DNA from: Oscillospiraceae bacterium
GTDB taxonomy: Bacteria > Bacillota > Clostridia > Oscillospirales > Oscillospiraceae
Assembly: GCA_017624915.1 (NCBI GenBank)
Contig: JAGAMC010000049.1
Span: forward strand, 85,815 to 149,814
DNA length: 64,000 bases
Direction: 5' to 3'
Made by a program: the position numbers and the translations under genes. The notes beneath the pieces are model-generated. The model searched no databases. It was given only the letters and a program-made list of their open reading frames with translations, and had not been told where the DNA came from. Positions 1 to 64,000 of the stretch are shown one piece after another (the first letter of the stretch is position 1; each line of letters opens with the position of its first letter).

Positions 1-210
1 TGCTTCTTTCATTACCCGCCCCTGTGTCAGGGCTACCGCTGTGATGAGATCATCGAGCTCATGGAGCGCTATGGTGTCACTAAGTGCTTTGCCGGCCATT
101 TGCACGGACCGAGCCACCGCTTTGCCTTCAGCGGAATGAGCGGCAATATCGAGTTTCGCATGGTCGCTGCGGATTTTTTGGGCTTTAAGCCGGAAAAAAT
201 TTGTGATTAA
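1..210 (+). CDS. Metallophosphoesterase, C-terminal fragment
   Basis: The last 69 codons of a gene that begins before the window. The fragment contains HYPP near its start and GHLHG around residues 33-37. A Gly-His-x-His motif of this kind is the C-terminal metal-binding motif of calcineurin-like phosphoesterases. The likely role is a metal-dependent phosphohydrolase, but the substrate cannot be told from the tail alone. It ends in ...PEKICD and a TAA stop, upstream of trigger factor. Confidence 0.7.
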   Translation, partial: CFFHYPPLCQGYRCDEIIELMERYGVTKCFAGHLHGPSHRFAFSGMSGNIEFRMVAADFLGFKPEKICD

Positions 211-229
211 GCGCTAAAAACGGTAAAAT
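201..229 (+). promoter_or_regulatory. Candidate sigma-A promoter for tig
   Basis: TTGTGA at 201-206 and TAAAAT at 224-229 are separated by 17 bp. The -35 box overlaps the end of the upstream phosphoesterase gene. It would give a leader of about 100 nt before tig. A second AT-rich box (TACACT at 258-263) is a possible alternative with a poor -35. Confidence 0.35.
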
Positions 230-337
230 ACATCTGGAAAAAAAGAAATGAATCTGTTACACTATATGAGTTAAAGCAAATTGGCGCGTTCCCCGGTCTA
301 TATTTTGGGGCTGTGCGCCGACAGGAGGAAGAAAAAC

Positions 338-1765
338 ATGAACGTCACCAGTGTAGAGAAAAAAGAGAAGAGCACGGTCGAACTCGTCATCGAGATCGGC
401 GCGGAGGAGTTTGAGGCTGCCGTTCAGAAGGTCTATCTGAAGAATCGCAGCAGCATCAGCGTGCCCGGCTTCCGCAAGGGCAAAGCCCCCCGCAAGATCA
501 TTGAGAATATGTACGGCGCCGGCGTTTTTTATGAAGATGCCATCAACGAGGTCTATCCCGCCGCTTACGCTCAGGCCGTTGCCGAGCAGAAGCTGGACGA
601 GGTCGGTTACCCCAAGATGGAGATCGTCAATGTGGGCAAGGAGGGCTTCACCTTCAAGGCCGTCGTTTCCGTGCGTCCCGAGGTCAAGCTGGGCGCTTAC
701 AAGGGCCTGTCCGCTCCCAAAGCTGACGTGAAGATCACCGACAAGGACATCGATGAGGAACTCAAGCCCTTCATCGACCGCGCCACCCGTCTGGTGGCTG
801 TCAAGCGCAAGGCCAAGAAGGGCGACACAGCTGTAATCGACTTCGAGGGCTTCATGGACGGCAAGCCCTTTGAGGGCGGCAAGGGTGAGAACTACAGCCT
901 GGAGCTGGGCTCCGGCGCTTTCGTCCCCGGTTTCGAGGAGCAGGTCATCGGCATGAAGACCGGCGAGGAGAAGGATCTGAACCTGACCTTCCCTGAGGAC
1001 TATGTGGCCGATCTGGCCGGCAAAGACGTTGTGTTCAAGGTCAAGGTCAACGAGGTCAAGGAGGCCGTCAAGCCCGAGCTGGACGACGAGTTTGCCAAGG
1101 ACGTGTCCGAGTTCGAGACTCTGGAAGAGCTGAAGAAGCATCTGGAGGACAAGCTGACCAGCAGCCGCACCCAGATGGCTCAGCGCGACTATGAGGAGGC
1201 CATCATTGAGCAGCTCATCGACAAGATGGAGGCTGAGATCCCCGAGACCATGATCGACGTTCAGGTCGACCGCATGATGGACGACTTTGCCAACCGCATC
1301 AGCGCTCAGGGTATGGACTTTAACCAGTACCTGCAGATGATGGGCATGAATGCCGATATGATGCGCATCAGCGCCCGTCCCAACGCTGAGAAGCAGGTCA
1401 AGGTAGACCTGGCTCTGGCCGCTGTGGCCGAGGCCGAGAAGATCGAAGTCACCGACGAGGAGGTCGAGGCTGAGATCGCCCGCCTTGCCGAGCAGTACAA
1501 GCTGGAAGTGGAGCAGGTCAAGCAGGCTGTTGCCGGTGCCGACCTGAAGGCCGACCTGAAGACCAAGAAGGCCTCCGACTTTGTCTTTGCCAACGCCAAG
1601 GTGAAGGCTAAGAGAGCTTCCACCAAGAAGGCCGCCGAGAGCGAAGCCGCAGCTGAGGCCAAGCCCGCTGCCAAGAAGACCACCAAGAAGGCTGAGGCCT
1701 CCGCTGAGGAAAAGCCCGCCAAGAAGCCTGCCGCCAAGAAGACCTCCAAGAAGACCGAGGAATAA
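338..1765 (+). CDS. tig: Trigger factor (ribosome-associated chaperone and peptidyl-prolyl isomerase)
   Basis: A 475-residue trigger factor. The N-terminal ribosome-binding domain carries the signature FRKGKAPRK (near residue 47), then an FKBP-type PPIase domain with DFEGFMDGKPFEGGKGENYSL (around 170-190), then the helical C-terminal chaperone domain. The start is the ATG at 338, behind AGGAGG at 323-328; an upstream in-frame ATG at 281 has no Shine-Dalgarno and would add a non-homologous leader. Unusually, about 50 residues at the C-terminus form a Lys/Ala/Pro-rich, histone H1-like tail (KPAAKKTTKK-type repeats). The gene precedes clpP and clpX, the common bacterial order. Confidence 0.97.
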   Translation: MNVTSVEKKEKSTVELVIEIGAEEFEAAVQKVYLKNRSSISVPGFRKGKAPRKIIENMYGAGVFYEDAINEVYPAAYAQAVAEQKLDEVGYPKMEIVNVGKEGFTFKAVVSVRPEVKLGAYKGLSAPKADVKITDKDIDEELKPFIDRATRLVAVKRKAKKGDTAVIDFEGFMDGKPFEGGKGENYSLELGSGAFVPGFEEQVIGMKTGEEKDLNLTFPEDYVADLAGKDVVFKVKVNEVKEAVKPELDDEFAKDVSEFETLEELKKHLEDKLTSSRTQMAQRDYEEAIIEQLIDKMEAEIPETMIDVQVDRMMDDFANRISAQGMDFNQYLQMMGMNADMMRISARPNAEKQVKVDLALAAVAEAEKIEVTDEEVEAEIARLAEQYKLEVEQVKQAVAGADLKADLKTKKASDFVFANAKVKAKRASTKKAAESEAAAEAKPAAKKTTKKAEASAEEKPAKKPAAKKTSKKTEE

Positions 1766-1821
1766 TTTTCCGCTGGGCGGGCATACTGTATTGACAGATT
1801 TGTCCGGAAGGAGAAACACCA

Positions 1822-2403
1822 ATGAGTTTTATCCCTTATGTTGTAGAGCAGACCAACCGCGGCGAGCGTTCTTACGACATTTTTTCCCGCCTGCTCAATG
1901 ACCGCATCGTCTTCCTGTCGGAAGAGGTGAATGACACCACGGCCAGTCTGGTGGTGGCTCAGCTGCTGTATCTTGAGGCGCAGGATCCCGATAAGGATAT
2001 CCAGTTCTACATCAACAGTCCGGGCGGTTCCGTGACTGCCGGTATGGCCATCTATGACACCATGCAGTATATCAAGTGCGACGTGTCCACCATCTGCATC
2101 GGTATGGCGGCCAGCATGGGCGCGTTCCTGCTGTCTGCCGGCACCAAGGGCAAGCGCTATGCTCTGCCCAATGCCGAGATCATGATCCACCAGCCCTCCG
2201 CCGGAACGCAGGGTCAGGTCACTGACATGGCCATCCATCTCAAGCGGCTGGAGATCATCAAGCAGCGTATGAACCGTATCCTGGCCGAAAACACCGGCAA
2301 GAGCATTGAAACTGTGACTGCCGACTGTGAGCGTGACAATTTCATGACCGCCGAGCAGGCTGTGGAGTATGGCCTGATCGACAAGGTGATCCAGAAACGA
2401 TGA
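1822..2403 (+). CDS. clpP: ATP-dependent Clp protease proteolytic subunit
   Basis: A full-length ClpP of 193 residues. The Ser98-His123-Asp172 triad is visible: GMAASMGAF around the Ser, MIHQPSAG around the His, ERDNFM around the Asp. ClpP forms the barrel-shaped serine peptidase that degrades substrates fed in by Clp ATPases. GGAAGGAG lies upstream of the ATG. clpX follows 60 bp downstream, so both halves of the ClpXP machine are probably co-transcribed with tig. Confidence 0.98.
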
Positions 2404-2412
2404 GTAAGCCGG

Positions 2413-2442
2413 GGAGTGGAGGCAGAGTCCTGCCTCCACTCC
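2413..2442 (+). other. Strong hairpin between clpP and clpX
   Basis: GGAGTGGAGGCAG (2413-2425) pairs perfectly with CTGCCTCCACTCC (2430-2442) across a 4-nt loop. Only TTTG follows, so it is a weak terminator at best. It could partly attenuate transcription or stabilise the upstream mRNA, changing the clpP to clpX ratio. Confidence 0.55.
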
Positions 2443-2463
2443 TTTGAGCAATGAGGTGTCATT

Positions 2464-3747
2464 ATGGCAAAGAATGATGATAAGAAAACTGTTCGCTGTT
2501 CCTTCTGCGGCAAGCATCAGGATCAGGTCCAGCGTCTGATCGCCGGACCCAGCGCCTACATCTGCAACGAGTGCGTGAATCTGTGTCTGGGCATTCTGGA
2601 CTCCGATATGGAAAACGGCCCTGCAATGTCTGTTGACGTGCCCGATGAGATCCCTACCCCCAAGCAGATCAAGGACTATCTGGACCAGTATATTATCGGT
2701 CAGGAGCAGGCCAAGGTCGCCCTGTCCGTGTCCGTCTACAACCACTATAAGCGCATCTATTTCGGCGGTGCCGAAGATGTTGAACTGCAGAAGAGCAATA
2801 TTCTGCTTCTGGGCCCCACCGGCTGCGGCAAGACCCTGTTTGCCCAGTCTCTTGCCCGGATTTTGAATGTTCCTTTCGCTATCGCCGACGCTACCACCCT
2901 TACCGAGGCCGGCTATGTGGGCGACGATGTGGAGAATATTCTGCTGCGTCTGGTGCAGGCCGCCGACTACGATGTGGAGCTTGCCGAGCGCGGCATTATC
3001 TACATCGACGAGATGGACAAGATCGCCCGCAAGAGCGAGAACACCTCCATTACCCGCGATGTGTCCGGCGAAGGTGTGCAGCAGGCTCTGCTGAAGATCC
3101 TGGAGGGCACTGTTGCCAACGTTCCTCCCCAGGGCGGCCGTAAGCACCCCCATCAGGAATTTATCCAGATTGACACCAAAAATATCCTGTTTATCTGCGG
3201 CGGTGCCTTTGAGGGGATCGAAAAGATCATCGAAAACCGTCTGGACCGCAAGAGCATGGGCTTTGGCGCCGAGATCCAGAGCAAGAAGGATCGCAACGTG
3301 GGCGACATCCTGAAGGAGATCCAGCCTCAGGATCTGCTGAAATTCGGCATCATCCCCGAGCTGATCGGCCGTCTCCCTGTGCTGACCACCCTGCAGTCTC
3401 TGGATGTTGACCAGATGGTGCGTATCCTCACCGAACCCAAAAACGCGCTGGTCAAGCAGTACCGCAAGCTGATGGAGTATGACGAGGTGGAGCTGGAGTT
3501 CCAGCCCGAAGCCCTCAGAGCTGTAGCTGACCGGGCTGTGGAACGCAGCATCGGCGCCCGCGGACTGCGCGCCATTCTGGAGGAAGTCATGACCGGCGTG
3601 ATGTACGAGGTGCCCTCCGATCCCACCATCGTCCGGGTGGTCATCACCCCCGAATGTGTGCGCGGCACCGGAAGCCCCGAGCTGATCCGCGACCCCGAAC
3701 GCACCCTGCGTCCGGCTTTGGGAAAGGCCGCTCTGCGTGCTCAGTAA
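2464..3747 (+). CDS. clpX: ATP-dependent Clp protease ATP-binding subunit ClpX
   Basis: 427 residues, normal for ClpX. It opens with the zinc-binding domain (Cys12, Cys15, Cys34, Cys37), followed by an AAA+ module with Walker A GPTGCGKT, Walker [10 protein letters not shown] and the GYVGDDVE region. ClpX unfolds tagged or sequence-marked proteins and passes them to ClpP. AATGAGGTG gives a ribosome-binding site just upstream of the ATG. The gene sits between clpP and lon. Confidence 0.98.
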
Positions 3748-3783
3748 GCGGCAGTACCGACGAAAATTGCGGTATGAACAAAG

Positions 3784-3820
3784 CGCCCTGCAGAGCACGC
3801 TGTGGTCTGCAGGGCGTTTT
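3784..3820 (+). terminator. Intrinsic terminator after clpX
   Basis: CGCCCTGCAGA (3784-3794) pairs with TCTGCAGGGCG (3806-3816), followed by TTTT. It separates clpX from lon. Confidence 0.75.
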
Positions 3821-3848
3821 ACCATAGTTCCCCGGAGGAAGTGATTTT

Positions 3849-6260
3849 ATGAACGAACCGAACAAGACTGTGTTTCTGCCCACAGTGGCACTGCGGGGCC
3901 TGACTGTTTTCCCCGGCTCCCTGATCCATTTTGATGTGGGCCGCAAGATGTCCATTCTTGCGGTGGAAAAAGCCATGGAGGACGGCATCCCCATTTTCCT
4001 TGCGCCTCAGCGGGATATGGCCGTTGAGGTACCGGGTGAGAGCGATCTCTATCCCGTGGGCACCCTTGCCAACGTACATCAGCTCCTGCGTATGCCCGGC
4101 AACAATGTCCGGGTCATGGTGGAGGGCTATTCCAGAGGCCGGATGGTCCGTCTGACAAAGACCGAGCCCTATCTGGCTGCAGAGCTGGAGGAGATCCCTA
4201 CCCAGACCATCACAAATATCACCCCCCGCACGGAAGCCCTGATCCGCAGCGTCTACGAGCTGTTTCAGCGGTATGTGGAGGTGGGACCTCAGACCTCTCC
4301 CGATCTGCTGCTGAATATTCTGTCCAGTGACGATCCCGGCTTCATCGCCGACTATGTGGCCCAGAACATCGCCATGCGCAACGACGACAAGCAGGCCGTT
4401 CTGGCAGAGATCCGCCCTGTGCGCCGGCTGGAAAAACTGCACAAGCTGCTGGCCCGCGAGGTGGACATTCTGGCCATGGATCAGGAGATCCAGACCAGAG
4501 CCCGTGAGCAGATGTCCGACCACCAGCGGGACTATTACCTGCGCGAGCAGATCAAAGCGATCCAGAACGAGCTGGGAGAAGGGGAGGGCGGCGAAAGCGA
4601 GCTTGCCGAGTATGGGGAAAAGATCGCCGCTGCCCAACTGCCCGATCAGGTGCGCGACCGGCTGAACAAGGAGCTTGCCCGTCTGGGCAAGCAGCCCTTC
4701 GGTTCTGCGGAGGCCACCGTCATGCGCAACTATCTGGACGTGTGTCTTGAGCTGCCCTGGGGCAAGAAGACGAAAGAGCGTGTCAGTATCGAAAGCGCTC
4801 GAAAAGTACTGGACAAGGACCATTTTGGTCTGGACAAGGTGAAAGAGCGCATTCTGGAGTTCCTTGCTGTAAAGCAGCTGGCCCCCGACCTGAAGGGTCA
4901 GATCATCTGCCTTGTGGGCCCTCCCGGCGTAGGTAAGACATCCATCGCCATGTCGGTCGCCAAAGCGCTGAATCGAAAGCTGGCCCGTATCTCCCTTGGC
5001 GGCGTCAGTGACGAGGCAGAGATCCGCGGACATCGCAAGACCTATGTGGGCGCTATGCCCGGACGCATCCTCTATGCAGTCAATCAGGCAGGCTCCTCCA
5101 ATCCGCTGCTGCTTCTGGACGAGATCGACAAGCTGGGCCATGACCACCGGGGAGACCCGGCCTCCGCACTGCTGGAGGTGCTGGACGCCGAGCAGAACAG
5201 TACCTTCCGTGACCATTTTGTGGAGCTTCCCTTTGACCTTTCCGACGTGATGTTCATCACCACCGCCAACACCACCTCCACCATCCCCAAGCCTCTGCTT
5301 GACCGAATGGAGGTCATCGAGCTTTCCAGCTATACCGACGAGGAAAAGCTGCAGATCGCAAAGCAGCACCTGATCCCCAAGCAGTTCAAGCGCCATGGCA
5401 TCTCCAAAAGCAAGGTGTCCGTTTCCGACTCTGCCATTCGCCAGATCATTTCCGCCTATACCCGGGAGTCCGGCGTGCGCGTTCTGGAGCGGGAGCTGGC
5501 AACTGTTTGCAGAAGAGCCGCGATGCAGCTTGTGTCAGCTGATGTAAAGAAGATAACCATTACAGCGGATAACCTGAAAGAATATCTTGGCGTGCCCAAA
5601 TATTACCCCGAACGTCAGGTCCTTGAGGAGCGGATCGGCGTGGTAAACGGCCTTGCCTGGACCAGCGTGGGCGGCGAGCTTCTGGAAGTGGAAGTAAACG
5701 CCGTGCCCGGTACCGGAAAGGTGGAGCTGACCGGAAATCTGGGCGACGTGATGAAGGAGTCTGCCCACGCAGCTCACACCTATATCCGCAGCCAGGCCGC
5801 CCAGCTTGGCGTAGATGAAAACTTCTACAAGGAACTGGATATTCACGCCCACTTCCCGGAGGGGGCAGTACCCAAGGACGGCCCCTCTGCCGGCATCGCC
5901 ATCACCACCGCTATGGTCTCCGCCCTGACGGGCAGAGCGGTGCGGCGGGGCATCGCCATGACCGGCGAAGTGACCCTGCGGGGCAGAGTGCTGCCCATCG
6001 GCGGTCTGAAGGAAAAGACCATGGCCGCCCTGCGCAGCGGGATCAAAACTGTGATTATTCCCCGGGAAAACGAGAAGGATCTGGAGGAGATCGACCAGAC
6101 TGTGCGCGCTGCACTGCAGTTCATTCTGGTGGACCATGTGGAGCAGGTGCTTGCCGCCGCTCTGGTTCCCGGTGACAGCTGCCGCCGGGAAGAAAAAACA
6201 GAGGTCTGTATGGCTCTTGAAGGAAAAAAGGCGGACAGCTCTGTAAGCTGGAAGCAGTAA
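3849..6260 (+). CDS. lon: ATP-dependent protease Lon
   Basis: An 803-residue LonA-type protease. The N-terminal substrate-recognition domain ([14 protein letters not shown] at the start) is followed by a coiled-coil region, an AAA+ domain with GPPGVGKTS and [10 protein letters not shown], and the protease domain. The catalytic Ser is in KDGPSAG (about residue 680) and the catalytic Lys in [10 protein letters not shown] (about 721). Lon degrades misfolded and short-lived regulatory proteins in the cytosol. CCCGGAGGAAG gives a strong ribosome-binding site. ysxC starts 14 bp after its stop. Confidence 0.98.
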
Positions 6261-6273
6261 GGAGGTCAGAGCT

Positions 6274-6879
6274 GTGTCCATCAATCTGCAGAACGCGGAA
6301 TTTGTCCGTTCCGCCGTCAGCCGGAAAGATTTTCCGCGCAACGCCATGGTGCAGGTGGCTTTCGCGGGACGCTCCAACGTAGGCAAATCCTCCGTCATCA
6401 ATCGCCTGCTCAACCGCAAAAACTTTGCCCGTGTGGGCGCAGCTCCCGGCAAGACTGTCCACATCAACTACTTTCTGATCGACAGGGCCTTTTACCTTGT
6501 GGACCTGCCCGGCTATGGCTATGCCAAAGTGTCAAAAGGGGAGCGGGACCGCTGGGGCCGCCTGATGGAGGAGTATTTTGCCGACCCGGAACTGATGACC
6601 CTGGGCATCATGATCGTTGACGTGCGGCATAAGCCTACCGCCGATGACTGCACCATGGCCCAGTGGTACAAGGACGCGGGAAGACCCTTCATTGTGGTGG
6701 CAAACAAGCTGGACAAGCTGAAAAAGAGCGAGATCGAGCCCAATCTCCAGCTTGTGCGTCAGACGCTCGAGCTGGGTGAGGATGTAAAGCTGATTCCCTT
6801 TTCAGCAGAAAAAGGGATCGGCCGGCAGGAACTGCTCAACGAGATCTTTGCCCACGTGGAACAGGGTAGGGAAGCATGA
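6274..6879 (+). CDS. ysxC: Ribosome biogenesis GTPase YsxC/EngB
   Basis: 201 residues with the TrmE-Era-EngA-like GTPase motifs: G1 GRSNVGKS (32-39), G3 DLPG (77-80) and G4 NKLD (144-147). YsxC acts in assembly of the large ribosomal subunit. The start codon is GTG behind AAGGAGG (6259-6265). The lon-ysxC order is common in Firmicutes. A strong terminator follows. Confidence 0.96.
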   Translation: MSINLQNAEFVRSAVSRKDFPRNAMVQVAFAGRSNVGKSSVINRLLNRKNFARVGAAPGKTVHINYFLIDRAFYLVDLPGYGYAKVSKGERDRWGRLMEEYFADPELMTLGIMIVDVRHKPTADDCTMAQWYKDAGRPFIVVANKLDKLKKSEIEPNLQLVRQTLELGEDVKLIPFSAEKGIGRQELLNEIFAHVEQGREA

Positions 6880-6880
6880 C

Positions 6881-6919
6881 AAAAAAAGATCCGGTGCAGG
6901 TGTCACCGGATCTTTTTTT
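6881..6919 (+). terminator. Bidirectional-looking intrinsic terminator after ysxC
   Basis: A-rich stem GATCCGGTG pairs with CACCGGATC, followed by a run of T residues. It closes the tig-ysxC cluster. Confidence 0.9.
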
Positions 6920-6954
6920 GTCCGGTGGTGAGGGAGGACACCGGTGAAAACAGC

Positions 6955-6983
6955 TTGTATTTTTCAGGAAGATTTGCTATACT
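6955..6983 (+). promoter_or_regulatory. Sigma-A promoter for the M50-scpAB operon
   Basis: TTGTAT at 6955-6960 and TATACT at 6978-6983 with an exact 17-bp spacer, about 30 bp upstream of the M50 protease start and just after the ysxC terminator. Confidence 0.75.
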
Positions 6984-7012
6984 AAATTGGTATTATTTTA
7001 TGGAGGAAGCCC

Positions 7013-7711
7013 ATGGATTCGCTGCAAAACTTTCTGGCTCATTTCAATATTGTTCTTTTGATCGATTTGCTGATCCATGTAGGCGCGGTATTGCTGTGTG
7101 TCGTGGTACACGAAATGAGCCACGGCCTTGCTGCCCATCTGCTGGGTGACCCTACGGCCAAGCACGCCGGTCGGCTTTCCCTCAACCCGTTGAAGCACAT
7201 TGACCTTATGGGTTTTCTCATGATGCTTGTGGTTCATGTGGGCTGGGCCAAGCCCGTCCCTGTGGATATGCGCAGATTCAAAAGCCCCAAGCGTGATATG
7301 GCGCTGACGGCGCTGGCCGGGCCGGCGTCCAATTTTCTGTTTGCTACGGTGGCTCTCTGGTTTGCCAATCTGGCGTTGACACCGGACTTCGCCCACGCCG
7401 GCGATTTGAGGCGGTACATAGTCGCAGCTTTGTGCTGGACGGCTGTGCTCAGCGTAAGCCTTGGACTGTTCAATCTGATTCCGATTCCGCCTCTGGATGG
7501 CTCTCGTTTGGTGCTGTCTGTACTGCCTGACCGACTGTACTACGGCTATCTTCGCTATGAGCGCTATCTTATCATTCTTGTGATCGCCCTTGCCTGGTTC
7601 GGCTTTTTTTCCGAGCCGCTGAGCGTTTGTATTGGTTGGGTGCTCAAAGGTCTGTGCTCCGTGTCCGGGTTCCCCTTTGTGGTCCTGCAATACTGGTTTG
7701 GTTTGTATTAA
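7013..7711 (+). CDS. Site-2-protease family (M50) membrane metalloprotease
   Basis: 232 residues with several transmembrane helices. The zinc motif HEMSH is at 33-37 and the second conserved motif NLIPIPPLDG at 154-163, with its Asp as third zinc ligand. This places it in the M50B / YwhC-like branch of intramembrane proteases; no substrate can be inferred. TATGGAGGAAG precedes the ATG. It is the first gene of the unit that continues with scpA, and homologues are often found directly upstream of scpAB in Clostridia. Confidence 0.92.
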   Translation: MDSLQNFLAHFNIVLLIDLLIHVGAVLLCVVVHEMSHGLAAHLLGDPTAKHAGRLSLNPLKHIDLMGFLMMLVVHVGWAKPVPVDMRRFKSPKRDMALTALAGPASNFLFATVALWFANLALTPDFAHAGDLRRYIVAALCWTAVLSVSLGLFNLIPIPPLDGSRLVLSVLPDRLYYGYLRYERYLIILVIALAWFGFFSEPLSVCIGWVLKGLCSVSGFPFVVLQYWFGLY

Positions 7712-7729
7712 AGAAAAGGAGGTGCAAAA

Positions 7730-8527
7730 ATGGATTCTCCCGTATATCATCTGGAAGGCGTAATCAAGACAAAACAGACGGATATGGAGGACTTTGTCGG
7801 CCCTCTGGATCTGATTTTGCACCTTCTGAGCAAGAACAAAATGGAGATCAAGGACATCCAGATTTCTCTGATCCTGGAGCAGTACCTGCAGTGGATGGAT
7901 CAGCGCAAGGAAATGGATCTTGAGGTCGCCAGCGAGTTTGTGACCATGGCCTCCCATCTGATCTATATCAAAACGCGCATGCTGCTGTCCATCCATGATG
8001 AAGAGGCTCTGTCCGAGATGGAACAGCTCATCGCCTCTCTGGAGGCCCATCAGCGCAACGAAAACTACCTGAAGATCAAAGAGATCGTGCCTGTGCTGGA
8101 CCGGCGCTACACCTATGGCCGCAATTATCTGACCAAGGGTCCCGAACCGCTGAAAAAGGACCGGGTATATCGCTATGTCCACCAGCCGGAGGACCTGCAC
8201 CGGGCCATCAGCGAGGTGCTCTCCCGGTCCGGCAGCAAGCTGCCTCCGCCGGTCAGCGCTTTCCACGGCATCGTTGGTCGGGAACCCTATCCTGTGGCGG
8301 ACAAGGCCACGGAGATCATCCAGCGGCTGATCAACTTCGGCGTGACCCGGTTCCGCGCCCTGTTCAAGGGCAACCGCAGCCGGTCGGAGATCGTGGCTAC
8401 CTTTATTGCCGTTCTGGAACTGTGCAAGGCCAGCCGCCTGCGGCTTGCGGGCACGGAGGAGGATTGTACGGTCACCTCCACCCAAACCGAACAGGATGAT
8501 CTGAGCTTCACCACTGACAGCTACTGA
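7730..8527 (+). CDS. scpA: Segregation and condensation protein A
   Basis: 265 residues. ScpA is the kleisin of the bacterial SMC condensin complex, linking Smc heads. The diagnostic N-terminal region DFVGPLDLILHLLSKNKMEIKDI is present around residues 20-42, the C-terminal winged helix near the end. AAAGGAGGTG precedes the start. scpB follows within 20 bp, as in most Firmicutes. Confidence 0.96.
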   Translation: MDSPVYHLEGVIKTKQTDMEDFVGPLDLILHLLSKNKMEIKDIQISLILEQYLQWMDQRKEMDLEVASEFVTMASHLIYIKTRMLLSIHDEEALSEMEQLIASLEAHQRNENYLKIKEIVPVLDRRYTYGRNYLTKGPEPLKKDRVYRYVHQPEDLHRAISEVLSRSGSKLPPPVSAFHGIVGREPYPVADKATEIIQRLINFGVTRFRALFKGNRSRSEIVATFIAVLELCKASRLRLAGTEEDCTVTSTQTEQDDLSFTTDSY

Positions 8528-8546
8528 GTGAAAGGTGCGTTATTCT

Positions 8547-9158
8547 ATGGAACTGAAAGAATTGCAGGCTGCTCTGGAGGGCATCCTCTTTGCATCCGGC
8601 GAGCCGGTGGCTGCCGAGCGGCTGTGTGTGGGCCTTGACGTGGATCGGGGTACGCTGGACCAGGTGGCCCAGCACCTGATGGACGAATACAGCTTTCAGC
8701 ACCGGGGCATCCGGCTGGTGAAGCTGGACAACTGCTATCAGCTGTGCTCCGCCCCCGAGTATGCCGAGCATATCCGCAAGACGCTGGAAAGCCGCAAGCC
8801 GGCCAGACTGTCCCAGTCCGCGCTGGAGGTCCTGTCCGTCATCGCCTACTACCAGCCCACTACCCGCGCCTACGTGGATCAGATCCGCGGGGTGGACAGC
8901 TCCTATACCGTGGGTCTGCTGCTGGAGCGTGAACTGATCGAGGAGTGCGGCCGTCTGGCCGTTCCCGGCCGCCCGATCCTGTATCGGACTACTAAAAATT
9001 TCCTGCGTTCGTTTAACCTGACCAATCTGGACGAGCTGCCCGATCTGCCCGACTCCTCCGCTGAGGACGGTCAGATCACGCTGGAGCTTGAGGCTGCTGT
9101 GGCAAAGCTGCGTCAGGAGGAGAACGCCGACCGGCAGGAAGAAGCACAGGAAGCATGA
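8547..9158 (+). CDS. scpB: Segregation and condensation protein B
   Basis: 203 residues, made of two winged-helix domains (LEGILFASGEPV at the start; ALEVLSVIAYYQPTTRAYVDQIRGVDS in the middle). It dimerises and binds ScpA in the SMC complex. The ATG at 8547 is preferred because AAAGGTG lies about 9 bases upstream; a GTG four codons earlier sits inside that ribosome-binding site. Its stop overlaps the next start (ATGA). Confidence 0.95.
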   Translation: MELKELQAALEGILFASGEPVAAERLCVGLDVDRGTLDQVAQHLMDEYSFQHRGIRLVKLDNCYQLCSAPEYAEHIRKTLESRKPARLSQSALEVLSVIAYYQPTTRAYVDQIRGVDSSYTVGLLLERELIEECGRLAVPGRPILYRTTKNFLRSFNLTNLDELPDLPDSSAEDGQITLELEAAVAKLRQEENADRQEEAQEA

Positions 9159-9766
9159 ACAATCTCTATATTTTTCTTCTGGTCCTGCTTATCCTGTTCT
9201 TGCTGTGTCAGATCCGGATCGGGGCCAAAATAGAATACAAACAGGAGGGCCTGTTTGTTTGGGTGCGTGCGGGAATGCTCGAAATCCCTGTGTTCCCGGT
9301 TGCTTCCAAAATGAAAAAGAAAGAGAAGCGGACCGCAAAAGAAAAGCCGCCGGCAGAGAAAAAGCCCAAAGGCGGCCTTTTGGAGCTTGCCTTGTCATTC
9401 ATCCCCATCGTGCTGGACACAGTAAAAAAACTGCGCCGTAAGATCCGGGTGGATAAGCTTGATATGCATCTCACTGCTGCCGCGGCAGATCCCGGGGATG
9501 CGGCCCTGCAGTACGGTCGGGCAAACGCGCTTCTGGGCAGTCTGTGGCAGCCCATTGTAACCGCATTTCACGTTAAGGACAGCCACGCAGGAGTAAGCGT
9601 GGATTTTGAGCAGACCAAGCCTACAATTTATCTGCTTGCATCCTTGTCGCTGACCATTGGACAGGCGCTTGCTCTGGTCATTATATTTGGCGCAAGGGCG
9701 CTTTGCGTTTTGATCCGCACCCGAAACAAGAGTAAAAAGGACATCGAGCTTAGAAAGGCGGTTTAA
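9155..9766 (+). CDS. DUF2953 membrane-associated protein
   Basis: 203 residues. An N-terminal hydrophobic helix (FLLVLLILFLLCQI) is followed by a basic Lys-rich stretch (about 50-75), and a second hydrophobic segment (SLTIGQALALVIIFGARALCVLI) lies near the C-terminus. This layout matches DUF2953 proteins, often found next to ytfJ in sporulating Clostridia. Function unknown. Translation is coupled to scpB by a 4-bp overlap. Confidence 0.8.
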   Translation: MNNLYIFLLVLLILFLLCQIRIGAKIEYKQEGLFVWVRAGMLEIPVFPVASKMKKKEKRTAKEKPPAEKKPKGGLLELALSFIPIVLDTVKKLRRKIRVDKLDMHLTAAAADPGDAALQYGRANALLGSLWQPIVTAFHVKDSHAGVSVDFEQTKPTIYLLASLSLTIGQALALVIIFGARALCVLIRTRNKSKKDIELRKAV

Positions 9767-9767
9767 C

Positions 9768-10196
9768 ATGGAATATAATCATCCCATCAACGACCTGATG
9801 AGCACCACTATGGAAAAGATCCGTACCATGGTGGATGCCAACACCATTATCGGCGCCCCCATTCAGGCGGAGGGGGTCACCCTGATCCCTGTGTCCAGGC
9901 TGTCCTTTGGCTTTGCCAGCGGCGGCAGCGATTTTACCACCAAAAATCAGAAGCCCGCCGCGCCCAATTCCTTTGGCGGCGGCAGCGGTGCCAGCGCCAA
10001 GCTGGAGCCTGTGGCTTTCCTGATCATCAAAGGTGAAAATGTACGTCTGCTTCCTGTTGCCCCACCCCCCGGAACCACCGTTGACCGGGTCATCGAGATG
10101 GTTCCCGAAGTGGTGGATAAGGTCACCGGTTTTATTGAAAAGCAACAGGAGAAGAAGGCGGCAGCGCCGTGCGTTGATCCCGATATTGCCGAGTAA
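9768..10196 (+). CDS. ytfJ: GerW/YtfJ-family sporulation protein
   Basis: 142 residues. The conserved core IIGAPIQAEGVTLIPVSRLSFGFASGGSDF is present, followed by a Gly/Ser loop and a PPGTTVDRVIEMVPEVVDK segment typical of the family. In Bacillus subtilis YtfJ (GerW) is a spore protein that affects germination. Starts 2 bp after the DUF2953 gene, with AGAAAGGCGG as ribosome-binding site. Confidence 0.9.
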   Translation: MEYNHPINDLMSTTMEKIRTMVDANTIIGAPIQAEGVTLIPVSRLSFGFASGGSDFTTKNQKPAAPNSFGGGSGASAKLEPVAFLIIKGENVRLLPVAPPPGTTVDRVIEMVPEVVDKVTGFIEKQQEKKAAAPCVDPDIAE

Positions 10197-10267
10197 GACC
10201 AAGTTCGCGGATAAATTTCAGGGCAGTTTCCTATAATAGAACCACTTGATTTTAAAGGTGATGCTGT

Positions 10268-11368
10268 TTGAAGAAACTGACTCGATTTGTCCTGTGCTTT
10301 GTCCTGTGCCTTGCACTTAATATACCGTCTGCCGGCGCCCTGAGCGTTGGGGCATCTTCTGCCATATTGATCGACGGCGAATCCGGGCGGGTGCTTTGGG
10401 AGCACAATGCCCATGAAAAGCGTTATATCGCCAGCATTACCAAGCTGATGACCGCACTGGTGGTCATGGAATCCGGCCACAAACTGGATGAACTGGTGGA
10501 GATCAAACCGGAATACACCGGGGCAGAGGGCTCCTCCATGTACCTGCAGTCCGGGGAGAAGCTTTCGATAGAGGCGCTGATGTACGGACTTTTGCTGGCC
10601 TCGGGAAATGATGCCGCCGTGGCCCTTGCGGGATACTGCAGCGGCTCTGTGGAGGCCTTCGTGGCGCAGATGAACCGCAAGGCAGCCCTGCTTGGCATGG
10701 AAAACAGCCATTTTGTCAATCCCAACGGGCTGACGCAGGAGGGGCACTGTTCCACCGCTGCCGATATGGCTAAGCTGGCGGCGGCCTGCATGGACAATGA
10801 GACCATTGCAAAAATCGTGGCCACACGCTCTATCTCCATAGGTGGCCGGACCTTTACCAATCATAACAAGCTGCTTTGGCGCTATGAGGGCTGTGTGGGC
10901 ATGAAGACCGGTTACACCGAACGCTCCGGTCGCACGCTGATCTCCTGCGCCGAGCGCAGCGGCCAGCGGCTTATTGTGGTAACACTGAATGATCCGGACG
11001 ACTGGACGGACCACACCGCACTGCTGGACTACGGCTTTGCAAACTTTACCCGTACCCAGATTGTTTCCGGCGGCGCAGTACGCTCCAAACTGCCTATCAC
11101 CGGAAGCCTGCTGTCTTTTGTAAATGTGGAGACCGGGGCTACCATCCACTATCCGCTTGCGCAGGGTGAGCAGGTGAGAGAGGAGGTCAGCCTTGTACGC
11201 TGGCTTCACGCACCGGTGACCAAAGGACAGACTGCCGGGACCGTCACTTACTATTTGGACGACGAGATCATTGCCGTTTGCCCGCTGGTGTACGGCAGCT
11301 CGGTGGCACTGAATGTTTTAAGCAGAAGAAATCTGATCGACAGGATGCTGGACCTGTTCCAGCCGTAG
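10268..11368 (+). CDS. D-alanyl-D-alanine carboxypeptidase (peptidase S11, DacF/DacB type)
   Basis: 366 residues. A signal peptide (LTRFVLCFVLCLALNIPSAGA) is followed by the penicillin-binding fold with SxxK at Ser56-Lys59, SGN at 112-114 and KTG at 213-215. It trims the terminal D-Ala of peptidoglycan stem peptides outside the membrane. The start is TTG at 10268 behind AAAGGTGATG. The position after ytfJ and before rluB resembles the Bacillus scpAB-dacB-rluB neighbourhood, which suggests spore cortex work, but spmA and spmB are absent here. Confidence 0.9.
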   Translation: MKKLTRFVLCFVLCLALNIPSAGALSVGASSAILIDGESGRVLWEHNAHEKRYIASITKLMTALVVMESGHKLDELVEIKPEYTGAEGSSMYLQSGEKLSIEALMYGLLLASGNDAAVALAGYCSGSVEAFVAQMNRKAALLGMENSHFVNPNGLTQEGHCSTAADMAKLAAACMDNETIAKIVATRSISIGGRTFTNHNKLLWRYEGCVGMKTGYTERSGRTLISCAERSGQRLIVVTLNDPDDWTDHTALLDYGFANFTRTQIVSGGAVRSKLPITGSLLSFVNVETGATIHYPLAQGEQVREEVSLVRWLHAPVTKGQTAGTVTYYLDDEIIAVCPLVYGSSVALNVLSRRNLIDRMLDLFQP

Positions 11369-11392
11369 CACATATGAGAGGGGGGACCGACA

Positions 11393-12106
11393 ATGGAACA
11401 GCGGCTGCAGAAATTGCTGTCTGTATGCGGCGTCGGTTCCCGACGCACCATGGAGGAATGGATCACCGCCGGCCGGGTCACAGTAAACGGTGAAGTTGCC
11501 CATCTGGGCGACAAGGCAGACCTTGATCGTGATGTTATCTGTGTGGACGGCGTTCCCATTCGGCCGGAGGGCGACCGGGTCTATCTGATGCTCAACAAGC
11601 CCCGGGGCTATGTGACGACCCTGTCCGACGAGCAGGGCAGAAGAACCGTCGCGGACCTTGTGACCGGCTGTGAGCGCAGGGTCTGGCCGGTAGGACGGCT
11701 GGACCTTGATTCCGAGGGTCTTCTGATCCTGACAGACGACGGGGATCTGACACAGCGGCTCATCCACCCCAGCCACGAGGTGGAAAAGGAATATCTTGTC
11801 TGGGTCATGGGCGATATAAAAAAGGGACTTCCTATCCTGTCCGGGCCCATGGAGCTTGACGGGGGTCGGCTCGCCCCGGCTCAGGTGCGCCGCGGCCGCA
11901 CCAGCGGCGGCGTGACCCAGCTGTCTGTTACCATCCATCAGGGCAAAAACCGTCAGGTCCGACGCATGTGTGCCAAGGCCGGTCTTACGGTCCTTCGCCT
12001 CAAACGCATCCGGGAAGGTGCGCTGGAACTGGACCGCACGCTCAAGCCGGGACAGTGGCGCGTACTGACCGGCGCGGAGGTCGCGCTGCTTCGTGATGAT
12101 CTATAA
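11393..12106 (+). CDS. rluB: 23S rRNA pseudouridine synthase RluB
   Basis: 237 residues. An N-terminal S4 RNA-binding domain (LQKLLSVCGVGSRRTMEEWI) precedes the RsuA/RluB catalytic domain, with the catalytic Asp104 in GRLDLDSEGLL. It isomerises uridine in 23S rRNA helix 89/90; the exact site is inferred from the family. GAGGGGGGA precedes the ATG. The terminator stem starts at its stop codon. Confidence 0.93.
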   Translation: MEQRLQKLLSVCGVGSRRTMEEWITAGRVTVNGEVAHLGDKADLDRDVICVDGVPIRPEGDRVYLMLNKPRGYVTTLSDEQGRRTVADLVTGCERRVWPVGRLDLDSEGLLILTDDGDLTQRLIHPSHEVEKEYLVWVMGDIKKGLPILSGPMELDGGRLAPAQVRRGRTSGGVTQLSVTIHQGKNRQVRRMCAKAGLTVLRLKRIREGALELDRTLKPGQWRVLTGAEVALLRDDL

Positions 12107-12156
12107 GCGATTTTGCAAGTTGTGCAGCATTTCTTGCAAAATCGCTTGATTTTTTT
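12106..12156 (+). terminator. Intrinsic terminator after rluB
   Basis: AGCGATTTTGCAAG (from 12106) pairs with CTTGCAAAATCGCT (12133-12146), followed by GATTTTTTT. It closes the M50-scpAB-rluB unit. Confidence 0.9.
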
Positions 12157-12174
12157 GTGCGCAGAGAGTATGAT
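12146..12174 (+). promoter_or_regulatory. Sigma-A promoter for the MurR/RpiR regulator
   Basis: TTGATT at 12146-12151 and TATGAT at 12169-12174, spacer 17 bp. The -35 box is built into the T-tract of the preceding terminator. Confidence 0.55.
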
Positions 12175-12214
12175 GTGTACAGCCGCTTTATAAAAAATTT
12201 CTGGGGTGTTTTTT

Positions 12215-13078
12215 ATGAATCAGGATATTTTGGTGCAGATTCAGGAAAATATGAGTTCTTTTTCTAAAGGACAGAAACGAATCGCCTCCTTTATCATGAG
12301 TTCCTACGACAAAGCCGCGTTTATGACCGCCAGCAAGCTTGGGCAGACGGCGAATGTCAGCGAATCCACCGTGGTTCGTTTTGCGGCGGAGCTGGGTTAT
12401 GACGGTTACCCCAGCATGCAGAAATCCCTGCAAAAAATGATCCGAAACCGGCTGACCTCCGTACAGCGCATCGAAATGGCCAACGACCAGATCGACAATC
12501 AGGACATCGTCGCCTCTGTGCTTCGTTCGGACATCTCCATGCTGCGTTCCACGATCGAGGAGCTTGACCGCGGGATGTTTGACCGTGCCGTTACCGCCAT
12601 CCTTGAGGGGCGCAGGATCTACATAATGGGTGTACGGTCGGCTTCCGCCATCTCCCATTTTCTGGCCTTCTATTTGAATCTGATCTGCGACAATGTCTGT
12701 GAGATCTCTGCCAGCACCACCAGCGAGGTCTTTGAGCAGATCCTGCGCATCGGTCCCGAGGACGTTTTCATCGGCGCCTGCTTCCCCCGCTACTCCAGCC
12801 GCACCATCAAAGCCATGCAGTACGCCCACGATCAGGGCGCCAAAGTCATCGCCATCACCGACAGCGAGTTGTCTCCCGCTGCCGCCAAGGCGGACATCAC
12901 GCTGGTGGCCAGAAGTGATATGGCCTCTTTCGTGGATTCTCTGGTTGCCCCCCTGAGTGTTGTGAACGCATTGCTCGTTGCGGTGAGTCAGAAGTGCAAT
13001 GAGAATGTGTCTGATACCTTCAGCCGTCTGGAGCATATCTGGGACGAGTATGATGTATACGAAAAGACCGAACGCTGA
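12215..13078 (+). CDS. MurR/RpiR-family transcriptional regulator
   Basis: 287 residues: an N-terminal RpiR helix-turn-helix domain (LGQTANVSESTVVRFAAELGYDGYPSMQKSLQ, about 45-80) followed by a SIS sugar-phosphate-binding domain (IYIMGVRSASAISHF and GACFPRYSSRTIKAMQYAHDQGAKVIAITDS). Family members sense phosphosugars and control sugar or amino-sugar genes. Its own neighbours are not sugar genes, so the target is unknown. The ATG at 12215 follows GGGGTG; a GTG three codons earlier is less likely. Confidence 0.9.
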   Translation: MNQDILVQIQENMSSFSKGQKRIASFIMSSYDKAAFMTASKLGQTANVSESTVVRFAAELGYDGYPSMQKSLQKMIRNRLTSVQRIEMANDQIDNQDIVASVLRSDISMLRSTIEELDRGMFDRAVTAILEGRRIYIMGVRSASAISHFLAFYLNLICDNVCEISASTTSEVFEQILRIGPEDVFIGACFPRYSSRTIKAMQYAHDQGAKVIAITDSELSPAAAKADITLVARSDMASFVDSLVAPLSVVNALLVAVSQKCNENVSDTFSRLEHIWDEYDVYEKTER

Positions 13079-13092
13079 TATTGAAACTTCCG

Positions 13093-13125
13093 TGCTCCCG
13101 GAGAAAACCCTCCGGGAGCATATTT
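13093..13125 (+). terminator. Intrinsic terminator after the RpiR gene
   Basis: TGCTCCCGGAG (13093-13103) pairs with CTCCGGGAGCA (13110-13120), followed by TATTT. The T-run is weak, so readthrough into the next gene is possible. Confidence 0.6.
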
Positions 13126-13137
13126 AGGAGAGGGAAG

Positions 13138-14385
13138 ATGAGCAACACCCAGATTATTGTGATCGGCGGCGGTGCCGCCGGTATGATGGCCGCCCGCACC
13201 GCAGCACTTACCGGCGGGCAGGTCACCATTCTTGAGCGAAACCCGAAGTTAGGCCGTAAGATTTACATCACCGGAAAGGGTCGGTGCAATCTGACCAACC
13301 ACTGCTCTGTGCAGGAGGTGCTGGCCAATATTCCGGGAAACAGCCGGTTCGTCACCGGTGCCATGCACCGCATGCCCCCCAGCGCGGTGATGGAGCTGTT
13401 CGAAAAGCTCGGGGTTCCCCTGAAGACCGAGCGCGGCAACCGCGTATTTCCCCAGTCTGACCGGGCTGCAGATATTATCGATGCCCTTGTTATAGAGCTT
13501 CGCCGTCTCAAGGTGAAAATCATACAGGATCGGGCCGTTTCCATCCGCACTCAGGATGGGATTGTCACAGCCGTGGTGGGGGAGCAGGGGACGTATCCCT
13601 GCCGCGCTGTGGTCCTTGCCACCGGTGGGGCGTCTTATCCGCTTACCGGCTCTACCGGTGACGGCTATACCATGGCTGAGCAGCTGGGGCATACCGTTGT
13701 AACGCCCCGCGGCTCTCTTGTCCCTCTCGAGACACAGGAGGCGTTTTGTGCCGCAATGCAGGGGCTTTCCCTGAAGAATGTGGAGCTGAAAGTTAAAAAC
13801 AGCAAGAAAAAAGTGGTGTATCAGGAGCAGGGAGAGATGCTTTTCACCCACTTCGGTATCTCCGGTCCTCTGGTGCTCAGCGCCAGCGCCTGTATGCGCA
13901 GCTTTGAGAATGAACAGTATACCGCGGTGATCGACCTGAAGCCCGCTCTGGACGAACAGAAGCTGGACGCGCGTCTTGTGCGGGAGTTTTCCGAGCGGTC
14001 CAATCAGGATTTTCAGAATATTCTGGGCAGCCTTGTGCCCCGCTTGATGATCCCCGTTATGGTGGAGCTTACCGGCATACCCGGCACCACCAAGGGCCAT
14101 GAAATTACCAAAGCCCAGCGGCGCAGACTGCTGGAAACACTCAAAGCGCTTACCATCCAAATTTCCGGCCCGCGCCCTCTGTCTGATGCCATCGTGACTG
14201 CCGGCGGCATCAAAACAGGGGAGATAGATCCCAAGACCATGGCCTCCAAAAAAGTGGAGGGTCTGTTTTTTGCCGGCGAGGTCATTGACGTGGACGCTTA
14301 CACCGGCGGATTCAACCTCCAGATCGCATGGGCGACCGGAACGGTGGCCGGAGAGTGCGCAGCCAATTATTGTAAAGCGAAATAA
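13138..14385 (+). CDS. NAD(P)/FAD-dependent oxidoreductase, HI0933/BaiN family
   Basis: 415 residues. The N-terminal Rossmann motif is VIGGGAAGMMAARTAA, followed by the family signature NPKLGRKIYITGKGRCNLTN (about 40-60) and, at the C-terminus, GGIKTGEIDPKTMASK and YTGGFNLQIAWATG. Members are flavoproteins; some act in bile-acid 7-dehydroxylation, but most have no assigned substrate and none is claimed here. The ATG at 13138 follows TAGGAGAGG. cmk starts about 20 bp downstream. Confidence 0.88.
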   Translation: MSNTQIIVIGGGAAGMMAARTAALTGGQVTILERNPKLGRKIYITGKGRCNLTNHCSVQEVLANIPGNSRFVTGAMHRMPPSAVMELFEKLGVPLKTERGNRVFPQSDRAADIIDALVIELRRLKVKIIQDRAVSIRTQDGIVTAVVGEQGTYPCRAVVLATGGASYPLTGSTGDGYTMAEQLGHTVVTPRGSLVPLETQEAFCAAMQGLSLKNVELKVKNSKKKVVYQEQGEMLFTHFGISGPLVLSASACMRSFENEQYTAVIDLKPALDEQKLDARLVREFSERSNQDFQNILGSLVPRLMIPVMVELTGIPGTTKGHEITKAQRRRLLETLKALTIQISGPRPLSDAIVTAGGIKTGEIDPKTMASKKVEGLFFAGEVIDVDAYTGGFNLQIAWATGTVAGECAANYCKAK

Positions 14386-14404
14386 CTTGTCAAAGGATGA
14401 TCAT

Positions 14405-15085
14405 ATGAACTATATCAGCATTGCCATTGACGGCCCCTCCGGTGCGGGGAAGAGCACCCTTGCACGGCAGGCTGCCGCCGCACTTGGCTATCTCTATGTG
14501 GATACCGGCGCTATATACCGCACCGTTGCCCTGAGCGCTGTGCGTCTGGGCATTGACCCGGGAGATGCCGCCCGTCTCATCCCCACGCTGGAGCAGCTTG
14601 ATATCCGTCTGGAGTATGACCCCGGGGACGGACTTCAGCATATGTACCTCAACGGTGAGGATGTGACCACACAGATCCGTCTGCACGAGATCTCTCAGCA
14701 CGCATCACGGGTCTCTGCCATTCCGGAGGTGCGTGCGTTCCTGCTGGAGCTGCAGCGGGATCTGGCCCGAAAGAACAACGTGATTATGGATGGCCGTGAC
14801 ATCGGCACCGTGGTCCTGCCCGATGCGGATGTGAAGATCTTCCTGACCGCCTCCGCTCAGGCCCGGGCCACCCGCCGCCATCTGGAGCTGCAGCAGCGGG
14901 GGCAGCAGACTGATTTTGATACAGTCCTGCGGGACATTATTACCCGGGACGAGCAGGATTCCAACCGCCCTGTTGCCCCCCTGCGTCAGGCCGAGGACTC
15001 GGTACTGCTGGATACCACCGAACTGGATCTTGACCAGAGCCTTGACGCTTTGCTGACCGTGATCAAAAAGGAGTTGGCCCAGTGA
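14405..15085 (+). CDS. cmk: Cytidylate kinase
   Basis: 226 residues. The P-loop GPSGAGKST is at 10-18, and VDTGAIYR and DGRDIGTVVLPDADVKIFLTAS are the CMP-kinase signatures. It phosphorylates CMP and dCMP with ATP. The ATG at 14405 fits family starts (MNYISIAIDGP) and follows AAAGGATG. The cmk-plsC-ispH/rpsA order is a standard Clostridia cluster. Confidence 0.97.
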   Translation: MNYISIAIDGPSGAGKSTLARQAAAALGYLYVDTGAIYRTVALSAVRLGIDPGDAARLIPTLEQLDIRLEYDPGDGLQHMYLNGEDVTTQIRLHEISQHASRVSAIPEVRAFLLELQRDLARKNNVIMDGRDIGTVVLPDADVKIFLTASAQARATRRHLELQQRGQQTDFDTVLRDIITRDEQDSNRPVAPLRQAEDSVLLDTTELDLDQSLDALLTVIKKELAQ

Positions 15086-15696
15086 AAACAGACCGTTACT
15101 ACAGCTTTTGGTACCACCTTTTGTGGCTGATCTTTTTCCCATTCCACCCCGTGCGCGCCGTCGGGCGGGAAAATATCCCTGAGGGCGGCGCTGTTATCTG
15201 TCCGAACCACAGCGCTGCCACCGATCCATTCTATGTGTGCTTTGCCTGCTCCTGCCGGCACCGGATGTTCCCCATGGCCAAGGTCGAAGCCAAAAAGATC
15301 CCCGTGCTGGGCAAGCTGCTGGAGTGGGGCAAGGTCATTTTCGTGGATCGGGATACCGCCGACGTCCATGCGGTGAAATCCGCCCTGCAGGTGCTTAAAG
15401 ATGGCAGAAAACTGCTGATTTTTCCTCAGGGCACCCGGGTAAAGAACGGTGTCGACAAGCACGGCGACCCCGTCACCGCAAAGGCCGGGGCCGCTCTGTT
15501 CGCCACCCGTACCGGCACGCCGCTGATCCCTGTGTACATCCCCGAAAAGCGCCGCTGGTTCCGCTTCAATACCGTCGTCATCGGCCAGCCCTATTACCCC
15601 GAGATCGCCGGGCGAAAAGCTACCTCCGAAGAACTGGAGCAGATCACACAGGAGCTTATGGACCGCATCTACGCCCTTGGGGAGGGACAGGCATGA
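15082..15696 (+). CDS. plsC: 1-acyl-sn-glycerol-3-phosphate acyltransferase
   Basis: 204 residues, membrane-associated. The catalytic HX4D motif is NHSAATD (His43, Asp48), and the substrate-binding motif FPQGTR is at 114-119 (EGTR in most relatives, Gln here). The N-terminus is hydrophobic. It makes phosphatidic acid by acylating lysophosphatidate. The GTG start overlaps the cmk stop, and its own stop overlaps the next start, so the three genes are translationally coupled. Confidence 0.93.
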   Translation: MKTDRYYSFWYHLLWLIFFPFHPVRAVGRENIPEGGAVICPNHSAATDPFYVCFACSCRHRMFPMAKVEAKKIPVLGKLLEWGKVIFVDRDTADVHAVKSALQVLKDGRKLLIFPQGTRVKNGVDKHGDPVTAKAGAALFATRTGTPLIPVYIPEKRRWFRFNTVVIGQPYYPEIAGRKATSEELEQITQELMDRIYALGEGQA

Positions 15697-17657
15697 AACT
15701 GACTTTGGCTAAATCCGCCGGCTTCTGCTATGGAGTGCGCCGGGCTGTTGAGCTGGCTGACGCCACCGCTCAGGCTGGTACCCCCTGCGTCATGCTGGGT
15801 TATATTATCCACAACACGGACGTTGTCCGCCATCTCGCTTCCATGGGTCTTGTTTCCGTTGATCGCATGGAGGATGTGCCTGAGAACTCCAGTGTCATCA
15901 TCCGCTCCCACGGAGAGGCGAAGGCTGTCTATGAGTACCTGAAAGGGAAGGGGGCTGAGATCCTCGACGCCACCTGCCCAAATGTCAAACACATCCACGA
16001 CCTTGTGGTCCGGGCAGAGCAGGAGGGACGGCAGGCCATCATCATCGGCACGCCTGACCATCCGGAAGTGCTTGCCATTGCAGGATGGTGCGCCCATCCG
16101 GTGGTTCTTGAAAACGCGGCGGCACTGCGCGATTGGCTGGACCAGCAGCCCGAGCGCCGAAATACACCTGTCACTTTCGTCTCCCAAACCACCTCCACAA
16201 GAAAGATTTGGGACGAGTGCGTAGAAATTGCAAAAAAAGAGTGTACAAACGCAAAAATATTTGATACAATATGCGGTGCAACATCGAAAAGACAGGAAGA
16301 GGCGCAGCGTCTGGCGGCCCAAAGTGACGCCATGGTGGTCATTGGAGACCGCAAAAGCTCCAACACCAAGCGCCTTGCCGAGTTGTGCCGGGAACTGTGT
16401 CCCGACGTGCGGCTCATAGAACGCGCGGACGATCTCGACGTGACCACCCTTCGTGGTCTTTCAGCTGTTGGCATCACTGCGGGTGCATCCACACCCGAGT
16501 GGATAATAAAGGAGGTCTATGACAAAATGAGCGAAGAAATCATGGAGATCGACAAGTCCTTTGAGGAAATGCTGGAGGAGTCGTTCAAAACTTTGAATAC
16601 GGGGGATAAGGTTACCGGCACAGTCGTGGCTATCACGCCTACTGAGATCCAGGTTGAACTGGGCATCAAGTATCCCGGTTACATCCCCGTAGGCGAGATG
16701 ACCGACGATCCCAACGCAAAGATCGAAGAGATGGTCAAGGTCGGCGAAGAGATCGAGACCTACGTTATGCTGGTCAGCGACCGCGACTGCATGGTCAAGC
16801 TGTCCAAGAAGCGCCTTGACATGGTCAAGGGCTGGGACGAGGTCGAGGCTGCCTGCGAGAACGAGACTGTTGTCGAGGGCGTTGTTACCGAGGACAACAA
16901 GGGCGGCGTTGTGGTGTCCGTCAAGGGCGTTCGCGTGTTTGTGCCCGCTTCCCAGACCGGCCTGCCCCGCGAGGCTGAGATGACTCAGCTGCTCAAGCAG
17001 AAGGTCCGCCTGATGATCACCGAGGTCAACCGTGCCCGCCGCCGCGTGGTGGGTTCTATCAGCAAGGTCACCCGCGCCGAGCGCGCCGCCGCCGCTGAGA
17101 AGGTCTGGGCCGAGATCGAGGACGGCAAGCGTTATACCGGCACCGTGAAGTCCCTGACTTCCTACGGCGCTTTTGTAGACATCGGCGGCGTGGACGGCAT
17201 GGTCCATATCTCCGAGCTGTCCTGGAGCCGCATCAAGCATCCCTCTGAGGCTGTCAGCGTGGGCGACACCGTCGAGGTGTATGTCATCTCCGCCGACAAG
17301 GAGAAAAAGAAGATCTCCCTGGGCCTGAAGGATCACTCCGAGGAGCCCTGGACCAAGTTCACCTCCACCTACGAGATCGGCAGCGTTGCTGCCGTGAAGG
17401 TGGTCAAGCTGATGACCTTCGGCGCCTTTGCCGAGATCATTCCCGGTGTTGACGGTCTGATCCACATCTCTCAAATCGCCGATCACCGCATCGAGAAGCC
17501 CGGCGATGTTCTGTCCGAGGGTCAGAGCGTCGAGGTCAAAATCACTGACATTGACATGGAGAACAAGAAGGTCTCCCTGTCCATCCGTGCTCTGCTGGAG
17601 GCCGCTCCCGCTGAGGAAGCCGAGGAAGAGGCTGCCGAGGAGCAGACTGAGGCCTGA
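15693..17657 (+). CDS. ispH: Bifunctional HMBPP reductase (IspH) / ribosomal protein S1
   Basis: 654 residues forming a natural fusion. Residues 1-280 are IspH (LytB), with its three [4Fe-4S] cysteines at Cys12 (SAGFCYGV), Cys95 (DATCPNVKH) and Cys194 (DTICGATSKRQ); it catalyses the last step of the MEP isoprenoid pathway. From about residue 303 there are four S1 RNA-binding domains (for example GTVKSLTSYGAFVDIGGVDGMVHISELSW), ending in an acidic Glu/Ala tail. This fusion is known in Clostridia. No internal stop or frameshift is seen. The gene could be labelled ispH-rpsA. Confidence 0.97.
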   Translation: MKLTLAKSAGFCYGVRRAVELADATAQAGTPCVMLGYIIHNTDVVRHLASMGLVSVDRMEDVPENSSVIIRSHGEAKAVYEYLKGKGAEILDATCPNVKHIHDLVVRAEQEGRQAIIIGTPDHPEVLAIAGWCAHPVVLENAAALRDWLDQQPERRNTPVTFVSQTTSTRKIWDECVEIAKKECTNAKIFDTICGATSKRQEEAQRLAAQSDAMVVIGDRKSSNTKRLAELCRELCPDVRLIERADDLDVTTLRGLSAVGITAGASTPEWIIKEVYDKMSEEIMEIDKSFEEMLEESFKTLNTGDKVTGTVVAITPTEIQVELGIKYPGYIPVGEMTDDPNAKIEEMVKVGEEIETYVMLVSDRDCMVKLSKKRLDMVKGWDEVEAACENETVVEGVVTEDNKGGVVVSVKGVRVFVPASQTGLPREAEMTQLLKQKVRLMITEVNRARRRVVGSISKVTRAERAAAAEKVWAEIEDGKRYTGTVKSLTSYGAFVDIGGVDGMVHISELSWSRIKHPSEAVSVGDTVEVYVISADKEKKKISLGLKDHSEEPWTKFTSTYEIGSVAAVKVVKLMTFGAFAEIIPGVDGLIHISQIADHRIEKPGDVLSEGQSVEVKITDIDMENKKVSLSIRALLEAAPAEEAEEEAAEEQTEA

Positions 17658-17673
17658 TTTTCATAGCGCCCTG

Positions 17674-17706
17674 CCGGGCACCGGTTTTCCGGTGCCCGGT
17701 TTTTTA
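17674..17706 (+). terminator. Intrinsic terminator after ispH-rpsA
   Basis: CCGGGCACCGG (17674-17684), loop TTTT, CCGGTGCCCGG (17689-17699), then TTTTTTT. Confidence 0.95.
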
Positions 17707-17736
17707 TAAATATTTGACAAGTATTCAAAACCTTTC

Positions 17737-17765
17737 TTGCTGATACAGGAAAAATATGATATAAT
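17737..17765 (+). promoter_or_regulatory. Sigma-A promoter for carD
   Basis: TTGCTG at 17737-17742 and TATAAT at 17760-17765, spacer 17 bp. A TTGACA at 17714-17719 is too far from this -10 to pair with it. Confidence 0.75.
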
Positions 17766-17812
17766 TCCAATAGAAATTTCCATTTCTAACAAATCTGACG
17801 GGAGGTGGGGAC

Positions 17813-18289
17813 ATGTTCCGGGAGGGAGATAAGATCGTCCATCCCATGCACGGGGCCGGTATTGTCGAAAGCATCGTCGAAAAAAAAGTCAATGGCGTTA
17901 CAAGGGAATACTATGTGCTGAAGCTGCCTGTACGATCTATGGTCGTCATGATCCCCACCGACAGCTGTCAGGAGATCGGCGTCAGGCCCATTGTAGACAG
18001 CCGGCAGGCCGAGCAGATCATCGCGCAGCTGGACCGCATTGAAGTAGACTTTGAACAGAACTGGAACCGCCGTTATCGTGAGAATATGGAACGGCTGAAA
18101 AGCGGAGACCTGACGCAGGTTGCCCGGGTAATAAAGGGCCTGATGCAGCGGGACGCCCAGCGTGGCCTTTCCACCGGTGAAAGAAAGATGCTCCACTCTG
18201 CAAAGGAGATATTCATTTCCGAGATCGTGTTGGCTCAGAGCGTCACATACGAAGACGTAGAACTGCGTATAGACGCTGTATTTGCGTAA
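17813..18289 (+). CDS. CarD-family transcriptional regulator
   Basis: 158 residues. The N-terminal Tudor-like RNA-polymerase-interacting domain is visible (FREGDKIVHPMHGAGIVESI and YYVLKLPVRSMVVMIPTDS), followed by a helical DNA-binding C-terminal domain. CarD proteins bind the polymerase beta subunit and stabilise open promoter complexes. The gene has its own promoter and terminator. GGGAGGTGGGG precedes the ATG. Confidence 0.93.
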   Translation: MFREGDKIVHPMHGAGIVESIVEKKVNGVTREYYVLKLPVRSMVVMIPTDSCQEIGVRPIVDSRQAEQIIAQLDRIEVDFEQNWNRRYRENMERLKSGDLTQVARVIKGLMQRDAQRGLSTGERKMLHSAKEIFISEIVLAQSVTYEDVELRIDAVFA

Positions 18290-18330
18290 TATATTACATG
18301 CGGGCACGTGCGCCCGCACCGTTTCAGTAC

Positions 18331-18357
18331 AAAAAGGAGCCGCCCGGCTCCTTTTTT
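18331..18357 (+). terminator. Intrinsic terminator after carD
   Basis: AAAAA then GGAGCC (18336-18341), loop GCCC, GGCTCC (18346-18351), then TTTTTT. It is just upstream of the ispD ribosome-binding site, so ispD either reads through or starts close by. Confidence 0.85.
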
Positions 18358-18373
18358 GCAGGGGAGGATCCAC

Positions 18374-19099
18374 ATGTCCAAACTGTTTTCCTTTTTCCGC
18401 CGCAAACAGGCTGAGCCTGTGTTCTCGGCGGTGATCGTTGCAGCCGGAAGCGCAAGAAGGATGGAGGGAATCGACAAGGTCCTTGCCCCTCTGGGTGATA
18501 TTCCCGTCCTTGCGCGCACTCTGCAGGTCTTTCAAAACTGTCCAAAAATCACTGAAGTGGTGGTGGTGACCCGGGAAGACCTGCTGGTCGAGATCAGCCA
18601 AATGTGTAAGGTATATTCACTTAACAAGGTAAGTAAAATAGTGGTTGGCGGCGCTGAGCGCGTCCTGTCTGTACGGGCGGGACTGCGGGAAGCCCGGCAG
18701 GATGCTCAGCTGATCGCCATACACGACGGCGCCCGCCCGTTCCTGACGCAGAAGGTCCTGTGCGATGTCTTGGATCAGGCGGAAAAAACCGGTGCTGCCG
18801 CGCCTGCTGTTGCTGTGAACGACACGATCAAGCGGGCGGAGGCCGGTATCGTAGAGCAGACTGTGGACAGAAGCTGTCTCTGGGCCGTCCAGACGCCGCA
18901 GGTCTTTCAGGCAGACCTGATCCGTGCCGCGGTGGAAAAGGCGGTCATCGACAACGCCCCTGTCACGGACGATTGTTCTGCCGTGGAGCGCCTCGGCATG
19001 AAGGTCGTGCTCACACAGGGTGACCGGGAAAATATCAAGGTGACCACACCCTTTGATATGATCCTCGGTCAGGCGATTCTGGAAGCAAGGGAGGAATAA
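18374..19099 (+). CDS. ispD: 2-C-methyl-D-erythritol 4-phosphate cytidylyltransferase
   Basis: 241 residues. It transfers CMP to MEP in isoprenoid synthesis. The nucleotide-binding signature [12 protein letters not shown] is at 19-30, and [11 protein letters not shown] and AVQTPQVF are further family motifs. Compared with typical IspD it has a basic N-terminal extension ([12 protein letters not shown]) before the core. The ATG at 18374 follows GGGGAGGATC. ispF begins 2 bp after the stop, as expected for consecutive MEP-pathway enzymes. Confidence 0.96.
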
Positions 19100-19101
19100 C
19101 T

Positions 19102-19578
19102 ATGTTTCGTATCGGGCATGGGTATGATGTGCACCGGCTGGTACCGGATCGAAAACTGATCCTGGGTGGGGTGGAAGTGCCTTATGAGCGTGGGCTTCTG
19201 GGCCATTCGGACGCCGATGTGCTCACGCACGCCGTTATGGACGCCCTGCTGGGTGCCGCCGCTCTGGGCGACATCGGCCGGCACTTTCCCGACACCGATC
19301 CCGCCTATAAAGGGGCAGACAGCCTGAAGCTGCTTGACCACGTAGTGGACCTTGTTCGTCAGCGGGGCTGGCAGGTGGGAAATGTGGACGCCACCGTTAT
19401 CGCACAGCGGCCGAAGCTGGCGGGTTACATCCCGCGGATGCGAACCCTGTTGGCTGAGCATATGAAGGTATCCGAAGACCGCGTCAATGTAAAGGCCACC
19501 ACGGAAGAAAAGCTCGGTTTTACCGGAGCGGGCGAGGGGATCGCTGTACACGCCGTTGTTCTTCTTGAAAGAGCGTAA
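19102..19578 (+). CDS. ispF: 2-C-methyl-D-erythritol 2,4-cyclodiphosphate synthase
   Basis: 158 residues, normal length. Zinc ligands are visible as GYDVH (Asp9, His11) and LTH (His43), with HSDADV at 35-40 and the C-terminal [15 protein letters not shown] loop. It acts directly after IspD and IspE in the MEP pathway; ispE is not in this window. Confidence 0.97.
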
Positions 19579-19586
19579 TATTCACG

Positions 19587-19622
19587 AAAAGTGCGAGACC
19601 TGGCGGTCCCGCACTTTTCTTC
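19587..19622 (+). terminator. Intrinsic terminator after ispF
   Basis: AAAAGTGCG and GACC pair with GGTC and CGCACTTTT with one A/C bulge pair; TTTTCTTCT follows. Confidence 0.85.
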
Positions 19623-19696
19623 TGCCGGGAACACTCCGGTCCGGGTAGCATACACTGTGCTGTAAGGGAGCCTTACCCTGAAAGCGAGGAACAGAT

Positions 19697-19954
19697 ATGC
19701 TCTACTATCTCATTGTGTGCCGTTCGCTGACCTATGCGCAGCGTACAGCCGCCGCCTTGGAGCGTGCGGGCATAACGGCCCGCACGCTCCGCTCCCCTAA
19801 AAGTATTTCCGGCGAGGGCTGCAGCCACTGTGTCCGGGTATCGCCCCGCGCTCTGGATGAAGCGCTGGAGATCCTGCACCGGGCGGGGCTGGAACCCAAA
19901 CGGATCTTTTCTGCTCAAAGCGATGGGACCTACGAGGAGGTCGGCCTGATATGA
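19697..19954 (+). CDS. DUF3343 protein (putative Se/S carrier-like)
   Basis: 85 residues. It matches the DUF3343 layout: YYLIVCRSLTYAQRTAAALE at the N-terminus, then GCSHCVRVSP with two cysteines (around residue 41-44), then a small alpha/beta domain. The family is proposed to carry sulfur or selenium. Here it overlaps the start of a cysteine-desulfurase gene by 4 bp, which supports a role as persulfide/selenide partner (inference). Confidence 0.8.
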   Translation: MLYYLIVCRSLTYAQRTAAALERAGITARTLRSPKSISGEGCSHCVRVSPRALDEALEILHRAGLEPKRIFSAQSDGTYEEVGLI

Positions 19955-21069
19955 TCTACCTTGACAGCGCCGCCACCACACTCCAAAAGCCCGGCAGTGT
20001 CGCCCGCGCCATGTGCCGGGCAGTGACCACTATGGCAAGTCCCGGCCGGGGCGGATATTCCGCAGCAGATTCGGCGGCCCGGACCGCATTTGAATGCCGG
20101 GAGGAAGCCGCCCGTCTGTTTGGCCTTGAAAATCCGGAACACGTTATATTCACCTGCAATGCTACCCACGCATTGAATATTGCCATCAAGTCCCTTGTAA
20201 AAGCAGGGGATACCGTTCTCGTCTCCGGCTACGAGCACAACGCCGTCACACGCCCACTCAGTGCTTTGGGTGTGACGATCAAAGTTGCTGATGGGACACT
20301 ATTTGACCCGGAAGACATGATTGAGCGCTTTGAGCGGATGCTCACGCCGAATGTCGACGCGGTGATCTGCACCCACGTTTCAAATGTGTTTGGATATATC
20401 CTGCCCATTGATGAGATCGCCCGCCTGTGCCGACAACGCTCTGTCCCGCTGATCGTTGATGCATCTCAGTCGGCAGGCCGCCTGAGCGTGGACATCAGCC
20501 GTTGGAATGCGGCCTTTGTGGCCATGCCGGGCCACAAGGGACTCTACGGACCGCAGGGAACGGGGCTTTTGCTGTGCAGTGCTCCCGCTTGTCCGATCAT
20601 GGAAGGGGGGACCGGAAGCGAGTCCATGCTGCAGCAGATGCCCGCTTTCCTCCCGGATCGTCTGGAAGCCGGGACCCACAACATTCCGGGCGTTTCCGGC
20701 CTTCTTGAAGGCCTGCGCTTTGTAAAGAGAGTCGGTGTGAAAAATATTGGCCGCCACGAAACGGATCTGATCCGGCACATGGCAAAAGAACTGTCCCATA
20801 TCCCGGGAGTACACGTATTTTACGCCCCGCAGAACCAGAGCGGCGCATTGTCCTTTACGGTGGACGGACTGGACTGCGAGGATGTGGGGCAGCGGCTTGC
20901 GGCCATGAACATTGCTGTGCGCTGCGGCTTGCATTGCGCGCCTTTGGCGCACCGCACCGCCGGCACGCTGCAAACCGGTACGGTACGCGCAAGTGTGTCA
21001 GCATTCAGTACAGAAAAAGAGATCGGCCGTTTCGTGAATGCGGTGAAAAAAGTCGTTTCAAATCAATAA
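19951..21069 (+). CDS. Cysteine desulfurase-like class V aminotransferase
   Basis: 372 residues, PLP-dependent. The Schiff-base Lys196 is in MPGHKGLYG; IYLDSAATTLQKP is the family N-terminus; YEHNAVTRPL and VDASQSAG are cofactor-binding motifs. The active-site loop AVRCGLHCAPLAH contains Cys325 and Cys329. It likely removes sulfur (or selenium) from cysteine or selenocysteine and passes it on, perhaps to the adjacent DUF3343 protein. It is not next to iscU or sufU, so it is probably not the main Fe-S cluster enzyme. Confidence 0.85.
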   Translation: MIYLDSAATTLQKPGSVARAMCRAVTTMASPGRGGYSAADSAARTAFECREEAARLFGLENPEHVIFTCNATHALNIAIKSLVKAGDTVLVSGYEHNAVTRPLSALGVTIKVADGTLFDPEDMIERFERMLTPNVDAVICTHVSNVFGYILPIDEIARLCRQRSVPLIVDASQSAGRLSVDISRWNAAFVAMPGHKGLYGPQGTGLLLCSAPACPIMEGGTGSESMLQQMPAFLPDRLEAGTHNIPGVSGLLEGLRFVKRVGVKNIGRHETDLIRHMAKELSHIPGVHVFYAPQNQSGALSFTVDGLDCEDVGQRLAAMNIAVRCGLHCAPLAHRTAGTLQTGTVRASVSAFSTEKEIGRFVNAVKKVVSNQ

Positions 21070-21080
21070 ATACCCGCCCG

Positions 21081-21116
21081 CCACAGTCCACAGGGATCGG
21101 ACTGTGGTTTTCTTTG
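21081..21116 (+). terminator. Intrinsic terminator after the cysteine desulfurase gene
   Basis: CCACAGTCC (21081-21089) pairs with GGACTGTGG (21099-21107), followed by TTTTCTTTG. Confidence 0.85.
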
Positions 21117-21165
21117 TTTGCAAGCAAATATATAAAATTTTAAACTTCTTTCTCCTGTCTAATCC

Positions 21166-21194
21166 TTGCCATTTCTGCTTTGATAATGTATAAT
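21166..21194 (+). promoter_or_regulatory. Sigma-A promoter for cdaA-cdaR
   Basis: TTGCCA at 21166-21171 and TATAAT at 21189-21194, spacer 17 bp, 60 bp upstream of the cdaA start. Confidence 0.75.
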
Positions 21195-21253
21195 GTATAA
21201 GAATTGGTATGCTATACCCATCTGCCCGTTTGCGGAGAAAAGAGGGGCCCGGA

Positions 21254-22138
21254 ATGGATGCTGTTATCCATGCTTTTTTTAACTTCATAAAGATGATCCG
21301 CATCAGTGACGTGGTCGACATCGCCATCCTGTCATTTGTTGTCTATAAGCTGATCTGGGGTACGCGAAAGAACAGCTTCGGCCGCGTTGTAAAGGGTGTC
21401 GGTGTGGTGCTGATTTTTATGCTGCTGGCCTCCGCGCTCAAGCTATATGCGGTCAGCTATCTGTTCAGCATCGTGGTGGAGTGGGGCGTTCTTGCCCTTG
21501 TTATCGTATTCCAGCCGGAGATCCGCCGCATGCTGGAAAAAGTGGGCGACAGCCGGCTTTTCCATCTGTTTTTCTCCTCCCATCCCCGTGATCTGAACAG
21601 TGTGGAACAGACTATCGGCGAGACTGTCTGCGCCTACAGCTCCATGTCCGGGGACAAGGTGGGGGCCCTCATGGTTTTTGAACGGCAGAATCATCTGGAC
21701 GATGTCATCAAGACCGGCACCGCTTTGGATGCGGCTGTATCTGCCGAATTGCTCAAGAATATTTTCTGGAATAAAGCACCTTTGCACGATGGTGCCGTCA
21801 TCGTACGAAACGGCCGGATCATCGCCGCAGGCTGCATGCTTCCCCTGTCCGGAAATGTCAACCTCAGCCGCGATCTGGGCATGCGCCACCGGGCCGGCAT
21901 TGGCATGAGCGAACACTCCGACGCCGTGGTGGCCATCGTCTCCGAAGAGACCGGTTCTATCTCTGTGGCGGTTGGCGGTATGCTCAAGCGCCATCTGGCG
22001 CCCGAGACACTGGAGCGGCTGCTTCGCAACGAGCTGCTGGTGGAAGACAGCTCCGGTGAAAGCGTCAATGTGCTGAGTGTGCTTGTCTCCATGTTCAACA
22101 AGTCCAAAAAAGGAGGCGGGCAGGATGAAATCAATTAA
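21254..22138 (+). CDS. cdaA: Diadenylate cyclase CdaA (c-di-AMP synthase)
   Basis: 294 residues. Three N-terminal membrane helices (about 20-35, 48-66, 70-87) precede a DAC catalytic domain with DGA at 179-181 and RHR at 211-213, the two signature motifs. It makes c-di-AMP from two ATP, a signal controlling potassium and osmolyte balance. The ATG at 21254 fits the family start. The gene overlaps cdaR by 14 bp; CdaR regulates CdaA at the membrane. Confidence 0.96.
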   Translation: MDAVIHAFFNFIKMIRISDVVDIAILSFVVYKLIWGTRKNSFGRVVKGVGVVLIFMLLASALKLYAVSYLFSIVVEWGVLALVIVFQPEIRRMLEKVGDSRLFHLFFSSHPRDLNSVEQTIGETVCAYSSMSGDKVGALMVFERQNHLDDVIKTGTALDAAVSAELLKNIFWNKAPLHDGAVIVRNGRIIAAGCMLPLSGNVNLSRDLGMRHRAGIGMSEHSDAVVAIVSEETGSISVAVGGMLKRHLAPETLERLLRNELLVEDSSGESVNVLSVLVSMFNKSKKGGGQDEIN

Positions 22139-23354
22139 AGAGAGCAAATGGCTGTACATCCTGATCTCCATCCTGATCGCATCCACTATCTGGATGTATG
22201 TGCGCGTGGGCGAAGACCCGGAACTTGAAAACCGTGTGCGGGATATTCCGGTCACCGTGTCCGGGGATCGGGTGCTTGAAAATCAGGGTCTCATGGTGGA
22301 CAGCCTGTCTCACGAATGCGTCACGCTGGTCTGGAAAGGCCGCTGGAACGATGTGAGCCGGCTGGGCAACGACAATGTGTCTGTTTCCGTGGACGTGTCC
22401 CGCATTACCGAACCGGGCACTTATGAGTTGGAATATACCATCAATTTTCCTCCCGCCGTACCGCAATCTGCAGTGTCGCTGCAGACCAGCTATCCCGAAC
22501 AGATCACCGTTACAGTGTCCAAGATCTATTCCAAAACCTTTGATATCCATCCTGTCTTCAAGGGCAGTGTCGCGGCCGGATATCAGGCCGGACAGTTCAT
22601 TCTGGACCCTGAAACCGTCCTGGTCAGCGGCACACAGGAAAAGGTTGACAGCATCAACGAGGTTCAGGTGATCCTGGATCAGAAGGATCTGAAGTCAAGT
22701 TTTTCCGGCGACCTGCCGCTGGTTCTGGTGGACGAACGCGGCAGACAGATCGAGCACGCCGGCCTGCGGTTCAGCGCGGAAACCGTGTACACATACCTTC
22801 CCATCGTTGTGATGAAGGAGATCCCTCTCGATATCGACATCATCACAGGCGGCGGGGCCACCGACAAGAACATCGAGTATAAAATCACGCCCAAAACCAT
22901 TACCGTCTCCGGCCCCGAGGAGGAGATGGCCCATCTGGACAAGCTCACCCTCGGCAGCATCGACCTTGCTCAGGTCATGGGTTCCTACACTCACGAGTAT
23001 CCTGTTTTCGTCCCTGCCGATATGGAAAACGTCAGCGGCATTTCAAAGGCCACCGTTGAAATAACGGTCAAAGACCTGAATACAAAGACCGTGGAAGTGG
23101 AAAACATTGAACTGGCCAATGTTCCCAAGGGATACAAGGCCGCCCTTGTGACGCAGGCTCTGACCATCGTTCTGCGCGGTACACCGGAGTCGCTGGACAA
23201 GGTGCAGACAAGTCAGATCCGCGTCGTGGCTGATCTGGCAGAGCTGTCGGCCACCGGTTCCTATAATGTGCCGGTCAAGGTCTATCTGTACGCGGACAGC
23301 GGCGTGGGTGTCATCGGCCAGAACAACGTAGTGGTCAACCTTACCAAACGCTAA
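22125..23354 (+). CDS. cdaR: CdaR (YbbR-domain) regulator of diadenylate cyclase
   Basis: 409 residues. A single N-terminal membrane anchor (WLYILISILIASTIWMYV) is followed by four extracytoplasmic YbbR-type repeats of about 80 residues, with recurring PV, VxGxxE and VDL strands. The start at 22125 follows AAAAGGAGGCGGGCAGG. In Firmicutes CdaR binds CdaA and modulates its activity. glmM, often the third gene of this operon, is not present here. Confidence 0.93.
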   Translation: MKSIKESKWLYILISILIASTIWMYVRVGEDPELENRVRDIPVTVSGDRVLENQGLMVDSLSHECVTLVWKGRWNDVSRLGNDNVSVSVDVSRITEPGTYELEYTINFPPAVPQSAVSLQTSYPEQITVTVSKIYSKTFDIHPVFKGSVAAGYQAGQFILDPETVLVSGTQEKVDSINEVQVILDQKDLKSSFSGDLPLVLVDERGRQIEHAGLRFSAETVYTYLPIVVMKEIPLDIDIITGGGATDKNIEYKITPKTITVSGPEEEMAHLDKLTLGSIDLAQVMGSYTHEYPVFVPADMENVSGISKATVEITVKDLNTKTVEVENIELANVPKGYKAALVTQALTIVLRGTPESLDKVQTSQIRVVADLAELSATGSYNVPVKVYLYADSGVGVIGQNNVVVNLTKR

Positions 23355-23379
23355 ACCGCACAAAGGAGCTTTCAACATC

Positions 23380-23796
23380 ATGGTACAAAAGGCCATCGTA
23401 AAACGGATCGTTTCCCCGGAAGTGGCTGAGGTGTCTCTTATGCGGCAGCTGGAATGCGGCCTGAGCTGCAAAAGTTGCGAAGGTTGTCCCCAAAAGCCCA
23501 AGGACGAGATCCTTGCTCTGGCAGACAACGCCGCGGGTGTTGCTGTGGGCGACGTGGTGGAGGTGGAGTCCAATGCAGGCAGTGCCATCGGCATTGCTGC
23601 GCTGGTCTACCTGCTGCCCTGCATTACACTGATCCTCGGGTATGTGGTCGGGACTGCCTTTACCTCTTCGCAAGCCCTTTGTCTTGTAACCGCCTTTGCC
23701 GGCCTGTTTCTGGGCTTTGTTCCCGCTGTGCTGCTCAACAGAAAGCTTTCCGTAGCCGGAAAGCCCGAGTTCACCATCGTGTCCGGCAGGAGGTGA
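23380..23796 (+). CDS. RseC/MucC-family SoxR-reducing system protein
   Basis: 138 residues. A Cys-rich cytoplasmic segment (CGLSCKSCEGCPQKP, about 27-41) is followed by two membrane helices (GIAALVYLLPCITLILGYVVG and LCLVTAFAGLFLGFVPAVLL). RseC proteins accompany Rnf-type electron transport and SoxR reduction in other bacteria; here no rnf genes are adjacent, so the redox role is inferred from the family. Its last codons supply the Shine-Dalgarno for the next gene. Confidence 0.85.
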   Translation: MVQKAIVKRIVSPEVAEVSLMRQLECGLSCKSCEGCPQKPKDEILALADNAAGVAVGDVVEVESNAGSAIGIAALVYLLPCITLILGYVVGTAFTSSQALCLVTAFAGLFLGFVPAVLLNRKLSVAGKPEFTIVSGRR

Positions 23797-23805
23797 GCGG
23801 CCATC
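23788..23805 (+). promoter_or_regulatory. Strong ribosome-binding site with an ATC initiation codon
   Basis: AGGAGGTG at 23788-23795 is followed by seven bases and then ATC at 23803. The reading frame from ATC gives [12 protein letters not shown] directly after the start, matching the usual N-terminus of the DUF5685 family. No ATG, GTG or TTG exists in frame between the upstream in-frame TGA (23794-23796) and the GTG at 23824. Confidence 0.7.
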
Positions 23806-24672
23806 TTCGGTTACGTTCGCCCCGTGCGCGAGGAACTCAAATGCCGGGATTTTGACCTGTACCGCGCCACCTACTGCGGGCTGTGCCGTACCATGCGCCG
23901 CCGCTGTGGCATTATGGCGCCCATGGTACTCAATTTTGACTTTACCTTCCTTGCCGTTATGCTTGCCCCCGAAAAAGGGGAGCAGCTGACTTACTGCCAC
24001 CGCTGCCACATCTGGCCCCGCCGCCGCTGCATGTGCTGCCAGTCTCCCGCTCTGGAGCTGGCCGCGGATGAAAGCGTGATCCTCGCCTACTGGCAGCTGA
24101 GGGATAAAGTACAGGATGAAACCTTCCTTGGCGGCCTTGGGCACAGGTTTTTTGCCCTCATGCTGCGGTCGGCCTACCGCCGCGCCGCCGCCCGTCTGCC
24201 CTCTTTTACCGAGGCGGTGACCCGGCAGCTTTCCGCGCTGCACGGGCTGGAACAGGAAAACTGTACATCCCTTGACCGGGCTGCAGATACCTTTGCCGTC
24301 CTGCTTCGCTCCGCCGTGCCCTGCTCACAGGACGAAGCAAAGGACCGGGCCATGGGCCAGCTTCTCTATCATCTGGGCCGGTGGATCTACCTGCTGGATG
24401 CCCGGGACGACCTTGAAGAAGACCGCACCAAAGGCAATTATAACCCCATCCTCCTGCGTTACGGCCAGCAGCCTTGTGATGAACAGCTTTCCCTGACGCT
24501 GGACAACTCCCTGAGTCTGATGCGTGCCGCCTGCGGGCTTCTTGACTTTGGCCGGCAGACACAGCTGATAGAAAATGTTCTGTATCTGGGCCTGCCCCTT
24601 GTGCAGCGGGCGGTTTTTGACGGAAGCTGGAAGCAGTTGAAAAAACAAAAGATTTGGAGAAACAAGATATGA
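23803..24672 (+). CDS. DUF5685 family protein (ATC start)
   Basis: 289 residues if translation begins at the ATC at 23803, which restores the family N-terminus and uses a well-placed Shine-Dalgarno; a GTG at 23824 would give 282 residues and lose it. The sequence has paired Cys residues ([19 protein letters not shown]), suggesting metal or Fe-S binding, and a helical body with [22 protein letters not shown]. The fold recalls terpenoid-synthase-like all-alpha proteins, but the function is unknown. It usually sits with a J-domain gene, as here. Confidence 0.82.
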
Positions 24673-25262
24673 ACGATCCCTACAGCGTGCTGGGTGTGGA
24701 TCCCGGCGCCAGTGACGACGAGATCAAAAAGGCATATCGGGAGCTTGCCCGGAAATACCACCCGGACAACTATCAGAACAACCCTCTTGCCGACCTTGCC
24801 GAGGAAAAAATGAAGGCCGTCAACGAGGCCTACGACGCCATACAAAAACAGCGTCAGGGCGGCGGCAGTTCCGGTCAGTCCGGCAGCTACAGACCTCAGG
24901 GCGGCTATTCTGCCCAGAGCAGCAACCCGACCTTTGCCCGCATCCGCAGCGTCATTTCCGCCGGCGATCTTGCTCAGGCGGAACGTCTGCTTAACGAGGT
25001 CAGCGACCACAGCGCCGAGTGGTACTTCCTGCGCGGCACCGTGGCCTACCGCAAGGGCTGGCTGGACGAGGCCATGCAGAATTATCAGATCGCCTGCCAG
25101 ATGGACCCGAACAACATGGAATACCGTCAGGCCCTTGCCATGATGCAGCGGGGCGGCGCAGGCTTTACGCCCTATGGTTATTCCAGCGACCTGTCCGATT
25201 GCTGTACCACATATTTGTGCCTGAGATGCCTGTGCCCTCTTGACGGTGGGCTTTGCTGCTGA
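24669..25262 (+). CDS. J-domain (DnaJ-like) protein with Cys-rich tail
   Basis: 197 residues. The N-terminal J domain ([33 protein letters not shown]) contains the HPD motif needed to stimulate Hsp70 ATPase. A Gly/Ser linker, then a TPR-like segment ([34 protein letters not shown]), then a Cys-rich C-terminus with seven Cys in the last 22 residues follow. The ATG at 24669 overlaps the previous stop (ATGA) and follows TTGGAGA. It probably recruits DnaK to a specific client, perhaps the DUF5685 protein. Confidence 0.88.
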
Positions 25263-25297
25263 GCGCAGAAGGAAAAAATAGAGGAAGTGTTTTAAAC

Positions 25298-26176
25298 ATG
25301 GTCAAAAGCATGACTGGCTACGGCAGGGGAGAGGCTGTTCTCAATGGCCGCTCCATTACCGTGGAAGTTCGTTCCGTAAACAACCGTTATCTTGACTGTT
25401 CGGTCAAGCTGCCCCGTCTGTACATCTTTGCTGAGGATGCCATCAAGTCCCGCGTGCAGAACAGCATTTCCCGCGGCAAGGTGGATGTGTTCGTCACCCT
25501 GGACAATACCCAGGGCGAGCAGGTGGTTATCAGCGTCAACCAGCCTGTTGCCGACAGCTACTTTAACGCTTTGACCGCTCTGCGCGATCAGTACGCCCTG
25601 AAAGACGACATTTCTGTATCCCTGCTGTCCCGTTTCCAGGATGTCCTTCTGGTGGAAAAGAGCCAGGAGGATGTGGAAGCGGTGGCCCAGGATATCTGCA
25701 GTGTGCTTGACATGGCTCTGCAGGACTTTACCGCCATGCGTCAGCGGGAAGGTGAAAAGCTGGCGGAGGACATCCGCAGCCGCTCGTGCACCATCTCCGG
25801 CCTGCTTGCCAGGGTGGAAGAGCGCTCTCCCAAAACCGTGTCTGAGTACCGCACCAAGCTGGAGTCCCGCATGAAGGAGGTCCTGTCCAACACACAGCTG
25901 GACGAAAGCCGGATCCTGACCGAGGCAGCCATCTTTGCCGATAAGATCGCCGTGGACGAGGAGACCGTCCGCCTGCACAGCCACCTGAGCCAGCTGGAGG
26001 AAATGCTTGCCTCCGGTGTTCCCGTAGGCCGCAAGCTTGACTTCCTCATTCAGGAGTTCAATCGTGAGGCCAATACCATCGGCTCCAAATGCAGCGATTT
26101 GGAGATCTCCCGCTATGTGGTGGATATCAAGGCCGAGATCGAAAAGATCCGTGAACAGGTCCAGAACGTGGAGTAA
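25298..26176 (+). CDS. YicC/YloC-family endoribonuclease
   Basis: 292 residues. The family N-terminus [13 protein letters not shown] is followed by [12 protein letters not shown], and the C-terminus has the conserved [24 protein letters not shown]. Members are metal-dependent endoribonucleases. The gene heads the yicC-remA-gmk-rpoZ string, the same order as in Bacillus (yloC-remA-gmk-rpoZ). The ATG at 25298 was chosen by family alignment. Confidence 0.93.
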
Positions 26177-26190
26177 AAGGAGCGAACAGC

Positions 26191-26466
26191 GTGAAACTGA
26201 TCAATATTGGCTTTGGCAACATGGTTTCCGCCGGGCGGCTGGTTGCCATCGTCAGTCCCGATTCAGCGCCTATAAAGCGCATGGTGCAGGAGGCCCGTGA
26301 CCGCGGCATCCTGATCGACGCGACCTACGGTCGGCGCACCCGTGCGGTGCTTATTATGGACAACGATCATCTGGTCCTGTCCGCCCTGCAGCCTGAAACC
26401 GTTGCAAACCGCTTTGACAACAGAGATCACACTCTTGCCGACAGCGAGGAGGAGATCCTGGAATGA
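26191..26466 (+). CDS. remA: RemA-family (DUF370) DNA-binding regulator
   Basis: 91 residues. Conserved features are [27 protein letters not shown] and [16 protein letters not shown]. In B. subtilis RemA forms an octameric ring and activates biofilm matrix and osmoprotection genes. The start is GTG at 26191 behind AAAAGGAGCG. It overlaps gmk by 4 bp. Confidence 0.93.
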
Positions 26467-27080
26467 TACCTAACAAAAACAAAAAGGGGCAGCTGGTGGT
26501 GCTTTCCGGACCATCAGGCGTGGGAAAGAGCACCGTTATTGCTGAGCTTATGGCTCAGCGTAAGCTGTTTTTCTCCGTATCCTATACCACCCGCCAGCCC
26601 CGTGTGGGCGAAGCGGACGGCGTCAACTACAACTTTGTGTCCCGTGAGGAGTTCCAGCGCATGATCGATGCCGATGAACTGCTGGAATACACTCAGTATC
26701 AGGGTAATTACTACGGCACCTCCCTGAAGATCCTGCGCGAGAAGCTGGACGCAGGAGTGGACGTACTGCTGGACGTGGAAGTGGAGGGTGCCGGAAATGT
26801 CCGCAGGCGCTGTCCCGACGCGCTTTTGATCTTTATGATCCCGCCTTCCTTTGAAGAGCTTTCCAGACGGCTCCATGGCCGGAACACGGACAACGAGCAG
26901 GTGATCGCCGGCCGTCTTGCCCGGGCCCGCGAGGAGTATAAAGAGATCCCGAAGTATGACTATCTGGTCATCAACGACAAGGTCGCCCATGCGGTGGCCG
27001 AGATCGAAGCAATTTTGACCGCGGCCGAGTGCCGCATGGCAAACAGAAAATACATTGTTGAAGGAGACTACGCGTTATGA
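26463..27080 (+). CDS. gmk: Guanylate kinase
   Basis: 205 residues. P-loop GPSGVGKST at 16-24, the [24 protein letters not shown]-binding region and [11 protein letters not shown] are clear. It phosphorylates GMP to GDP. It overlaps both remA and rpoZ by 4 bp, so the four genes are one coupled unit. Confidence 0.97.
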
Positions 27081-27268
27081 TGCTCTATCCCCCCATGAAA
27101 GACCTGCTGTCCAAAGTTCCCAGCCGCTACGAGCTGGTCAATGTCGTTGCCTGCCGTGCCCGCCAGATCGCCGGCGAGGCGGAGGAAAACAGCACTCCCC
27201 TTCAGGATAAGCCCGTCAGCATCGCCATCCGCGAGATCGCTGCCGGCCAGACTGAGACCGAGATCTGA
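27077..27268 (+). CDS. rpoZ: DNA-directed RNA polymerase omega subunit
   Basis: 63 residues. The conserved core SRYELVNVVACRARQIAGEAE and KPVSIAIREIAAGQ match RpoZ. Omega helps assemble the beta-prime subunit. The gene follows gmk with a 4-bp overlap, the standard position, and is closed by a terminator. Confidence 0.93.
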   Translation: MMLYPPMKDLLSKVPSRYELVNVVACRARQIAGEAEENSTPLQDKPVSIAIREIAAGQTETEI

Positions 27269-27290
27269 ACGAGATAAAAGGCAAGTGTAA

Positions 27291-27315
27291 GGCAAGTGCT
27301 TTTCACTTGCCTTTT
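27291..27315 (+). terminator. Intrinsic terminator after rpoZ
   Basis: GGCAAGTG (27291-27298), loop CTTTT, CACTTGCC (27304-27311), TTTT. A second copy of GGCAAGTG at 27280-27287 can compete for the same 3' arm. Confidence 0.75.
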
Positions 27316-27336
27316 CAGGCGAAAGGGGGCGGAGAA

Positions 27337-29802
27337 ATGGCGCATCGGACCACAGCAAAAATCGTGCTGTCAAAGGCTCTTTACGCCATTGACAAGCCCT
27401 ATGACTACCTTGTTCCAACCCAGCTGGAGCCGCAGCTGCAGCCGGGGATGCGCGTGCTGGTCCCCTTCGGGAACGGAAACCGCCCCTGCGATGGTATGGT
27501 GCTTACCCTGTGTCAGGACGATTCGGAGCAAAAGCTGAAGAGCATCCTCAGTATCCTGGATGACGAGCCGGTACTCAGCCTGCAGCTGATCAAACTGGCT
27601 CTTTGGATGCGGGAGCGATGCTTCTGCACGGTGTACGACGCAGTCAAAGCCATGCTGCCTGCGGGTCTGTATTTCTCTTTGCGGGATTGCTGCTGCCTGC
27701 GGCAGGGCATTGACAGGGAGCAGGCCTACGCCGCTGCCGGACAGTCTCCCGGCGCGAAAAAGCTGCTGGATATACTCTACGCCTGTCAGGGACGGGCCGA
27801 TATGGAACAGGTCCGGACCGCCTTTGGGACAAAATCTCCCACCGCCGCCATCAAACTGCTTTGCGAGCAAAATATCATTACTGTAGAGACAAGCGCTGCC
27901 AGATCAGTTAATGATAAGACCCAGCAAATCGCTGTCCTTGCCATTCCGGCGGAGGACGCCATGGCGCTGGTCGCATCCAAACGCAGGACCGCACCGCTCC
28001 ATTACAGCGTGGTGGAACTGCTGAGTGCTCTGGGCAGCGCAAGCGCAAAGGAACTGTGCTATTTCACCGGTGCTTCACCCACTACTCTGCGCACACTGGC
28101 TAAAAAGGGCATCATAACCCTTGAAAAGCAGGAGGTTCTGCGCAGCGTCAGCCTTGACGACGTAGAACCTGCCGCACCTGTAACCCTTAACGAGGAGCAG
28201 ACTGCCGCCTTTGAGAAACTGGACCGACTGGCCCGGAGCGAAAGACCTGCCGCCGCACTGCTCTACGGCGTGACGGGCAGCGGGAAAACGCAGGTGTATA
28301 TCAAGCTGATCGACAGCGCTTTGCAGCGCGGCCGCTCTGCCATGGTCCTTGTGCCCGAGATCGCCCTGACCCCTCAGCTGCTGCGCATCTTTGCCTCCCA
28401 CTTTGGTCAGCAGATCGCGGTGCTGCACAGCTCCCTGCGGGCAGGCGAGCGTTATGACGAGTGGAAGCGCATTAAAAGTGGACGAGCCCGGGTGGTCATT
28501 GGAACGCGCTCTGCTGTGTTCGCACCACTGACGGACATCGGCGTCATCATCCTCGACGAGGAGCAGGAAGCCTCCTACAAATCGGAGAACAGCCCGCGCT
28601 ATCACGCCCGGGATGTTGCCAAGTACCGCTGTGCGCAGGAAAACGCCCTGTTGGTGCTGGGTTCTGCCACCCCCAGCGTAGAGAGTATGTATTGTGCCCA
28701 GAACGGACAGTACCAGCTTGTACAGCTGACCCACCGCTACAACCGTCACGCGCTGCCGCAGGTCGTGATCGCGGACATGAAGCAGGAACTGCGCCGGGGC
28801 AACAATACGGCCATCAGCGCCCTGCTGAAAGAGGAGCTGGAGCGCAACCTTGAAAACGGGGAGCAGAGCATTCTGTTTCTCAACCGGCGCGGCGCAAGCC
28901 GTATGGTGTCCTGCGGCGAATGCGGCCATGTGCCGGAATGTCCCCGCTGTTCTGCCAATCTGACCTATCACTCGGCAAACGGGCGGCTCATGTGCCATTA
29001 CTGTGGACATTCCATCCGTCTGCCCGATTCCTGCCCCGAGTGCGGCGGCCTGCTGAACTTCATCGGCATCGGCACTCAGCGTCTGCAGGAGGAGTTGGAA
29101 GAACTTTTCCCCGGTATACCCGTGCTGCGCATGGACACCGATACTATCACTGCGGCCCACCCCCATGCCTACTTTCTGGATAAATTCCGGGAAGAAAAGA
29201 TCCCCATCCTCATCGGAACGCAGATGGTCGCCAAGGGTCTGGATTTTGAAAACGTAACCCTTGTGGGCGTTATTTCGGCGGACCAGTCCCTGTATGTAGA
29301 AGATTTTCGCGCCGGTGAGCGGACCTTTTCTCTGCTGACACAGGTGGTTGGGCGGGCAGGCCGGGGTGAAAAAACCGGCCGCGCCGTCATCCAGACCTAT
29401 ACACCGGAGCACGAGGTCATCCGCTTTGCCTGCGAGCAGGACTACGACAGCTTTTTCCTGCAGGAGCTGGAGCTTCGCCGTCTGCGGGGTCATCCGCCCC
29501 TGCGTGATATTACACTTATCACCGTTTCCGGTCCGGATGAAGCGGGGGTGCTGCGCACCTGCATGAAGCTGCGCGGAGGCCTTGAGTCCGGGCTGACCGG
29601 CGATGAAGTGGATGTTCGGATCCTGGGTCCCGCCCCGGCAAATATCACAAAGATCAACAACCGCTATCGCTATCGCATCACACTGCAAGGAAAAAGCACG
29701 CCCGAGCTGCGCCACCTGGTGGCCCATCTGCTCCGTGCGGTGCATCTGGATAAAGAAAGCAGGGGAGTTTCCGCCTTTGCGGACACCAACCCCATGGAAT
29801 AA
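27337..29802 (+). CDS. priA: Primosomal replication protein PriA (3'-5' helicase)
   Basis: 821 residues. The N-terminal 3'-DNA-binding domain (AIDKPYDYLVP) is followed by the helicase core with Walker A GVTGSGKTQ and a DEEQ box (DEEH in most PriA), and a zinc-binding insert with eight Cys (CGECGHVPECPRC, CHYCGH and CPECGG). It restarts stalled replication forks. The ATG at 27337 follows GGGGGCGGAG. It heads priA-def-fmt-rsmB-rlmN-prpC-prkC-rsgA, an order well known from Bacillus. Confidence 0.96.
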   Translation: MAHRTTAKIVLSKALYAIDKPYDYLVPTQLEPQLQPGMRVLVPFGNGNRPCDGMVLTLCQDDSEQKLKSILSILDDEPVLSLQLIKLALWMRERCFCTVYDAVKAMLPAGLYFSLRDCCCLRQGIDREQAYAAAGQSPGAKKLLDILYACQGRADMEQVRTAFGTKSPTAAIKLLCEQNIITVETSAARSVNDKTQQIAVLAIPAEDAMALVASKRRTAPLHYSVVELLSALGSASAKELCYFTGASPTTLRTLAKKGIITLEKQEVLRSVSLDDVEPAAPVTLNEEQTAAFEKLDRLARSERPAAALLYGVTGSGKTQVYIKLIDSALQRGRSAMVLVPEIALTPQLLRIFASHFGQQIAVLHSSLRAGERYDEWKRIKSGRARVVIGTRSAVFAPLTDIGVIILDEEQEASYKSENSPRYHARDVAKYRCAQENALLVLGSATPSVESMYCAQNGQYQLVQLTHRYNRHALPQVVIADMKQELRRGNNTAISALLKEELERNLENGEQSILFLNRRGASRMVSCGECGHVPECPRCSANLTYHSANGRLMCHYCGHSIRLPDSCPECGGLLNFIGIGTQRLQEELEELFPGIPVLRMDTDTITAAHPHAYFLDKFREEKIPILIGTQMVAKGLDFENVTLVGVISADQSLYVEDFRAGERTFSLLTQVVGRAGRGEKTGRAVIQTYTPEHEVIRFACEQDYDSFFLQELELRRLRGHPPLRDITLITVSGPDEAGVLRTCMKLRGGLESGLTGDEVDVRILGPAPANITKINNRYRYRITLQGKSTPELRHLVAHLLRAVHLDKESRGVSAFADTNPME

Positions 29803-29817
29803 AGGAGTGTTCTGCAC

Positions 29818-30303
29818 ATGCTGCGTACCATCATCACTCAGGGAGATCCCGTTCTGAACAAGGTTTCTCATCCTGTAACAAAATTCGACCAAAAGCTGTG
29901 GGATCTGCTGGATGATATGCGGGAGACCCTGACCCAGTCCAACGGCGTTGGCCTTGCGGCACCGCAGGTCGGCATTCTGCGTCGGGTCGTTCTTGTGATC
30001 AATGCAAACGACGAGGTTCTGGAGCTCATCAACCCCACCATCATCCACACGGAAGGGGAGCAGGAGGGGCTGGAAGGCTGCCTGAGCGTGCCCGGCAAGT
30101 GGGGCAACGTCAAGCGCCCCATGAAGGTCCGTGTCCGGGCCCAGGACCGCAACGGCCAATGGTTTGAGGTGGAGGACGAGGAACTGACCGCCCGCTGCTT
30201 CTGCCATGAGCTGGATCATCTGGACGGCCATCTGTTCAGCGAGCTTGCCGACCGCCTGTATACCTCTGAAGAGCTTGACGCCATGATGGCAGAAGAGGAG
30301 TGA
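29818..30303 (+). CDS. def: Peptide deformylase
   Basis: 161 residues. All three family motifs are present: GVGLAAPQVG (43-52), EGCLSVPG (86-93, metal ligand Cys88) and HELDH (130-134). It removes the N-formyl group from new proteins. fmt, which adds the formyl group to initiator tRNA, starts 3 bp after the stop. Confidence 0.97.
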   Translation: MLRTIITQGDPVLNKVSHPVTKFDQKLWDLLDDMRETLTQSNGVGLAAPQVGILRRVVLVINANDEVLELINPTIIHTEGEQEGLEGCLSVPGKWGNVKRPMKVRVRAQDRNGQWFEVEDEELTARCFCHELDHLDGHLFSELADRLYTSEELDAMMAEEE

Positions 30304-30306
30304 CCC

Positions 30307-31230
30307 ATGAGAATACTGTTTATGGGCACACCGGATTTCGCCGTTCCATCCCTTGCCGCTCTGGTTGATGCCGGACATGAGATCTGCGGTGTCTTCACCC
30401 AGCCGGACAAGCCCAAAAACCGTGGAATGAAGCTCCAGGCGCCTCCTGTAAAGGAGTTTGCCCTTTCACACGATATCCCCGTATTCCAGCCGGAAAGCGT
30501 CAAGGACGGCGCGGCTATGGACATCATCCGCCAGCTTGCTCCGGAGCTGATCGCCGTTGCGGCCTACGGACGCATCCTGCCCGTGGATATTCTGGAATAT
30601 CCTGCATACGGCTGCATCAATGTCCATTCGTCCCTGCTGCCCAAGTACCGTGGCTCTGCCCCCATCCACTGGGCCATCCTCAATGGCGATGAGGAAAGCG
30701 GCGTGACCATCATGCACATGGCCAAGGCCATGGACGCCGGTGATATCATCGCTCAGGCGGTCACTCCCATTGACCCCAACGAGACGGTGGAGACCCTCCA
30801 CGACCGTCTGGCCGGTATGGGCGCACAGCTGCTGACCCAGGTGGTTGAGCAGCTGAAAAACGGCACGGCTACCCGCACCCCTCAGGATGAAAGCAAGGTA
30901 ACTTACGCCCCCATGCTGTCCCGTGAGCTGTCACCCCTCGACTGGAACCGTACCGCAAAGCAGCTCCACGATCAGGTGCGCGGTCTCATTCCATGGCCTG
31001 CCACCACCACCGATATTATCGGCGACCAGCCTGTCAAGGTCTTCCAGACGGAGCAGACGGGCGCAAAGACGCAGGCCGCTCCCGGCACCATCGTTGCCGC
31101 GGATAAGAACGGTATCGACGTGGCCTGCGGCGACGGCATGATCCTTCGCATCAAACAGCTGCAGGCTCAGGGCGGCAAGCGCATGGCCGCCGCCGACTAT
31201 CTGCGCGGACACCCTGTCCATGCAGGCTGA
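30307..31230 (+). CDS. fmt: Methionyl-tRNA formyltransferase
   Basis: 307 residues. The N-terminal formyl-THF-dependent domain has FMGTPDFAVPSL, INVHSSLLPKYRGSAPIHWAI and the catalytic Asp in MDAGDI; a C-terminal OB-like domain follows. It formylates Met-tRNA for initiation, paired with def upstream. Confidence 0.97.
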   Translation: MRILFMGTPDFAVPSLAALVDAGHEICGVFTQPDKPKNRGMKLQAPPVKEFALSHDIPVFQPESVKDGAAMDIIRQLAPELIAVAAYGRILPVDILEYPAYGCINVHSSLLPKYRGSAPIHWAILNGDEESGVTIMHMAKAMDAGDIIAQAVTPIDPNETVETLHDRLAGMGAQLLTQVVEQLKNGTATRTPQDESKVTYAPMLSRELSPLDWNRTAKQLHDQVRGLIPWPATTTDIIGDQPVKVFQTEQTGAKTQAAPGTIVAADKNGIDVACGDGMILRIKQLQAQGGKRMAAADYLRGHPVHAG

Positions 31231-31266
31231 TCACACGACTGTAATACCAACAAAGGAGGTTTCTGT

Positions 31267-32595
31267 ATGGACGCAAGAGAAGCTGCCCTGCTCACCCTGA
31301 ATGCCTGTGAGCGGCAGGGAGGCTGGTCCGACGGCGTGCTGAAAAAGCAGCTTGCCCAGGCCCAGCTTGACCGCCGTGACGCCGCCCTTGCCACCCAGCT
31401 GTGCTTTGGTGTTCTGCAAAACCGCCTTTTGCTGGATTTCTATCTGTCCCGGTTCTCCAACATCCCCCTCAAGCGTATGGAGTCCAAGGTGGTGCAGGCC
31501 CTGCGCCTTGCCCTTTACCAGATGCTGTTCCTCTCCCGCATTCCCCACAGCGCGGCTGTGAACAGCGCCGTGGGCCTGACGCGGCAGCACTGCAAGAACC
31601 CCAGAGCCTCCGGCATGGTCAACGGTATTCTCCGGGCCGTGGAGCGCAGCCTTGATCGGCTGCCCGTTATTGATGAGGCCGACCACATCGGGTACCTGTC
31701 TACCCTCTACAGTCATCCCCGGTGGCTGGTGGAGGAATGGGTGCAGGCCCTTGGTGCTGAGCAGGCCGCACAGCTTCTGGCCGCCGACAACAGCGCTCCG
31801 CCCATTACCGCCCAGGTCAATACCTGCCGCATCAGCACCGCGGCCCTCCTGTCCGAACTGTCCCGGGAGGGACTGGACGCTCAGGTGCATCCCTGGCTGA
31901 ACGATTGTCTTATCCTGCGGGACACCGGCAGTGTGGAGGAGTTGGAAAGCTTCCGGGCCGGTCAGTTCTATATTCAGGACCCTGCCTCGCGGCTGTCCAT
32001 TGCCGCTTCCGGAGTTCAGCCCGGCATGCGTGTTCTGGACGCTTGTGCCGCACCGGGTGGCAAGTCTTTTGCCTTGTCAATGCTTATGGAGGACAGTGGA
32101 GAGGTGATCTCCTGTGATATCCACCCTCACAAGAAAAAACTCCTGCAGGCGGGCAGGGACCGGCTCGGCATCACCTGTATGCAGCCCACCACCGCCGATG
32201 CCACCGTATTTCGTCAGGAGTGGGCAGACGGCTTTGATCTGGTGGTGGCGGACGTGCCCTGTTCCGGTCTTGGCGTGATCCGCAAGAAACCGGACATCCG
32301 CTATAAGGAGCCCGACGCTCTGGCCGATCTTCCGCCCGTCCAGAGCCGTATTATCGCAAATGTGTCCCGCTACGTAAAGCCCGGTGGAGTGCTGCTCTAT
32401 TCCACATGTACCCTGCTGGAGCGGGAAAACCAGAACATTGTCAAGAACTTTCTGCTGGAAAACAGCGCGTTTTCTCTGGAGGCGTTTACCTTACCTGAGC
32501 CGTTCGGACAGGTGAATGAGGGGATGCTCACCCTGTGGCCCCACCTCCACGGAACAGACGGATTTTTCTTTGCCAAGCTGAGGAGACAGGCATGA
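31267..32595 (+). CDS. rsmB: 16S rRNA (cytosine(967)-C(5))-methyltransferase RsmB
   Basis: 442 residues. An N-terminal NusB-like RNA-binding domain (AREAALLTLNACERQGGWSD) precedes a SAM-dependent methyltransferase domain with VLDACAAPGGKSF, ADVPCSGLGVIRKKPDIR (PC motif) and a second catalytic Cys in YSTCTLLERENQ. CAAAGGAGG gives the ribosome-binding site. It overlaps rlmN by 4 bp. Confidence 0.96.
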   Translation: MDAREAALLTLNACERQGGWSDGVLKKQLAQAQLDRRDAALATQLCFGVLQNRLLLDFYLSRFSNIPLKRMESKVVQALRLALYQMLFLSRIPHSAAVNSAVGLTRQHCKNPRASGMVNGILRAVERSLDRLPVIDEADHIGYLSTLYSHPRWLVEEWVQALGAEQAAQLLAADNSAPPITAQVNTCRISTAALLSELSREGLDAQVHPWLNDCLILRDTGSVEELESFRAGQFYIQDPASRLSIAASGVQPGMRVLDACAAPGGKSFALSMLMEDSGEVISCDIHPHKKKLLQAGRDRLGITCMQPTTADATVFRQEWADGFDLVVADVPCSGLGVIRKKPDIRYKEPDALADLPPVQSRIIANVSRYVKPGGVLLYSTCTLLERENQNIVKNFLLENSAFSLEAFTLPEPFGQVNEGMLTLWPHLHGTDGFFFAKLRRQA

Positions 32596-33614
32596 TCGAT
32601 ATCAAATCCAAAAATCTTACGGAAATGACCGCGTTTTTCAAGGAGATGGGGGAACCCGGTTTCCGCGCCAAACAGGTTTTTCGCTGGCTGCACCGGGGTG
32701 TGACCTCCTTCGACGAGATGAGCGACCTTTCCAAAGGCCTGCGGGAAAAACTTTCCGCCACCTGTTATATCAACTCCCTGAAGGTGGAGCGCAAGCAGGT
32801 GTCTGCCATAGACGGTACGGTCAAGTACCTGTGGAGACTGCCTGATGACAACTGCATCGAGACGGTTCTCATGCGCTACAAACACGGAAACTCCGTGTGT
32901 ATCTCCAGTCAGGTGGGGTGCAGAATGGGCTGTGCCTTCTGCGCCTCCACGCTGGGGGGAAAGGTGCGGGATCTGACCCCCTCCGAGATGCTGGATCAGG
33001 TCATGTTCACCCAGCTGGACAGTGGGGAGCCCATCTCAAATATTGTCCTTATGGGCATTGGCGAGCCGCTGGACAATTTCGATACCGTGATGCGCTTTCT
33101 GGAGCTTGTCAATTCCCCAGACGGGCTGAATATCGGTATGCGCCACATATCTCTTTCCACCTGCGGTCTGGCCGATAAGATCGATCTGCTGGCCCAGCGC
33201 AAGCTGCAGCTGACCTTGTCCGTCTCCCTGCACGCTCCGGATAACCAGACCAGATCCAAAATCATGCCCGTCAACCGCAGCGTGTGCGTGGAGCGGCTGA
33301 TGGAGGCCTGCCATAACTATTTCAAGATCACCGGGCGGCGTATCTCCTTTGAATACGCCATGATCGACGGTGTGAACGACTCGGATGCGCAGGCGGACCT
33401 GCTTGCAGGCCTGTGCAGGGGCATGGCAGCCCACGTCAACCTTATCCCACTCAACCACGTAGAGGAAAGCCCGCTGAAGCCCAGCAGACGCGTAAAAGAG
33501 TTCCAGCGCCGTTTGGAGGGGCACGGGATCACCGTGACCGTTCGCCGCAGACTCGGCAGCGACATTGATGCTTCCTGCGGTCAGCTGCGCCGCAAGGCCA
33601 TGCAGCAGCAGTAA
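32592..33614 (+). CDS. rlmN: 23S rRNA (adenine(2503)-C(2))-methyltransferase RlmN (radical SAM)
   Basis: 340 residues. The radical-SAM cluster motif CxxxCxxC is at Cys110, Cys114 and Cys117 (GCRMGCAFCAS), and the C-terminal mechanistic Cys is in IDASCGQL. It methylates A2503 of 23S rRNA, and often tRNA A37. The ATG at 32592 overlaps the rsmB stop. Confidence 0.96.
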   Translation: MIDIKSKNLTEMTAFFKEMGEPGFRAKQVFRWLHRGVTSFDEMSDLSKGLREKLSATCYINSLKVERKQVSAIDGTVKYLWRLPDDNCIETVLMRYKHGNSVCISSQVGCRMGCAFCASTLGGKVRDLTPSEMLDQVMFTQLDSGEPISNIVLMGIGEPLDNFDTVMRFLELVNSPDGLNIGMRHISLSTCGLADKIDLLAQRKLQLTLSVSLHAPDNQTRSKIMPVNRSVCVERLMEACHNYFKITGRRISFEYAMIDGVNDSDAQADLLAGLCRGMAAHVNLIPLNHVEESPLKPSRRVKEFQRRLEGHGITVTVRRRLGSDIDASCGQLRRKAMQQQ

Positions 33615-33638
33615 CCATAGAAAAGAGGCGATACACAT

Positions 33639-34364
33639 ATGGATATGTGGGGAACCACCAACCGGGGCGTAGTCCGGGAAGAAAATCAGGACGCATACTC
33701 CTTTGAAGCTCTGTCCGCCCGGCAGCTTTTGGCTGTGGTGTGTGACGGCATGGGCGGCGCCCGCGCCGGCAATGTGGCAAGCTCCATGGCCGTTTCCGAA
33801 TTTCTGGAGCGGTTTCATATGCTCTGGGAGGCAGGGGAGCGCAACCCTGCCATACTGCTGGAGCAGGCAGCTGCATGCGCCAATCAGGCCGTGCATCATC
33901 GCTCCACCACAGACAGCGACTGTTTCGGCATGGGCACCACCATGGTATGTACGTTTCTCGATCAGGACCATGCCACGATTCTGAACGAAGGGGACAGCCG
34001 CGCCTATTACATCACTCCCGAACGGATCCTTCAGATCACCCGTGATCACTCGCTGGTGGAAGATCTGGTCCGGAGAGGGGAACTGACCCCCGATCAGGCC
34101 CGGGTACACCCTCACAAGAACCTGATTACCCGCGCGCTGGGGGCAGAAGCCGACCTGCACGCCGATCTGTTTGACTTTGACACTGAGCCGAACAGCTTCA
34201 TTCTGCTGTGCAGCGACGGTTTGAGCAATTTGGTCTCCGATCAGGAGATCCTTTACGAAGTTCTTCACGGCGGCCCGGCAGAGGATTGCTGCCAGCGTCT
34301 GCTGGAGATCGCCATGAAACGCGGGGCGCCCGACAATGTCACGGTCGTCCTGATCCAGTGTTAA
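33639..34364 (+). CDS. prpC: PP2C-type serine/threonine protein phosphatase PrpC/Stp
   Basis: 241 residues. Metal-binding motifs are EENQDAY (Asp18), CDGMGG (Asp36) and, at the C-terminus, LLCSDGLSNLV and APDNVTVVLI. It reverses the phosphorylation by the kinase encoded 14 bp downstream, the usual PrpC-PrkC pair. Confidence 0.96.
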   Translation: MDMWGTTNRGVVREENQDAYSFEALSARQLLAVVCDGMGGARAGNVASSMAVSEFLERFHMLWEAGERNPAILLEQAAACANQAVHHRSTTDSDCFGMGTTMVCTFLDQDHATILNEGDSRAYYITPERILQITRDHSLVEDLVRRGELTPDQARVHPHKNLITRALGAEADLHADLFDFDTEPNSFILLCSDGLSNLVSDQEILYEVLHGGPAEDCCQRLLEIAMKRGAPDNVTVVLIQC

Positions 34365-34378
34365 GGAGGTGATTTGCC

Positions 34379-36376
34379 ATGGATCAGAATATTGGAAAAC
34401 TGCTTGATAACCGCTACGAGATCCTCGAACTGATCGGTGTGGGCGGCATGGCCAAGGTTTACAAGGCCAGATGCCACCGTCTGAACCGTCTGGTGGCAGT
34501 CAAGATCCTCCGGGATGACCTGTCTCAGGGCGCCGATTTCCGCCGGCGCTTCCATGACGAATCCCAGGCCGTCGCCATGCTGTCCCACCCCAACATTATG
34601 GCTGTGTACGATGTGAGCCGTTCCTCCGATCTGGAGTATATCGTGATGGAACTGATCGACGGCATTACCCTCAAGCAGTATATGCAGAAAAAGGGCAACA
34701 AGCTTAACTGGCGCGAGGCCCTGCACTTCATCACCCAGATCGTCAAGGCCCTTGGCCACGCCCACAGCCGCGGCATCATCCACCGTGACATCAAGCCCCA
34801 CAACGTTATGGTGCTTCGGGACGGCAGCGTCAAGGTGACCGACTTCGGCATCGCCCGGCTGGCCTCCGCCGGACACAGCACCCTGACGCAGGAGACGCTG
34901 GGTTCCGTGCACTATATTTCTCCTGAGCAGGCAAGAGGCAGCCATATCGATGCACGCTCCGACCTGTATTCCGCCGGCGTGGTCCTCTACGAGATGATCA
35001 CCGGCCGACTGCCTTTTGAGGGCGACTCGCCCGTCTCTGTGGCCATTCAGCACATCAACAGTATCCCGCTTTCCCCCAGAGAAATCAACGAGGACATCCC
35101 TGAAGCGCTGGAGGCCATCACCATGAAGGCTATGGCTCCCAACCCAGATAAGCGCTATGTCTCCGCAGACGCCATGCTGGCCGATCTGGAGGAGTTCCGC
35201 AAGAACCCCAGCATCAACTTTGAATATACCTCCGACGACCTGCGCTGCAGCCTCAGCGAAGGTAACGATACGGACGAAAAGACCCGTCCCGTCCCTGTAG
35301 CCGCATTCAGCAGTCCTGAGGCAGACAGCATCCAGCGTCGGGGCAGAGGGGTACAGCCTATCTCCGATGAGCCCGACAGCGACTTTGGCTACAACGACCG
35401 CCGCGACGGACCGGCCTGGCCTATCTTTGCCGCTGTGGCCGCCATCCTTTTGTTTACGGGACTTGTATTCTGGTTCCTTTACTCCACATTCATTCAGGAT
35501 ATGCTTACCCCTTCACCCACCTACACCATTCCCGCAATAGAGGGACTTATCTATGAAAGTGTAGTGAATGATACGGAGCGGCTCGGGGACTTTACCCTCC
35601 ACATCAGCTCTACCATCGCCAGCGAAGAGCCGGAGGGCACCATCCTGAAGCAGATCCCCGACGGCAACACCACTACAAAGGATCCCGCAGCCCAGATTTC
35701 CGTTACGGTCAGCAGCGGCCCGGAGATCATTGTTATGCCGGACGTCACCGGCAAGGAGTATATGAAGGCCCTCGTAGACCTGCAGAATCTGGGTCTGAGC
35801 GTTCCCGTGCCCGAGTATGTGACCGACGAAGAAGTGCCCAGCAACCACGTGGTATCCTTCACTCCGCTGGAGGGCACCATTCTGCGCCCCGGAGACAAGG
35901 TCCAGCTGGTGGTCAGCAAAGGACCTGCCGAGAAGCTTGAGACCGTGCCCCTGTTCATTGGCCAGACCGAGGAGTGGGCCCGCAATAAAATCAAGCTGCA
36001 GAACCTGACGGAGGGTACCATCTACCCCGTATGGAGCAGCGAGTACGAGGCCGGTATCGTGGTGGATCAGAGTGTTGCCGCCTATACCGAAGTACCTCAG
36101 GGTACGGTGATCAATCTGCAGGTGAGCAAGGGCGTGGATCCATCTACCTTGCCGCCTGCCGCCGTGACCAGGACCTTCAACATCTCTCTGCCCGTACAGG
36201 CAGCCATTATCCATGTGGTCGTCAGAGACGGCAGCGAAGTTGTTCTTGACCGCACCGTGGACAGCACGCTGGAAGCCATCCTGCCCTGTACCGTGACCGG
36301 AACAGGTGTCAAAAACTATGAGGTCTACTTTGACGGCACGCTGCAAACCACCCATACTGTGGACTTTAACAGCTGA
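34379..36376 (+). CDS. prkC: PASTA-domain serine/threonine protein kinase PrkC
   Basis: 665 residues. A cytoplasmic Hanks-type kinase domain (1-275; VHPxN-type loop as IIHRDIKPHNVM, DFG as TDFGIA, IGVGGMAKVYKA at the P-loop), one membrane helix at about 350-370 (PIFAAVAAILLFTGLVFWFLY), then three extracellular PASTA repeats and a C-terminal beta-rich domain. PASTA domains bind muropeptides, and PrkC links cell-wall state to growth and spore germination. TTAAGGAGGTGA precedes the ATG. Confidence 0.97.
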   Translation: MDQNIGKLLDNRYEILELIGVGGMAKVYKARCHRLNRLVAVKILRDDLSQGADFRRRFHDESQAVAMLSHPNIMAVYDVSRSSDLEYIVMELIDGITLKQYMQKKGNKLNWREALHFITQIVKALGHAHSRGIIHRDIKPHNVMVLRDGSVKVTDFGIARLASAGHSTLTQETLGSVHYISPEQARGSHIDARSDLYSAGVVLYEMITGRLPFEGDSPVSVAIQHINSIPLSPREINEDIPEALEAITMKAMAPNPDKRYVSADAMLADLEEFRKNPSINFEYTSDDLRCSLSEGNDTDEKTRPVPVAAFSSPEADSIQRRGRGVQPISDEPDSDFGYNDRRDGPAWPIFAAVAAILLFTGLVFWFLYSTFIQDMLTPSPTYTIPAIEGLIYESVVNDTERLGDFTLHISSTIASEEPEGTILKQIPDGNTTTKDPAAQISVTVSSGPEIIVMPDVTGKEYMKALVDLQNLGLSVPVPEYVTDEEVPSNHVVSFTPLEGTILRPGDKVQLVVSKGPAEKLETVPLFIGQTEEWARNKIKLQNLTEGTIYPVWSSEYEAGIVVDQSVAAYTEVPQGTVINLQVSKGVDPSTLPPAAVTRTFNISLPVQAAIIHVVVRDGSEVVLDRTVDSTLEAILPCTVTGTGVKNYEVYFDGTLQTTHTVDFNS

Positions 36377-36377
36377 T

Positions 36378-37256
36378 ATGCAGGAAGGTATCATTGTGAA
36401 AGCCCTGAGCGGCTTCTATTATGTGCACAGCGGGGGAGAGCTTTTCTCCTGCAGGGCCAGAGGGAAATTCCGCCACGCCAAACTCTCTCCGCTGGTGGGA
36501 GACCGCGTGATTTTCACACCTCTGGAGGACCATACCGGAGCCCTGGACGAGATCCTGCCCAGAACCAACCAGTTCCTGCGTCCCGCAGTGGCAAATATTG
36601 ACCAACTGGTCATCATTGTCTCACAGGCTATCCCAATCACAGACCCGTTTCTCATCGACCGCATTATTTCTATCGCCGAAGGCAGAAGCTGCGACTGCGT
36701 GATATGCATAAACAAATGTGATCTGGACGCAGGGGAGGAGCTGTTCCGCATCTATACCCGCGCAGGGTTCCCCACCGTTCGTGTCAGCGCCGAAACGGGG
36801 GAAGGGATCGACCAGCTGAGACAACTCATATCCGGCAAGGTATCTGCCTTTACAGGTAACTCAGGCGTCGGGAAATCCAGCATTCTCAACGCCCTGCATC
36901 CCGGGTTCTCTCTGGCCACCGGCGACGTCAGCCAAAAGCTGGGCCGCGGCCGTCACACCACCCGACATGTGGAGCTGTTTGCGCTGGACGATCATACGCT
37001 TATCGCCGATACCCCGGGTTTCTCCTCCTTTGATACAGAGAAAATGGAGCTGTGCCGCAAGGAGGAGCTCCAGCACTGCTTCCGCGATTTCGCCCCTTAC
37101 CTTGATAAGTGTCAGTTTCCTGACTGTGCCCACATCAAGGAGCGGGGATGTGCCGTGCGCGAGGCGGCAGCGCAGGGGCATATCTCACCCACCAGACACG
37201 AAAGCTATGTGCGCCTTTATGAACAGGCACGATCCATCCCGGACTGGGAGCGATAA
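36378..37256 (+). CDS. rsgA: Ribosome small subunit-dependent GTPase RsgA
   Basis: 292 residues. An OB domain is followed by a circularly permuted GTPase domain (NKCDL before GNSGVGKSS and DTPGFSSF) and a C-terminal zinc finger (CQFPDCAHIKERGC). It assists late 30S maturation. The ATG at 36378 lies one base after the prkC stop. Confidence 0.95.
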   Translation: MQEGIIVKALSGFYYVHSGGELFSCRARGKFRHAKLSPLVGDRVIFTPLEDHTGALDEILPRTNQFLRPAVANIDQLVIIVSQAIPITDPFLIDRIISIAEGRSCDCVICINKCDLDAGEELFRIYTRAGFPTVRVSAETGEGIDQLRQLISGKVSAFTGNSGVGKSSILNALHPGFSLATGDVSQKLGRGRHTTRHVELFALDDHTLIADTPGFSSFDTEKMELCRKEELQHCFRDFAPYLDKCQFPDCAHIKERGCAVREAAAQGHISPTRHESYVRLYEQARSIPDWER

Positions 37257-37260
37257 TTCC

Positions 37261-37307
37261 ACACAAAAGCCGGCCGTTTTCCAATGGAAAGCGGCCGGCT
37301 TTTGTGT
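37261..37307 (+). terminator. Strong intrinsic terminator after rsgA
   Basis: Perfect 16-bp inverted repeat: ACACAAAAGCCGGCCG (37261-37276) and CGGCCGGCTTTTGTGT (37292-37307), with the T-rich arm at the 3' side. Confidence 0.85.
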
Positions 37308-37378
37308 CAGCACCCTGTACTGCGCATATACTGGAATAGCCTGCTTTGGCGGTAAAATTATGGGAGGAGGGTATTCGG

Positions 37379-37450
37379 ATGGGGATCGTTGTTGTTAAAT
37401 CACCCAAGTGCCTGCGCGGGCTGCTGCGCAGACTGTTTGGCCTGCGGTGA
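37379..37450 (+). CDS. spoVM: Stage V sporulation protein SpoVM (23 residues)
   Basis: A 23-codon gene starting MGIVVVKSPK and continuing CLRGLLRRLFGLR. The hydrophobic N-terminus, KSPK and a short amphipathic basic helix match SpoVM, which marks the curved forespore membrane and recruits SpoIVA. GGGAGGAGGG at 37362-37371 is an excellent ribosome-binding site. Position supports it: in B. subtilis spoVM lies just downstream of prpC-prkC-rsgA, and spoIVA, its partner, is 1.7 kb downstream here. The CATATACT at 37325 could be the -10 of a sporulation promoter, but no clear -35 was found. Confidence 0.85.
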   Translation: MGIVVVKSPKCLRGLLRRLFGLR

Positions 37451-37473
37451 CATAGCTGTCCCTTTCCCTGCAT

Positions 37474-37500
37474 ATATTTGTGCAAGGCCCAACACGAATT
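37474..37500 (+). promoter_or_regulatory. Possible sigma-E-type promoter for the SPOCS/LysM gene
   Basis: ATATT at 37474-37478 and CACGAATT at 37493-37500, spaced 14 bp, resemble the sigma-E pattern (KMATATT, 14-15 bp, CATACANT) with several mismatches. It lies about 20 bp before the start codon, which is close. Confidence 0.3.
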
Positions 37501-37520
37501 TGCAAGGGAGAGGATATACA

Positions 37521-39047
37521 ATGGATCTGGAACTCAATCGGGAACATATCAGCTGTTATGACATGGTGCTCAACACACGGATCTGTCAGGAGGAGACGCT
37601 GGAGGCCATCGTACCGGATGCCTGTGCGGATATTCTGCACATTGTAGATGCGGGCGGACAGATCTGTCTGACCGGAAAAGAGGTGCATGACGCAGGGGCA
37701 AGCGTCACAGGTATTGTGAACGGCTGGATCCTGTATCGGCCCGAAGGGGGTGAGCCTTTGGTCTGCCGCATGGAGGTCAAACTGCCCTTTACCATTCGTG
37801 GCGAGGCCCCGGAGCTGCTGTCTCATGGGCAATGCACCGCACAGCCTTTCCTCCGAAAAGTGGATGCCAGAGCGCTCAATCCAAGAAAGGTGCTGGTCCG
37901 CGCCGACATCGGCGTTGAAATGCAGCTATTCCAACCCCGGGAACATGCCCTTTGCAGCGGCATCCACGCCGGGGAGGAAGCGGGAGTCCAGCAGCTGACC
38001 TGCGAGCATTCCGCCTACATGACGGTTGCCGTTCAGGAAAAGGAATTTACGATCTACGACGAGATCCGACTGTCCGCCGGTCCCGGCGGACCCTGTGAAA
38101 TTCTCAGCATCTGTGCAGACGCATCCTGTACGGAATCCAAGCTGATCGGCAGCAAACTGATTTTCAAGGGAGATACCGTCTTAAAAGTGCGCTATCTGGT
38201 GGACGGACAGCTGTTTTGTCAGCGATGCCCATTGGCGTTCTCTCAGATCATGGAGAGCCCAAACGCAGGGGAGCGGGCTGACTGCGGCATTCAGATGTGC
38301 GTAACATCCCTCGACTGCGCCCCCTCCGGCGAGGACGGACGCACGCTGAACGTGACTATCGAGCTTTTGGGTCAGGCGGTGGTCCGGGACCAGTACCCTC
38401 TGGTCCTGCTTCAGGATGCCTACAGCACCGCCTGCGACATGGTCACCGAGCAGGAGACCTATGCTCTGTGCCGGCTTTCCGACCACTGCGTACATCCTCA
38501 GAATGTAAGAGAGCTTCTGGAAACAGAAGACATGGTGAAAAGCATTATCGATGCGAGTGTAACGGTGTGCGATGTCAGTCAGACCCGGCAGGGCGACCAT
38601 ATGTCTGTGGGGGCTGAACTACAGGTCAGCGTGCTGTATCTTGACGAGCTGGATGCGCCCAAAAGCTTCAGCCGGGTCATCACGGTCAGCGGTCAGCTTG
38701 ATCTTCCGCCTCAGGGCAGCTGCCTGCTGCACTGCAGCTGCCCGGGTGAACTGTATGCCGCGCCGGCGGCAGGGGGAGTGGAAGTCCGGTTCGGCTTGGA
38801 GTTCCATTGTCTTGTCACCACCCGCCGGCCCATCCCCGTTATCCAAAGTGCCAGACTGGAGGAGGTGCAGGCTTCCACGCCTGCAGACCATCCCTCGGTA
38901 GTCCTGCGCTTTGCCGCACCCGGGGAGACCCTTTGGGATATTGCAAAAACCTACCGCACCACGCAGGATCAAATCAGACAGGCAAACCAGCTGGACCTCT
39001 CCGACCTGCCTGCCGGCCGGATGCTGCTGATCCCCAGCAGTCGATAA
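37521..39047 (+). CDS. SPOCS (DUF3794) and LysM domain protein, probable spore coat/morphogenetic protein
   Basis: 508 residues. Several DUF3794/SPOCS segments occupy the first 430 residues (for example EEFT-type VQEKEFTIYDEIRL, KVRYLVDGQL), and the C-terminal 45 residues form a LysM domain (GETLWDIAKTYRTTQDQIRQANQL). LysM binds peptidoglycan, so the protein likely attaches to the spore cortex or outer forespore. The ATG at 37521 follows AAGGGAGAGG. The setting between spoVM and spoIVA fits a mother-cell sporulation role. Confidence 0.88.
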   Translation: MDLELNREHISCYDMVLNTRICQEETLEAIVPDACADILHIVDAGGQICLTGKEVHDAGASVTGIVNGWILYRPEGGEPLVCRMEVKLPFTIRGEAPELLSHGQCTAQPFLRKVDARALNPRKVLVRADIGVEMQLFQPREHALCSGIHAGEEAGVQQLTCEHSAYMTVAVQEKEFTIYDEIRLSAGPGGPCEILSICADASCTESKLIGSKLIFKGDTVLKVRYLVDGQLFCQRCPLAFSQIMESPNAGERADCGIQMCVTSLDCAPSGEDGRTLNVTIELLGQAVVRDQYPLVLLQDAYSTACDMVTEQETYALCRLSDHCVHPQNVRELLETEDMVKSIIDASVTVCDVSQTRQGDHMSVGAELQVSVLYLDELDAPKSFSRVITVSGQLDLPPQGSCLLHCSCPGELYAAPAAGGVEVRFGLEFHCLVTTRRPIPVIQSARLEEVQASTPADHPSVVLRFAAPGETLWDIAKTYRTTQDQIRQANQLDLSDLPAGRMLLIPSSR

Positions 39048-39056
39048 CACAGAGTA

Positions 39057-39087
39057 AGGGGGCCGTCCTGTGACGGCCCTCTTTGTC
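39057..39087 (+). terminator. Intrinsic terminator after the SPOCS/LysM gene
   Basis: GGGCCGTC (39060-39067), loop CTGT, GACGGCCC (39072-39079), then TCTTTGT. Confidence 0.75.
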
Positions 39088-39107
39088 CATAAAATGAACC
39101 GGTGTCT

Positions 39108-39137
39108 GTCATATTCCACAGCTTATCCCCATAGACT
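39108..39137 (+). promoter_or_regulatory. Sigma-E-type promoter for spoIVA
   Basis: GTCATATT at 39108-39115 and CATAGACT at 39130-39137 with a 14-bp spacer closely fit the mother-cell sigma-E consensus (KMATATT, 14-15 bp, CATACANT). It lies 41 bp upstream of the spoIVA start, and spoIVA is a classical sigma-E gene. Confidence 0.7.
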
Positions 39138-39178
39138 GTATGGAAAACAGCGGCTCGCGGGCCGAAGGAGGAATTCAA

Positions 39179-40657
39179 GTGGAAGATCGCAAAATCTACG
39201 AGGATATCGCGCTTCGGACCGAGGGCGACATCTACATCGGCGTGGTCGGACCGGTGCGTACAGGAAAGTCCACCTTTATTAAACGCTTTATGGAGACTCT
39301 GGTCATCCCCAATATTGAAAATGTGTATCGTCGGGAGCGGGCGCGGGATGAGCTGCCTCAGAGCGGCTCCGGCCGGACCATCATGACTGCCGAGCCAAAA
39401 TTTGTTCCTGAGGACGCGGTGGAGATCACCATGGATGGGGGTGCGGCTTTTCAGGTCCGACTGATCGATTGTGTGGGGTACATGGTAGACGGTGCTGTGG
39501 GGCAGTTCGAGGGAGAGGCCCCGCGCATGGTCACCACGCCCTGGTTTGATCATGAGATCCCCATGACGGAAGCGGCAGAGCTGGGTACCCGCAAGGTCAT
39601 TGCCGAGCACTCCACCATCGGCATCGTCATCACCACCGACGGCACCATCACCGACATCCCCCGGGAAGATTATCTGCAGGCAGAGGACCGCGTTATCTCA
39701 GAACTGAAAGAGCTTGGCAAGCCTTTCGTGGTCATCCTCAACTCCGCATACCCCCAGTCGGAGCGGGCGCAGGAGATCTGCACAGAGCTGGAACAGCGCC
39801 ATGATGTGACCTGTATTCCGGTCAACTGTCTTGAGATCGGGCAGGATGAAATTGCCGATATCATCCGGGATGTCCTCTACGAGTTTCCGGTCAAGGAGCT
39901 GGATCTGTTTCTGCCGCCCTGGGTGGACGCCCTGGATCAGGAGCATCCCATCAAGTCGGAACTGTACGCCGCCATCCGGACAGGTGCCGGGAATCTGCAC
40001 CGCATCCGTGACGTGCGTGCGGCGGTGGACTCCATCGGGGGCTGTGAGCAGGTCAGCAGCGCAAAGATCATGTCCATAGACCTTGGAACGGGAGTTGCCG
40101 CAGCAGCGTTGGAGCTGCCCCGGGCCCTGTTCTATCATACGCTTTCACAGCAGTCCGGATTCCGGATCAGCGACGACGGAGACCTTGTGTCGCTGCTTAC
40201 GCAGCTGGCTCAGATCAAAACCGAGTACGACAAGGTGGAGCAGGCGCTGCGTGAGGTGAAGGAGACCGGCTACGGCATCGTTGTTCCCTCGCCCGAGTCT
40301 CTGGTTCTTGAAGAACCCGAGATCGTACGGCAGGGCGGGCGATACGGCGTCCGGCTCAAGGCCAGTGCCCCCTCCATCCATATGATCCGGGCAGATATTG
40401 AGACCGAGGTGTCGCCTATCGTGGGTACAGAGAAGCAGAGCGAGGAGATGATCAACTACCTGCTTCAGGAATTTGAAGGGGACACCGCCAAGATCTGGCA
40501 ATCCAACATTTTTGGGAAATCCTTCCATGAGCTGGTAGGGGAGGACCTGAACACAAAACTCAAGCGTATGCCGGACGATGCCCGGGGCAAGCTGCGTGAA
40601 ACACTGCAGCGTATCATAAACGAGGGCTCAGGCGGACTGATCTGCATTATCCTGTAA
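39179..40657 (+). CDS. spoIVA: Stage IV sporulation protein A (SpoIVA ATPase)
   Basis: 492 residues, the same length as in B. subtilis. Walker A GPVRTGKST is at 24-32, with DELPQSGSGRTIMTAEPKFVP and LIDCVGYMVDGA further on, and the conserved C-terminus ending GGLICIIL. SpoIVA polymerises using ATP to form the spore-coat basement layer. The start is GTG at 39179 behind AAGGAGG; an upstream ATG at 39140 adds residues foreign to the family. Confidence 0.97.
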   Translation: MEDRKIYEDIALRTEGDIYIGVVGPVRTGKSTFIKRFMETLVIPNIENVYRRERARDELPQSGSGRTIMTAEPKFVPEDAVEITMDGGAAFQVRLIDCVGYMVDGAVGQFEGEAPRMVTTPWFDHEIPMTEAAELGTRKVIAEHSTIGIVITTDGTITDIPREDYLQAEDRVISELKELGKPFVVILNSAYPQSERAQEICTELEQRHDVTCIPVNCLEIGQDEIADIIRDVLYEFPVKELDLFLPPWVDALDQEHPIKSELYAAIRTGAGNLHRIRDVRAAVDSIGGCEQVSSAKIMSIDLGTGVAAAALELPRALFYHTLSQQSGFRISDDGDLVSLLTQLAQIKTEYDKVEQALREVKETGYGIVVPSPESLVLEEPEIVRQGGRYGVRLKASAPSIHMIRADIETEVSPIVGTEKQSEEMINYLLQEFEGDTAKIWQSNIFGKSFHELVGEDLNTKLKRMPDDARGKLRETLQRIINEGSGGLICIIL

Positions 40658-40662
40658 TATTG

Positions 40663-40692
40663 AAAAGAGCGCCGCTTACGGCGCTCTTTTTT
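40663..40692. terminator. Bidirectional terminator between spoIVA and the Crp gene
   Basis: AAAAGAGCGCCG (40663-40674), loop CTTA, CGGCGCTCTTTT (40679-40690) plus TT. A-tract and T-tract on the two sides serve the two convergent genes. Confidence 0.92.
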
Positions 40693-41341
40693 ACTGTTCA
40701 CAAAGCCTGCGCATCGCATCTGCATCCAAAATCTCCAGACTTCCATATCCGGTCTTCAGCCAGCCCCGGCATGCAAATCCGTTCAAAACCCGATTGACCG
40801 TCACACGGCTGACGGAGACGACAGCGGCGATCTCTTCCTGCGTGCAGGAAACGGCACCCTGTGCCGAAGGAGAGATGGAGAGAAGGTATCTGGCAATGCG
40901 CTGATCCGCAGGACGAAACGCCATATCGTCCACCTGCGAGGAAAGCACCCGCACCTTTCGTGCCAGATACTTCAGCATGGTCATGGCGAGATCCGGATCC
41001 CGGGTGATCTGCGCGCTCACAAGCTCACGGTCGATGGGCACGATCTCACAGTCGGTCAGCGCAACTGCAGAGGACACCCTCGGCAGCTCGTCAAAAAAAG
41101 ACGCCTCGCCAAACAGGCTGTCCCGCTCGTAGATATGCAGCACGTGCTCCGCGCCGTCCTCGGACTGGATAAAGCTTTTGACCCGCCCGGAGCGCAGATA
41201 ATAAAAACAGGTGGCGTCCGTATTCTGCAGATAGATCAGGTACCCGGCAGAACACCGCACCGCAGGACGACCGGCGGCAAAGGGCCGCCAAATGCCCGCA
41301 GGGAAGTCCAGCCCATGAAAGTGCAGTTGGCTCATGTTCAT
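40691..41341 (-). CDS. Crp/Fnr-family transcriptional regulator
   Basis: 216 residues. An N-terminal cyclic-nucleotide-binding-like jelly roll ([23 protein letters not shown]) precedes a C-terminal winged helix with [32 protein letters not shown]. The few Cys residues are not in an Fnr-type cluster pattern, so Fe-S sensing is unlikely. The gene is divergent from leuCDB; regulation of that operon or itself is an inference. Confidence 0.9.
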
Positions 41342-41362
41342 CCCCCCAAAAATTTTTTCAAT

Positions 41363-41378
41363 TGTATCACAGTTTACA
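41363..41378. promoter_or_regulatory. Candidate operator between crp-like gene and leuC
   Basis: TGTA at 41363-41366 and TACA at 41375-41378 form an inverted repeat with an 8-bp spacer, the half-site spacing seen in many Crp/Fnr-type sites, in the divergent intergenic region. The half-sites are short, so chance occurrence is possible. Confidence 0.3.
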
Positions 41379-41437
41379 TTCTTTTTGCAACAGGGATGTC
41401 ATACTGTTCTGGAAATGAAAAAAGGAGGTACGTTCCT

Positions 41438-42694
41438 ATGGGAATGACCATGACACAAAAGATACTCGCCCGGGCCGCCGGTCTTGAGTCCGTGCAGGCC
41501 GGTCAGCTGATCGAAGCGAAGCTGGATCTGGTGCTGGGCAACGATATTACCACTCCTGTGGCCATCACCGAGTTTGAAAAGGCGGGCTTCACCCAGGTCT
41601 TCGACAAGGACAAGATCGCCATCGTGCTGGATCACTACACCCCCTGCAAGGACATCAAGTCCGCCCAGCTGTGCAAGCAGGCCCGTGAGTTCGCCCACAA
41701 GCACAATATCACCAACTTCTTCGACGTGGGCCAGATGGGTGTAGAGCACGCTCTGCTGCCCGAAAAGGGTCTGTGCGCGCCCGGCGAGGTGATCATCGGC
41801 GCCGACTCCCACACCTGTACCTACGGCGCTCTGGGTGCTTTTTCCACCGGCATCGGCTCCACCGATATGGCCGCGGGCATGGCCACCGGCCTTTCCTGGT
41901 TCCGGGTCCCATCCGCAATCAAAGTTACCCTGAAGGGCAAGCTGCAGCAGCACGTCAGCGGCAAGGACGTTATCCTGCACCTGATTGGGCTGATCGGCGT
42001 GGACGGCGCCCTGTACAAGTCCATCGAGTTTGCCGGCGAGGGCGTTGCCAGCCTGTCCATGGACGACCGCTTCACCATTTCCAACATGGCCATTGAAGCC
42101 GGCGGTAAAAACGGCATTTTTCCTGTGGACGAAAAGACCATGGAGTACATCAACGGCCGGGTCAATCGCCCCTGCGAGGCGTTCCAGGCCGATCCGGACG
42201 CCGTCTATGACAGCGAGGTTGTCATTGATCTGGACACGCTGGAACCCACCGTTGCCATGCCTCATCTGCCCGAGAACACCAAGGTGGTGTCTGAGGTAGC
42301 CGGCCTGCCCATCGATCAGGTAGTCATCGGCTCCTGCACCAACGGCCGCATTCAGGATATGCGTATCGCCGCCGGCATCATGAAGGGCAAAAAGGTCGCC
42401 TCCAACGTGCGCTGCGTAGTCATTCCCGCCACGCAGGAGATCTATATGCAGGCCATGAAAGAGGGTCTGATGGAGGTCTTTATCCAGGCCGGCGCCGCCG
42501 TATCCACCCCCACCTGCGGCCCCTGTCTGGGCGGCCACATGGGCTGCATGGCAGAAGGAGAGCGCGCCGTGTCCACCACCAACCGCAACTTTGTGGGCCG
42601 CATGGGCCACGTGGAGTCTGAGATCATTCTGGCAAGCCCCGCTGTGGCTGCCGCCTCCGCCATCGCCGGCTGCGTGGCCGACCCCCGGGCATAA
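41438..42694 (+). CDS. leuC: 3-isopropylmalate dehydratase large subunit
   Basis: 418 residues, the shorter LeuC type of Clostridia and archaea. [4Fe-4S] ligands are in GSCTNGRI and [24 protein letters not shown] is the substrate-binding signature. It isomerises 2- to 3-isopropylmalate with LeuD. The ATG at 41438 follows AAAGGAGG. leuA is not in the window. Confidence 0.95.
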
Positions 42695-42712
42695 GAAAGG
42701 AGACCGACCGAA

Positions 42713-43198
42713 ATGAAGGTTTATAAATACGGTGCTAACGTGGATACCGACGTTATCATCCCCGCCCGCCACCTGAACAATCCCGACCCCAAGGCGCTGG
42801 CCTCCCACTGCATGGAAGACATCGACACCGACTTCGCCTCCACCGTGGAGGAGGGGGACATCATCGTGGCAGGCCCCAACTTCGGCTGCGGCTCCAGCCG
42901 CGAGCACGCGCCGCTGGCCATCAAATCCTGCGGCGTCAAATGCGTGATCGCCCCGTCTTTTGCCCGCATTTTCTACCGCAACGCCATCAATATCGGCTTT
43001 CCCATTATGGAGTGTGCTCAGGCAGCCGAGGAAATTCAGGCCGGTGATCAGGTGAGTGTGGACTTCGCCACAGGTGTCATTACCGATGAAACCACAGGAA
43101 AGACCTATCAGGCCGCGCCTTTCCCCGCCTTTATCAACGGAATTATCCAGAGCGGCGGTCTGCTCAACTCCCTGAAGCAGAGAGGGGTGGCCAAGTAA
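42713..43198 (+). CDS. leuD: 3-isopropylmalate dehydratase small subunit
   Basis: 161 residues with the swivel-domain motifs YGANVDTDVIIPARHL and GPNFGCGSSREHAP. It completes the leucine-pathway dehydratase with LeuC. The stop overlaps the leuB start by one base. Confidence 0.96.
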   Translation: MKVYKYGANVDTDVIIPARHLNNPDPKALASHCMEDIDTDFASTVEEGDIIVAGPNFGCGSSREHAPLAIKSCGVKCVIAPSFARIFYRNAINIGFPIMECAQAAEEIQAGDQVSVDFATGVITDETTGKTYQAAPFPAFINGIIQSGGLLNSLKQRGVAK

Positions 43199-44274
43199 TG
43201 GAGTATAAGATCGCGCTGATCCGGGGCGACGGGATCGGCCCTGAAGTGGTAGGCGAGGCAGTCAAGGTTCTGGATGTCATTGGTGCCAAATACGGGCACA
43301 AGTTTAACTACACCGATATCCTCATGGGTGGCTGCGCCATTGACGCTGTTGGAAAATCCTACCCGGACGGCACTGCCGAGGCATGCAAGGCCTGTGACGC
43401 TGTGCTGCTGGGCGCGGTGGGCGGCCCCAAGTGGGGACATTCCACCCAGCCGGAAAAACGCCCCGAGACCGCCCTGCTGTCCATCCGCAAGGATCTTGGC
43501 CTGTACGCAAATCTGCGTCCCGCCACCCTGCGTCCGGCACTGGCTGATGCCTGCCCCTTGCGCAGGGAGACTGCGGAAAAGGGCATCGACCTGATGATGG
43601 TGCGCGAGCTGACCGGCGGCGTATACTTCGGCAAACGTGACCGATATCAGACCGAAGACAGGGGAGTGGAGGCCAGCGATCTGATGGCTTACTCCGAACT
43701 GGAGATCGAGCGCATCGGCCGCCGGGCCTTTGAGCTGGCCCGCCTGCGCAGAAAGAAAGTCTCCAGCGTGGATAAAGCCAACGTGCTGGAAACCTCCCGC
43801 CTGTGGCGTGAGATCATGCATCGTCTGGCTGCAGAGTATCCCGACGTCCAGTATGAGGACGTACTGGTTGACAACTGCGCCATGCAGCTTGTCCGGGATC
43901 CCGGTCAGTTTGACGTGGTGGTCACCGAGAATATGTTCGGCGACATCCTGTCTGACGAAGCCTCTATGATCACCGGTTCCATCGGCCTGCTTCCCTCGGC
44001 CTCCATCGGTGACACAGCCCCCGGACTGTACGAACCCATCCACGGCTCCGCCCCCGACATCGCCGGTCAGAATAAAGCCAATCCCATCGCCGCGATCCTG
44101 TCCGCTGCAATGATGCTGCGTTATTCTTTCAAGCTGGCAGCAGAAGCCGACAACATCGAGCAGGCGGTAGATGCCGTTCTGGCAGATGGTTGGCACACTG
44201 CGGATATGGCGGGAGAAAGCGAAAAATCCCTTGGTACCGTTGAAATCGGCCAACTTATTTGCAAGAATATTTGA
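43198..44274 (+). CDS. leuB: 3-isopropylmalate dehydrogenase
   Basis: 358 residues, NAD-dependent. The motifs IRGDGIGPEVV, GAVGGPKW, VRELTGGVYFG and MFGDILSDEASM plus HGSAPDIAGQNKANPIA (cofactor region) are all present. It performs the oxidative decarboxylation step in leucine synthesis. It is the last gene of leuCDB. Confidence 0.97.
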   Translation: MEYKIALIRGDGIGPEVVGEAVKVLDVIGAKYGHKFNYTDILMGGCAIDAVGKSYPDGTAEACKACDAVLLGAVGGPKWGHSTQPEKRPETALLSIRKDLGLYANLRPATLRPALADACPLRRETAEKGIDLMMVRELTGGVYFGKRDRYQTEDRGVEASDLMAYSELEIERIGRRAFELARLRRKKVSSVDKANVLETSRLWREIMHRLAAEYPDVQYEDVLVDNCAMQLVRDPGQFDVVVTENMFGDILSDEASMITGSIGLLPSASIGDTAPGLYEPIHGSAPDIAGQNKANPIAAILSAAMMLRYSFKLAAEADNIEQAVDAVLADGWHTADMAGESEKSLGTVEIGQLICKNI

Positions 44275-44284
44275 CATAAACAGC

Positions 44285-44320
44285 AACAGCAGGGCAAGAA
44301 GTCCTGCTGTTACTGTTTAT
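44285..44320 (+). terminator. Terminator-like hairpin after leuB
   Basis: AACAGCAGG (44285-44293) pairs with CCTGCTGTT (44303-44311); the following ACTGTTTATT is only moderately T-rich. Confidence 0.6.
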
Positions 44321-44352
44321 TCCGCTGATTTTGAATTTTTCCGAACAAAGAC

Positions 44353-44381
44353 TTGCATAATTACATATATTGAACTATAAT
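44353..44381 (+). promoter_or_regulatory. Sigma-A promoter for the aminotransferase gene
   Basis: TTGCAT at 44353-44358 and TATAAT at 44376-44381, spacer 17 bp, 35 bp before the start codon. Confidence 0.8.
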
Positions 44382-44416
44382 TATCGCTATGAACACAGAA
44401 CTGGAGGAATTTTGTC

Positions 44417-45604
44417 ATGAAACCGATTTCAAAAATTGCCGCTGCCATTGCTCCCTCTGCCACTGTTGCAGTGGACACTCTTGCCAAGCAGATGAAGGCT
44501 GATGGCATCGATGTGATCGGCTTTGGTGCCGGCGAGCCCGATTTTCCCACTCCCGATTGTATTAAAGTTGCCGCTATCAAGGCAATTGGCGATAATAAGA
44601 CCCGCTACACTCCCGCTGCCGGTATCGTTCCTCTGCGCAAGGCTATCTGCACGTGGATGGAAAAGCAGTACGGCATTACCTATCAGCCCAGCCAGATCTG
44701 TGTCACCAGCGGCGCAAAGCACAATGTCTTTGTGGCCCTGCAGGCCATCTGCAATCCCGGCGACGAAGTGATCCTGCCCGCTCCTTACTGGGTATCCTAT
44801 GAGGAGGCCATCAAAATGGCCGGTGCTGTCCCTGCCATCGTGCAGACCACCGAGGAGACACGCTTCAAGATGACTGCCGATATGCTCGAGCAGGCCATCA
44901 CCCCCAACACAAAGGCCATTATCCTGACCAACCCCTCTAACCCCACAGGCATGCTCTATTCCCGGGAGGAGCTGGAAGCTCTTGCCGCTGTGGTTCTGCG
45001 CCACGATCTGTATGTGATCAGCGACGAGATTTATGACCAGCTGGTCTATGCCGGCGAGTTTGTGTGTTTTGCCACGCTGAGCGACGAGATCAAGCAGCAC
45101 ACCATCACCATCAACGGTGCATCCAAGTCCTTTGCCATGACCGGCTGGCGAATCGGCTTCGCCGCTGCCAACGATGAGATCGCAAAGGCCATGGCCAACT
45201 ATCTCAGCCACTCCACCGGTAACCCCAGCACCATCTCCCAGTACGCCGCACTGGAGGCCTACTCCAGCGAGGAAGATCTGGCGTCCAAGATGCAGCTGGC
45301 CTACACCCGCCGGCGCAAATACTTCCTCGAGCGCATCAGCAAGCTGGATGGCGTGAGCTGCCTTGAGCCGGACGGCGCGTTTTATATTTTCATGAATATC
45401 AAGCAGCTGCTGGGCCGTACCATTCAGGGCGTGCAGATCAACAGCAGCAACGACTTTGCCAAAGCTCTGCTGGAAAAAGGCCTTGTGGCCGTAGTACCCG
45501 GCGAGGCTTTCGGCGCACCCGGTTACCTGCGTTGGTCCTATGCAACCTCCATGGAAAATATCCGCGAGGGTCTTGACCGGCTGGAAAAATTCCTGTCTGA
45601 ATAA
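44417..45604 (+). CDS. Pyridoxal phosphate-dependent aminotransferase (aspartate type, class I)
   Basis: 395 residues. Family motifs: GAGEPDFPTP, the Schiff-base Lys in NGASKSFAMTGWRIGF, TNPSNPTG and the C-terminal Arg of LRWSYATS. These fit the bacterial aspaC/AspB (Ig) group, transferring amino groups between aspartate and 2-oxoglutarate; the precise substrate cannot be set from sequence alone. CTGGAGGAA precedes the ATG. Confidence 0.92.
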   Translation: MKPISKIAAAIAPSATVAVDTLAKQMKADGIDVIGFGAGEPDFPTPDCIKVAAIKAIGDNKTRYTPAAGIVPLRKAICTWMEKQYGITYQPSQICVTSGAKHNVFVALQAICNPGDEVILPAPYWVSYEEAIKMAGAVPAIVQTTEETRFKMTADMLEQAITPNTKAIILTNPSNPTGMLYSREELEALAAVVLRHDLYVISDEIYDQLVYAGEFVCFATLSDEIKQHTITINGASKSFAMTGWRIGFAAANDEIAKAMANYLSHSTGNPSTISQYAALEAYSSEEDLASKMQLAYTRRRKYFLERISKLDGVSCLEPDGAFYIFMNIKQLLGRTIQGVQINSSNDFAKALLEKGLVAVVPGEAFGAPGYLRWSYATSMENIREGLDRLEKFLSE

Positions 45605-45609
45605 CAATG

Positions 45610-45644
45610 ATGCGGCGTCCCAAAAAGGACGCCGCATTTCTTTA
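45610..45644 (+). terminator. Intrinsic terminator after the aminotransferase gene
   Basis: ATGCGGCGTCC (45610-45620), loop CAAAAA, GGACGCCGCAT (45627-45637), then TTCTTTA. Confidence 0.85.
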
Positions 45645-45742
45645 TAAAAACTTTAGCATTTTTCTATGGAAATCAGGCTTCGCCCGCGGTATAATTATTA
45701 CATACGAAAAAACAGACCATCCAAAAGGGGAGGGGATACCTG

Positions 45743-47011
45743 TTGAAACGGGATAAATACAGTTCGTACATAGCTTCCGGCGTAACAGCCTTTCTGGTCA
45801 TCGCCGCCAGTCTGCTGTTTTGCTTTTGCCTGCTGCGTTTTGAATTGATCGCGTCCTTCTTCCGTACGCTGGCCTATATCCTGCGGCCCATAACCTACGG
45901 CCTTGTCCTCGCTTTTTTGCTGCTGCCTGTGCACCGCAATATCCACAGCACACTCAAGGGCGTCACAGCAGGCGCATGGTCCAAGTCGCCCCGGGCAGCC
46001 CGCTGGGTCAACTTCATTTCCATTCTGCTCAGTCTGCTTGTGCTGCTGCTTGTTGTCTGGCTGCTGCTGGCTATGGTGCTGCCCCAGCTGTATATCAGCA
46101 TCGTAGGCCTGATCAAAGCCATGCCCGGATACATCAGCAGTCTTCAGATCCTGTTAATGGAATTCTTAAAGAACAATCCCGAGATTCAGTCTGTCCTGCT
46201 CCCCATTTACGAGTCAGCCGCCAGCTCCCTTCAGGAATGGCTGCAGATGGAGCTGCTTCCCAATCTGGAGTCTGTGCAAAGCACACTGAACCTGCTGGAA
46301 TCCGTGTTCTGGCCCGGGTTCAGCAGTGTGGCCTCCATTGTGATCGACGTGCTGTACTGGCTCAAGGACGTGCTCATCGCGCTCATCGTGTCGGTATACC
46401 TGCTGGTACGCAAAGATATGTTTGCCGCGCAGTCAAAAAAGATCGTATACAGCATATTGCCTACCCGGCAGGCCGACCTGATCGTGGAGGAGACCCGCAG
46501 CGCTTACCGTATCCTCAGCGGTTTTATCATCGGTAAGATCATTGATTCTCTGATCATCGGTATCATCTGCTTTGTATGCTGCTCTCTGTTCGGATTCCCT
46601 TATCCGGCTCTGGTGGCTACGGTAATCGGTGTGACCAATGTGATCCCGTTCTTTGGCCCGTTTATCGGCGCCATTCCCTGTATCTTGCTGATCCTGCTGG
46701 TCAACCCCATGCAAAGTCTGTATTTCGCTCTGTTTATTCTGATCCTGCAGCAGTTTGACGGCAATATCCTCGGCCCCAAGATTCTTGGTGATTCCATCGG
46801 CCTTGACGCGTTCTGGGTCCTGTTCTCCATCCTGCTGTTCGGCGGCCTGTTCGGTTTTACAGGCATGGTGCTGGGCGTACCTGTTTTCGCTATGATCTAC
46901 AGCATCCTGAACCGCCTGATACGCAATGGCTTGAGAAGAAAGCAGCTGCCCATTGAAACGGAGGACTATCTGGGCAAAACAACTCTGAAATCAATTAAAA
47001 AGGATATTTGA
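45743..47011 (+). CDS. AI-2E family transporter
   Basis: 422 residues with about eight membrane helices. The conserved region VTNVIPFFGPFIGAIP and the C-terminal LVNPMQSLYFALFILILQQFDGNILGPKILG are family hallmarks. Members export small molecules or act as Na+/H+ antiporters; transport of autoinducer-2 is proven for only a few. The start is TTG at 45743 behind AGGGGAGGGG. A TATAAT at 45690 is a possible -10 without a good -35. Confidence 0.9.
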   Translation: MKRDKYSSYIASGVTAFLVIAASLLFCFCLLRFELIASFFRTLAYILRPITYGLVLAFLLLPVHRNIHSTLKGVTAGAWSKSPRAARWVNFISILLSLLVLLLVVWLLLAMVLPQLYISIVGLIKAMPGYISSLQILLMEFLKNNPEIQSVLLPIYESAASSLQEWLQMELLPNLESVQSTLNLLESVFWPGFSSVASIVIDVLYWLKDVLIALIVSVYLLVRKDMFAAQSKKIVYSILPTRQADLIVEETRSAYRILSGFIIGKIIDSLIIGIICFVCCSLFGFPYPALVATVIGVTNVIPFFGPFIGAIPCILLILLVNPMQSLYFALFILILQQFDGNILGPKILGDSIGLDAFWVLFSILLFGGLFGFTGMVLGVPVFAMIYSILNRLIRNGLRRKQLPIETEDYLGKTTLKSIKKDI

Positions 47012-47100
47012 CCAGCGAGTGTTGCCGTGTACTTTTGTGTTCGTGTGAATGTGACTAAAATTTTCGTGCAAAAATACATTTAAATCATAAACACATTCTA

Positions 47101-47129
47101 TTGTATTTTACAATTGACAATGATACAAT
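47101..47129 (+). promoter_or_regulatory. Sigma-A promoter for the aldolase gene
   Basis: TTGTAT at 47101-47106 and TACAAT at 47124-47129, spacer 17 bp. A TTGACA at 47114 is too close to that -10 to be its -35. The upstream 90 bp are AT-rich and hold no gene. Confidence 0.65.
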
Positions 47130-47164
47130 GAAGTCCAGCAAAAAATACAAAGGAGTTGTTCTAT

Positions 47165-48133
47165 ATGCCACTGGTTACCACTAAGGAAATGTTCAAGAAG
47201 GCCTATGACGGCGGCTACGCCATCGGCGCTTTCAACGTAAACAACATGGAGATCGTTCAGGGTATCACCGAGGCCGCCCGCGAGGTCAACGCCCCTCTGA
47301 TCCTTCAGGTCTCCAAGGGCGCCCGCGCCTACGCCAATCCCACCTATCTGACCAAGCTGGTGGAGGCTGCTGTGATCGAGTGCCCCAACATTCCCATTGC
47401 TCTGCACCTGGACCACGGCGACAGCTTTGAAACCTGCAAGTCCTGTATCGACGGCGGCTTTACCTCCGTCATGATCGACGCCTCCTCCAAGCCTTTCGAG
47501 GAGAACATCGAGATCACCAAGAAGGTCGTTGAGTACGCCCACGCCCACGGCGTGGTGGTGGAGGCTGAGCTTGGCTCTCTGGCCGGCGTCGAGGACGATG
47601 TCAATGTCTCCGCCGAGGATTCCTCCTACACCCGTCCCGAAGAGGTCGAGGAGTTCGTGGCCAAGACCGGCTGTGACTCTCTGGCCATCGCCATCGGCAC
47701 CAGCCACGGCGCTTACAAGTTTAAGCCCGAGCAGTGCACCCGCAACGAGAAGGGCATCCTGGTTCCTCCTCCTCTGCGCTTTGACATTCTGGAAGAGGTC
47801 TCCAAGCGCCTGCCCGGCTTCCCCATCGTTCTGCACGGCTCTTCTTCCGTCCCCCAGAACTACGTGAAGATGGTCAACGAGAACGGCGGCAACATGCCCG
47901 ATGCTGTTGGTGTGCCCGAGGAGCAGCTGCGTCAGGCTGCCAAGCTGGCTGTGTGCAAGATCAACATCGACTCCGACCTGCGTCTGGCCATGACCGGTAC
48001 CGTGCGTCAGTTCTTCAACGAGCATCCCGAGAAGTTTGATCCTCGCGAGTACCTGAAGCCCGCCCGTGCCAACATCAAGGAGCTGGTCAAGGACAAGCTG
48101 ATCAACGTCCTGGGCTGCGACGGCAAGGCCTGA
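47165..48133 (+). CDS. fba: Class II fructose-bisphosphate aldolase
   Basis: 322 residues. Zinc and catalytic motifs: ALHLDHGDSFETC, SVMIDASSKPFEENI, EAELGSLAGVEDDV, AIGTSHGAYKF and VLHGSSSVPQ. It cleaves fructose 1,6-bisphosphate in glycolysis. Codons are strongly biased (AAG, CTG, GCC), as expected for a highly expressed enzyme. The ATG at 47165 follows AAAGGAG. Confidence 0.95.
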   Translation: MPLVTTKEMFKKAYDGGYAIGAFNVNNMEIVQGITEAAREVNAPLILQVSKGARAYANPTYLTKLVEAAVIECPNIPIALHLDHGDSFETCKSCIDGGFTSVMIDASSKPFEENIEITKKVVEYAHAHGVVVEAELGSLAGVEDDVNVSAEDSSYTRPEEVEEFVAKTGCDSLAIAIGTSHGAYKFKPEQCTRNEKGILVPPPLRFDILEEVSKRLPGFPIVLHGSSSVPQNYVKMVNENGGNMPDAVGVPEEQLRQAAKLAVCKINIDSDLRLAMTGTVRQFFNEHPEKFDPREYLKPARANIKELVKDKLINVLGCDGKA

Positions 48134-48150
48134 TTTTCCCCACGTTTCCG

Positions 48151-48185
48151 AAAAGGAGCATCGTTTGATGCTCCTTTTCTTTTTG
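48151..48185 (+). terminator. Intrinsic terminator after fba
   Basis: AAAAGGAGCATC (48151-48162), loop GTTT, GATGCTCCTTTT (48167-48178), then CTTTTT. Confidence 0.93.
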
Positions 48186-48214
48186 CTCAGACGGGCAGGG
48201 AAGAAGCACATATC

Positions 48215-48243
48215 TTGACAACTGTGCCGAATTATGATATTTT
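48215..48243 (+). promoter_or_regulatory. Candidate promoter for nhaC
   Basis: TTGACA at 48215-48220 and TATTTT at 48238-48243 with a 17-bp spacer, 65 bp before the nhaC start. Confidence 0.5.
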
Positions 48244-48259
48244 TAGTTCTCGAATGACT

Positions 48260-48278
48260 GCCCAACAGGGCTTTTTTT
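48260..48278 (+). other. Short hairpin with T-run in the nhaC leader
   Basis: GCCC, loop AACA, GGGC (48260-48271) directly followed by TTTTTTT (48272-48278). The stem is only 4 bp, but the architecture is that of a weak terminator inside the leader, between promoter and start codon. Confidence 0.4.
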
Positions 48279-48307
48279 ATGTCTGCGGTCAAAAGGAGAG
48301 CAAGAAT

Positions 48308-49621
48308 ATGAACGAAAAGAAAAAACTTAGTGCATTACTGCCCATCGGCGTGTTCCTGTTGGTGTATCTGGGCTTCGGCATCCTGTTTGAATATGTGCTG
48401 AAAACCGATGACGGTTTTTACGGCGTGCAGGCCATTGTCGTGTTCCTGCTGGCTCTGCTGGTGGCCGTGGTTCAGGACCGGGAGCATACCTTTGACCAGA
48501 AGGTGTCCATCATGGCAAAAGGTGTTGCCGATGACAACATCATCATGATGTGTCTGATCTTTCTGGTGGCCGGCGCCTTTTCCGGCGCTATCTCCGCTGC
48601 CGGCGGCGCGGAAAGCACCGTCAACCTGTTTCTGACCTTCCTGCCCAGCAAAATCGCTGTGGGCGGTCTGTTCCTCATCGCCTGTTTTATCTCCCTGTCT
48701 ATGGGATCTTCCTGCGCTACCATCGCCGCACTGGCTTCCTTTGCCGTGGGCATCAGCCAGGCTACGGGCTTTTCCATCGCCCTTTGCCTTGGCGCCGTAG
48801 TGGGCGGTGCCATGTTCGGCGATAACCTGTCCGTCATCTCTGACACCACCATTGCTGCCGTTCGCACCCAGGGCTGTGAGATGCGGGATAAGTTCCGCAT
48901 GAACTTCTGGATCGTGCTGCCTGCCGCGGTGCTGACCCTGGTTATCCTTATCGTAGTCACTCCCGCCGCAGGAACCGATCTGGTCATCGGTGAGTACAAT
49001 TTCTTTAAGGTGATCCCTTATCTGGTGGTCCTCATTGGCGCACTGCTGGGCATCAACGTGTTCCTGATCCTCATCATCGGCACTGTTCTGGCTCTCGGCG
49101 TGGGCGTTTGGACGGGTGCTTTCCTCTGGACACAGACCTTCAGCGTGCTCTTTGACGGCATTTCCGCAATGTATGACATCACCGTGATTTCCATTGTAGT
49201 GGCCTGTTTGGGCGCGCTCGTAAAGGACGCCGGCGGTATCAACGCCCTGATCGAGTTTATCCGCAGCCGCATTCACACCAAGCGCGGAGCACAGCTTGGC
49301 ATCAGTGCGCTGGTCATGGGCGTGGACATCGCCACCGCAAATAACACCATCGCCATCGTAATGAGCGGCCCCATCGCCAGGGAGATCAGTCAGGAATATG
49401 ATATCGATCCCCGCCGCTCTGCTTCACTGCTGGACATCTTTGCCTCGGTCATGCAGGGCATCCTGCCTTACGGCGCGCAGCTTCTTTATGCTGTGGGCGG
49501 CGCTGCCGCTGCCGGCTATGCCATCAGCTCTGTGGCAATCATCCCTTATCTGTATTACCCGTTCCTTATGGCATTGAGCGCACTGGCCTTTATCCTGTTT
49601 ACAGGCAGCAAGAAAAAGTAA
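48308..49621 (+). CDS. NhaC-family Na+/H+ antiporter
   Basis: 437 residues, about eleven membrane helices. MGSSCATIAALASFAVGIS and GGAMFGDNLSVISDTTIAAVRTQGCEM are the NhaC/YfkN-type signatures (conserved Gly/Ser and Asp residues within the membrane). It likely exchanges sodium, or a larger organic cation, for protons. The ATG at 48308 follows AAAAGGAGAG; the upstream in-frame extension to 48215 runs through the leader and is not expected to be translated. Confidence 0.9.
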   Translation: MNEKKKLSALLPIGVFLLVYLGFGILFEYVLKTDDGFYGVQAIVVFLLALLVAVVQDREHTFDQKVSIMAKGVADDNIIMMCLIFLVAGAFSGAISAAGGAESTVNLFLTFLPSKIAVGGLFLIACFISLSMGSSCATIAALASFAVGISQATGFSIALCLGAVVGGAMFGDNLSVISDTTIAAVRTQGCEMRDKFRMNFWIVLPAAVLTLVILIVVTPAAGTDLVIGEYNFFKVIPYLVVLIGALLGINVFLILIIGTVLALGVGVWTGAFLWTQTFSVLFDGISAMYDITVISIVVACLGALVKDAGGINALIEFIRSRIHTKRGAQLGISALVMGVDIATANNTIAIVMSGPIAREISQEYDIDPRRSASLLDIFASVMQGILPYGAQLLYAVGGAAAAGYAISSVAIIPYLYYPFLMALSALAFILFTGSKKK

Positions 49622-49626
49622 TATTT

Positions 49627-49662
49627 AATCGGCGTGCAGGACATTCCGCACGCCGATTTTAT
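49627..49662 (+). terminator. Intrinsic terminator after nhaC
   Basis: AATCGGCGTGC (49627-49637) pairs with GCACGCCGATT (49648-49658), followed by TTATT. Confidence 0.85.
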
Positions 49663-49702
49663 TGTGGGCATAGGATAGGGGAGAGAAGAGGGGAGGGAAC
49701 CT

Positions 49703-50206
49703 ATGCCCGATATCATTCCTTACGACCGACGGGCCGCCATCCGATACGCACACCGCTGGGCATTCGGCCGCAATCCGCGCTACTATGATTACGAAGATCT
49801 GGGTGGAGACTGCACCAATTTTGCATCTCAATGCCTGTATGCCGGCACCGGCGTTATGAATTTTACGCCCACATTTGGCTGGTATTATATCAACGCAAAT
49901 AACAAAGCGCCCGCATGGACAGGCGTTGAGTATTTCTACAACTTTATGACCCGCACCCAACAGACACCGGGGCCCTTTGGCGTGCTTGCAAACATGAGCA
50001 TGCTTCTTCCGGGTGACTTTGTCCAGCTGCGGCTTGATAAAAATGTCTTTTCACATACACCTATTATCGTTGATATTGCAGGTCCGCCAACACTGGACAA
50101 CATCCTCATCGCCGCCCATTCCTTTGATTCTGATTACAGGCCTTTGAGCACATATGACTTTCAGGAACTGCGGTTCATCCACATCGTGGCTGCGTACCGC
50201 CAATAG
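49703..50206 (+). CDS. Amidase-domain protein (amidase_6-like)
   Basis: 167 residues. The sequence YDRRAAIRYAHRWAFGRNPRY and GGDCTNFASQCLYAG match the cysteine-containing putative amidase domain found in clostridial wall and spore enzymes; the Cys of DCTNF and a downstream His (FSHTPI) could form the active site. No signal peptide or anchor is seen, so it may work inside the cell or mother cell. GAGGGGAGGG precedes the ATG. This is the last clearly host gene before the mobile region. Confidence 0.85.
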   Translation: MPDIIPYDRRAAIRYAHRWAFGRNPRYYDYEDLGGDCTNFASQCLYAGTGVMNFTPTFGWYYINANNKAPAWTGVEYFYNFMTRTQQTPGPFGVLANMSMLLPGDFVQLRLDKNVFSHTPIIVDIAGPPTLDNILIAAHSFDSDYRPLSTYDFQELRFIHIVAAYRQ

Positions 50207-50212
50207 CGCCAC

Positions 50213-50250
50213 AAAAAACGCGTTCTGCACACTTACAGAACGCGTTTTTC
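50213..50250. terminator. Bidirectional terminator between the amidase gene and xer
   Basis: AAAAAACGCGTTCTG (50213-50227), loop CACACTTA, CAGAACGCGTTTTT (50236-50249). It serves both convergent genes; the xer stop codon lies directly beside it. Confidence 0.9.
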
Positions 50251-50251
50251 A

Positions 50252-51289
50252 TCACTTTTCATCCGAGTTATCCTTGGTTTCACCGTTTTTCCCCGTTTTT
50301 TTGATCTTTCCAAGGGGATTCGCCCGGGCTGCAGCACGCAGATCTTCATTGTCAACGTGGGTATATATCTGGGTGGTATTGAGATTGTCGTGACCCAAAA
50401 CCTCCTGCAGCGTACGCACATCCACACCATTTTGAAGCATTAAGGTAGCAGCGGTGTGACGCAGCTTGTGGGAGGAGTACTGGGTGCTGTCCAGGCCTGC
50501 TGCGGACAGATGCTTTTTAACCAGTTTATGCACCGCGGCAGTGGTGATCCGCCTATGGTTCTGGCGGGTAACAAACAGGGCATTTTTGTCTATCACACCC
50601 ATGGTTTCACGCTCAGCAAGCCAGTCGTCAAGAGCCTGTCTGCAGGCATCATTGAGAAAGAGCATACGCTCTTTATTGCCCTTACCAAGCACACGCAGCT
50701 GGGCGTCACGTACATCGGTAATATTCAGCCCCACAAGCTCGGAAATGCGCAAACCGCAGTTCAAAAACAGAGTTAGCATACAGTAATCGCGGGTCTGATT
50801 TTTTCCGTCAACGCCGGAGAGCAAATTTACACTTTCTTCCAGTGTCAGATATTTGGGCAGGGACTTGCGCAGGCGGGGAGCGTCCAGATCCTGCATGGGG
50901 TTTTCGGTAATCAATTTTGCCTTGTTGGTCAGATATTTATAGAACGAGCGGATAGCAGCGACTTTTCGGGCGCGGGCCGCCGGCGAAAGGCCGTATTCGG
51001 GACTTGAACTGTTGCGGTGGGTCACACGGTCGCGGCTGAGGTAATTCATGTAGGAATAGACGTCACTGAGGGTAATGGAGCGCACCAGCTCAATATCAAC
51101 GTCATCAATGGAAATTTCATCAAAGGGAGTGCTGTAAGGAATTTTTCCTTTTTCAAGCTTGATATAGCGAAAGAAGTTGCGCAGATCCAAATAATATTCG
51201 TCCACAGTTTTGCGGGAGTGACCCTGAACCGTTTCATGGTAAGTGAGAAATTCCCGCAGGATGGGCGGCGCTTCAGTCCGAAAGTTCAT
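50252..51289 (-). CDS. Xer-like tyrosine recombinase
   Basis: 345 residues from the ATG at 51289. An N-terminal core-binding domain (LREFLTYHETVQGHSRKTVDEYYLDLRNF) precedes the catalytic domain with Arg in NCGLRISELVGLN, Lys in GKGNKERML, HKLRHTAATLM (HxxR) and LGHDNLNTTQIYTHV (His and nucleophilic Tyr), so all catalytic residues are present. It resembles XerC/XerD rather than a phage integrase, and a dif-like palindrome lies 73 bp upstream. The open frame extends to 51358, where a purine-rich GGAGGGGGG could serve a TTG at 51337; the true start is uncertain. It is probably a host gene next to which elements insert. Confidence 0.88.
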   Translation of the reverse strand: MNFRTEAPPILREFLTYHETVQGHSRKTVDEYYLDLRNFFRYIKLEKGKIPYSTPFDEISIDDVDIELVRSITLSDVYSYMNYLSRDRVTHRNSSSPEYGLSPAARARKVAAIRSFYKYLTNKAKLITENPMQDLDAPRLRKSLPKYLTLEESVNLLSGVDGKNQTRDYCMLTLFLNCGLRISELVGLNITDVRDAQLRVLGKGNKERMLFLNDACRQALDDWLAERETMGVIDKNALFVTRQNHRRITTAAVHKLVKKHLSAAGLDSTQYSSHKLRHTAATLMLQNGVDVRTLQEVLGHDNLNTTQIYTHVDNEDLRAAARANPLGKIKKTGKNGETKDNSDEK

Positions 51290-51361
51290 ATAGATCCAGA
51301 AAAGACCGTATAGGCCGGAACGGGGTTTTGGGGTCAAAATCCTGTTTCCCCCCTCCATTCA

Positions 51362-51389
51362 GGTCAACAAAATTTTTATTTTGTTGACC
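51362..51389. repeat. 28-bp dif-like site, left attachment site of element A
   Basis: A perfect inverted repeat: left arm GGTCAACAAAA (51362-51372), 6-bp spacer TTTTTA (51373-51378), right arm TTTTGTTGACC (51379-51389). The 11-6-11 layout is that of XerC/XerD dif sites. The spacer plus right arm (17 bp) recur at 62052-62068, bracketing the phage element. The intact palindrome is what excision of element A would restore. Confidence 0.8.
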
Positions 51390-51398
51390 GAATACAGT

Positions 51399-52163
51399 CT
51401 ATCCCTGTTCCTCCTCTCCATCAGATTCAGCGTTGACAGACGTCCAAAGTTTGAAGTCCTTTTTAGGCAGCTCCGGAGCATCATAACTGTCAAACAGCTT
51501 CCAAAGGCGCGGCATCCAGACCCACTGTGTATTGAGTACCGGAGTACCAAATGCATAAAGATCGCAGACTTTATGTGTCTGATCATCGATACCAATTCTC
51601 CGCCTGATCAGACGAATTACGATAAAGCCAGGGATCAAACTTTTCCGAACTAAGTAGTAATTCTGGGCTAAGCGCCGGAGCGTAATATCCATATCTTCAT
51701 AGCTCTGGCTGAACACATCGATGCTTGTTCCATAATGACGATGAAGTTTGAAAAACTTAATAGTTTCAAAGGGTAGAGACTTATAATTACGAGAATTATA
51801 ATCAATACCTGCTTCATCGATGATGATTTTAGCATCCTCTATCAAATAATAACCCAGATCATTGCGAGCGTCAAGTTTATAGGTGCCAAGGATAGGTACA
51901 TTACTGTAAACCGGCACCGGTGCCTGGGTCTTCCCTGCTGCCCAGCTCAGAGGCCGACAGCTCGGCCAGCGCTCAGACAGACGGCGCAGCAATGACTTAT
52001 GATTTGCACGCGCAGTAAGCCATGCTGCATAGGTGGTTTTACCGGATCCGGGCACACCAAAATACACGTTCACGACATGGCGATTTTTCCATTTACGGGT
52101 AAAGCTATAATTATGATAAGCGAACAACAGGACTAAGGTCAACAAAACATAGATAAAAATCAT
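51399..52163 (-). CDS. Zot/pI-type phage assembly ATPase
   Basis: 254 residues from the ATG at 52163, which follows AAGGTGAT; an in-frame GTG four codons earlier overlaps that site. An N-terminal membrane helix (IFIYVLLTLVLLFAY) precedes a P-loop domain with Walker A GVPGSGKTT (36-44) and Walker B AKIIIDEAG (111-119), then RHYGTSIDVFSQ. Zot/pI proteins drive extrusion of filamentous phage at the inner membrane. In coliphages the helix is C-terminal; here it is N-terminal, as in other Gram-positive-type relatives. It is the last gene of the late array. Confidence 0.88.
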   Translation of the reverse strand: MIFIYVLLTLVLLFAYHNYSFTRKWKNRHVVNVYFGVPGSGKTTYAAWLTARANHKSLLRRLSERWPSCRPLSWAAGKTQAPVPVYSNVPILGTYKLDARNDLGYYLIEDAKIIIDEAGIDYNSRNYKSLPFETIKFFKLHRHYGTSIDVFSQSYEDMDITLRRLAQNYYLVRKSLIPGFIVIRLIRRRIGIDDQTHKVCDLYAFGTPVLNTQWVWMPRLWKLFDSYDAPELPKKDFKLWTSVNAESDGEEEQG

Positions 52164-52189
52164 ACCGAAAATCACCTTTCTATGACAGG

Positions 52190-52215
52190 AAGAGGAGCTC
52201 CGGAGAGCTCCTCTT
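52190..52215 (-). other. Strong stem-loop between the coat genes and zot
   Basis: AAGAGGAGCTC (52190-52200), loop CGGA, GAGCTCCTCTT (52205-52215): an 11-bp perfect stem with no T-tract on either side. It follows the last coat-protein gene directly. It could protect the coat mRNA 3' end and reduce transcription into zot, as the terminator after gene VIII does in Ff phages. Confidence 0.6.
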
Positions 52216-52226
52216 CCCTACCGCGA

Positions 52227-52400
52227 TTAACCGCGAGTATGCAGCAGACGAGAGAACATGCCCACGCCCAGACCACACAGAGGAACGGCAACGCAGAACA
52301 GCAGCAGGACGGGAGTGCCGGTCACGGTGGCGCCAACCTCACTGACCCAGCCAATAGCCTGGGTAAACACGGAGCCAACAGCAGTCAGAAGTTCAGTCAT
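52227..52400 (-). CDS. pVIII-like major coat protein candidate (copy 1)
   Basis: 57 residues, below the size most gene finders report. A short polar N-terminus, then TAVGSVFTQAIGWVSEVGATVTG, then one hydrophobic span LLLFCVAVPLCGLGVGMF and a basic tail (SRLLHTRG). This polar-hydrophobic-basic order is that of filamentous-phage coat proteins. The C-terminal half is nearly identical to that of the 64-residue protein encoded just upstream, so the genes are a tandem duplication. GAAAGGATG precedes the ATG. Confidence 0.7.
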   Translation of the reverse strand: MTELLTAVGSVFTQAIGWVSEVGATVTGTPVLLLFCVAVPLCGLGVGMFSRLLHTRG

Positions 52401-52448
52401 GATAAATACATCCTTTCATTAGTTTACATTAGGTGGATAGGTACAGGA

Positions 52449-52643
52449 TCAGCCCCGGGTGCGCAGCAGGCGAGCAAACATGCCAACACCCAGGCCGCAC
52501 AGAGGAACGGCAACGCAGAACAGCAGAAGCATGGGGTTGTCAGCTTTACCCTCAGTAAAGCCGGCAATCTCAGCACCGACAGTTCCGACCCAGCCGATCG
52601 CCGCGGTGAAAACCTCACCGACAGAAGCAAGCAGCGCAGCCAT
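52449..52643 (-). CDS. pVIII-like major coat protein candidate (copy 2)
   Basis: 64 residues: ALLASVGEVFTAAIGWVGTVGAE, a short linker (GFTEGKADN), the hydrophobic span LLLFCVAVPLCGLGVGMF and basic end ARLLRTRG. Paralogue of the 57-residue protein, with a 7-residue longer middle. GGGAGGTATACCTA supplies the ribosome-binding site, and the start overlaps the stop of the previous gene. Having two coat paralogues suggests one major and one minor, or interchangeable, coat protein. Confidence 0.72.
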   Translation of the reverse strand: MAALLASVGEVFTAAIGWVGTVGAEIAGFTEGKADNPMLLLFCVAVPLCGLGVGMFARLLRTRG

Positions 52644-52783
52644 TAGGTATACCTCCCTTCAATAAGGATTTTGATAAACTTTGCTATAAAGCAAAAGCAG
52701 ATCAAGCCGAACAGATAGAAAATCGGAGGTGTCATGAGGAAGTCAGCAACGGCCTCCAACATGGCGGTGCAGAAAGTAATCAT
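52643..52783 (-). CDS. Small phage membrane protein (46 residues)
   Basis: Starts MITFCTAMLEAVADF and has one hydrophobic helix (PPIFYLFGLICFCFIAKFI) with a basic, polar end. Its stop overlaps the ATG of coat copy 2, and its own start lies one base after the stop of the 70-residue gene upstream, so it is a member of the tightly packed late array. No family recognised; a minor coat protein is plausible. Confidence 0.6.
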   Translation of the reverse strand: MITFCTAMLEAVADFLMTPPIFYLFGLICFCFIAKFIKILIEGRYT

Positions 52784-52784
52784 C

Positions 52785-52997
52785 TCATCCACGGATCAAC
52801 ACCCCCACAATACGGAAAAACGAATACAGGACAATACCGAACAGGAACACTCCGGCCACCCAGGGCCAGTCCACGCCGGCAACACCGGAAGCCACAGTTT
52901 CAACGAGCTGGACAGATCCATCTGCAGCGGAAGAAACAGGGACGGTGGTCAATACAGGAGTATAAACGCCAAAGATAGTTTCAACGAGAGTTTTCAT
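52785..52997 (-). CDS. Small phage membrane protein (70 residues)
   Basis: The first half is polar (SSAADGSVQLVETVASGV) and the second half a single hydrophobic helix (WVAGVFLFGIVLYSFFRIVGVLI) with a final Arg-Gly. Such a periplasm-outside, helix-inside layout again fits a filamentous coat-type protein. Overlaps the preceding gene (stop and start share bases). Confidence 0.65.
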   Translation of the reverse strand: MKTLVETIFGVYTPVLTTVPVSSAADGSVQLVETVASGVAGVDWPWVAGVFLFGIVLYSFFRIVGVLIRG

Positions 52998-53224
52998 TTA
53001 TCGCCTCTCCCCTTCCCTTTTCTTTTAAAATCAGATACAACAGCCAGAACAGCTCCATAGGGGCTGACACCCAGCATCATACAGACGAAGCGCAGACCGA
53101 GCGTGGCCAGAAACAGGCCAACGAACAGAGCCGCAAAGCTGAATCCCATACCGGGCACTTCCACTTCCGTAAAGAAGTCCCAGGACGCGCCCAGGAACCA
53201 TTCGATAGCTTCTATCACTTGCAT
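52994..53224 (-). CDS. Small phage membrane protein (76 residues)
   Basis: A polar N-terminus (IEAIEWFLGASWDFFTEVEVPG) is followed by a membrane span (FSFAALFVGLFLATLGLRFVCMML) and a strongly basic tail (DFKRKGKGRGDK). The basic tail could contact ssDNA, as in coat proteins. GGAGGTATCCGC precedes the ATG. Overlaps the next gene by 4 bp. No family recognised. Confidence 0.65.
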   Translation of the reverse strand: MQVIEAIEWFLGASWDFFTEVEVPGMGFSFAALFVGLFLATLGLRFVCMMLGVSPYGAVLAVVSDFKRKGKGRGDK

Positions 53225-53236
53225 GCGGATACCTCC

Positions 53237-53380
53237 TTACAAGAACGGAATGAGGTCCAGGATAAAGGCGATCAGACGCAGAGCAGCTACCAGAAAGAAC
53301 AGAGTAATGACACCGGAACAGATAATATACAACGGAAATGGGAGCCAACCAACCAGAACCTTAAAGAAAGTCTGAATCAT
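53237..53380 (-). CDS. Small phage membrane protein (47 residues)
   Basis: Two closely spaced hydrophobic stretches (VLVGWLPFPLYIICSGVITLFFLV and LRLIAFILDLIPFL). It begins 5 bp after the previous stop, behind GGGAGGTGACCTGA, in the late array between the 54- and 76-residue genes. No family recognised. Confidence 0.55.
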   Translation of the reverse strand: MIQTFFKVLVGWLPFPLYIICSGVITLFFLVAALRLIAFILDLIPFL

Positions 53381-53385
53381 TCAGG

Positions 53386-53550
53386 TCACCTCCCTAACCC
53401 ACGGACGATACAGAGAAGCGCCGTGCCACCAAAAGCCGCATAGATCAACAGGTGAATGGCCAGAGGAAGAGCCTCAAAGACCTGCTGCAGGAAAAAATAT
53501 ACCTGCATCACATCAAACATTAAGGTATCAAAGAGTGATGTTATTCCCAT
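53386..53550 (-). CDS. Small phage membrane protein (54 residues)
   Basis: Starts MGITSLFDTLMFDVMQ, followed by a hydrophobic helix (LPLAIHLLIYAAFGGTALLCIV) and a basic end (RGLGR). Its ATG lies inside the last codons of the adhesin gene, with GGAGGTGCGG as ribosome-binding site there, so translation is coupled to the adhesin. No family recognised. Confidence 0.6.
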   Translation of the reverse strand: MGITSLFDTLMFDVMQVYFFLQQVFEALPLAIHLLIYAAFGGTALLCIVRGLGR

Positions 53551-56500
53551 ATATCCGCACCTCCCATATCCAGACCGCCAAACAATTCACTACCAGGGGA
53601 ATACATATCAAAGAAGCTGGTAATATCACCCATGCTGGTGATCACGCCAAGGACACCGCCAAACGCAGTTTTAACCGTACCGGTAGTAAAGCTCCAAACG
53701 CCATCCTTCACGGCAACCAGCAGGTCGATGAAATTCCAGCTTTCATCATCCTCTGTCGCCGGATCATCCTCACCGCCCGGGAAGTTCATATCCAGATCCG
53801 GATCTATGGGAGTGCTGGGAGAGCTTCCGGGGGTATCGGAGGGGCCGGGATCATCCGGCAGGGGCGGAGAAAAGGTACTATTGATAAAAATAAGCGAAGC
53901 CTGATTTGTACGATCAGGAGTAAGAAAATCAATAACATCCCCAGGGACAATATCAAACACAGAGACTATTGAACCAGAACGAGTATCTACAACAATAGGC
54001 TGACTATCAAAGGGGAATGCCGGACCAATTGATTCATAATCAGAATCCCAACAAACAGACCAACAGGGATTACTGGAAGACGAATGCGTTTCTATGTCAG
54101 AGTGTCCTAAAGCATAATAATTGGAACTAGACCCCCAAAGATAAGCACCCTTAGTAACTAAGTCATGATAACCAAACAGACCATTATTTGTGAGATTGAT
54201 ATTACATCGCTTTGCTTCCGTTACCGCGCCATCTTCAACACTCATGGTGAAGAAGCCGCCGCCAAAGGAACCACGGTTGCCCTTGGGAGTTGACGTGGGG
54301 ATATTGACCTTTACTGCAGTACCGTCCATGCGGTAGAACACATAAGTACCGGCATAGGGGAAGTCAGTGGGAATATACAACATTTCGCCGTCTTCCGGGA
54401 CGTACTCATAAGGGGCGGTCAGCTCCGTAGGAGAAAAAGCGCTGTTGATGAAAATGATCTCCGGAACATCATCACCGCTGCCATCCACGCAGTAGTAATC
54501 AATGACCATACCGGGGACGAGATCACCGGGTGAAATAGCAGCCATCTTATGGGTATCGACGACAATGGTATTCTCACCAATGGTAAAGTCCTTAACGGCC
54601 TCATAAGAAAGCTGCCAGCAGTAAGTCCAACAGGGATTGCTGTCAGAGCTATGGGCCTTAAGGTCGATACAACTGACACTCAGCTCCTCCCTATCGACCA
54701 GGTTGATTTTGTTGTGATAGCCGAACTGGCCGGGATTGACATCCCTAATATTAAGCCGGAGAGCCTCAACAACAACATCATTCTCTACGGCAAAGGAGAA
54801 GAAACCACCGCCGAAAGAACCACGGTTGCCTTTGGGCGTTGCTGTAGGAATATCTACCCTTACAGGAGAACCATCCAGACGATAGAAGATGTGTTCACCG
54901 GCATAAGGGAAGTCTTTGGGGGTATACAGCGTTTCGCCATCTCCGGGTACGTACAGCGGGATAGTATCGTCTATCTCAGGCTCATCACCAACGATCTGAC
55001 GGAGCAGGTCGATAATGATATCGAAGCGTTCGATCATGCCGTCCCAGGCGCGCTGCAGCCACGACCAGAAGCCTGTTTCCGTATAGATGGGGTCCATGGA
55101 AGGATCATTGCCGACAACGTCCCACAGGTCCTTCATGAGCAGGATATCAAAGGCGTAGTATGGGACCCAGCGAGAACCGGTCCAGATACGACCGTCACAT
55201 TCTTCCCAGGCCTGTCCGTTATAGATCTGCAGAGAGGTGATGCGGCCACTCTCGACCAGACCCCAGACAAGGCCTGTCTTAGGCAGAGAGGGACGCACGC
55301 CGCCCAGCTGATAGCCGGTGATCTCATGGGCAGTACGGACAGCCAACGTGGGCTTGGTGATCGTGGACATGTCCAGAGCGGCTACGCTCTCCACGTACTC
55401 ATGACCGGAATTGGCGATACTGCCCGCCACCAGCTCCACATAGACGAGCTGCACAGAGGTATTAACGGTACGGATAGACGCAACCAAAGGATACTGATAA
55501 TCAGAAAGAATTGGGAACGGCTGCTCTTCATACTCCCAATCAGAATAACCGGACATAAGGACCTCAATGAAAACACCGGGAATAATCTCCAAAGATGCAG
55601 AAACATCGTCAAAATAATACTCAGGAGCAACAAAAGTCACAGAATGAACATTACCATCCGATAGCATGACGCTAAGTGTATATTCAAATCCCGGTTCAAG
55701 ATCATACACACCATCAGAGACATAGAAATAATCCTCTGCAGATGTACTCCCGAGCCATGCCAAAGGCAAGTACAATTCTGTATTGGCAAGGATAGTAACA
55801 TTATCGGAATTAATCTGAACACCCTGTCCGTTTTCATCAATGAACCAAGAGCCAGGATAATTCAAATACGCATCAGAAAAGTTTATACCACGCTTGTACA
55901 TCGAAGTATCTTCCGGAAGCGGCACCTCAACCATGACACTTTCATCCACGGCGTAAGAGCCGGACCAATCGTAATTAGTCAGCAGGTTGTCATCTGCATT
56001 AAACTGCCAGTAGGAGTCTGCTACAGGGCGCTGGGTGTCCGGCAGAACAAGGGCGAGGTTGGTATCATGGGGAACGCTGGTAGGCGTATAGCGCATTGTA
56101 TCATAGAGAGCGCTCTTTACAAAGCGGAGCTCATCAAAGTACTTATATGTCTGCTGATCTGAGCCGAAGTAGAACCGAACATAAGCACTAAACCAACTGG
56201 AATTAGATTCCGAATACACCTTAACGCCGTTGATGTAGTAATACAGTGTGCCGCTCTTGCGCATAATACAGATCTCCTGCCAGTTACCAACGGAGGTCGA
56301 TGCTATGACCTGCCCGGAGGCGGTCATGAAGCTGGCACCGTTCATACGCAGGATGGGCTGAGTACCCAGCTGAACAAAACTATCCGTTACAGGGGTCTCT
56401 GTATGGCTCTGGTAGTACCGGAACTGCAGGGTAAAGTCCTCCTGGCCCAGGCCGCGACCGGGGAACGTGATCGTGAAGTCGTGTTCCGTCTCATCCAGAT

Positions 56501-58079
56501 ACAGAGCGCCGTTAAATGCGTTAGCATCCATGTAGGTAATGCTCGCTCCGGCTTCCCAGATGAATTGCGTTTCATGGGACCAATAAGAGCTGTCAAAGGT
56601 ATTGCCATCGAAGTGGTACAGCGCTCTGAGCGAGGTATCATCTGCAGACCGGACATAAGGAACCATATCCAGGCTGACGTTCAAAACTTCCAGATCCTCA
56701 GCCGTCAGATCTGCAGAGGATCTACCGTCCGGCAGCTCATAGTAGAACTCATAGGTTTTGTTATATTCCTCCGTGGCACCAATATAAGTGACAGAAGTAT
56801 AATCAATATGATAACTTATCTCATAAAACTGCAAATTATAAGTATCATTATCGTTATACGTGCGATATTCCGTATGATATGTTTTCGTACCGGTATCATA
56901 AATCAGATTCTCAATAAACTGCAGATCGCCTTCCGGAGAATAAACAGTACTCGTCGAGTTATCAATTATCTGCTGCTCAATCGTATCACCGTTGTTATAG
57001 ACATTGTCACCATTATGATTAGTGTAATAATCATTCGGAGTATTAACGGCATACTCCCCAGCATTAATAGGTGCTACATACGGATAACCATCATCATCAC
57101 AGTAAATATAATAACGGCCTTCCTGAGTAATCACCCACTGTTTTTCTTCCTGTCCGGGCACAGTCCATTGATGCATAGAAACATGATGATTTTCGGAAAT
57201 TTGACCAAGTTGAAAAGCGATATCGGCAAGCATATCATCCGTGAGCATATTTACTCGCGTCCCATCCGGTATCTCCTCCCAAGGAACCCACTTGCCACCA
57301 AGGCTCCTATCAGTAACGATCACATCCAAAACGCCAGAAGAGCTACCAGCGTCCAAAGCAGCGACATAAGGCCGCTTATCCGGAGTACAATAGAATTTAG
57401 AATCCGAGGTGCGTACTACAGCCATCCACTCAAGGCCATATGCGTCAGTCCACACTTTAGTCTCTACCCCATCATTATTGGCAGACAAACGATAAACAAG
57501 ATTAGAAAGGGTATCATAACTCAATTCACAAACACCATAGCCGCCAAAAGAAGAACGACTTAACCACTGACCACTTTCTGAAAAATTGGAGGCGGAACCG
57601 GTGCCAGTTTCTTCAGGTTGATAAAAACAAATAGCACCACCACTCGTACACAATATAGCGCCAGTATAATCATCTACAAGGCAGTAAAGACCAAGATTGG
57701 AAACAAAGACGACTTTAGCCATTGGAGTAGGAAGAAGAAAAGCATCACCAATAAGCTCATTTAACTTCTCCCACACATTATTACTTTTCAAATAATTATT
57801 AAGCCGCGCACAAGTACGCTCAAGCACAGAGAGAGAGGAACAAGCACCAACAGCACCAGCTTTATAAAGAACTTCATCGGTGCCATGCCACCAGTATGTA
57901 CGAAAAACATCACCAACAACAGGAATATCATCTGTGTACGTGCCTATAACAGAATCCCAAACACCAACAAGGTCTGGATCAATGTACTGAGTATCAAAAG
58001 AAGTGCTCGGCCCAAAAGCCACTACACCAGGGAGAGGAAACAAAGACAATACCAAAACAACAGCTAAAATCCGTTTCAC
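53541..58079 (-). CDS. Giant secreted adhesin-like protein of the phage (pIII-like position)
   Basis: 1,512 residues. The start is GTG at 58079 behind TGGAGGTTG; an upstream ATG at 58166 would add residues before a clear signal peptide (KRILAVVLVLSLFPLPGVVA). A LamG/concanavalin A-like domain is at about 483-655 (ALYHFDGNTFD, FTLQFRYYQ, YYYINGVKVYSES, YKYFDELRFVKSALYD). Two tandem copies of a module of about 175 residues are at about 1045-1220 and 1230-1405 (shared FPYAG, FYR-DG, TPKGNRGSFGGGFF, HSS-SNPCW, VVDT). A Pro/Asp-rich linker near 1413 leads to a hydrophobic C-terminus. It is several times larger than typical pIII (about 400). It probably forms the host-recognition tip, anchored by its end. 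Confidence 0.75.
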   Translation of the reverse strand: MKRILAVVLVLSLFPLPGVVAFGPSTSFDTQYIDPDLVGVWDSVIGTYTDDIPVVGDVFRTYWWHGTDEVLYKAGAVGACSSLSVLERTCARLNNYLKSNNVWEKLNELIGDAFLLPTPMAKVVFVSNLGLYCLVDDYTGAILCTSGGAICFYQPEETGTGSASNFSESGQWLSRSSFGGYGVCELSYDTLSNLVYRLSANNDGVETKVWTDAYGLEWMAVVRTSDSKFYCTPDKRPYVAALDAGSSSGVLDVIVTDRSLGGKWVPWEEIPDGTRVNMLTDDMLADIAFQLGQISENHHVSMHQWTVPGQEEKQWVITQEGRYYIYCDDDGYPYVAPINAGEYAVNTPNDYYTNHNGDNVYNNGDTIEQQIIDNSTSTVYSPEGDLQFIENLIYDTGTKTYHTEYRTYNDNDTYNLQFYEISYHIDYTSVTYIGATEEYNKTYEFYYELPDGRSSADLTAEDLEVLNVSLDMVPYVRSADDTSLRALYHFDGNTFDSSYWSHETQFIWEAGASITYMDANAFNGALYLDETEHDFTITFPGRGLGQEDFTLQFRYYQSHTETPVTDSFVQLGTQPILRMNGASFMTASGQVIASTSVGNWQEICIMRKSGTLYYYINGVKVYSESNSSWFSAYVRFYFGSDQQTYKYFDELRFVKSALYDTMRYTPTSVPHDTNLALVLPDTQRPVADSYWQFNADDNLLTNYDWSGSYAVDESVMVEVPLPEDTSMYKRGINFSDAYLNYPGSWFIDENGQGVQINSDNVTILANTELYLPLAWLGSTSAEDYFYVSDGVYDLEPGFEYTLSVMLSDGNVHSVTFVAPEYYFDDVSASLEIIPGVFIEVLMSGYSDWEYEEQPFPILSDYQYPLVASIRTVNTSVQLVYVELVAGSIANSGHEYVESVAALDMSTITKPTLAVRTAHEITGYQLGGVRPSLPKTGLVWGLVESGRITSLQIYNGQAWEECDGRIWTGSRWVPYYAFDILLMKDLWDVVGNDPSMDPIYTETGFWSWLQRAWDGMIERFDIIIDLLRQIVGDEPEIDDTIPLYVPGDGETLYTPKDFPYAGEHIFYRLDGSPVRVDIPTATPKGNRGSFGGGFFSFAVENDVVVEALRLNIRDVNPGQFGYHNKINLVDREELSVSCIDLKAHSSDSNPCWTYCWQLSYEAVKDFTIGENTIVVDTHKMAAISPGDLVPGMVIDYYCVDGSGDDVPEIIFINSAFSPTELTAPYEYVPEDGEMLYIPTDFPYAGTYVFYRMDGTAVKVNIPTSTPKGNRGSFGGGFFTMSVEDGAVTEAKRCNINLTNNGLFGYHDLVTKGAYLWGSSSNYYALGHSDIETHSSSSNPCWSVCWDSDYESIGPAFPFDSQPIVVDTRSGSIVSVFDIVPGDVIDFLTPDRTNQASLIFINSTFSPPLPDDPGPSDTPGSSPSTPIDPDLDMNFPGGEDDPATEDDESWNFIDLLVAVKDGVWSFTTGTVKTAFGGVLGVITSMGDITSFFDMYSPGSELFGGLDMGGADIWE
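53865..54400 (-). repeat. Adhesin module, second copy
   Basis: Encodes the second copy of the duplicated module, from LYIPTDFPYAG to INSTFSP. Nearly identical TPKGNRGSFGGGFF and a CWxxCW pair are shared with the first copy; the stretches between differ. Confidence 0.8.
54430..54950 (-). repeat. Adhesin module, first copy
   Basis: Encodes LYTPKDFPYAG to INSAFSP, the first copy of the module. Similarity to the second copy is high in the first 50 residues and near the CWTYCW motif. Confidence 0.8.
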
Positions 58080-58109
58080 TTGACAACCTCCAGAAATAAG
58101 AGATAAAAT
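58080..58109 (+). promoter_or_regulatory. Strong + strand promoter of a phage minigene
   Basis: TTGACA at 58080-58085 and TAAAAT at 58104-58109, spacer 18 bp. It faces away from the surrounding minus-strand genes, and overlaps the ribosome-binding site of the adhesin gene on the other strand. Confidence 0.65.
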
Positions 58110-58129
58110 ACACAAGAGGTGATTAAATA

Positions 58130-58261
58130 ATGGGTTCAAACGCATACATCGTACTACTAATCGCAATATTAACAGTATTTATCGCACCCATCGTATTAAC
58201 TACAATCTTACTTATCAGACACATCCAAAAAAGAAGAAAGCAAGATCAGAACAAGCCGTGA
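58130..58261 (+). CDS. Opposite-strand small membrane protein (43 residues)
   Basis: Begins MGSNAYIVLLIAIL, one hydrophobic helix (YIVLLIAILTVFIAPIVLTTILLI) and a basic tail (RHIQKRRKQDQNKP). It has a complete unit: promoter at 58080-58109, AAGAGGTGAT ribosome-binding site, and a terminator that starts at its stop codon. It fills a 186-bp gap between minus-strand genes. It could be a host-lysis or superinfection factor, a type I toxin-like peptide or a coat protein; the transcript is also antisense to any readthrough into the adhesin leader. Confidence 0.65.
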   Translation: MGSNAYIVLLIAILTVFIAPIVLTTILLIRHIQKRRKQDQNKP

Positions 58262-58280
58262 GTAATCACGGCTTTTTCTT
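58253..58280 (+). terminator. Terminator of the 43-residue minigene
   Basis: AAGCCGTGA (58253-58261), loop GTAA, TCACGGCTT (58266-58274), then TTTCTT. Confidence 0.8.
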
Positions 58281-58406
58281 ACACCTGCGGAGCTCGCGCA
58301 GGGCTGAGATCAGACCGTCATAAATAGACGCGCCGCACCGGAGCAGAAAGCCGGCTCCCAGCAGCCAGCCGACCATATACCAATTATCAAAGAGCTCATA
58401 CATCAT
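58266..58406 (-). CDS. Small phage membrane protein (46 residues)
   Basis: Starts MMYELFDNWYMVG with a hydrophobic stretch (YMVGWLLGAGFLLRCGASIY) and a basic end (ALRELRRCKKKP). Its start overlaps the stop of the 64-residue gene, so the two are coupled. Its 3' end runs into the terminator hairpin shared with the opposite-strand minigene. No family recognised. Confidence 0.55.
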   Translation of the reverse strand: MMYELFDNWYMVGWLLGAGFLLRCGASIYDGLISALRELRRCKKKP

Positions 58407-58597
58407 TTCGCCTTTTTCTTGCGCCAAAACATATAGACCGTATCAGCAATCTGAAACGTAACATAAACAACAAGACCAAAGGCAACACAATGCAAGACCA
58501 AATACACAGCCCCGAACTGCACCGCCCAGGCAAACAATGTATCCGGCTCAACACCGATCCGCTCCGCAATCACCACGAGCTGGTTAACGAAATCCAT
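58403..58597 (-). CDS. Small phage membrane protein (64 residues)
   Basis: A polar N-terminal helix (DFVNQLVVIAERIGVEPDTLFAW), a long hydrophobic helix (VQFGAVYLVLHCVAFGLVVYVTFQIADTV) and a basic tail (WRKKKAK). AGGGGTGATCTC upstream is a usable ribosome-binding site, partly inside the end of the preceding frame. The layout again suggests a structural membrane protein. Confidence 0.6.
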   Translation of the reverse strand: MDFVNQLVVIAERIGVEPDTLFAWAVQFGAVYLVLHCVAFGLVVYVTFQIADTVYMFWRKKKAK

Positions 58598-58607
58598 AGA
58601 AAAGAGA

Positions 58608-58784
58608 TCACCCCTTTATCTTTTTAAAGAAGGACACAATATGTTTCCAAAGAAAATCAAGAAGTCTATCACCAAGATCCAGAAACAGCCGATAATAGTC
58701 AAAACCAACAGCCAAACCGAAACCAACAATGATAATAGAAACGTAACCACAGGAAGCAAATAATTTATCAAAATAAGCAAGCAA
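58608..58784 (-). CDS. Possible small phage membrane protein (58 residues, TTG start)
   Basis: Reads LAYFDKLFASCGYVSIIIVG onward, with a hydrophobic helix and an amphipathic basic end (LLDFLWKHIVSFFKKIKG). No ATG is available; a TTG at 58784 lies 6 bases after GAGGTGA. A competing plus-strand frame exists at 58641-58763, but its highly charged product looks less like a protein. Medium-low confidence. Confidence 0.45.
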   Translation of the reverse strand: MLAYFDKLFASCGYVSIIIVGFGLAVGFDYYRLFLDLGDRLLDFLWKHIVSFFKKIKG

Positions 58785-58797
58785 AGGAGATCACCTC

Positions 58798-58959
58798 ATG
58801 AAAGAAATCTTTAAAAGTACATACCAAGTTGCAGTATGGCTTTACACTCAGGTCAAACCCGCATGCGAAGCTGTAATGGAACTTGAAATATTCCGCATAT
58901 TTGCGGTAGCAGCAAGCGTTGCGACAATATGCAAGTGGCTCTCGAAAAAGCGGTGGTAA
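58798..58959 (+). CDS. Opposite-strand small protein (53 residues)
   Basis: Starts MKEIFKSTYQVAVWLYTQVK and ends with a hydrophobic helix (FRIFAVAASVATICKWL) and a basic SKKRW. AAAGGAG lies 8-9 bases upstream of the ATG, and an intrinsic terminator covers its stop. It fills a gap in the minus-strand array. No clear promoter was found. The sequence GGAGATCACCTC before it is almost palindromic and may serve as a ribosome-binding site on both strands. Confidence 0.55.
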   Translation: MKEIFKSTYQVAVWLYTQVKPACEAVMELEIFRIFAVAASVATICKWLSKKRW

Positions 58960-58977
58960 TCACTGCTTTTTCTTTTT
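58947..58977 (+). terminator. Terminator of the 53-residue minigene
   Basis: AAAGCGGTG (58947-58955), loop GTAAT, CACTGCTTT (58961-58969) with one G-T pair, then TTCTTTTT. Confidence 0.7.
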
Positions 58978-59079
58978 GTCCATGATGTACCAGCCTGCCA
59001 GAGCGCCCAGGAGCGCCGGAGCTGAGATCAGGAAGAACGCCGAGCCGGCGATCACAGCGCAGATCAGACACAGCTCCAT
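58960..59079 (-). CDS. Small phage membrane protein (39 residues)
   Basis: Starts MELCLICAVIAGSAFFLIS and continues through one helix to a basic end (DKKKKQ). The ATG lies 1 base after the stop of the 41-residue gene upstream. It ends at the terminator hairpin shared with the plus-strand minigene. No family recognised. Confidence 0.55.
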   Translation of the reverse strand: MELCLICAVIAGSAFFLISAPALLGALAGWYIMDKKKKQ

Positions 59080-59080
59080 A

Positions 59081-59206
59081 TCAGCCGAATACCAGATACA
59101 TGGCCGCTTTGACCTTACGAAGCAGGAAGCGGCGCAGGCCTGCAGGCATAAAGGCGGCGATTACCGTAATCACACCGGCGATCAGACCGAGGATGCGATA
59201 TTTCAT
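59081..59206 (-). CDS. Small phage membrane protein (41 residues)
   Basis: Starts MKYRILGLIAGVITVIAAF, one helix, followed by a basic segment (GLRRFLLRKVKAAMYLVFG). GGGAGAGGTAG precedes the ATG, which overlaps the stop of the rep gene (TAATG), indicating coupling. Unknown function. Confidence 0.6.
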   Translation of the reverse strand: MKYRILGLIAGVITVIAAFMPAGLRRFLLRKVKAAMYLVFG

Positions 59207-60117
59207 TAACTACCTCTCCCCTCTTGTAAATCACTTAAATCCGAGAACAGCGATAGCTGCTCTCCCAATATCTCAACATAGGCATCTGCGCCGGAGCTGA
59301 CATCGATAGAGACTTCATCCGGCAGCTCGCCGCCGCAGTCTTCCCATTCGTCAACTTCGCAGTAATCCATCCAGAAACGCCAGTCCACGTCACGGACGAA
59401 ACCTACTGAGCAAAACTGGAACTTCTCTTCCAGCAGATCATCCAAAACTGAATAATGACCATAGATGTCACCGCAGGGCACAGCCCGGCGCAGGCCTATG
59501 CTTGCATAGTACAGATGAGCACCATAACCGGTAACACCACGATCAAAGGCTTTTGTCACGTATTTGGTGATATAGAACGCACATGCTTCCGCATCACGTA
59601 TTTCACCGAAACTGCAAAAGCCGAATTTTTTTGCATATCGACCCCAGTTCAGATAATGGCCATCGACCAGACGGTCTGGGTGCAGACCACGGACGAATGG
59701 GGTCAAATGGCTCTGGGGAATACCGCGCATGAAGCCGTGCATATGCCAGGCACCGTCTTCATGCTGTTCCGGAATAAGGCAGTATTCGATCTTACAGCCG
59801 TATTCCTTGCGGTAATCACGAATCCATTGAGCGAACGCTTTATAGTAAGTATTCAGCTCATAACGGTTAAATTGGGTCTTATCAATGGTAAAGGTACAAA
59901 AAAAGTCCCAGTCGTTGCATAGTGCCAGCTGGAGCACTACAGAACGAGCGCGGGACAACGCTTGCGATAACTTACCCTCTCCCCTATCGGTATCATCCGG
60001 CTGTCTTTCATAGATTCGAGGCGACAGCGGCCGATGGAACTTCACCAGACGGTACAGGCCTTCACGGTAATACTTGACCATATAGTCCGGGTTCAGGGTG
60101 GCGGTATCTATGTACAT
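59206..60117 (-). CDS. HUH-family rolling-circle replication initiator
   Basis: 303 residues. Motif 1 is FFCTFTIDK (72-80), motif 2 HMHGF with the HUH His pair at 125 and 127 (preceded by CLIPEQHEDGAW), motif 3 YITKYVTK with Tyr182 and Tyr186. Such enzymes nick one strand at the origin and stay linked through Tyr, as pII does in filamentous phages. An acidic C-terminal region follows (EVDEWEDCGGELPDEV). The intergenic region upstream (60118-60371) is the candidate origin. A related Rep is encoded by element B. Confidence 0.88.
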   Translation of the reverse strand: MYIDTATLNPDYMVKYYREGLYRLVKFHRPLSPRIYERQPDDTDRGEGKLSQALSRARSVVLQLALCNDWDFFCTFTIDKTQFNRYELNTYYKAFAQWIRDYRKEYGCKIEYCLIPEQHEDGAWHMHGFMRGIPQSHLTPFVRGLHPDRLVDGHYLNWGRYAKKFGFCSFGEIRDAEACAFYITKYVTKAFDRGVTGYGAHLYYASIGLRRAVPCGDIYGHYSVLDDLLEEKFQFCSVGFVRDVDWRFWMDYCEVDEWEDCGGELPDEVSIDVSSGADAYVEILGEQLSLFSDLSDLQEGRGS

Positions 60118-60124
60118 CTTTGCA

Positions 60125-60360
60125 TCATCTCCCGACTTACGTTACGTAGTCAAGTCCCCGAAGACCGACCTGCAGCCGGTCAAAAACAGGGACTATGCCA
60201 GACAATGCTCATCATCCCGACGATCATCCGTCCTGCACAAAGTTGTGCATTTCGAGCGCAAAGGGCAGTCTGAGCGCCGCCTTGGGCGGCCTGCTGCGCT
60301 CGATTGCGCCTGTAATTCATAGCGCTCCGCCTTGCGTGAGACGGCGTATCGCTATAAATT
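60125..60360. other. Candidate phage replication origin (noncoding, hairpin-rich)
   Basis: About 250 bp without a convincing gene between rep and the 100-residue gene. It contains GAGCGC (60272-60277) paired with GCGCTC (60296-60301) around an inner CCGCC/GGCGG stem, and a second hairpin with outer ATAGCG (60319-60324) and CGCTAT (60350-60355) arms. Filamentous-phage origins are intergenic hairpin clusters beside the initiator gene; the nick site itself was not identified. Confidence 0.5.
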
Positions 60361-60371
60361 CTTAGGCGCTC

Positions 60372-60674
60372 CTATTTATCCGATTCTTCAGGTACCTGCA
60401 TCAGACGGCGAGGAAGCTTTATCCCTTTTGTCTTGCAGTAGTCCACGATCTGCATGTTGATCAGGACTTCACACCGGTACCGATATTCAACCAGGCGAAA
60501 GTTATCACGCAGCCGGTCATGCTCTTCCTCCAGCTGGGTAAGCTGCTGGCGGAGGCTCTGGACCATGTTACTGTCTGTGAGGATCACTTCCACCTGTAAA
60601 GGGGAACCGCCCCCAACCAAAGAAAGGAGATTACTCTGATTGAGGGCGGACGGAGAGACGTTTTTACTTGACAT
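60372..60674 (-). CDS. Coiled-coil phage protein (100 residues)
   Basis: Starts at the ATG at 60674, giving MSSKNVSPSALNQSN. A likely coiled coil spans about 37-70 (MVQSLRQQLTQLEEEHDRLRDNFRLVE), followed by a basic end (TKGIKLPRRLMQ). It overlaps the upstream 82-residue gene by 11 bp. No family recognised; an accessory replication or regulatory protein is possible. Confidence 0.65.
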   Translation of the reverse strand: MSSKNVSPSALNQSNLLSLVGGGSPLQVEVILTDSNMVQSLRQQLTQLEEEHDRLRDNFRLVEYRYRCEVLINMQIVDYCKTKGIKLPRRLMQVPEESDK

Positions 60675-60912
60675 GCTGCTCGATGTTATCGACCTTACCG
60701 TACCGGTTGTAGAAGACACGGATGGTATCGTGCAGCTTGGGGACATAGCTCAGCAGAGAAGCGCGATTGGCGCCGACGAACAGCTTTTCACAGGCTACGC
60801 CCTGGACGTTATCATCAGGGTATTCCACGAAATAGGAAGTGCCATTGATGGTCTGGCCGGACTGGCCATCGGTGAAAGAAACAGGACGAATACCAACTAC
60901 TTTACAGATCAT
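60664..60912 (-). CDS. Candidate ssDNA-binding protein of the phage (82 residues)
   Basis: Starts MICKVVGIRPVSFTDGQSGQ and continues with beta-rich alternation (GTSYFVEYPDDNVQGVACEKLFV, DTIRVFYNRYGKVDNIE). Size, predicted beta content and position among early genes match small OB-like ssDNA-binding proteins such as gene V protein, but no motif proves it. CTGGAGGTAA precedes the ATG. The 26-bp leader repeat lies directly upstream. Confidence 0.55.
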   Translation of the reverse strand: MICKVVGIRPVSFTDGQSGQTINGTSYFVEYPDDNVQGVACEKLFVGANRASLLSYVPKLHDTIRVFYNRYGKVDNIEQHVK

Positions 60913-60916
60913 TACA

Positions 60917-60942
60917 TTTACCTCCAGTATTTTTGATTGGGT
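60917..60942 (-). repeat. 26-bp leader repeat, copy 1
   Basis: Identical to 61245-61270. On the minus strand it reads ACCCAATCAAAAATACTGG then AGGTAAA, covering the ribosome-binding site of the 82-residue gene. Confidence 0.85.
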
Positions 60943-60985
60943 TGAACAAACAGGAACAAAGATCAGTCAGCGGCTATTTCATAAA

Positions 60986-61231
60986 TCAACTCGATGTGAC
61001 TATTTCATAAATCCACTCGATCAGGTCGTTAGCCTCATCTTCCAACATTAAGCCGGCAGAATACCGACACTCGACATAGGCCAAAGCCATACCGCAAGAA
61101 ATACGAAATGACGCGCAAGACATGCTGCCACAGACATACGCTTTCTCAACTTCACGGATGAAGTCAGTAATGTCATCTTCCAGAGGCTTCTCAAGGTAAT
61201 AGAACGAATCAGGCTTTTTCATAACAGACAT
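60986..61231 (-). CDS. Phage early protein, paralogue pair member 2 (81 residues)
   Basis: Starts at the ATG at 61231 (MSVMKKPDSFYYLEKPLED). It shares AYVECRYSAGL and the pattern D-I-x-x-F-I-x-x-V-E-x-A with the 81-residue protein encoded just upstream (AYTECRYSAGL), so the genes arose by duplication. All-helical prediction, no known family. AAAGGAGGTA precedes the ATG. The end of the gene contains a short tandem duplication (60974-60995 and 61000-61021). Confidence 0.7.
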   Translation of the reverse strand: MSVMKKPDSFYYLEKPLEDDITDFIREVEKAYVCGSMSCASFRISCGMALAYVECRYSAGLMLEDEANDLIEWIYEIVTSS

Positions 61232-61244
61232 AAGTAATACCTCC

Positions 61245-61270
61245 TTTACCTCCAGTATTTTTGATTGGGT
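61245..61270 (-). repeat. 26-bp leader repeat, copy 2
   Basis: Identical to 60917-60942, again directly upstream of an early gene (81-residue member 2), with a second ribosome-binding site (GGAGGTATT) added after it. Confidence 0.85.
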
Positions 61271-61275
61271 GAAGC

Positions 61276-61521
61276 TTAAAAAGTAGAAGTTAACGAAGTA
61301 CAGGCCAAGGCCAAAACATACTTTGCATCTTCCGTAGAAATCAGACCGGCAGAATACCGGCATTCGGTATAGGCAATGGCCTTACCAACAGCGAGGGTGT
61401 AATCACGCGAGCGCATACTTCCGGACAAACACGCGAGCTCAACACAGGAAATAAACTGCTCAATGTCTTTTACACCATTTTGGAGAGGATCTTCGAGACG
61501 GGGAATTTTAGACAAATCCAT
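61276..61521 (-). CDS. Phage early protein, paralogue pair member 1 (81 residues)
   Basis: Starts MDLSKIPRLEDPLQNGVKD; helical, with AIAYTECRYSAGLISTEDAKY in the C-terminal half. It is the first gene after the early promoter at 61658-61686. AGGAAGGAGGG precedes the ATG. Function unknown; the pair might be regulators or replication helpers. Confidence 0.7.
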   Translation of the reverse strand: MDLSKIPRLEDPLQNGVKDIEQFISCVELACLSGSMRSRDYTLAVGKAIAYTECRYSAGLISTEDAKYVLALACTSLTSTF

Positions 61522-61633
61522 TTTCTACCCTCCTTCCTATTTAGTTGGCCCTCCCCTACTGGCTCCGACCTCTCGGACGGAACCAGGGGGTCAAAGGGGA
61601 GGAGTGCAGCACATACCTCCCAGTACGAGCCGC

Positions 61634-61705
61634 TTAGCTGAGATATCAGCTAATCAAAAGATAGCTTACATCTCAGCTAAAGTCAATAGCTGAAATGCAA
61701 GCTAT
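61634..61705. promoter_or_regulatory. Three-operator array and early promoter of element A
   Basis: Three 20-bp inverted repeats with 8-bp arms and 4-bp centres: O1 61634-61653 (TTAGCTGA, TCAGCTAA, perfect), O2 61661-61680 (ATAGCTTA, TCAGCTAA), O3 61686-61705 (ATAGCTGA, CAAGCTAT). Their centres lie 27 and 25 bp apart. The minus-strand promoter is TTGACT (61686-61681), 17 bp, TATCTT (61663-61658), with O2 filling the spacer and the -10 edge. A rightward TATGAT at 61703-61708 overlaps O3 and may serve the repressor gene. Confidence 0.8.
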
Positions 61706-61747
61706 GATAAAATCAGCAAAAGTACCAAAAAAGGGGTTGAGTCAATT

Positions 61748-61966
61748 ATGGAATATTACAACAGATTGCGAGACCTACGGGAAGATAACAATAAAAACCA
61801 AAAAGAAATTGCAAATATCATAGGAACAAGCCAAAGCTACTACAGCGAATACGAATTAGGAAAAAGACAACTTCCTATAGCACACCTAAAAACACTATGC
61901 CTATACTACCAGGTATCAGCAGATTACATTTTGGGTCTCCCCAAAGGACTGAAATGGCCACGATAA
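61748..61966 (+). CDS. XRE-family phage repressor
   Basis: 72 residues. A single helix-turn-helix domain (LREDNNKNQKEIANIIGTSQSYYSEYELGKRQLPIAHLKTLCLYYQVSADYILGL) of the Cro/CI type. It is divergent from the early genes and next to the three-operator array, so it most likely represses the early promoter and controls itself. A terminator follows. Confidence 0.9.
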   Translation: MEYYNRLRDLREDNNKNQKEIANIIGTSQSYYSEYELGKRQLPIAHLKTLCLYYQVSADYILGLPKGLKWPR

Positions 61967-61972
61967 AAACAG

Positions 61973-62014
61973 AACACCCAGAGCCGGCATGCTGCTCGGC
62001 TCTGGGTGTTTTTT
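61973..62014 (+). terminator. Intrinsic terminator after the repressor gene
   Basis: AACACCCAGAGCCG (61973-61986) pairs with CGGCTCTGGGTGTT (61997-62010), followed by TTTT. Confidence 0.92.
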
Positions 62015-62040
62015 ACTCCTCCTGGGAGGCAGAAAAACAG

Positions 62041-62068
62041 GGAAAGTTTTCTTTTTATTTTGTTGACC
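62041..62068. repeat. Right attachment site of element A (dif-like, degenerate left arm)
   Basis: Spacer TTTTTA (62052-62057) and right arm TTTTGTTGACC (62058-62068) are identical to the left site, but the left arm (GGAAAGTTTTC, 62041-62051) is not. A site with only one good arm is typical of phage attP ends that use XerC/XerD. Confidence 0.75.
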
Positions 62069-62086
62069 TGTTTACTTACACACAAT

Positions 62087-62111
62087 GCCACCCCCTCCGG
62101 GGTGGCTTTTT
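62087..62111 (+). terminator. Intrinsic terminator between the two elements
   Basis: GCCACCCC (62087-62094), loop CTCC, GGGGTGGC (62099-62106), then TTTTT. It sits in the 55 bp between the second and third Xer-type sites. Confidence 0.85.
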
Positions 62112-62123
62112 GTTAGGAAGTCA

Positions 62124-62152
62124 TGTCAACAAAATAGCGGTTGTTGTTGACC
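62124..62152. repeat. Third Xer-type site, left end of element B
   Basis: TGTCAACAAAA (62124-62134), 7-bp spacer TAGCGGT, TGTTGTTGACC (62142-62152). Each arm differs by one base from the perfect arms at 51362-51389; the spacer is different and one base longer. It lies 82 bp from the end of the element B integrase gene. Confidence 0.65.
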
Positions 62153-62233
62153 CGGAGTGCAGTCTTTTCGCGCACCTCCTTTCGGCTCGTTTCAACGGAT
62201 TCAGCATACCACGCACCCACGCGGTATGTCAAC

Positions 62234-62734
62234 TCATTTTTTACGCTTCGCCTTGACCAACTCCGCCGCCATGGCGTAAAGCATCGTAGTGGCCTGGCTC
62301 GAGTGGTTCAGCGCCCGCTGCACTCGCTTGATGTCGCCATATTCGCGCATCAGTTCCACGGCGTAGACCTTGCGGAAACTGTGCGGGGCAACATTCTGCT
62401 TCAAGCGAAACGCCTTGGCGGCGCGCTTCACATCGGCCCAGACCGCTTGCCGGGTTCTGTGCGTTCCGGGCTTTCGCCCCGGGAACGCCCACACCTCCCC
62501 CGCCCCGGCCTTGACCTCCGCCAAAAGCGCCTTTGGCAGATTGACCCGGCGGCGCTTTTTGGTCTTGGCTTCGATAATCCAAAACTGGGGCGCAAGGTCT
62601 GCGGTGCGCAGCGCCAGCACATCCCCCACCCGCAGCCCGGTATGTAAACAGACCCGGCAGACAGTTCGATTTGACGGTGTGAGCGCCGCAAGCACATGCT
62701 CCATCTCCTTGCGCAGAAGATACTCCGTTGTCAT
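62234..62734 (-). CDS. Minimal tyrosine recombinase (integrase catalytic domain only)
   Basis: 166 residues. All catalytic residues are present: Arg35 (HTGLRVGDVL), Lys near 58-60, His118 and Arg121 (APHSFRKVY), His144 (ALNHSSQATTML) and Tyr153. The N-terminal core-binding domain is missing; only about 25 residues precede the first motif. Such short recombinases may need a host partner such as Xer. It overlaps the 75-residue gene by 4 bp and lies beside the third Xer-type site. Confidence 0.85.
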   Translation of the reverse strand: MTTEYLLRKEMEHVLAALTPSNRTVCRVCLHTGLRVGDVLALRTADLAPQFWIIEAKTKKRRRVNLPKALLAEVKAGAGEVWAFPGRKPGTHRTRQAVWADVKRAAKAFRLKQNVAPHSFRKVYAVELMREYGDIKRVQRALNHSSQATTMLYAMAAELVKAKRKK

Positions 62735-62958
62735 TCAGTACACCCCCCCTCAATGGCGTCAATCCATTGGCGCGCCCGCGCCGGGTCGCCCATCTCAACC
62801 GACTGCAGCACAAGGCGTTCGAGCCGCCCGCGCAGCTTCAACACCACGCCAGCCCATTCCAGAACGCCCTCCAAGTCGCCGGCATCCATGGCGCTGCGCA
62901 TATTCTCATAGGCTGCGCGCTCTGCGAACGCCATATCCTCACCAAAAAATGCACTCAA
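62731..62958 (-). CDS. Small helical protein of element B (75 residues)
   Basis: Starts SAFFGEDMAFAERAAYENMR with a TTG at 62958, preceded by AGGGGG 8 bases upstream. The product is acidic and helical (DLEGVLEWAGVVLKLRGRLERLVLQSVE). It overlaps the integrase start (ATGA). No family recognised; it may assist recombination as an excisionase-like or DNA-bending factor (speculative). Confidence 0.55.
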   Translation of the reverse strand: MSAFFGEDMAFAERAAYENMRSAMDAGDLEGVLEWAGVVLKLRGRLERLVLQSVEMGDPARARQWIDAIEGGCTE

Positions 62959-62983
62959 AAAAATAACCCCCTGTCAACACTTC

Positions 62984-63043
62984 CCCTTGCATAGCAAGGG
63001 TTTGCGGGCCCGTTTGACAATCCAAAAAATGTCAAATGGGCCC
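62984..63043. other. Two adjacent stem-loops between rep and the 75-residue gene
   Basis: CCCTTGC (62984-62990) pairs with GCAAGGG (62994-63000). GGGCCC and TTTGACA (63006-63019) pair with TGTCAAA and GGGCCC (63030-63043), with one G/T mismatch between the blocks, the last part overlapping the rep stop. They may end rep transcription, or form part of an origin or packaging signal. Confidence 0.5.
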
Positions 63044-63850
63044 TTTTCTCAAAATTGCGAACGCCGCCCCTGCCTCCTCAACGGTGAACTGGTACACACC
63101 ATCTTCTTCCACAATGTCCCACCAGTCTATGTTGACATACTCCACCTCTGGCCCGGCAAGGTCGCCACCGGAGTAGTACCACCGCCCGCCGATTTTTTCC
63201 GGGCTGCCCTCGGTGTCCATGTCCTTGCCGATGTACTTGCATACATAGCTGACCGCCGTAGAGTAGTCGCCGTACAACTCCATGGCGGTGGTGAAACCCA
63301 ATGACCAGCCGGGCAGGTTGTAGACCACCCTACCCCCTGCCGCCAGCCACTCGGCCCGCTGCGCTTTGCTGCGGGGCCGCCGTGGCTTGCCGCCTCCCGG
63401 CGGGACTACCGTCCCGCTGTCGGTAACAGGAAGCGCGTCATTAAAAAAGCCGTGGAAGTGTACCGCCCCGTCCTTGTGACGCTCCGGGACGAGAATGTAC
63501 TTCAACCCCCGCCGCTGCACCTGATTGCTCAACCATGCGTTCAGCTTCCGGGTAATGGGCTGCATGTCGTGGCGGTCAATCTTGCTGCCATCCAGAGTGA
63601 ACGTGACGAAGTACGCCATGGGATTACACAAGGCAATATCGCGCACCGCGGCCTTTGCTCGCCGTACTGATCTGGCTGCGCCAGAACATCCCGGCTCGCC
63701 CGCCTTGCGGCGACGGCCCTTTTCGGTGCGCTCCTCCCAACCGCCCATCCGAAAGATGGGCTTAGAGCAAACCATGATTTCCATACCGCCATCCGGGTAG
63801 TGTTTGACCCTCCCGGTGTATGTAACCTCTGCAAATGTGCCGGACCGCAT
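63032..63850 (-). CDS. HUH-family rolling-circle replication initiator of element B
   Basis: 272 residues. Motif 1 YFVTFTLDG (80-88), motif 2 HFHGFF with HUH His131 and His133 (preceded by LVPERHKDGAV), motif 3 SYVCKYIGKD with Tyr202 and Tyr206. The order and spacing match the Rep of element A (LIPEQHEDGAWHMHGF), so the two are homologous though well diverged. The N-terminal 70 residues are basic and lack a clear counterpart. A weak ribosome-binding site leaves the start uncertain. Confidence 0.85.
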   Translation of the reverse strand: MRSGTFAEVTYTGRVKHYPDGGMEIMVCSKPIFRMGGWEERTEKGRRRKAGEPGCSGAARSVRRAKAAVRDIALCNPMAYFVTFTLDGSKIDRHDMQPITRKLNAWLSNQVQRRGLKYILVPERHKDGAVHFHGFFNDALPVTDSGTVVPPGGGKPRRPRSKAQRAEWLAAGGRVVYNLPGWSLGFTTAMELYGDYSTAVSYVCKYIGKDMDTEGSPEKIGGRWYYSGGDLAGPEVEYVNIDWWDIVEEDGVYQFTVEEAGAAFAILRKGPI

Positions 63851-63902
63851 AGCATTGCTGACCGCGAGTGATGGAATAATGTCCCTATATCAAGTAGAAT
63901 GG

Positions 63903-63972
63903 GGGGCGCTTCGCGCCCCTCGCCGCTGACGCGGCTTGCCCCGCTTCGCGGGGCTTGCGGGCTGCGGCCCGC
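63903..63972. other. Cluster of three GC-rich hairpins upstream of element B rep
   Basis: GGGGCGC/GCGCCCC (63903-63919), CCCCGC/GCGGGG (63939-63953) and GCGGGC/GCCCGC (63957-63972) lie within 70 bp, two with TTC loops. Between 63851 and 64000 no gene is seen. The position just upstream of rep suggests a replication origin. Confidence 0.5.
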
Positions 63973-64000
63973 ACCCAAGGGAGCACGCCGGGGTGCGTAC

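What the first reader, a model, noticed from the sequence alone, without database searches (positions are those of the whole stretch)
51362..62068. Inovirus-like prophage integrated at a perfect dif-type palindrome beside a xer gene
Seen: a 28-bp perfect palindrome with 11-6-11 layout at 51362-51389, and its spacer plus right arm (17 bp) repeated at 62052-62068; between them 10.7 kb of phage genes (Zot, coat-like peptides, HUH Rep, repressor). Known: filamentous phages such as CTXphi integrate at dif using the host XerC/XerD. Inference: element A uses the adjacent Xer recombinase. Filamentous phages in spore-forming Clostridia are poorly described, and one parked beside the xer gene itself would be unusual.
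Basis: partly seen in the sequence, partly recalled or inferred. Interest (0 to 1): 0.92.

Follow-up and report, generated by a model that had tools for sequence, protein, structure and literature searches.

The report
Filamentous prophage array at chromosome terminus
A filamentous-phage genome sits, in tandem with a second small mobile element, in the site where this gut Clostridium finishes separating its chromosomes, and relatives show that this site, lying beside a recombinase gene, is a recurrent landing place for such elements.

Summary
The 28-bp palindrome is at 51362-51389, its 17-bp half repeat at 62052-62068; between them lies a 10.7-kb inovirus-like element A (Zot/pI ATPase, HUH Rep, repressor, small membrane peptides). 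The palindrome behaves as this clade's dif: it lies upstream of xer in 57 of 57 close-relative loci with symmetric arm changes, and near the replication terminus. So dif beside xer is the rule here, not an oddity. Element genes occupy it in at least 8 of those 57 loci, in two kinds: Zot-type (A-like), and smaller elements with a Rep and a 166-aa tyrosine recombinase (XerB type). The window holds both; element B's far end I place on another contig after radA. Six other Zot-type genomes lack XerB, so the host Xer is the likely integrase for A. A's attachment site resembles TLCphi/GGI (one arm plus spacer, other arm degenerate). B's resembles CTXphi (two inverted dif-like sites that pair in single strands, one with a 10-bp spacer). 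Of seven related free circles from rat cecum, four carry paired dif-like sites, three with an extended spacer. Recombination itself is inferred, not shown.

The parts
50252..51358 (-). host Xer tyrosine recombinase; homologues begin near residue 24, so the true start is probably near 51289
   Evidence: PF00589 E 8e-39; below the NCBIfam cut-offs for XerC, XerD, XerS and XerA; homologue at E 1e-83 or better in 36 of 40 genomes searched, own included
51362..51389 (.). dif: perfect 11-6-11 palindrome, xer-proximal end of element A
   Evidence: conserved upstream of xer in 57 of 57 close-relative loci
51390..62068 (-). element A, inovirus-like prophage, 10,679 bp
51399..52175 (-). Zot/pI-like assembly ATPase, N-terminal TM-like segment
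   Evidence: PF05707 E 5e-7, phrog_197, hydropathy; matches Inoviridae records
52137..52147 (-). inverted exact copy of the dif arm inside zot
   Evidence: 0 of 150 shuffles
52227..53550 (-). seven small ORFs with TM-like segments, candidate coat/minor virion proteins
   Evidence: hydropathy; six of the seven scanned in PHROGs and/or Pfam without a hit over cut-off; 53237-53380 not scanned
53541..58166 (-). 1541-aa protein with a concanavalin-like stretch, candidate adsorption/tip protein
   Evidence: PF13385 E 1.4e-4, 22.5 bits, below cut-off 27.6
59206..60117 (-). HUH rolling-circle Rep
   Evidence: PF23343 E 4e-10; phrog_3419
60372..60746 (-). o124, shared by Zot-type and some XerB-type elements
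   Evidence: tblastn
60664..60912 (-). o82, conserved small protein; an ssDNA-binding role is a guess
   Evidence: tblastn; no family over cut-off
61748..61966 (+). HTH repressor next to the distal attachment site
   Evidence: PF12844; same place in other elements
62041..62068 (.). distal attachment site of A: on the xer strand intact arm + TAAAAA + degenerate arm
62069..64000 (-). proximal part of element B, which runs off the contig
62124..62152 (.). attP2-like imperfect dif of B (11-7-11)
   Evidence: pairs with B's distal site in the ssDNA fold
62203..62232 (-). promoter-like TTGACA-18-TATGCT facing xer
   Evidence: read by eye; consensus only
62234..62734 (-). XerB, 166-aa catalytic-domain tyrosine recombinase of B
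   Evidence: PF00589 E 3e-22; R35, K57, K60, H118, R121, H144, Y153 invariant in 9 aligned sequences (calling these catalytic is recalled)
63032..63850 (-). RepB, HUH Rep of B
   Evidence: PF23343 E 3.5e-13

Best explanation
The palindrome is the chromosome's dif, recognised by the Xer encoded next to it, probably one recombinase binding both arms. Element A is a filamentous-phage (inovirus-like) prophage that entered this dif as a circle by Xer-type recombination: its attP carries one matching arm and the identical 6-bp spacer, with the other arm degenerate. Integration leaves a perfect dif on the xer side and a damaged one on the far side, so chromosome separation can continue. B, a Rep plus XerB element, occupied the same site, and A lies between B and xer. 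B's attP is a pair of inverted dif-like sites that can pair in single-stranded DNA. Shown: sites, gene content, conservation, terminus position, recurrence, one exact tandem array in a relative, free circles of XerB relatives. Inferred: that Xer catalyses the reaction, that A makes virions, that B enters as ssDNA, the order of insertion, and that contigs C16 and C47 adjoin.
For: Site upstream of xer in 57 of 57 close-relative loci, arms perfectly complementary in 53 of 57, four symmetric arm types. dif opposite dnaA in 7 of 7 single-contig genomes at about 46-55% of the circle (site checked beside xer in 4: G007, G011, G012, G343). GC skew in G011 changes sign between 1.800 and 1.812 Mb, dif at 1.808 Mb. 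Element genes at dif in 8 of 57 loci. Distal sites in L053, L114, L115, L116, L119, L120, L122 repeat window A's arrangement, a dif-type arm + TAAAAA + diverged arm (the last three lie on contigs or stretches without xer). Two copies of a 3,417-bp XerB element in tandem at dif in L135, 0 mismatches. In G166 two contigs share 5,561 bp of one element without mismatch, and one ends where the xer junction and the element's own junction diverge. Inovirus relatives. XerB in 0 of 6 other Zot-type genomes searched. B's far end beyond radA and its fold.
Against: No exact copy of arm plus spacer in the 7 fetched related phage genomes; the nearest is one mismatch inside rep of L261, others two mismatches. 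A XerD over cut-off exists in G011, and a second Xer-like gene of about 300 aa, about a third identical, appears in many relatives (capped list), so a two-recombinase reaction is not excluded. C16 and C47 share no end sequence, so their join is inferred. A's own attP does not fold. Coat proteins are unidentified. G166's shared 5.5 kb could be an assembly duplicate. Nothing was tested for activity.
Confidence: 0.85

Rival explanations
1. Element A was integrated by XerB from the neighbouring element B, not by the host Xer.
For: XerB is a Xer-family catalytic domain, and all 9 XerB genes found in 300 genomes (8 genomes at E 1e-30) end within about 280 bp of a dif-like site (one of these sites, in L137, is imperfect and not beside xer).
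Against: XerB is absent (E 1e-20) from the 6 other genomes with Zot-type elements at dif that I searched.
Confidence: 0.06
2. The palindrome is mainly an operator or terminator in the xer leader, and elements use it only by coincidence.
For: Strict-consensus promoter-like sequence lies upstream of it in 13 of the 49 loci without element genes; a dif arm overlaps a TTGACC -35 in L039, L051, L059 and L068. No shuffle control was run for the promoter match.
Against: Conserved asymmetric 6-bp spacer, terminus position, GC-skew switch, elements ending exactly in it.
Confidence: 0.07
3. A and B are one composite island, or A is a dead remnant that can no longer leave.
For: A's far site has a degenerate arm; no free copy of A was found; A and B are adjacent.
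Against: A has its own distal site and repressor, and each kind occurs alone at dif in other genomes; the main A genes are open frames.
Confidence: 0.2

Closest known systems
TLCphi and gonococcal genomic island (IMEX with one degenerate dif arm)
   Same: One arm and the central region match dif, the other arm is degenerate (TLCphi: PMC4246890 passages; GGI: PMC5357621 passages); for GGI and LME-1 an intact dif stays at the other end (PMC9765430 discussion).
   Different: TLCphi and GGI hosts use XerC and XerD; here Clostridia with a palindromic dif next to one xer. TLCphi lacks morphogenesis genes, A has Zot.
CTXphi attP(+)
   Same: Two inversely oriented dif-like sites, attP1 with an extended central region (12 bp) and attP2 with 5-7 bp, 90 bp apart, pairing in ssDNA (PMC4246890 passages). 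Here the gap is about 30-117 bp.
   Different: Elements B carry XerB and no Zot. Extended spacers are 8-10 bp in five integrated elements and 9, 10 and 12 bp in three circles; in circle L293 the two spacers are only 6 and 7 bp. No ssDNA entry shown.
Legionella XerL/dif with LME-1
   Same: Long uninterrupted inverted-repeat arms, single recombinase, dif mimic on a mobile element, modified dif on one side (PMC9765430 abstract and discussion).
   Different: In Legionella dif and xerL are over 400 kb apart; here dif is in front of xer. Element contents were not compared.
XerS/difSL and XerH/difH
   Same: dif near a single xer gene (PMC9765430 discussion; start of PMC2731167 abstract).
   Different: The window Xer is below the XerS cut-off, and the site is a 28-bp perfect palindrome, not 31 bp.
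Enterocloster inoviruses
   Same: Inovirus prophages of gut Clostridia flanked by direct repeats (PMC10061712 passages).
   Different: Xer does not occur in that main text and the passages shown do not name dif sites (12 of 17 places shown).

Membership tests
Inoviridae-like filamentous phage (element A) | Zot/pI assembly ATPase | tested here: met
   PF05707 over cut-off
Inoviridae-like filamentous phage (element A) | rolling-circle HUH Rep | tested here: met
   PF23343 over cut-off
Inoviridae-like filamentous phage (element A) | size about 4-12 kb (range from a PMC10061712 passage) | tested here: met
   10,679 bp
Inoviridae-like filamentous phage (element A) | sequence kinship with classified Inoviridae | tested here: met
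   Zot matches 55 phage records and Rep 27, all under 60% identity, about 38% or less in the 20 listed for each; of 7 fetched, 6 are classified Inoviridae
Inoviridae-like filamentous phage (element A) | major coat protein | tested here: inconclusive
   small TM-like ORFs, no family over cut-off
Inoviridae-like filamentous phage (element A) | secreted filamentous virions | not testable with these tools
   needs culture
IMEX | integrated at dif, leaving an intact dif and a modified one | tested here: met
IMEX | no own integrase (element A) | tested here: met
   no recombinase hit among the A ORFs scanned (a few small ORFs were not scanned); one 64-aa ORF has an HTH_Tnp_1 match under cut-off, E 0.05. 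B does carry XerB
IMEX | dependence on host Xer | not testable with these tools
   needs mutants or in vitro assay
XerC/XerD | window Xer over the NCBIfam equivalog cut-off | tested here: not met
   226.8 versus 335.15 and 212.1 versus 329.6 bits
XerS/difSL | XerS equivalog cut-off | tested here: not met
   155.5 versus 267 bits
XerS/difSL | site next to the xer gene | tested here: met
   57 of 57 loci
CTXphi-type attP (element B) | two inverted dif-like sites, extended spacer in one, intrastrand pairing | tested here: met
   winB z -9.8; also L135, L136, L139, L140. Not met in the B-type ends L115, L118, L121
CTXphi-type attP (element B) | integration of ssDNA | not testable with these tools
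   experiment needed

The most novel reading that the evidence does not exclude
In Clostridia with a single, xer-linked, perfectly palindromic dif, small circular Rep-XerB plasmids have a CTXphi-like folded attP and enter dif as single-stranded DNA, sharing the site with inoviruses in tandem arrays. Where dif lies between a promoter and xer, each insertion would also change what drives the host's dimer-resolution gene.
Probability: 0.42. Interest if true: 0.8.

Novelty: new variant of a known kind. Interest (0 to 1): 0.62.

Why it matters
It extends Xer-exploiting phages and the folded-attP architecture from Vibrio to gut Clostridia with a different, apparently single-recombinase dif. It offers a cultured relative (Flavonifractor plautii ATCC 29863 carries a B-type element) in which integration without XerCD asymmetry could be tested. 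It also links some anonymous small gut plasmids to a likely chromosomal home.

Tried and rejected
IMG/VR scans with Rep, Zot and the XerB alignment found no confirmed relative. In the family sample 85 of 400 genomes carry the 17-mer; the pattern covers only part of the arm types seen later (ACGCAAC, ATTGAAC, ATTAAAC), so this is a lower bound.

I considered a CTX-like hairpin for A: an inverted arm (at most one mismatch) lies within 760 bp of the proximal site in 6 of 7 Zot-type elements (not L067), each with 0 of 150 shuffles as good. But it lies 758 bp away in A, A's junction does not fold, and of 30 element-free loci examined L039, L047 and L068 have it exactly and L033 with one mismatch, at promoter-like sequence. 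So it may be an operator; left open. Fold z-scores alone are not specific: 8 of 8 empty dif controls score -2.4 to -7.3 through their own palindrome; what differs is the pairing partner.

A helper-satellite link between A and B is not supported beyond this genome: Zot in 4 of 18 genomes searched, in 0 of the 10 that carry XerB-type elements without A; that HMM scored only 22.7-27 bits where it hit. The second dif-like site is missing in 3 of 11 XerB-type ends examined, the window's included (L115, L118, L121), and 3 of 7 circles lack paired sites (L290, L294, L296). In one search four further loci (L038, L046, L054, L075) gave one HTH or XerB HMM hit at 1e-8 to 1e-11; I took these for unrelated repressors and integrases and did not count them. 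A TcdA/TcdB pore hit to a 57-aa membrane peptide (E 0.038, under cut-off) is taken as chance. No tRNA and no Rfam family over threshold in the window. Rows dropped: L070 (cut at contig end), L076 and L077 (39-45% identical, no such site) and L082 (Planctomycetia fragment) from the 61 loci before the count of 57; G017 (7 contigs) from the terminus count; for G155, G175 and G236 I did not check that the site lies beside xer.
Full report
Observation. Element A spans 51390-62068, 10,679 bp, 47.6% G+C; the 7 kb of neighbouring host DNA sampled is 50-55%. The window ends at a contig end, G000:C47:149814.

The site is dif. In 57 of 57 loci that encode a close relative of the window Xer and are not cut, an 11-6-11 site lies just upstream of xer. 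Arms are perfect inverted repeats in 53 of 57, in four symmetric types (27 GGTCAACAAAA, 12 AGTAAACAAAA, 11 ACTCAACAAAA, 3 AGTCAACAAAA); the spacer is TAAAAA in 52. By record titles these are Flavonifractor, Pseudoflavonifractor, Lawsonibacter, Intestinimonas and unnamed Oscillospiraceae, Clostridiales and Firmicutes. In single-contig genomes the site lies about 46-55% of the circle from dnaA, 7 of 7 (positions; dnaA; sizes of three genomes are rounded, and for three I did not check that xer is beside the site). In G011 the sampled GC skew is positive up to 1.80 Mb in 10 of 11 stretches and negative from 1.812 Mb in 9 of 9; dif is at 1.808 Mb. The window Xer is under the NCBIfam cut-offs for XerC, XerD, XerS and XerA. 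G011 also has a XerD over cut-off, about 20 kb away. So 'single recombinase' rests on arm symmetry and is an inference.

Element A. Zot, HUH Rep, HTH repressor, a 1541-aa protein with a weak lectin-like match and small membrane peptides. Closest phage records are gut Inoviridae (bajarodino, Dulem and porcine inoviruses) and one unclassified human-faecal scaffold, all under 60% identity. No recombinase was found among the A ORFs scanned.

Recurrence. Scanning the flank upstream of dif with four home-made HMMs, 8 of 57 loci carry element genes at dif: Zot-type L051, L053, L055, L059, L067; XerB-type L040, L042, L048. L051 has Zot and a repressor but no Rep and may be a remnant. Some of the other 49 have short flanks (down to 136 bp), so 8 is a lower bound. 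Further elements came from the 400-genome pattern search and from the XerB search of 300 genomes, 8 of which have it. Elements with both ends: window A 10,679 bp, L053 5,511, L114 6,319, L116 7,058, L115 3,953, L135 3,417 (two copies in tandem, 0 mismatches), L136 2,710, L139 2,939, L140 2,568. Where the xer side is fully held, dif is intact there; the far side is altered. L137 ends at an imperfect dif-like site with no xer in the 12 kb held.

Two attachment architectures. Window A, L053, L114 and L116, and the B-type L115, L119 and L120 (the last two assigned to B type from another contig of the same genome), have one arm plus TAAAAA and then unrelated sequence; this matches the description of TLCphi and GGI sites. 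L135, L136, L139, L140 and window B have both arms with an 8-10 bp spacer at the far end, and a second dif-like site with a 6-7 bp spacer 41-110 bp inside the near end. Joined in silico, these junctions fold so that the arm of one site pairs with the other site: winB z -9.8, L139 -10.1, L140 -10.6, L135 -6.4, L136 -4.6. This is the layout described for CTXphi attP1/attP2. Empty dif controls also fold, through their own palindrome (8 of 8, z -2.4 to -7.3), so the pairing partner, not z, is the evidence. Of the A-type junctions, window A, L053 and L114 do not fold so; in L116 the arm pairs with an inverted copy about 70 bp inside (z -2.2).

Element B and the array. radA, which precedes dif in L022 and L024 (naming it RadA is recalled from its sequence), is in G000 at C16:163701-165056. 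About 210 bp behind it, C16 reads GGTCAACAAAA-TATTTGCGGG-TTTTGTTGACC, preceded by a leader that by eye resembles that of element-free L027 and L031. C16 ends about 370 bp further on; it shares no end sequence with C47. I infer the order radA - B - A - dif - xer.

Free circles. tblastn with XerB found seven small circular plasmids, 39-67% identical, at the head of 598 plasmid records (fetched 88-94). Their accessions lie in the range that PMC3913684, a rat-cecum survey, gives for its circular contigs (passage); its passages report PCR support for 38 of 40 circles tested, which need not include these seven. Four of seven carry exactly two ACAAAA-N5-12-TTTTGT sites, 0 of 300 shuffles each. Spacers are 6 and 12 bp (L291), 6 and 10 (L292), 6 and 9 (L295), 6 and 7 (L293), so three of the four have an extended spacer. 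None of the seven matched the window's Rep or RepB.

Who integrates A? XerB is absent from 6 of 6 other genomes with Zot-type elements searched, which leaves the chromosomal Xer, or Xer plus XerD.

Possible consequence. In 13 of the 49 loci without element genes a TTGACN-16 to 18-TANRNT promoter-like sequence lies within 320 bp upstream of dif (no shuffle control), so insertion would part xer from it. Five of the eight element loci carry such a sequence near their xer end (L042, L048, L051, L053, L059), as does window B (62203-62232). This is sequence matching only.

Literature. Papers were seen as passages, abstracts, one discussion section (PMC9765430) or listings as cited. The searches (PubMed Central open licences only, capped lists) listed no paper whose title or abstract start reports dif-integrated elements in Oscillospiraceae. 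That is all I can say on priority.

Noticed in passing
L022-L081, within 65 bp upstream and 16 bp downstream of dif: A GGAGG- or GGGGG-type purine box lies downstream of dif in 56 of 57 loci and (AGGGG included) upstream in 50 of 57, same strand on both sides; no shuffle control; role unknown.
   Followed up: partly
L039, L051, L059, L068: A dif arm (TTTTGTTGACC) overlaps the -35 of a promoter-like sequence upstream of xer, which would let Xer control its own gene.
   Followed up: partly
window 62234-62734 and relatives: XerB is a 166-aa tyrosine recombinase made of the catalytic domain alone, well conserved between elements (61-77% identity to the window's).
   Followed up: partly
L262 (MT839862.1) 3865-4473: A human-faecal phage scaffold with a Zot 38% identical to A's also encodes a Xer-like stretch 35% identical to the host Xer.
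   Followed up: no
L137 2214: A XerB element ends at a dif-like site with one imperfect arm and no xer found within the 12 kb held.
   Followed up: no
window 54246-54405 and 54795-54954: A 160-bp direct repeat at 76% identity inside the 1541-aa gene, suggesting a duplicated domain.
   Followed up: no
G024 contigs C4, C13, C14: This genome has one full-length and one truncated xer (the latter at a contig end) and, on a contig without xer in the part read, a distal-type attachment site with an HTH 75% identical to A's; perhaps two strains in one bin.
   Followed up: no
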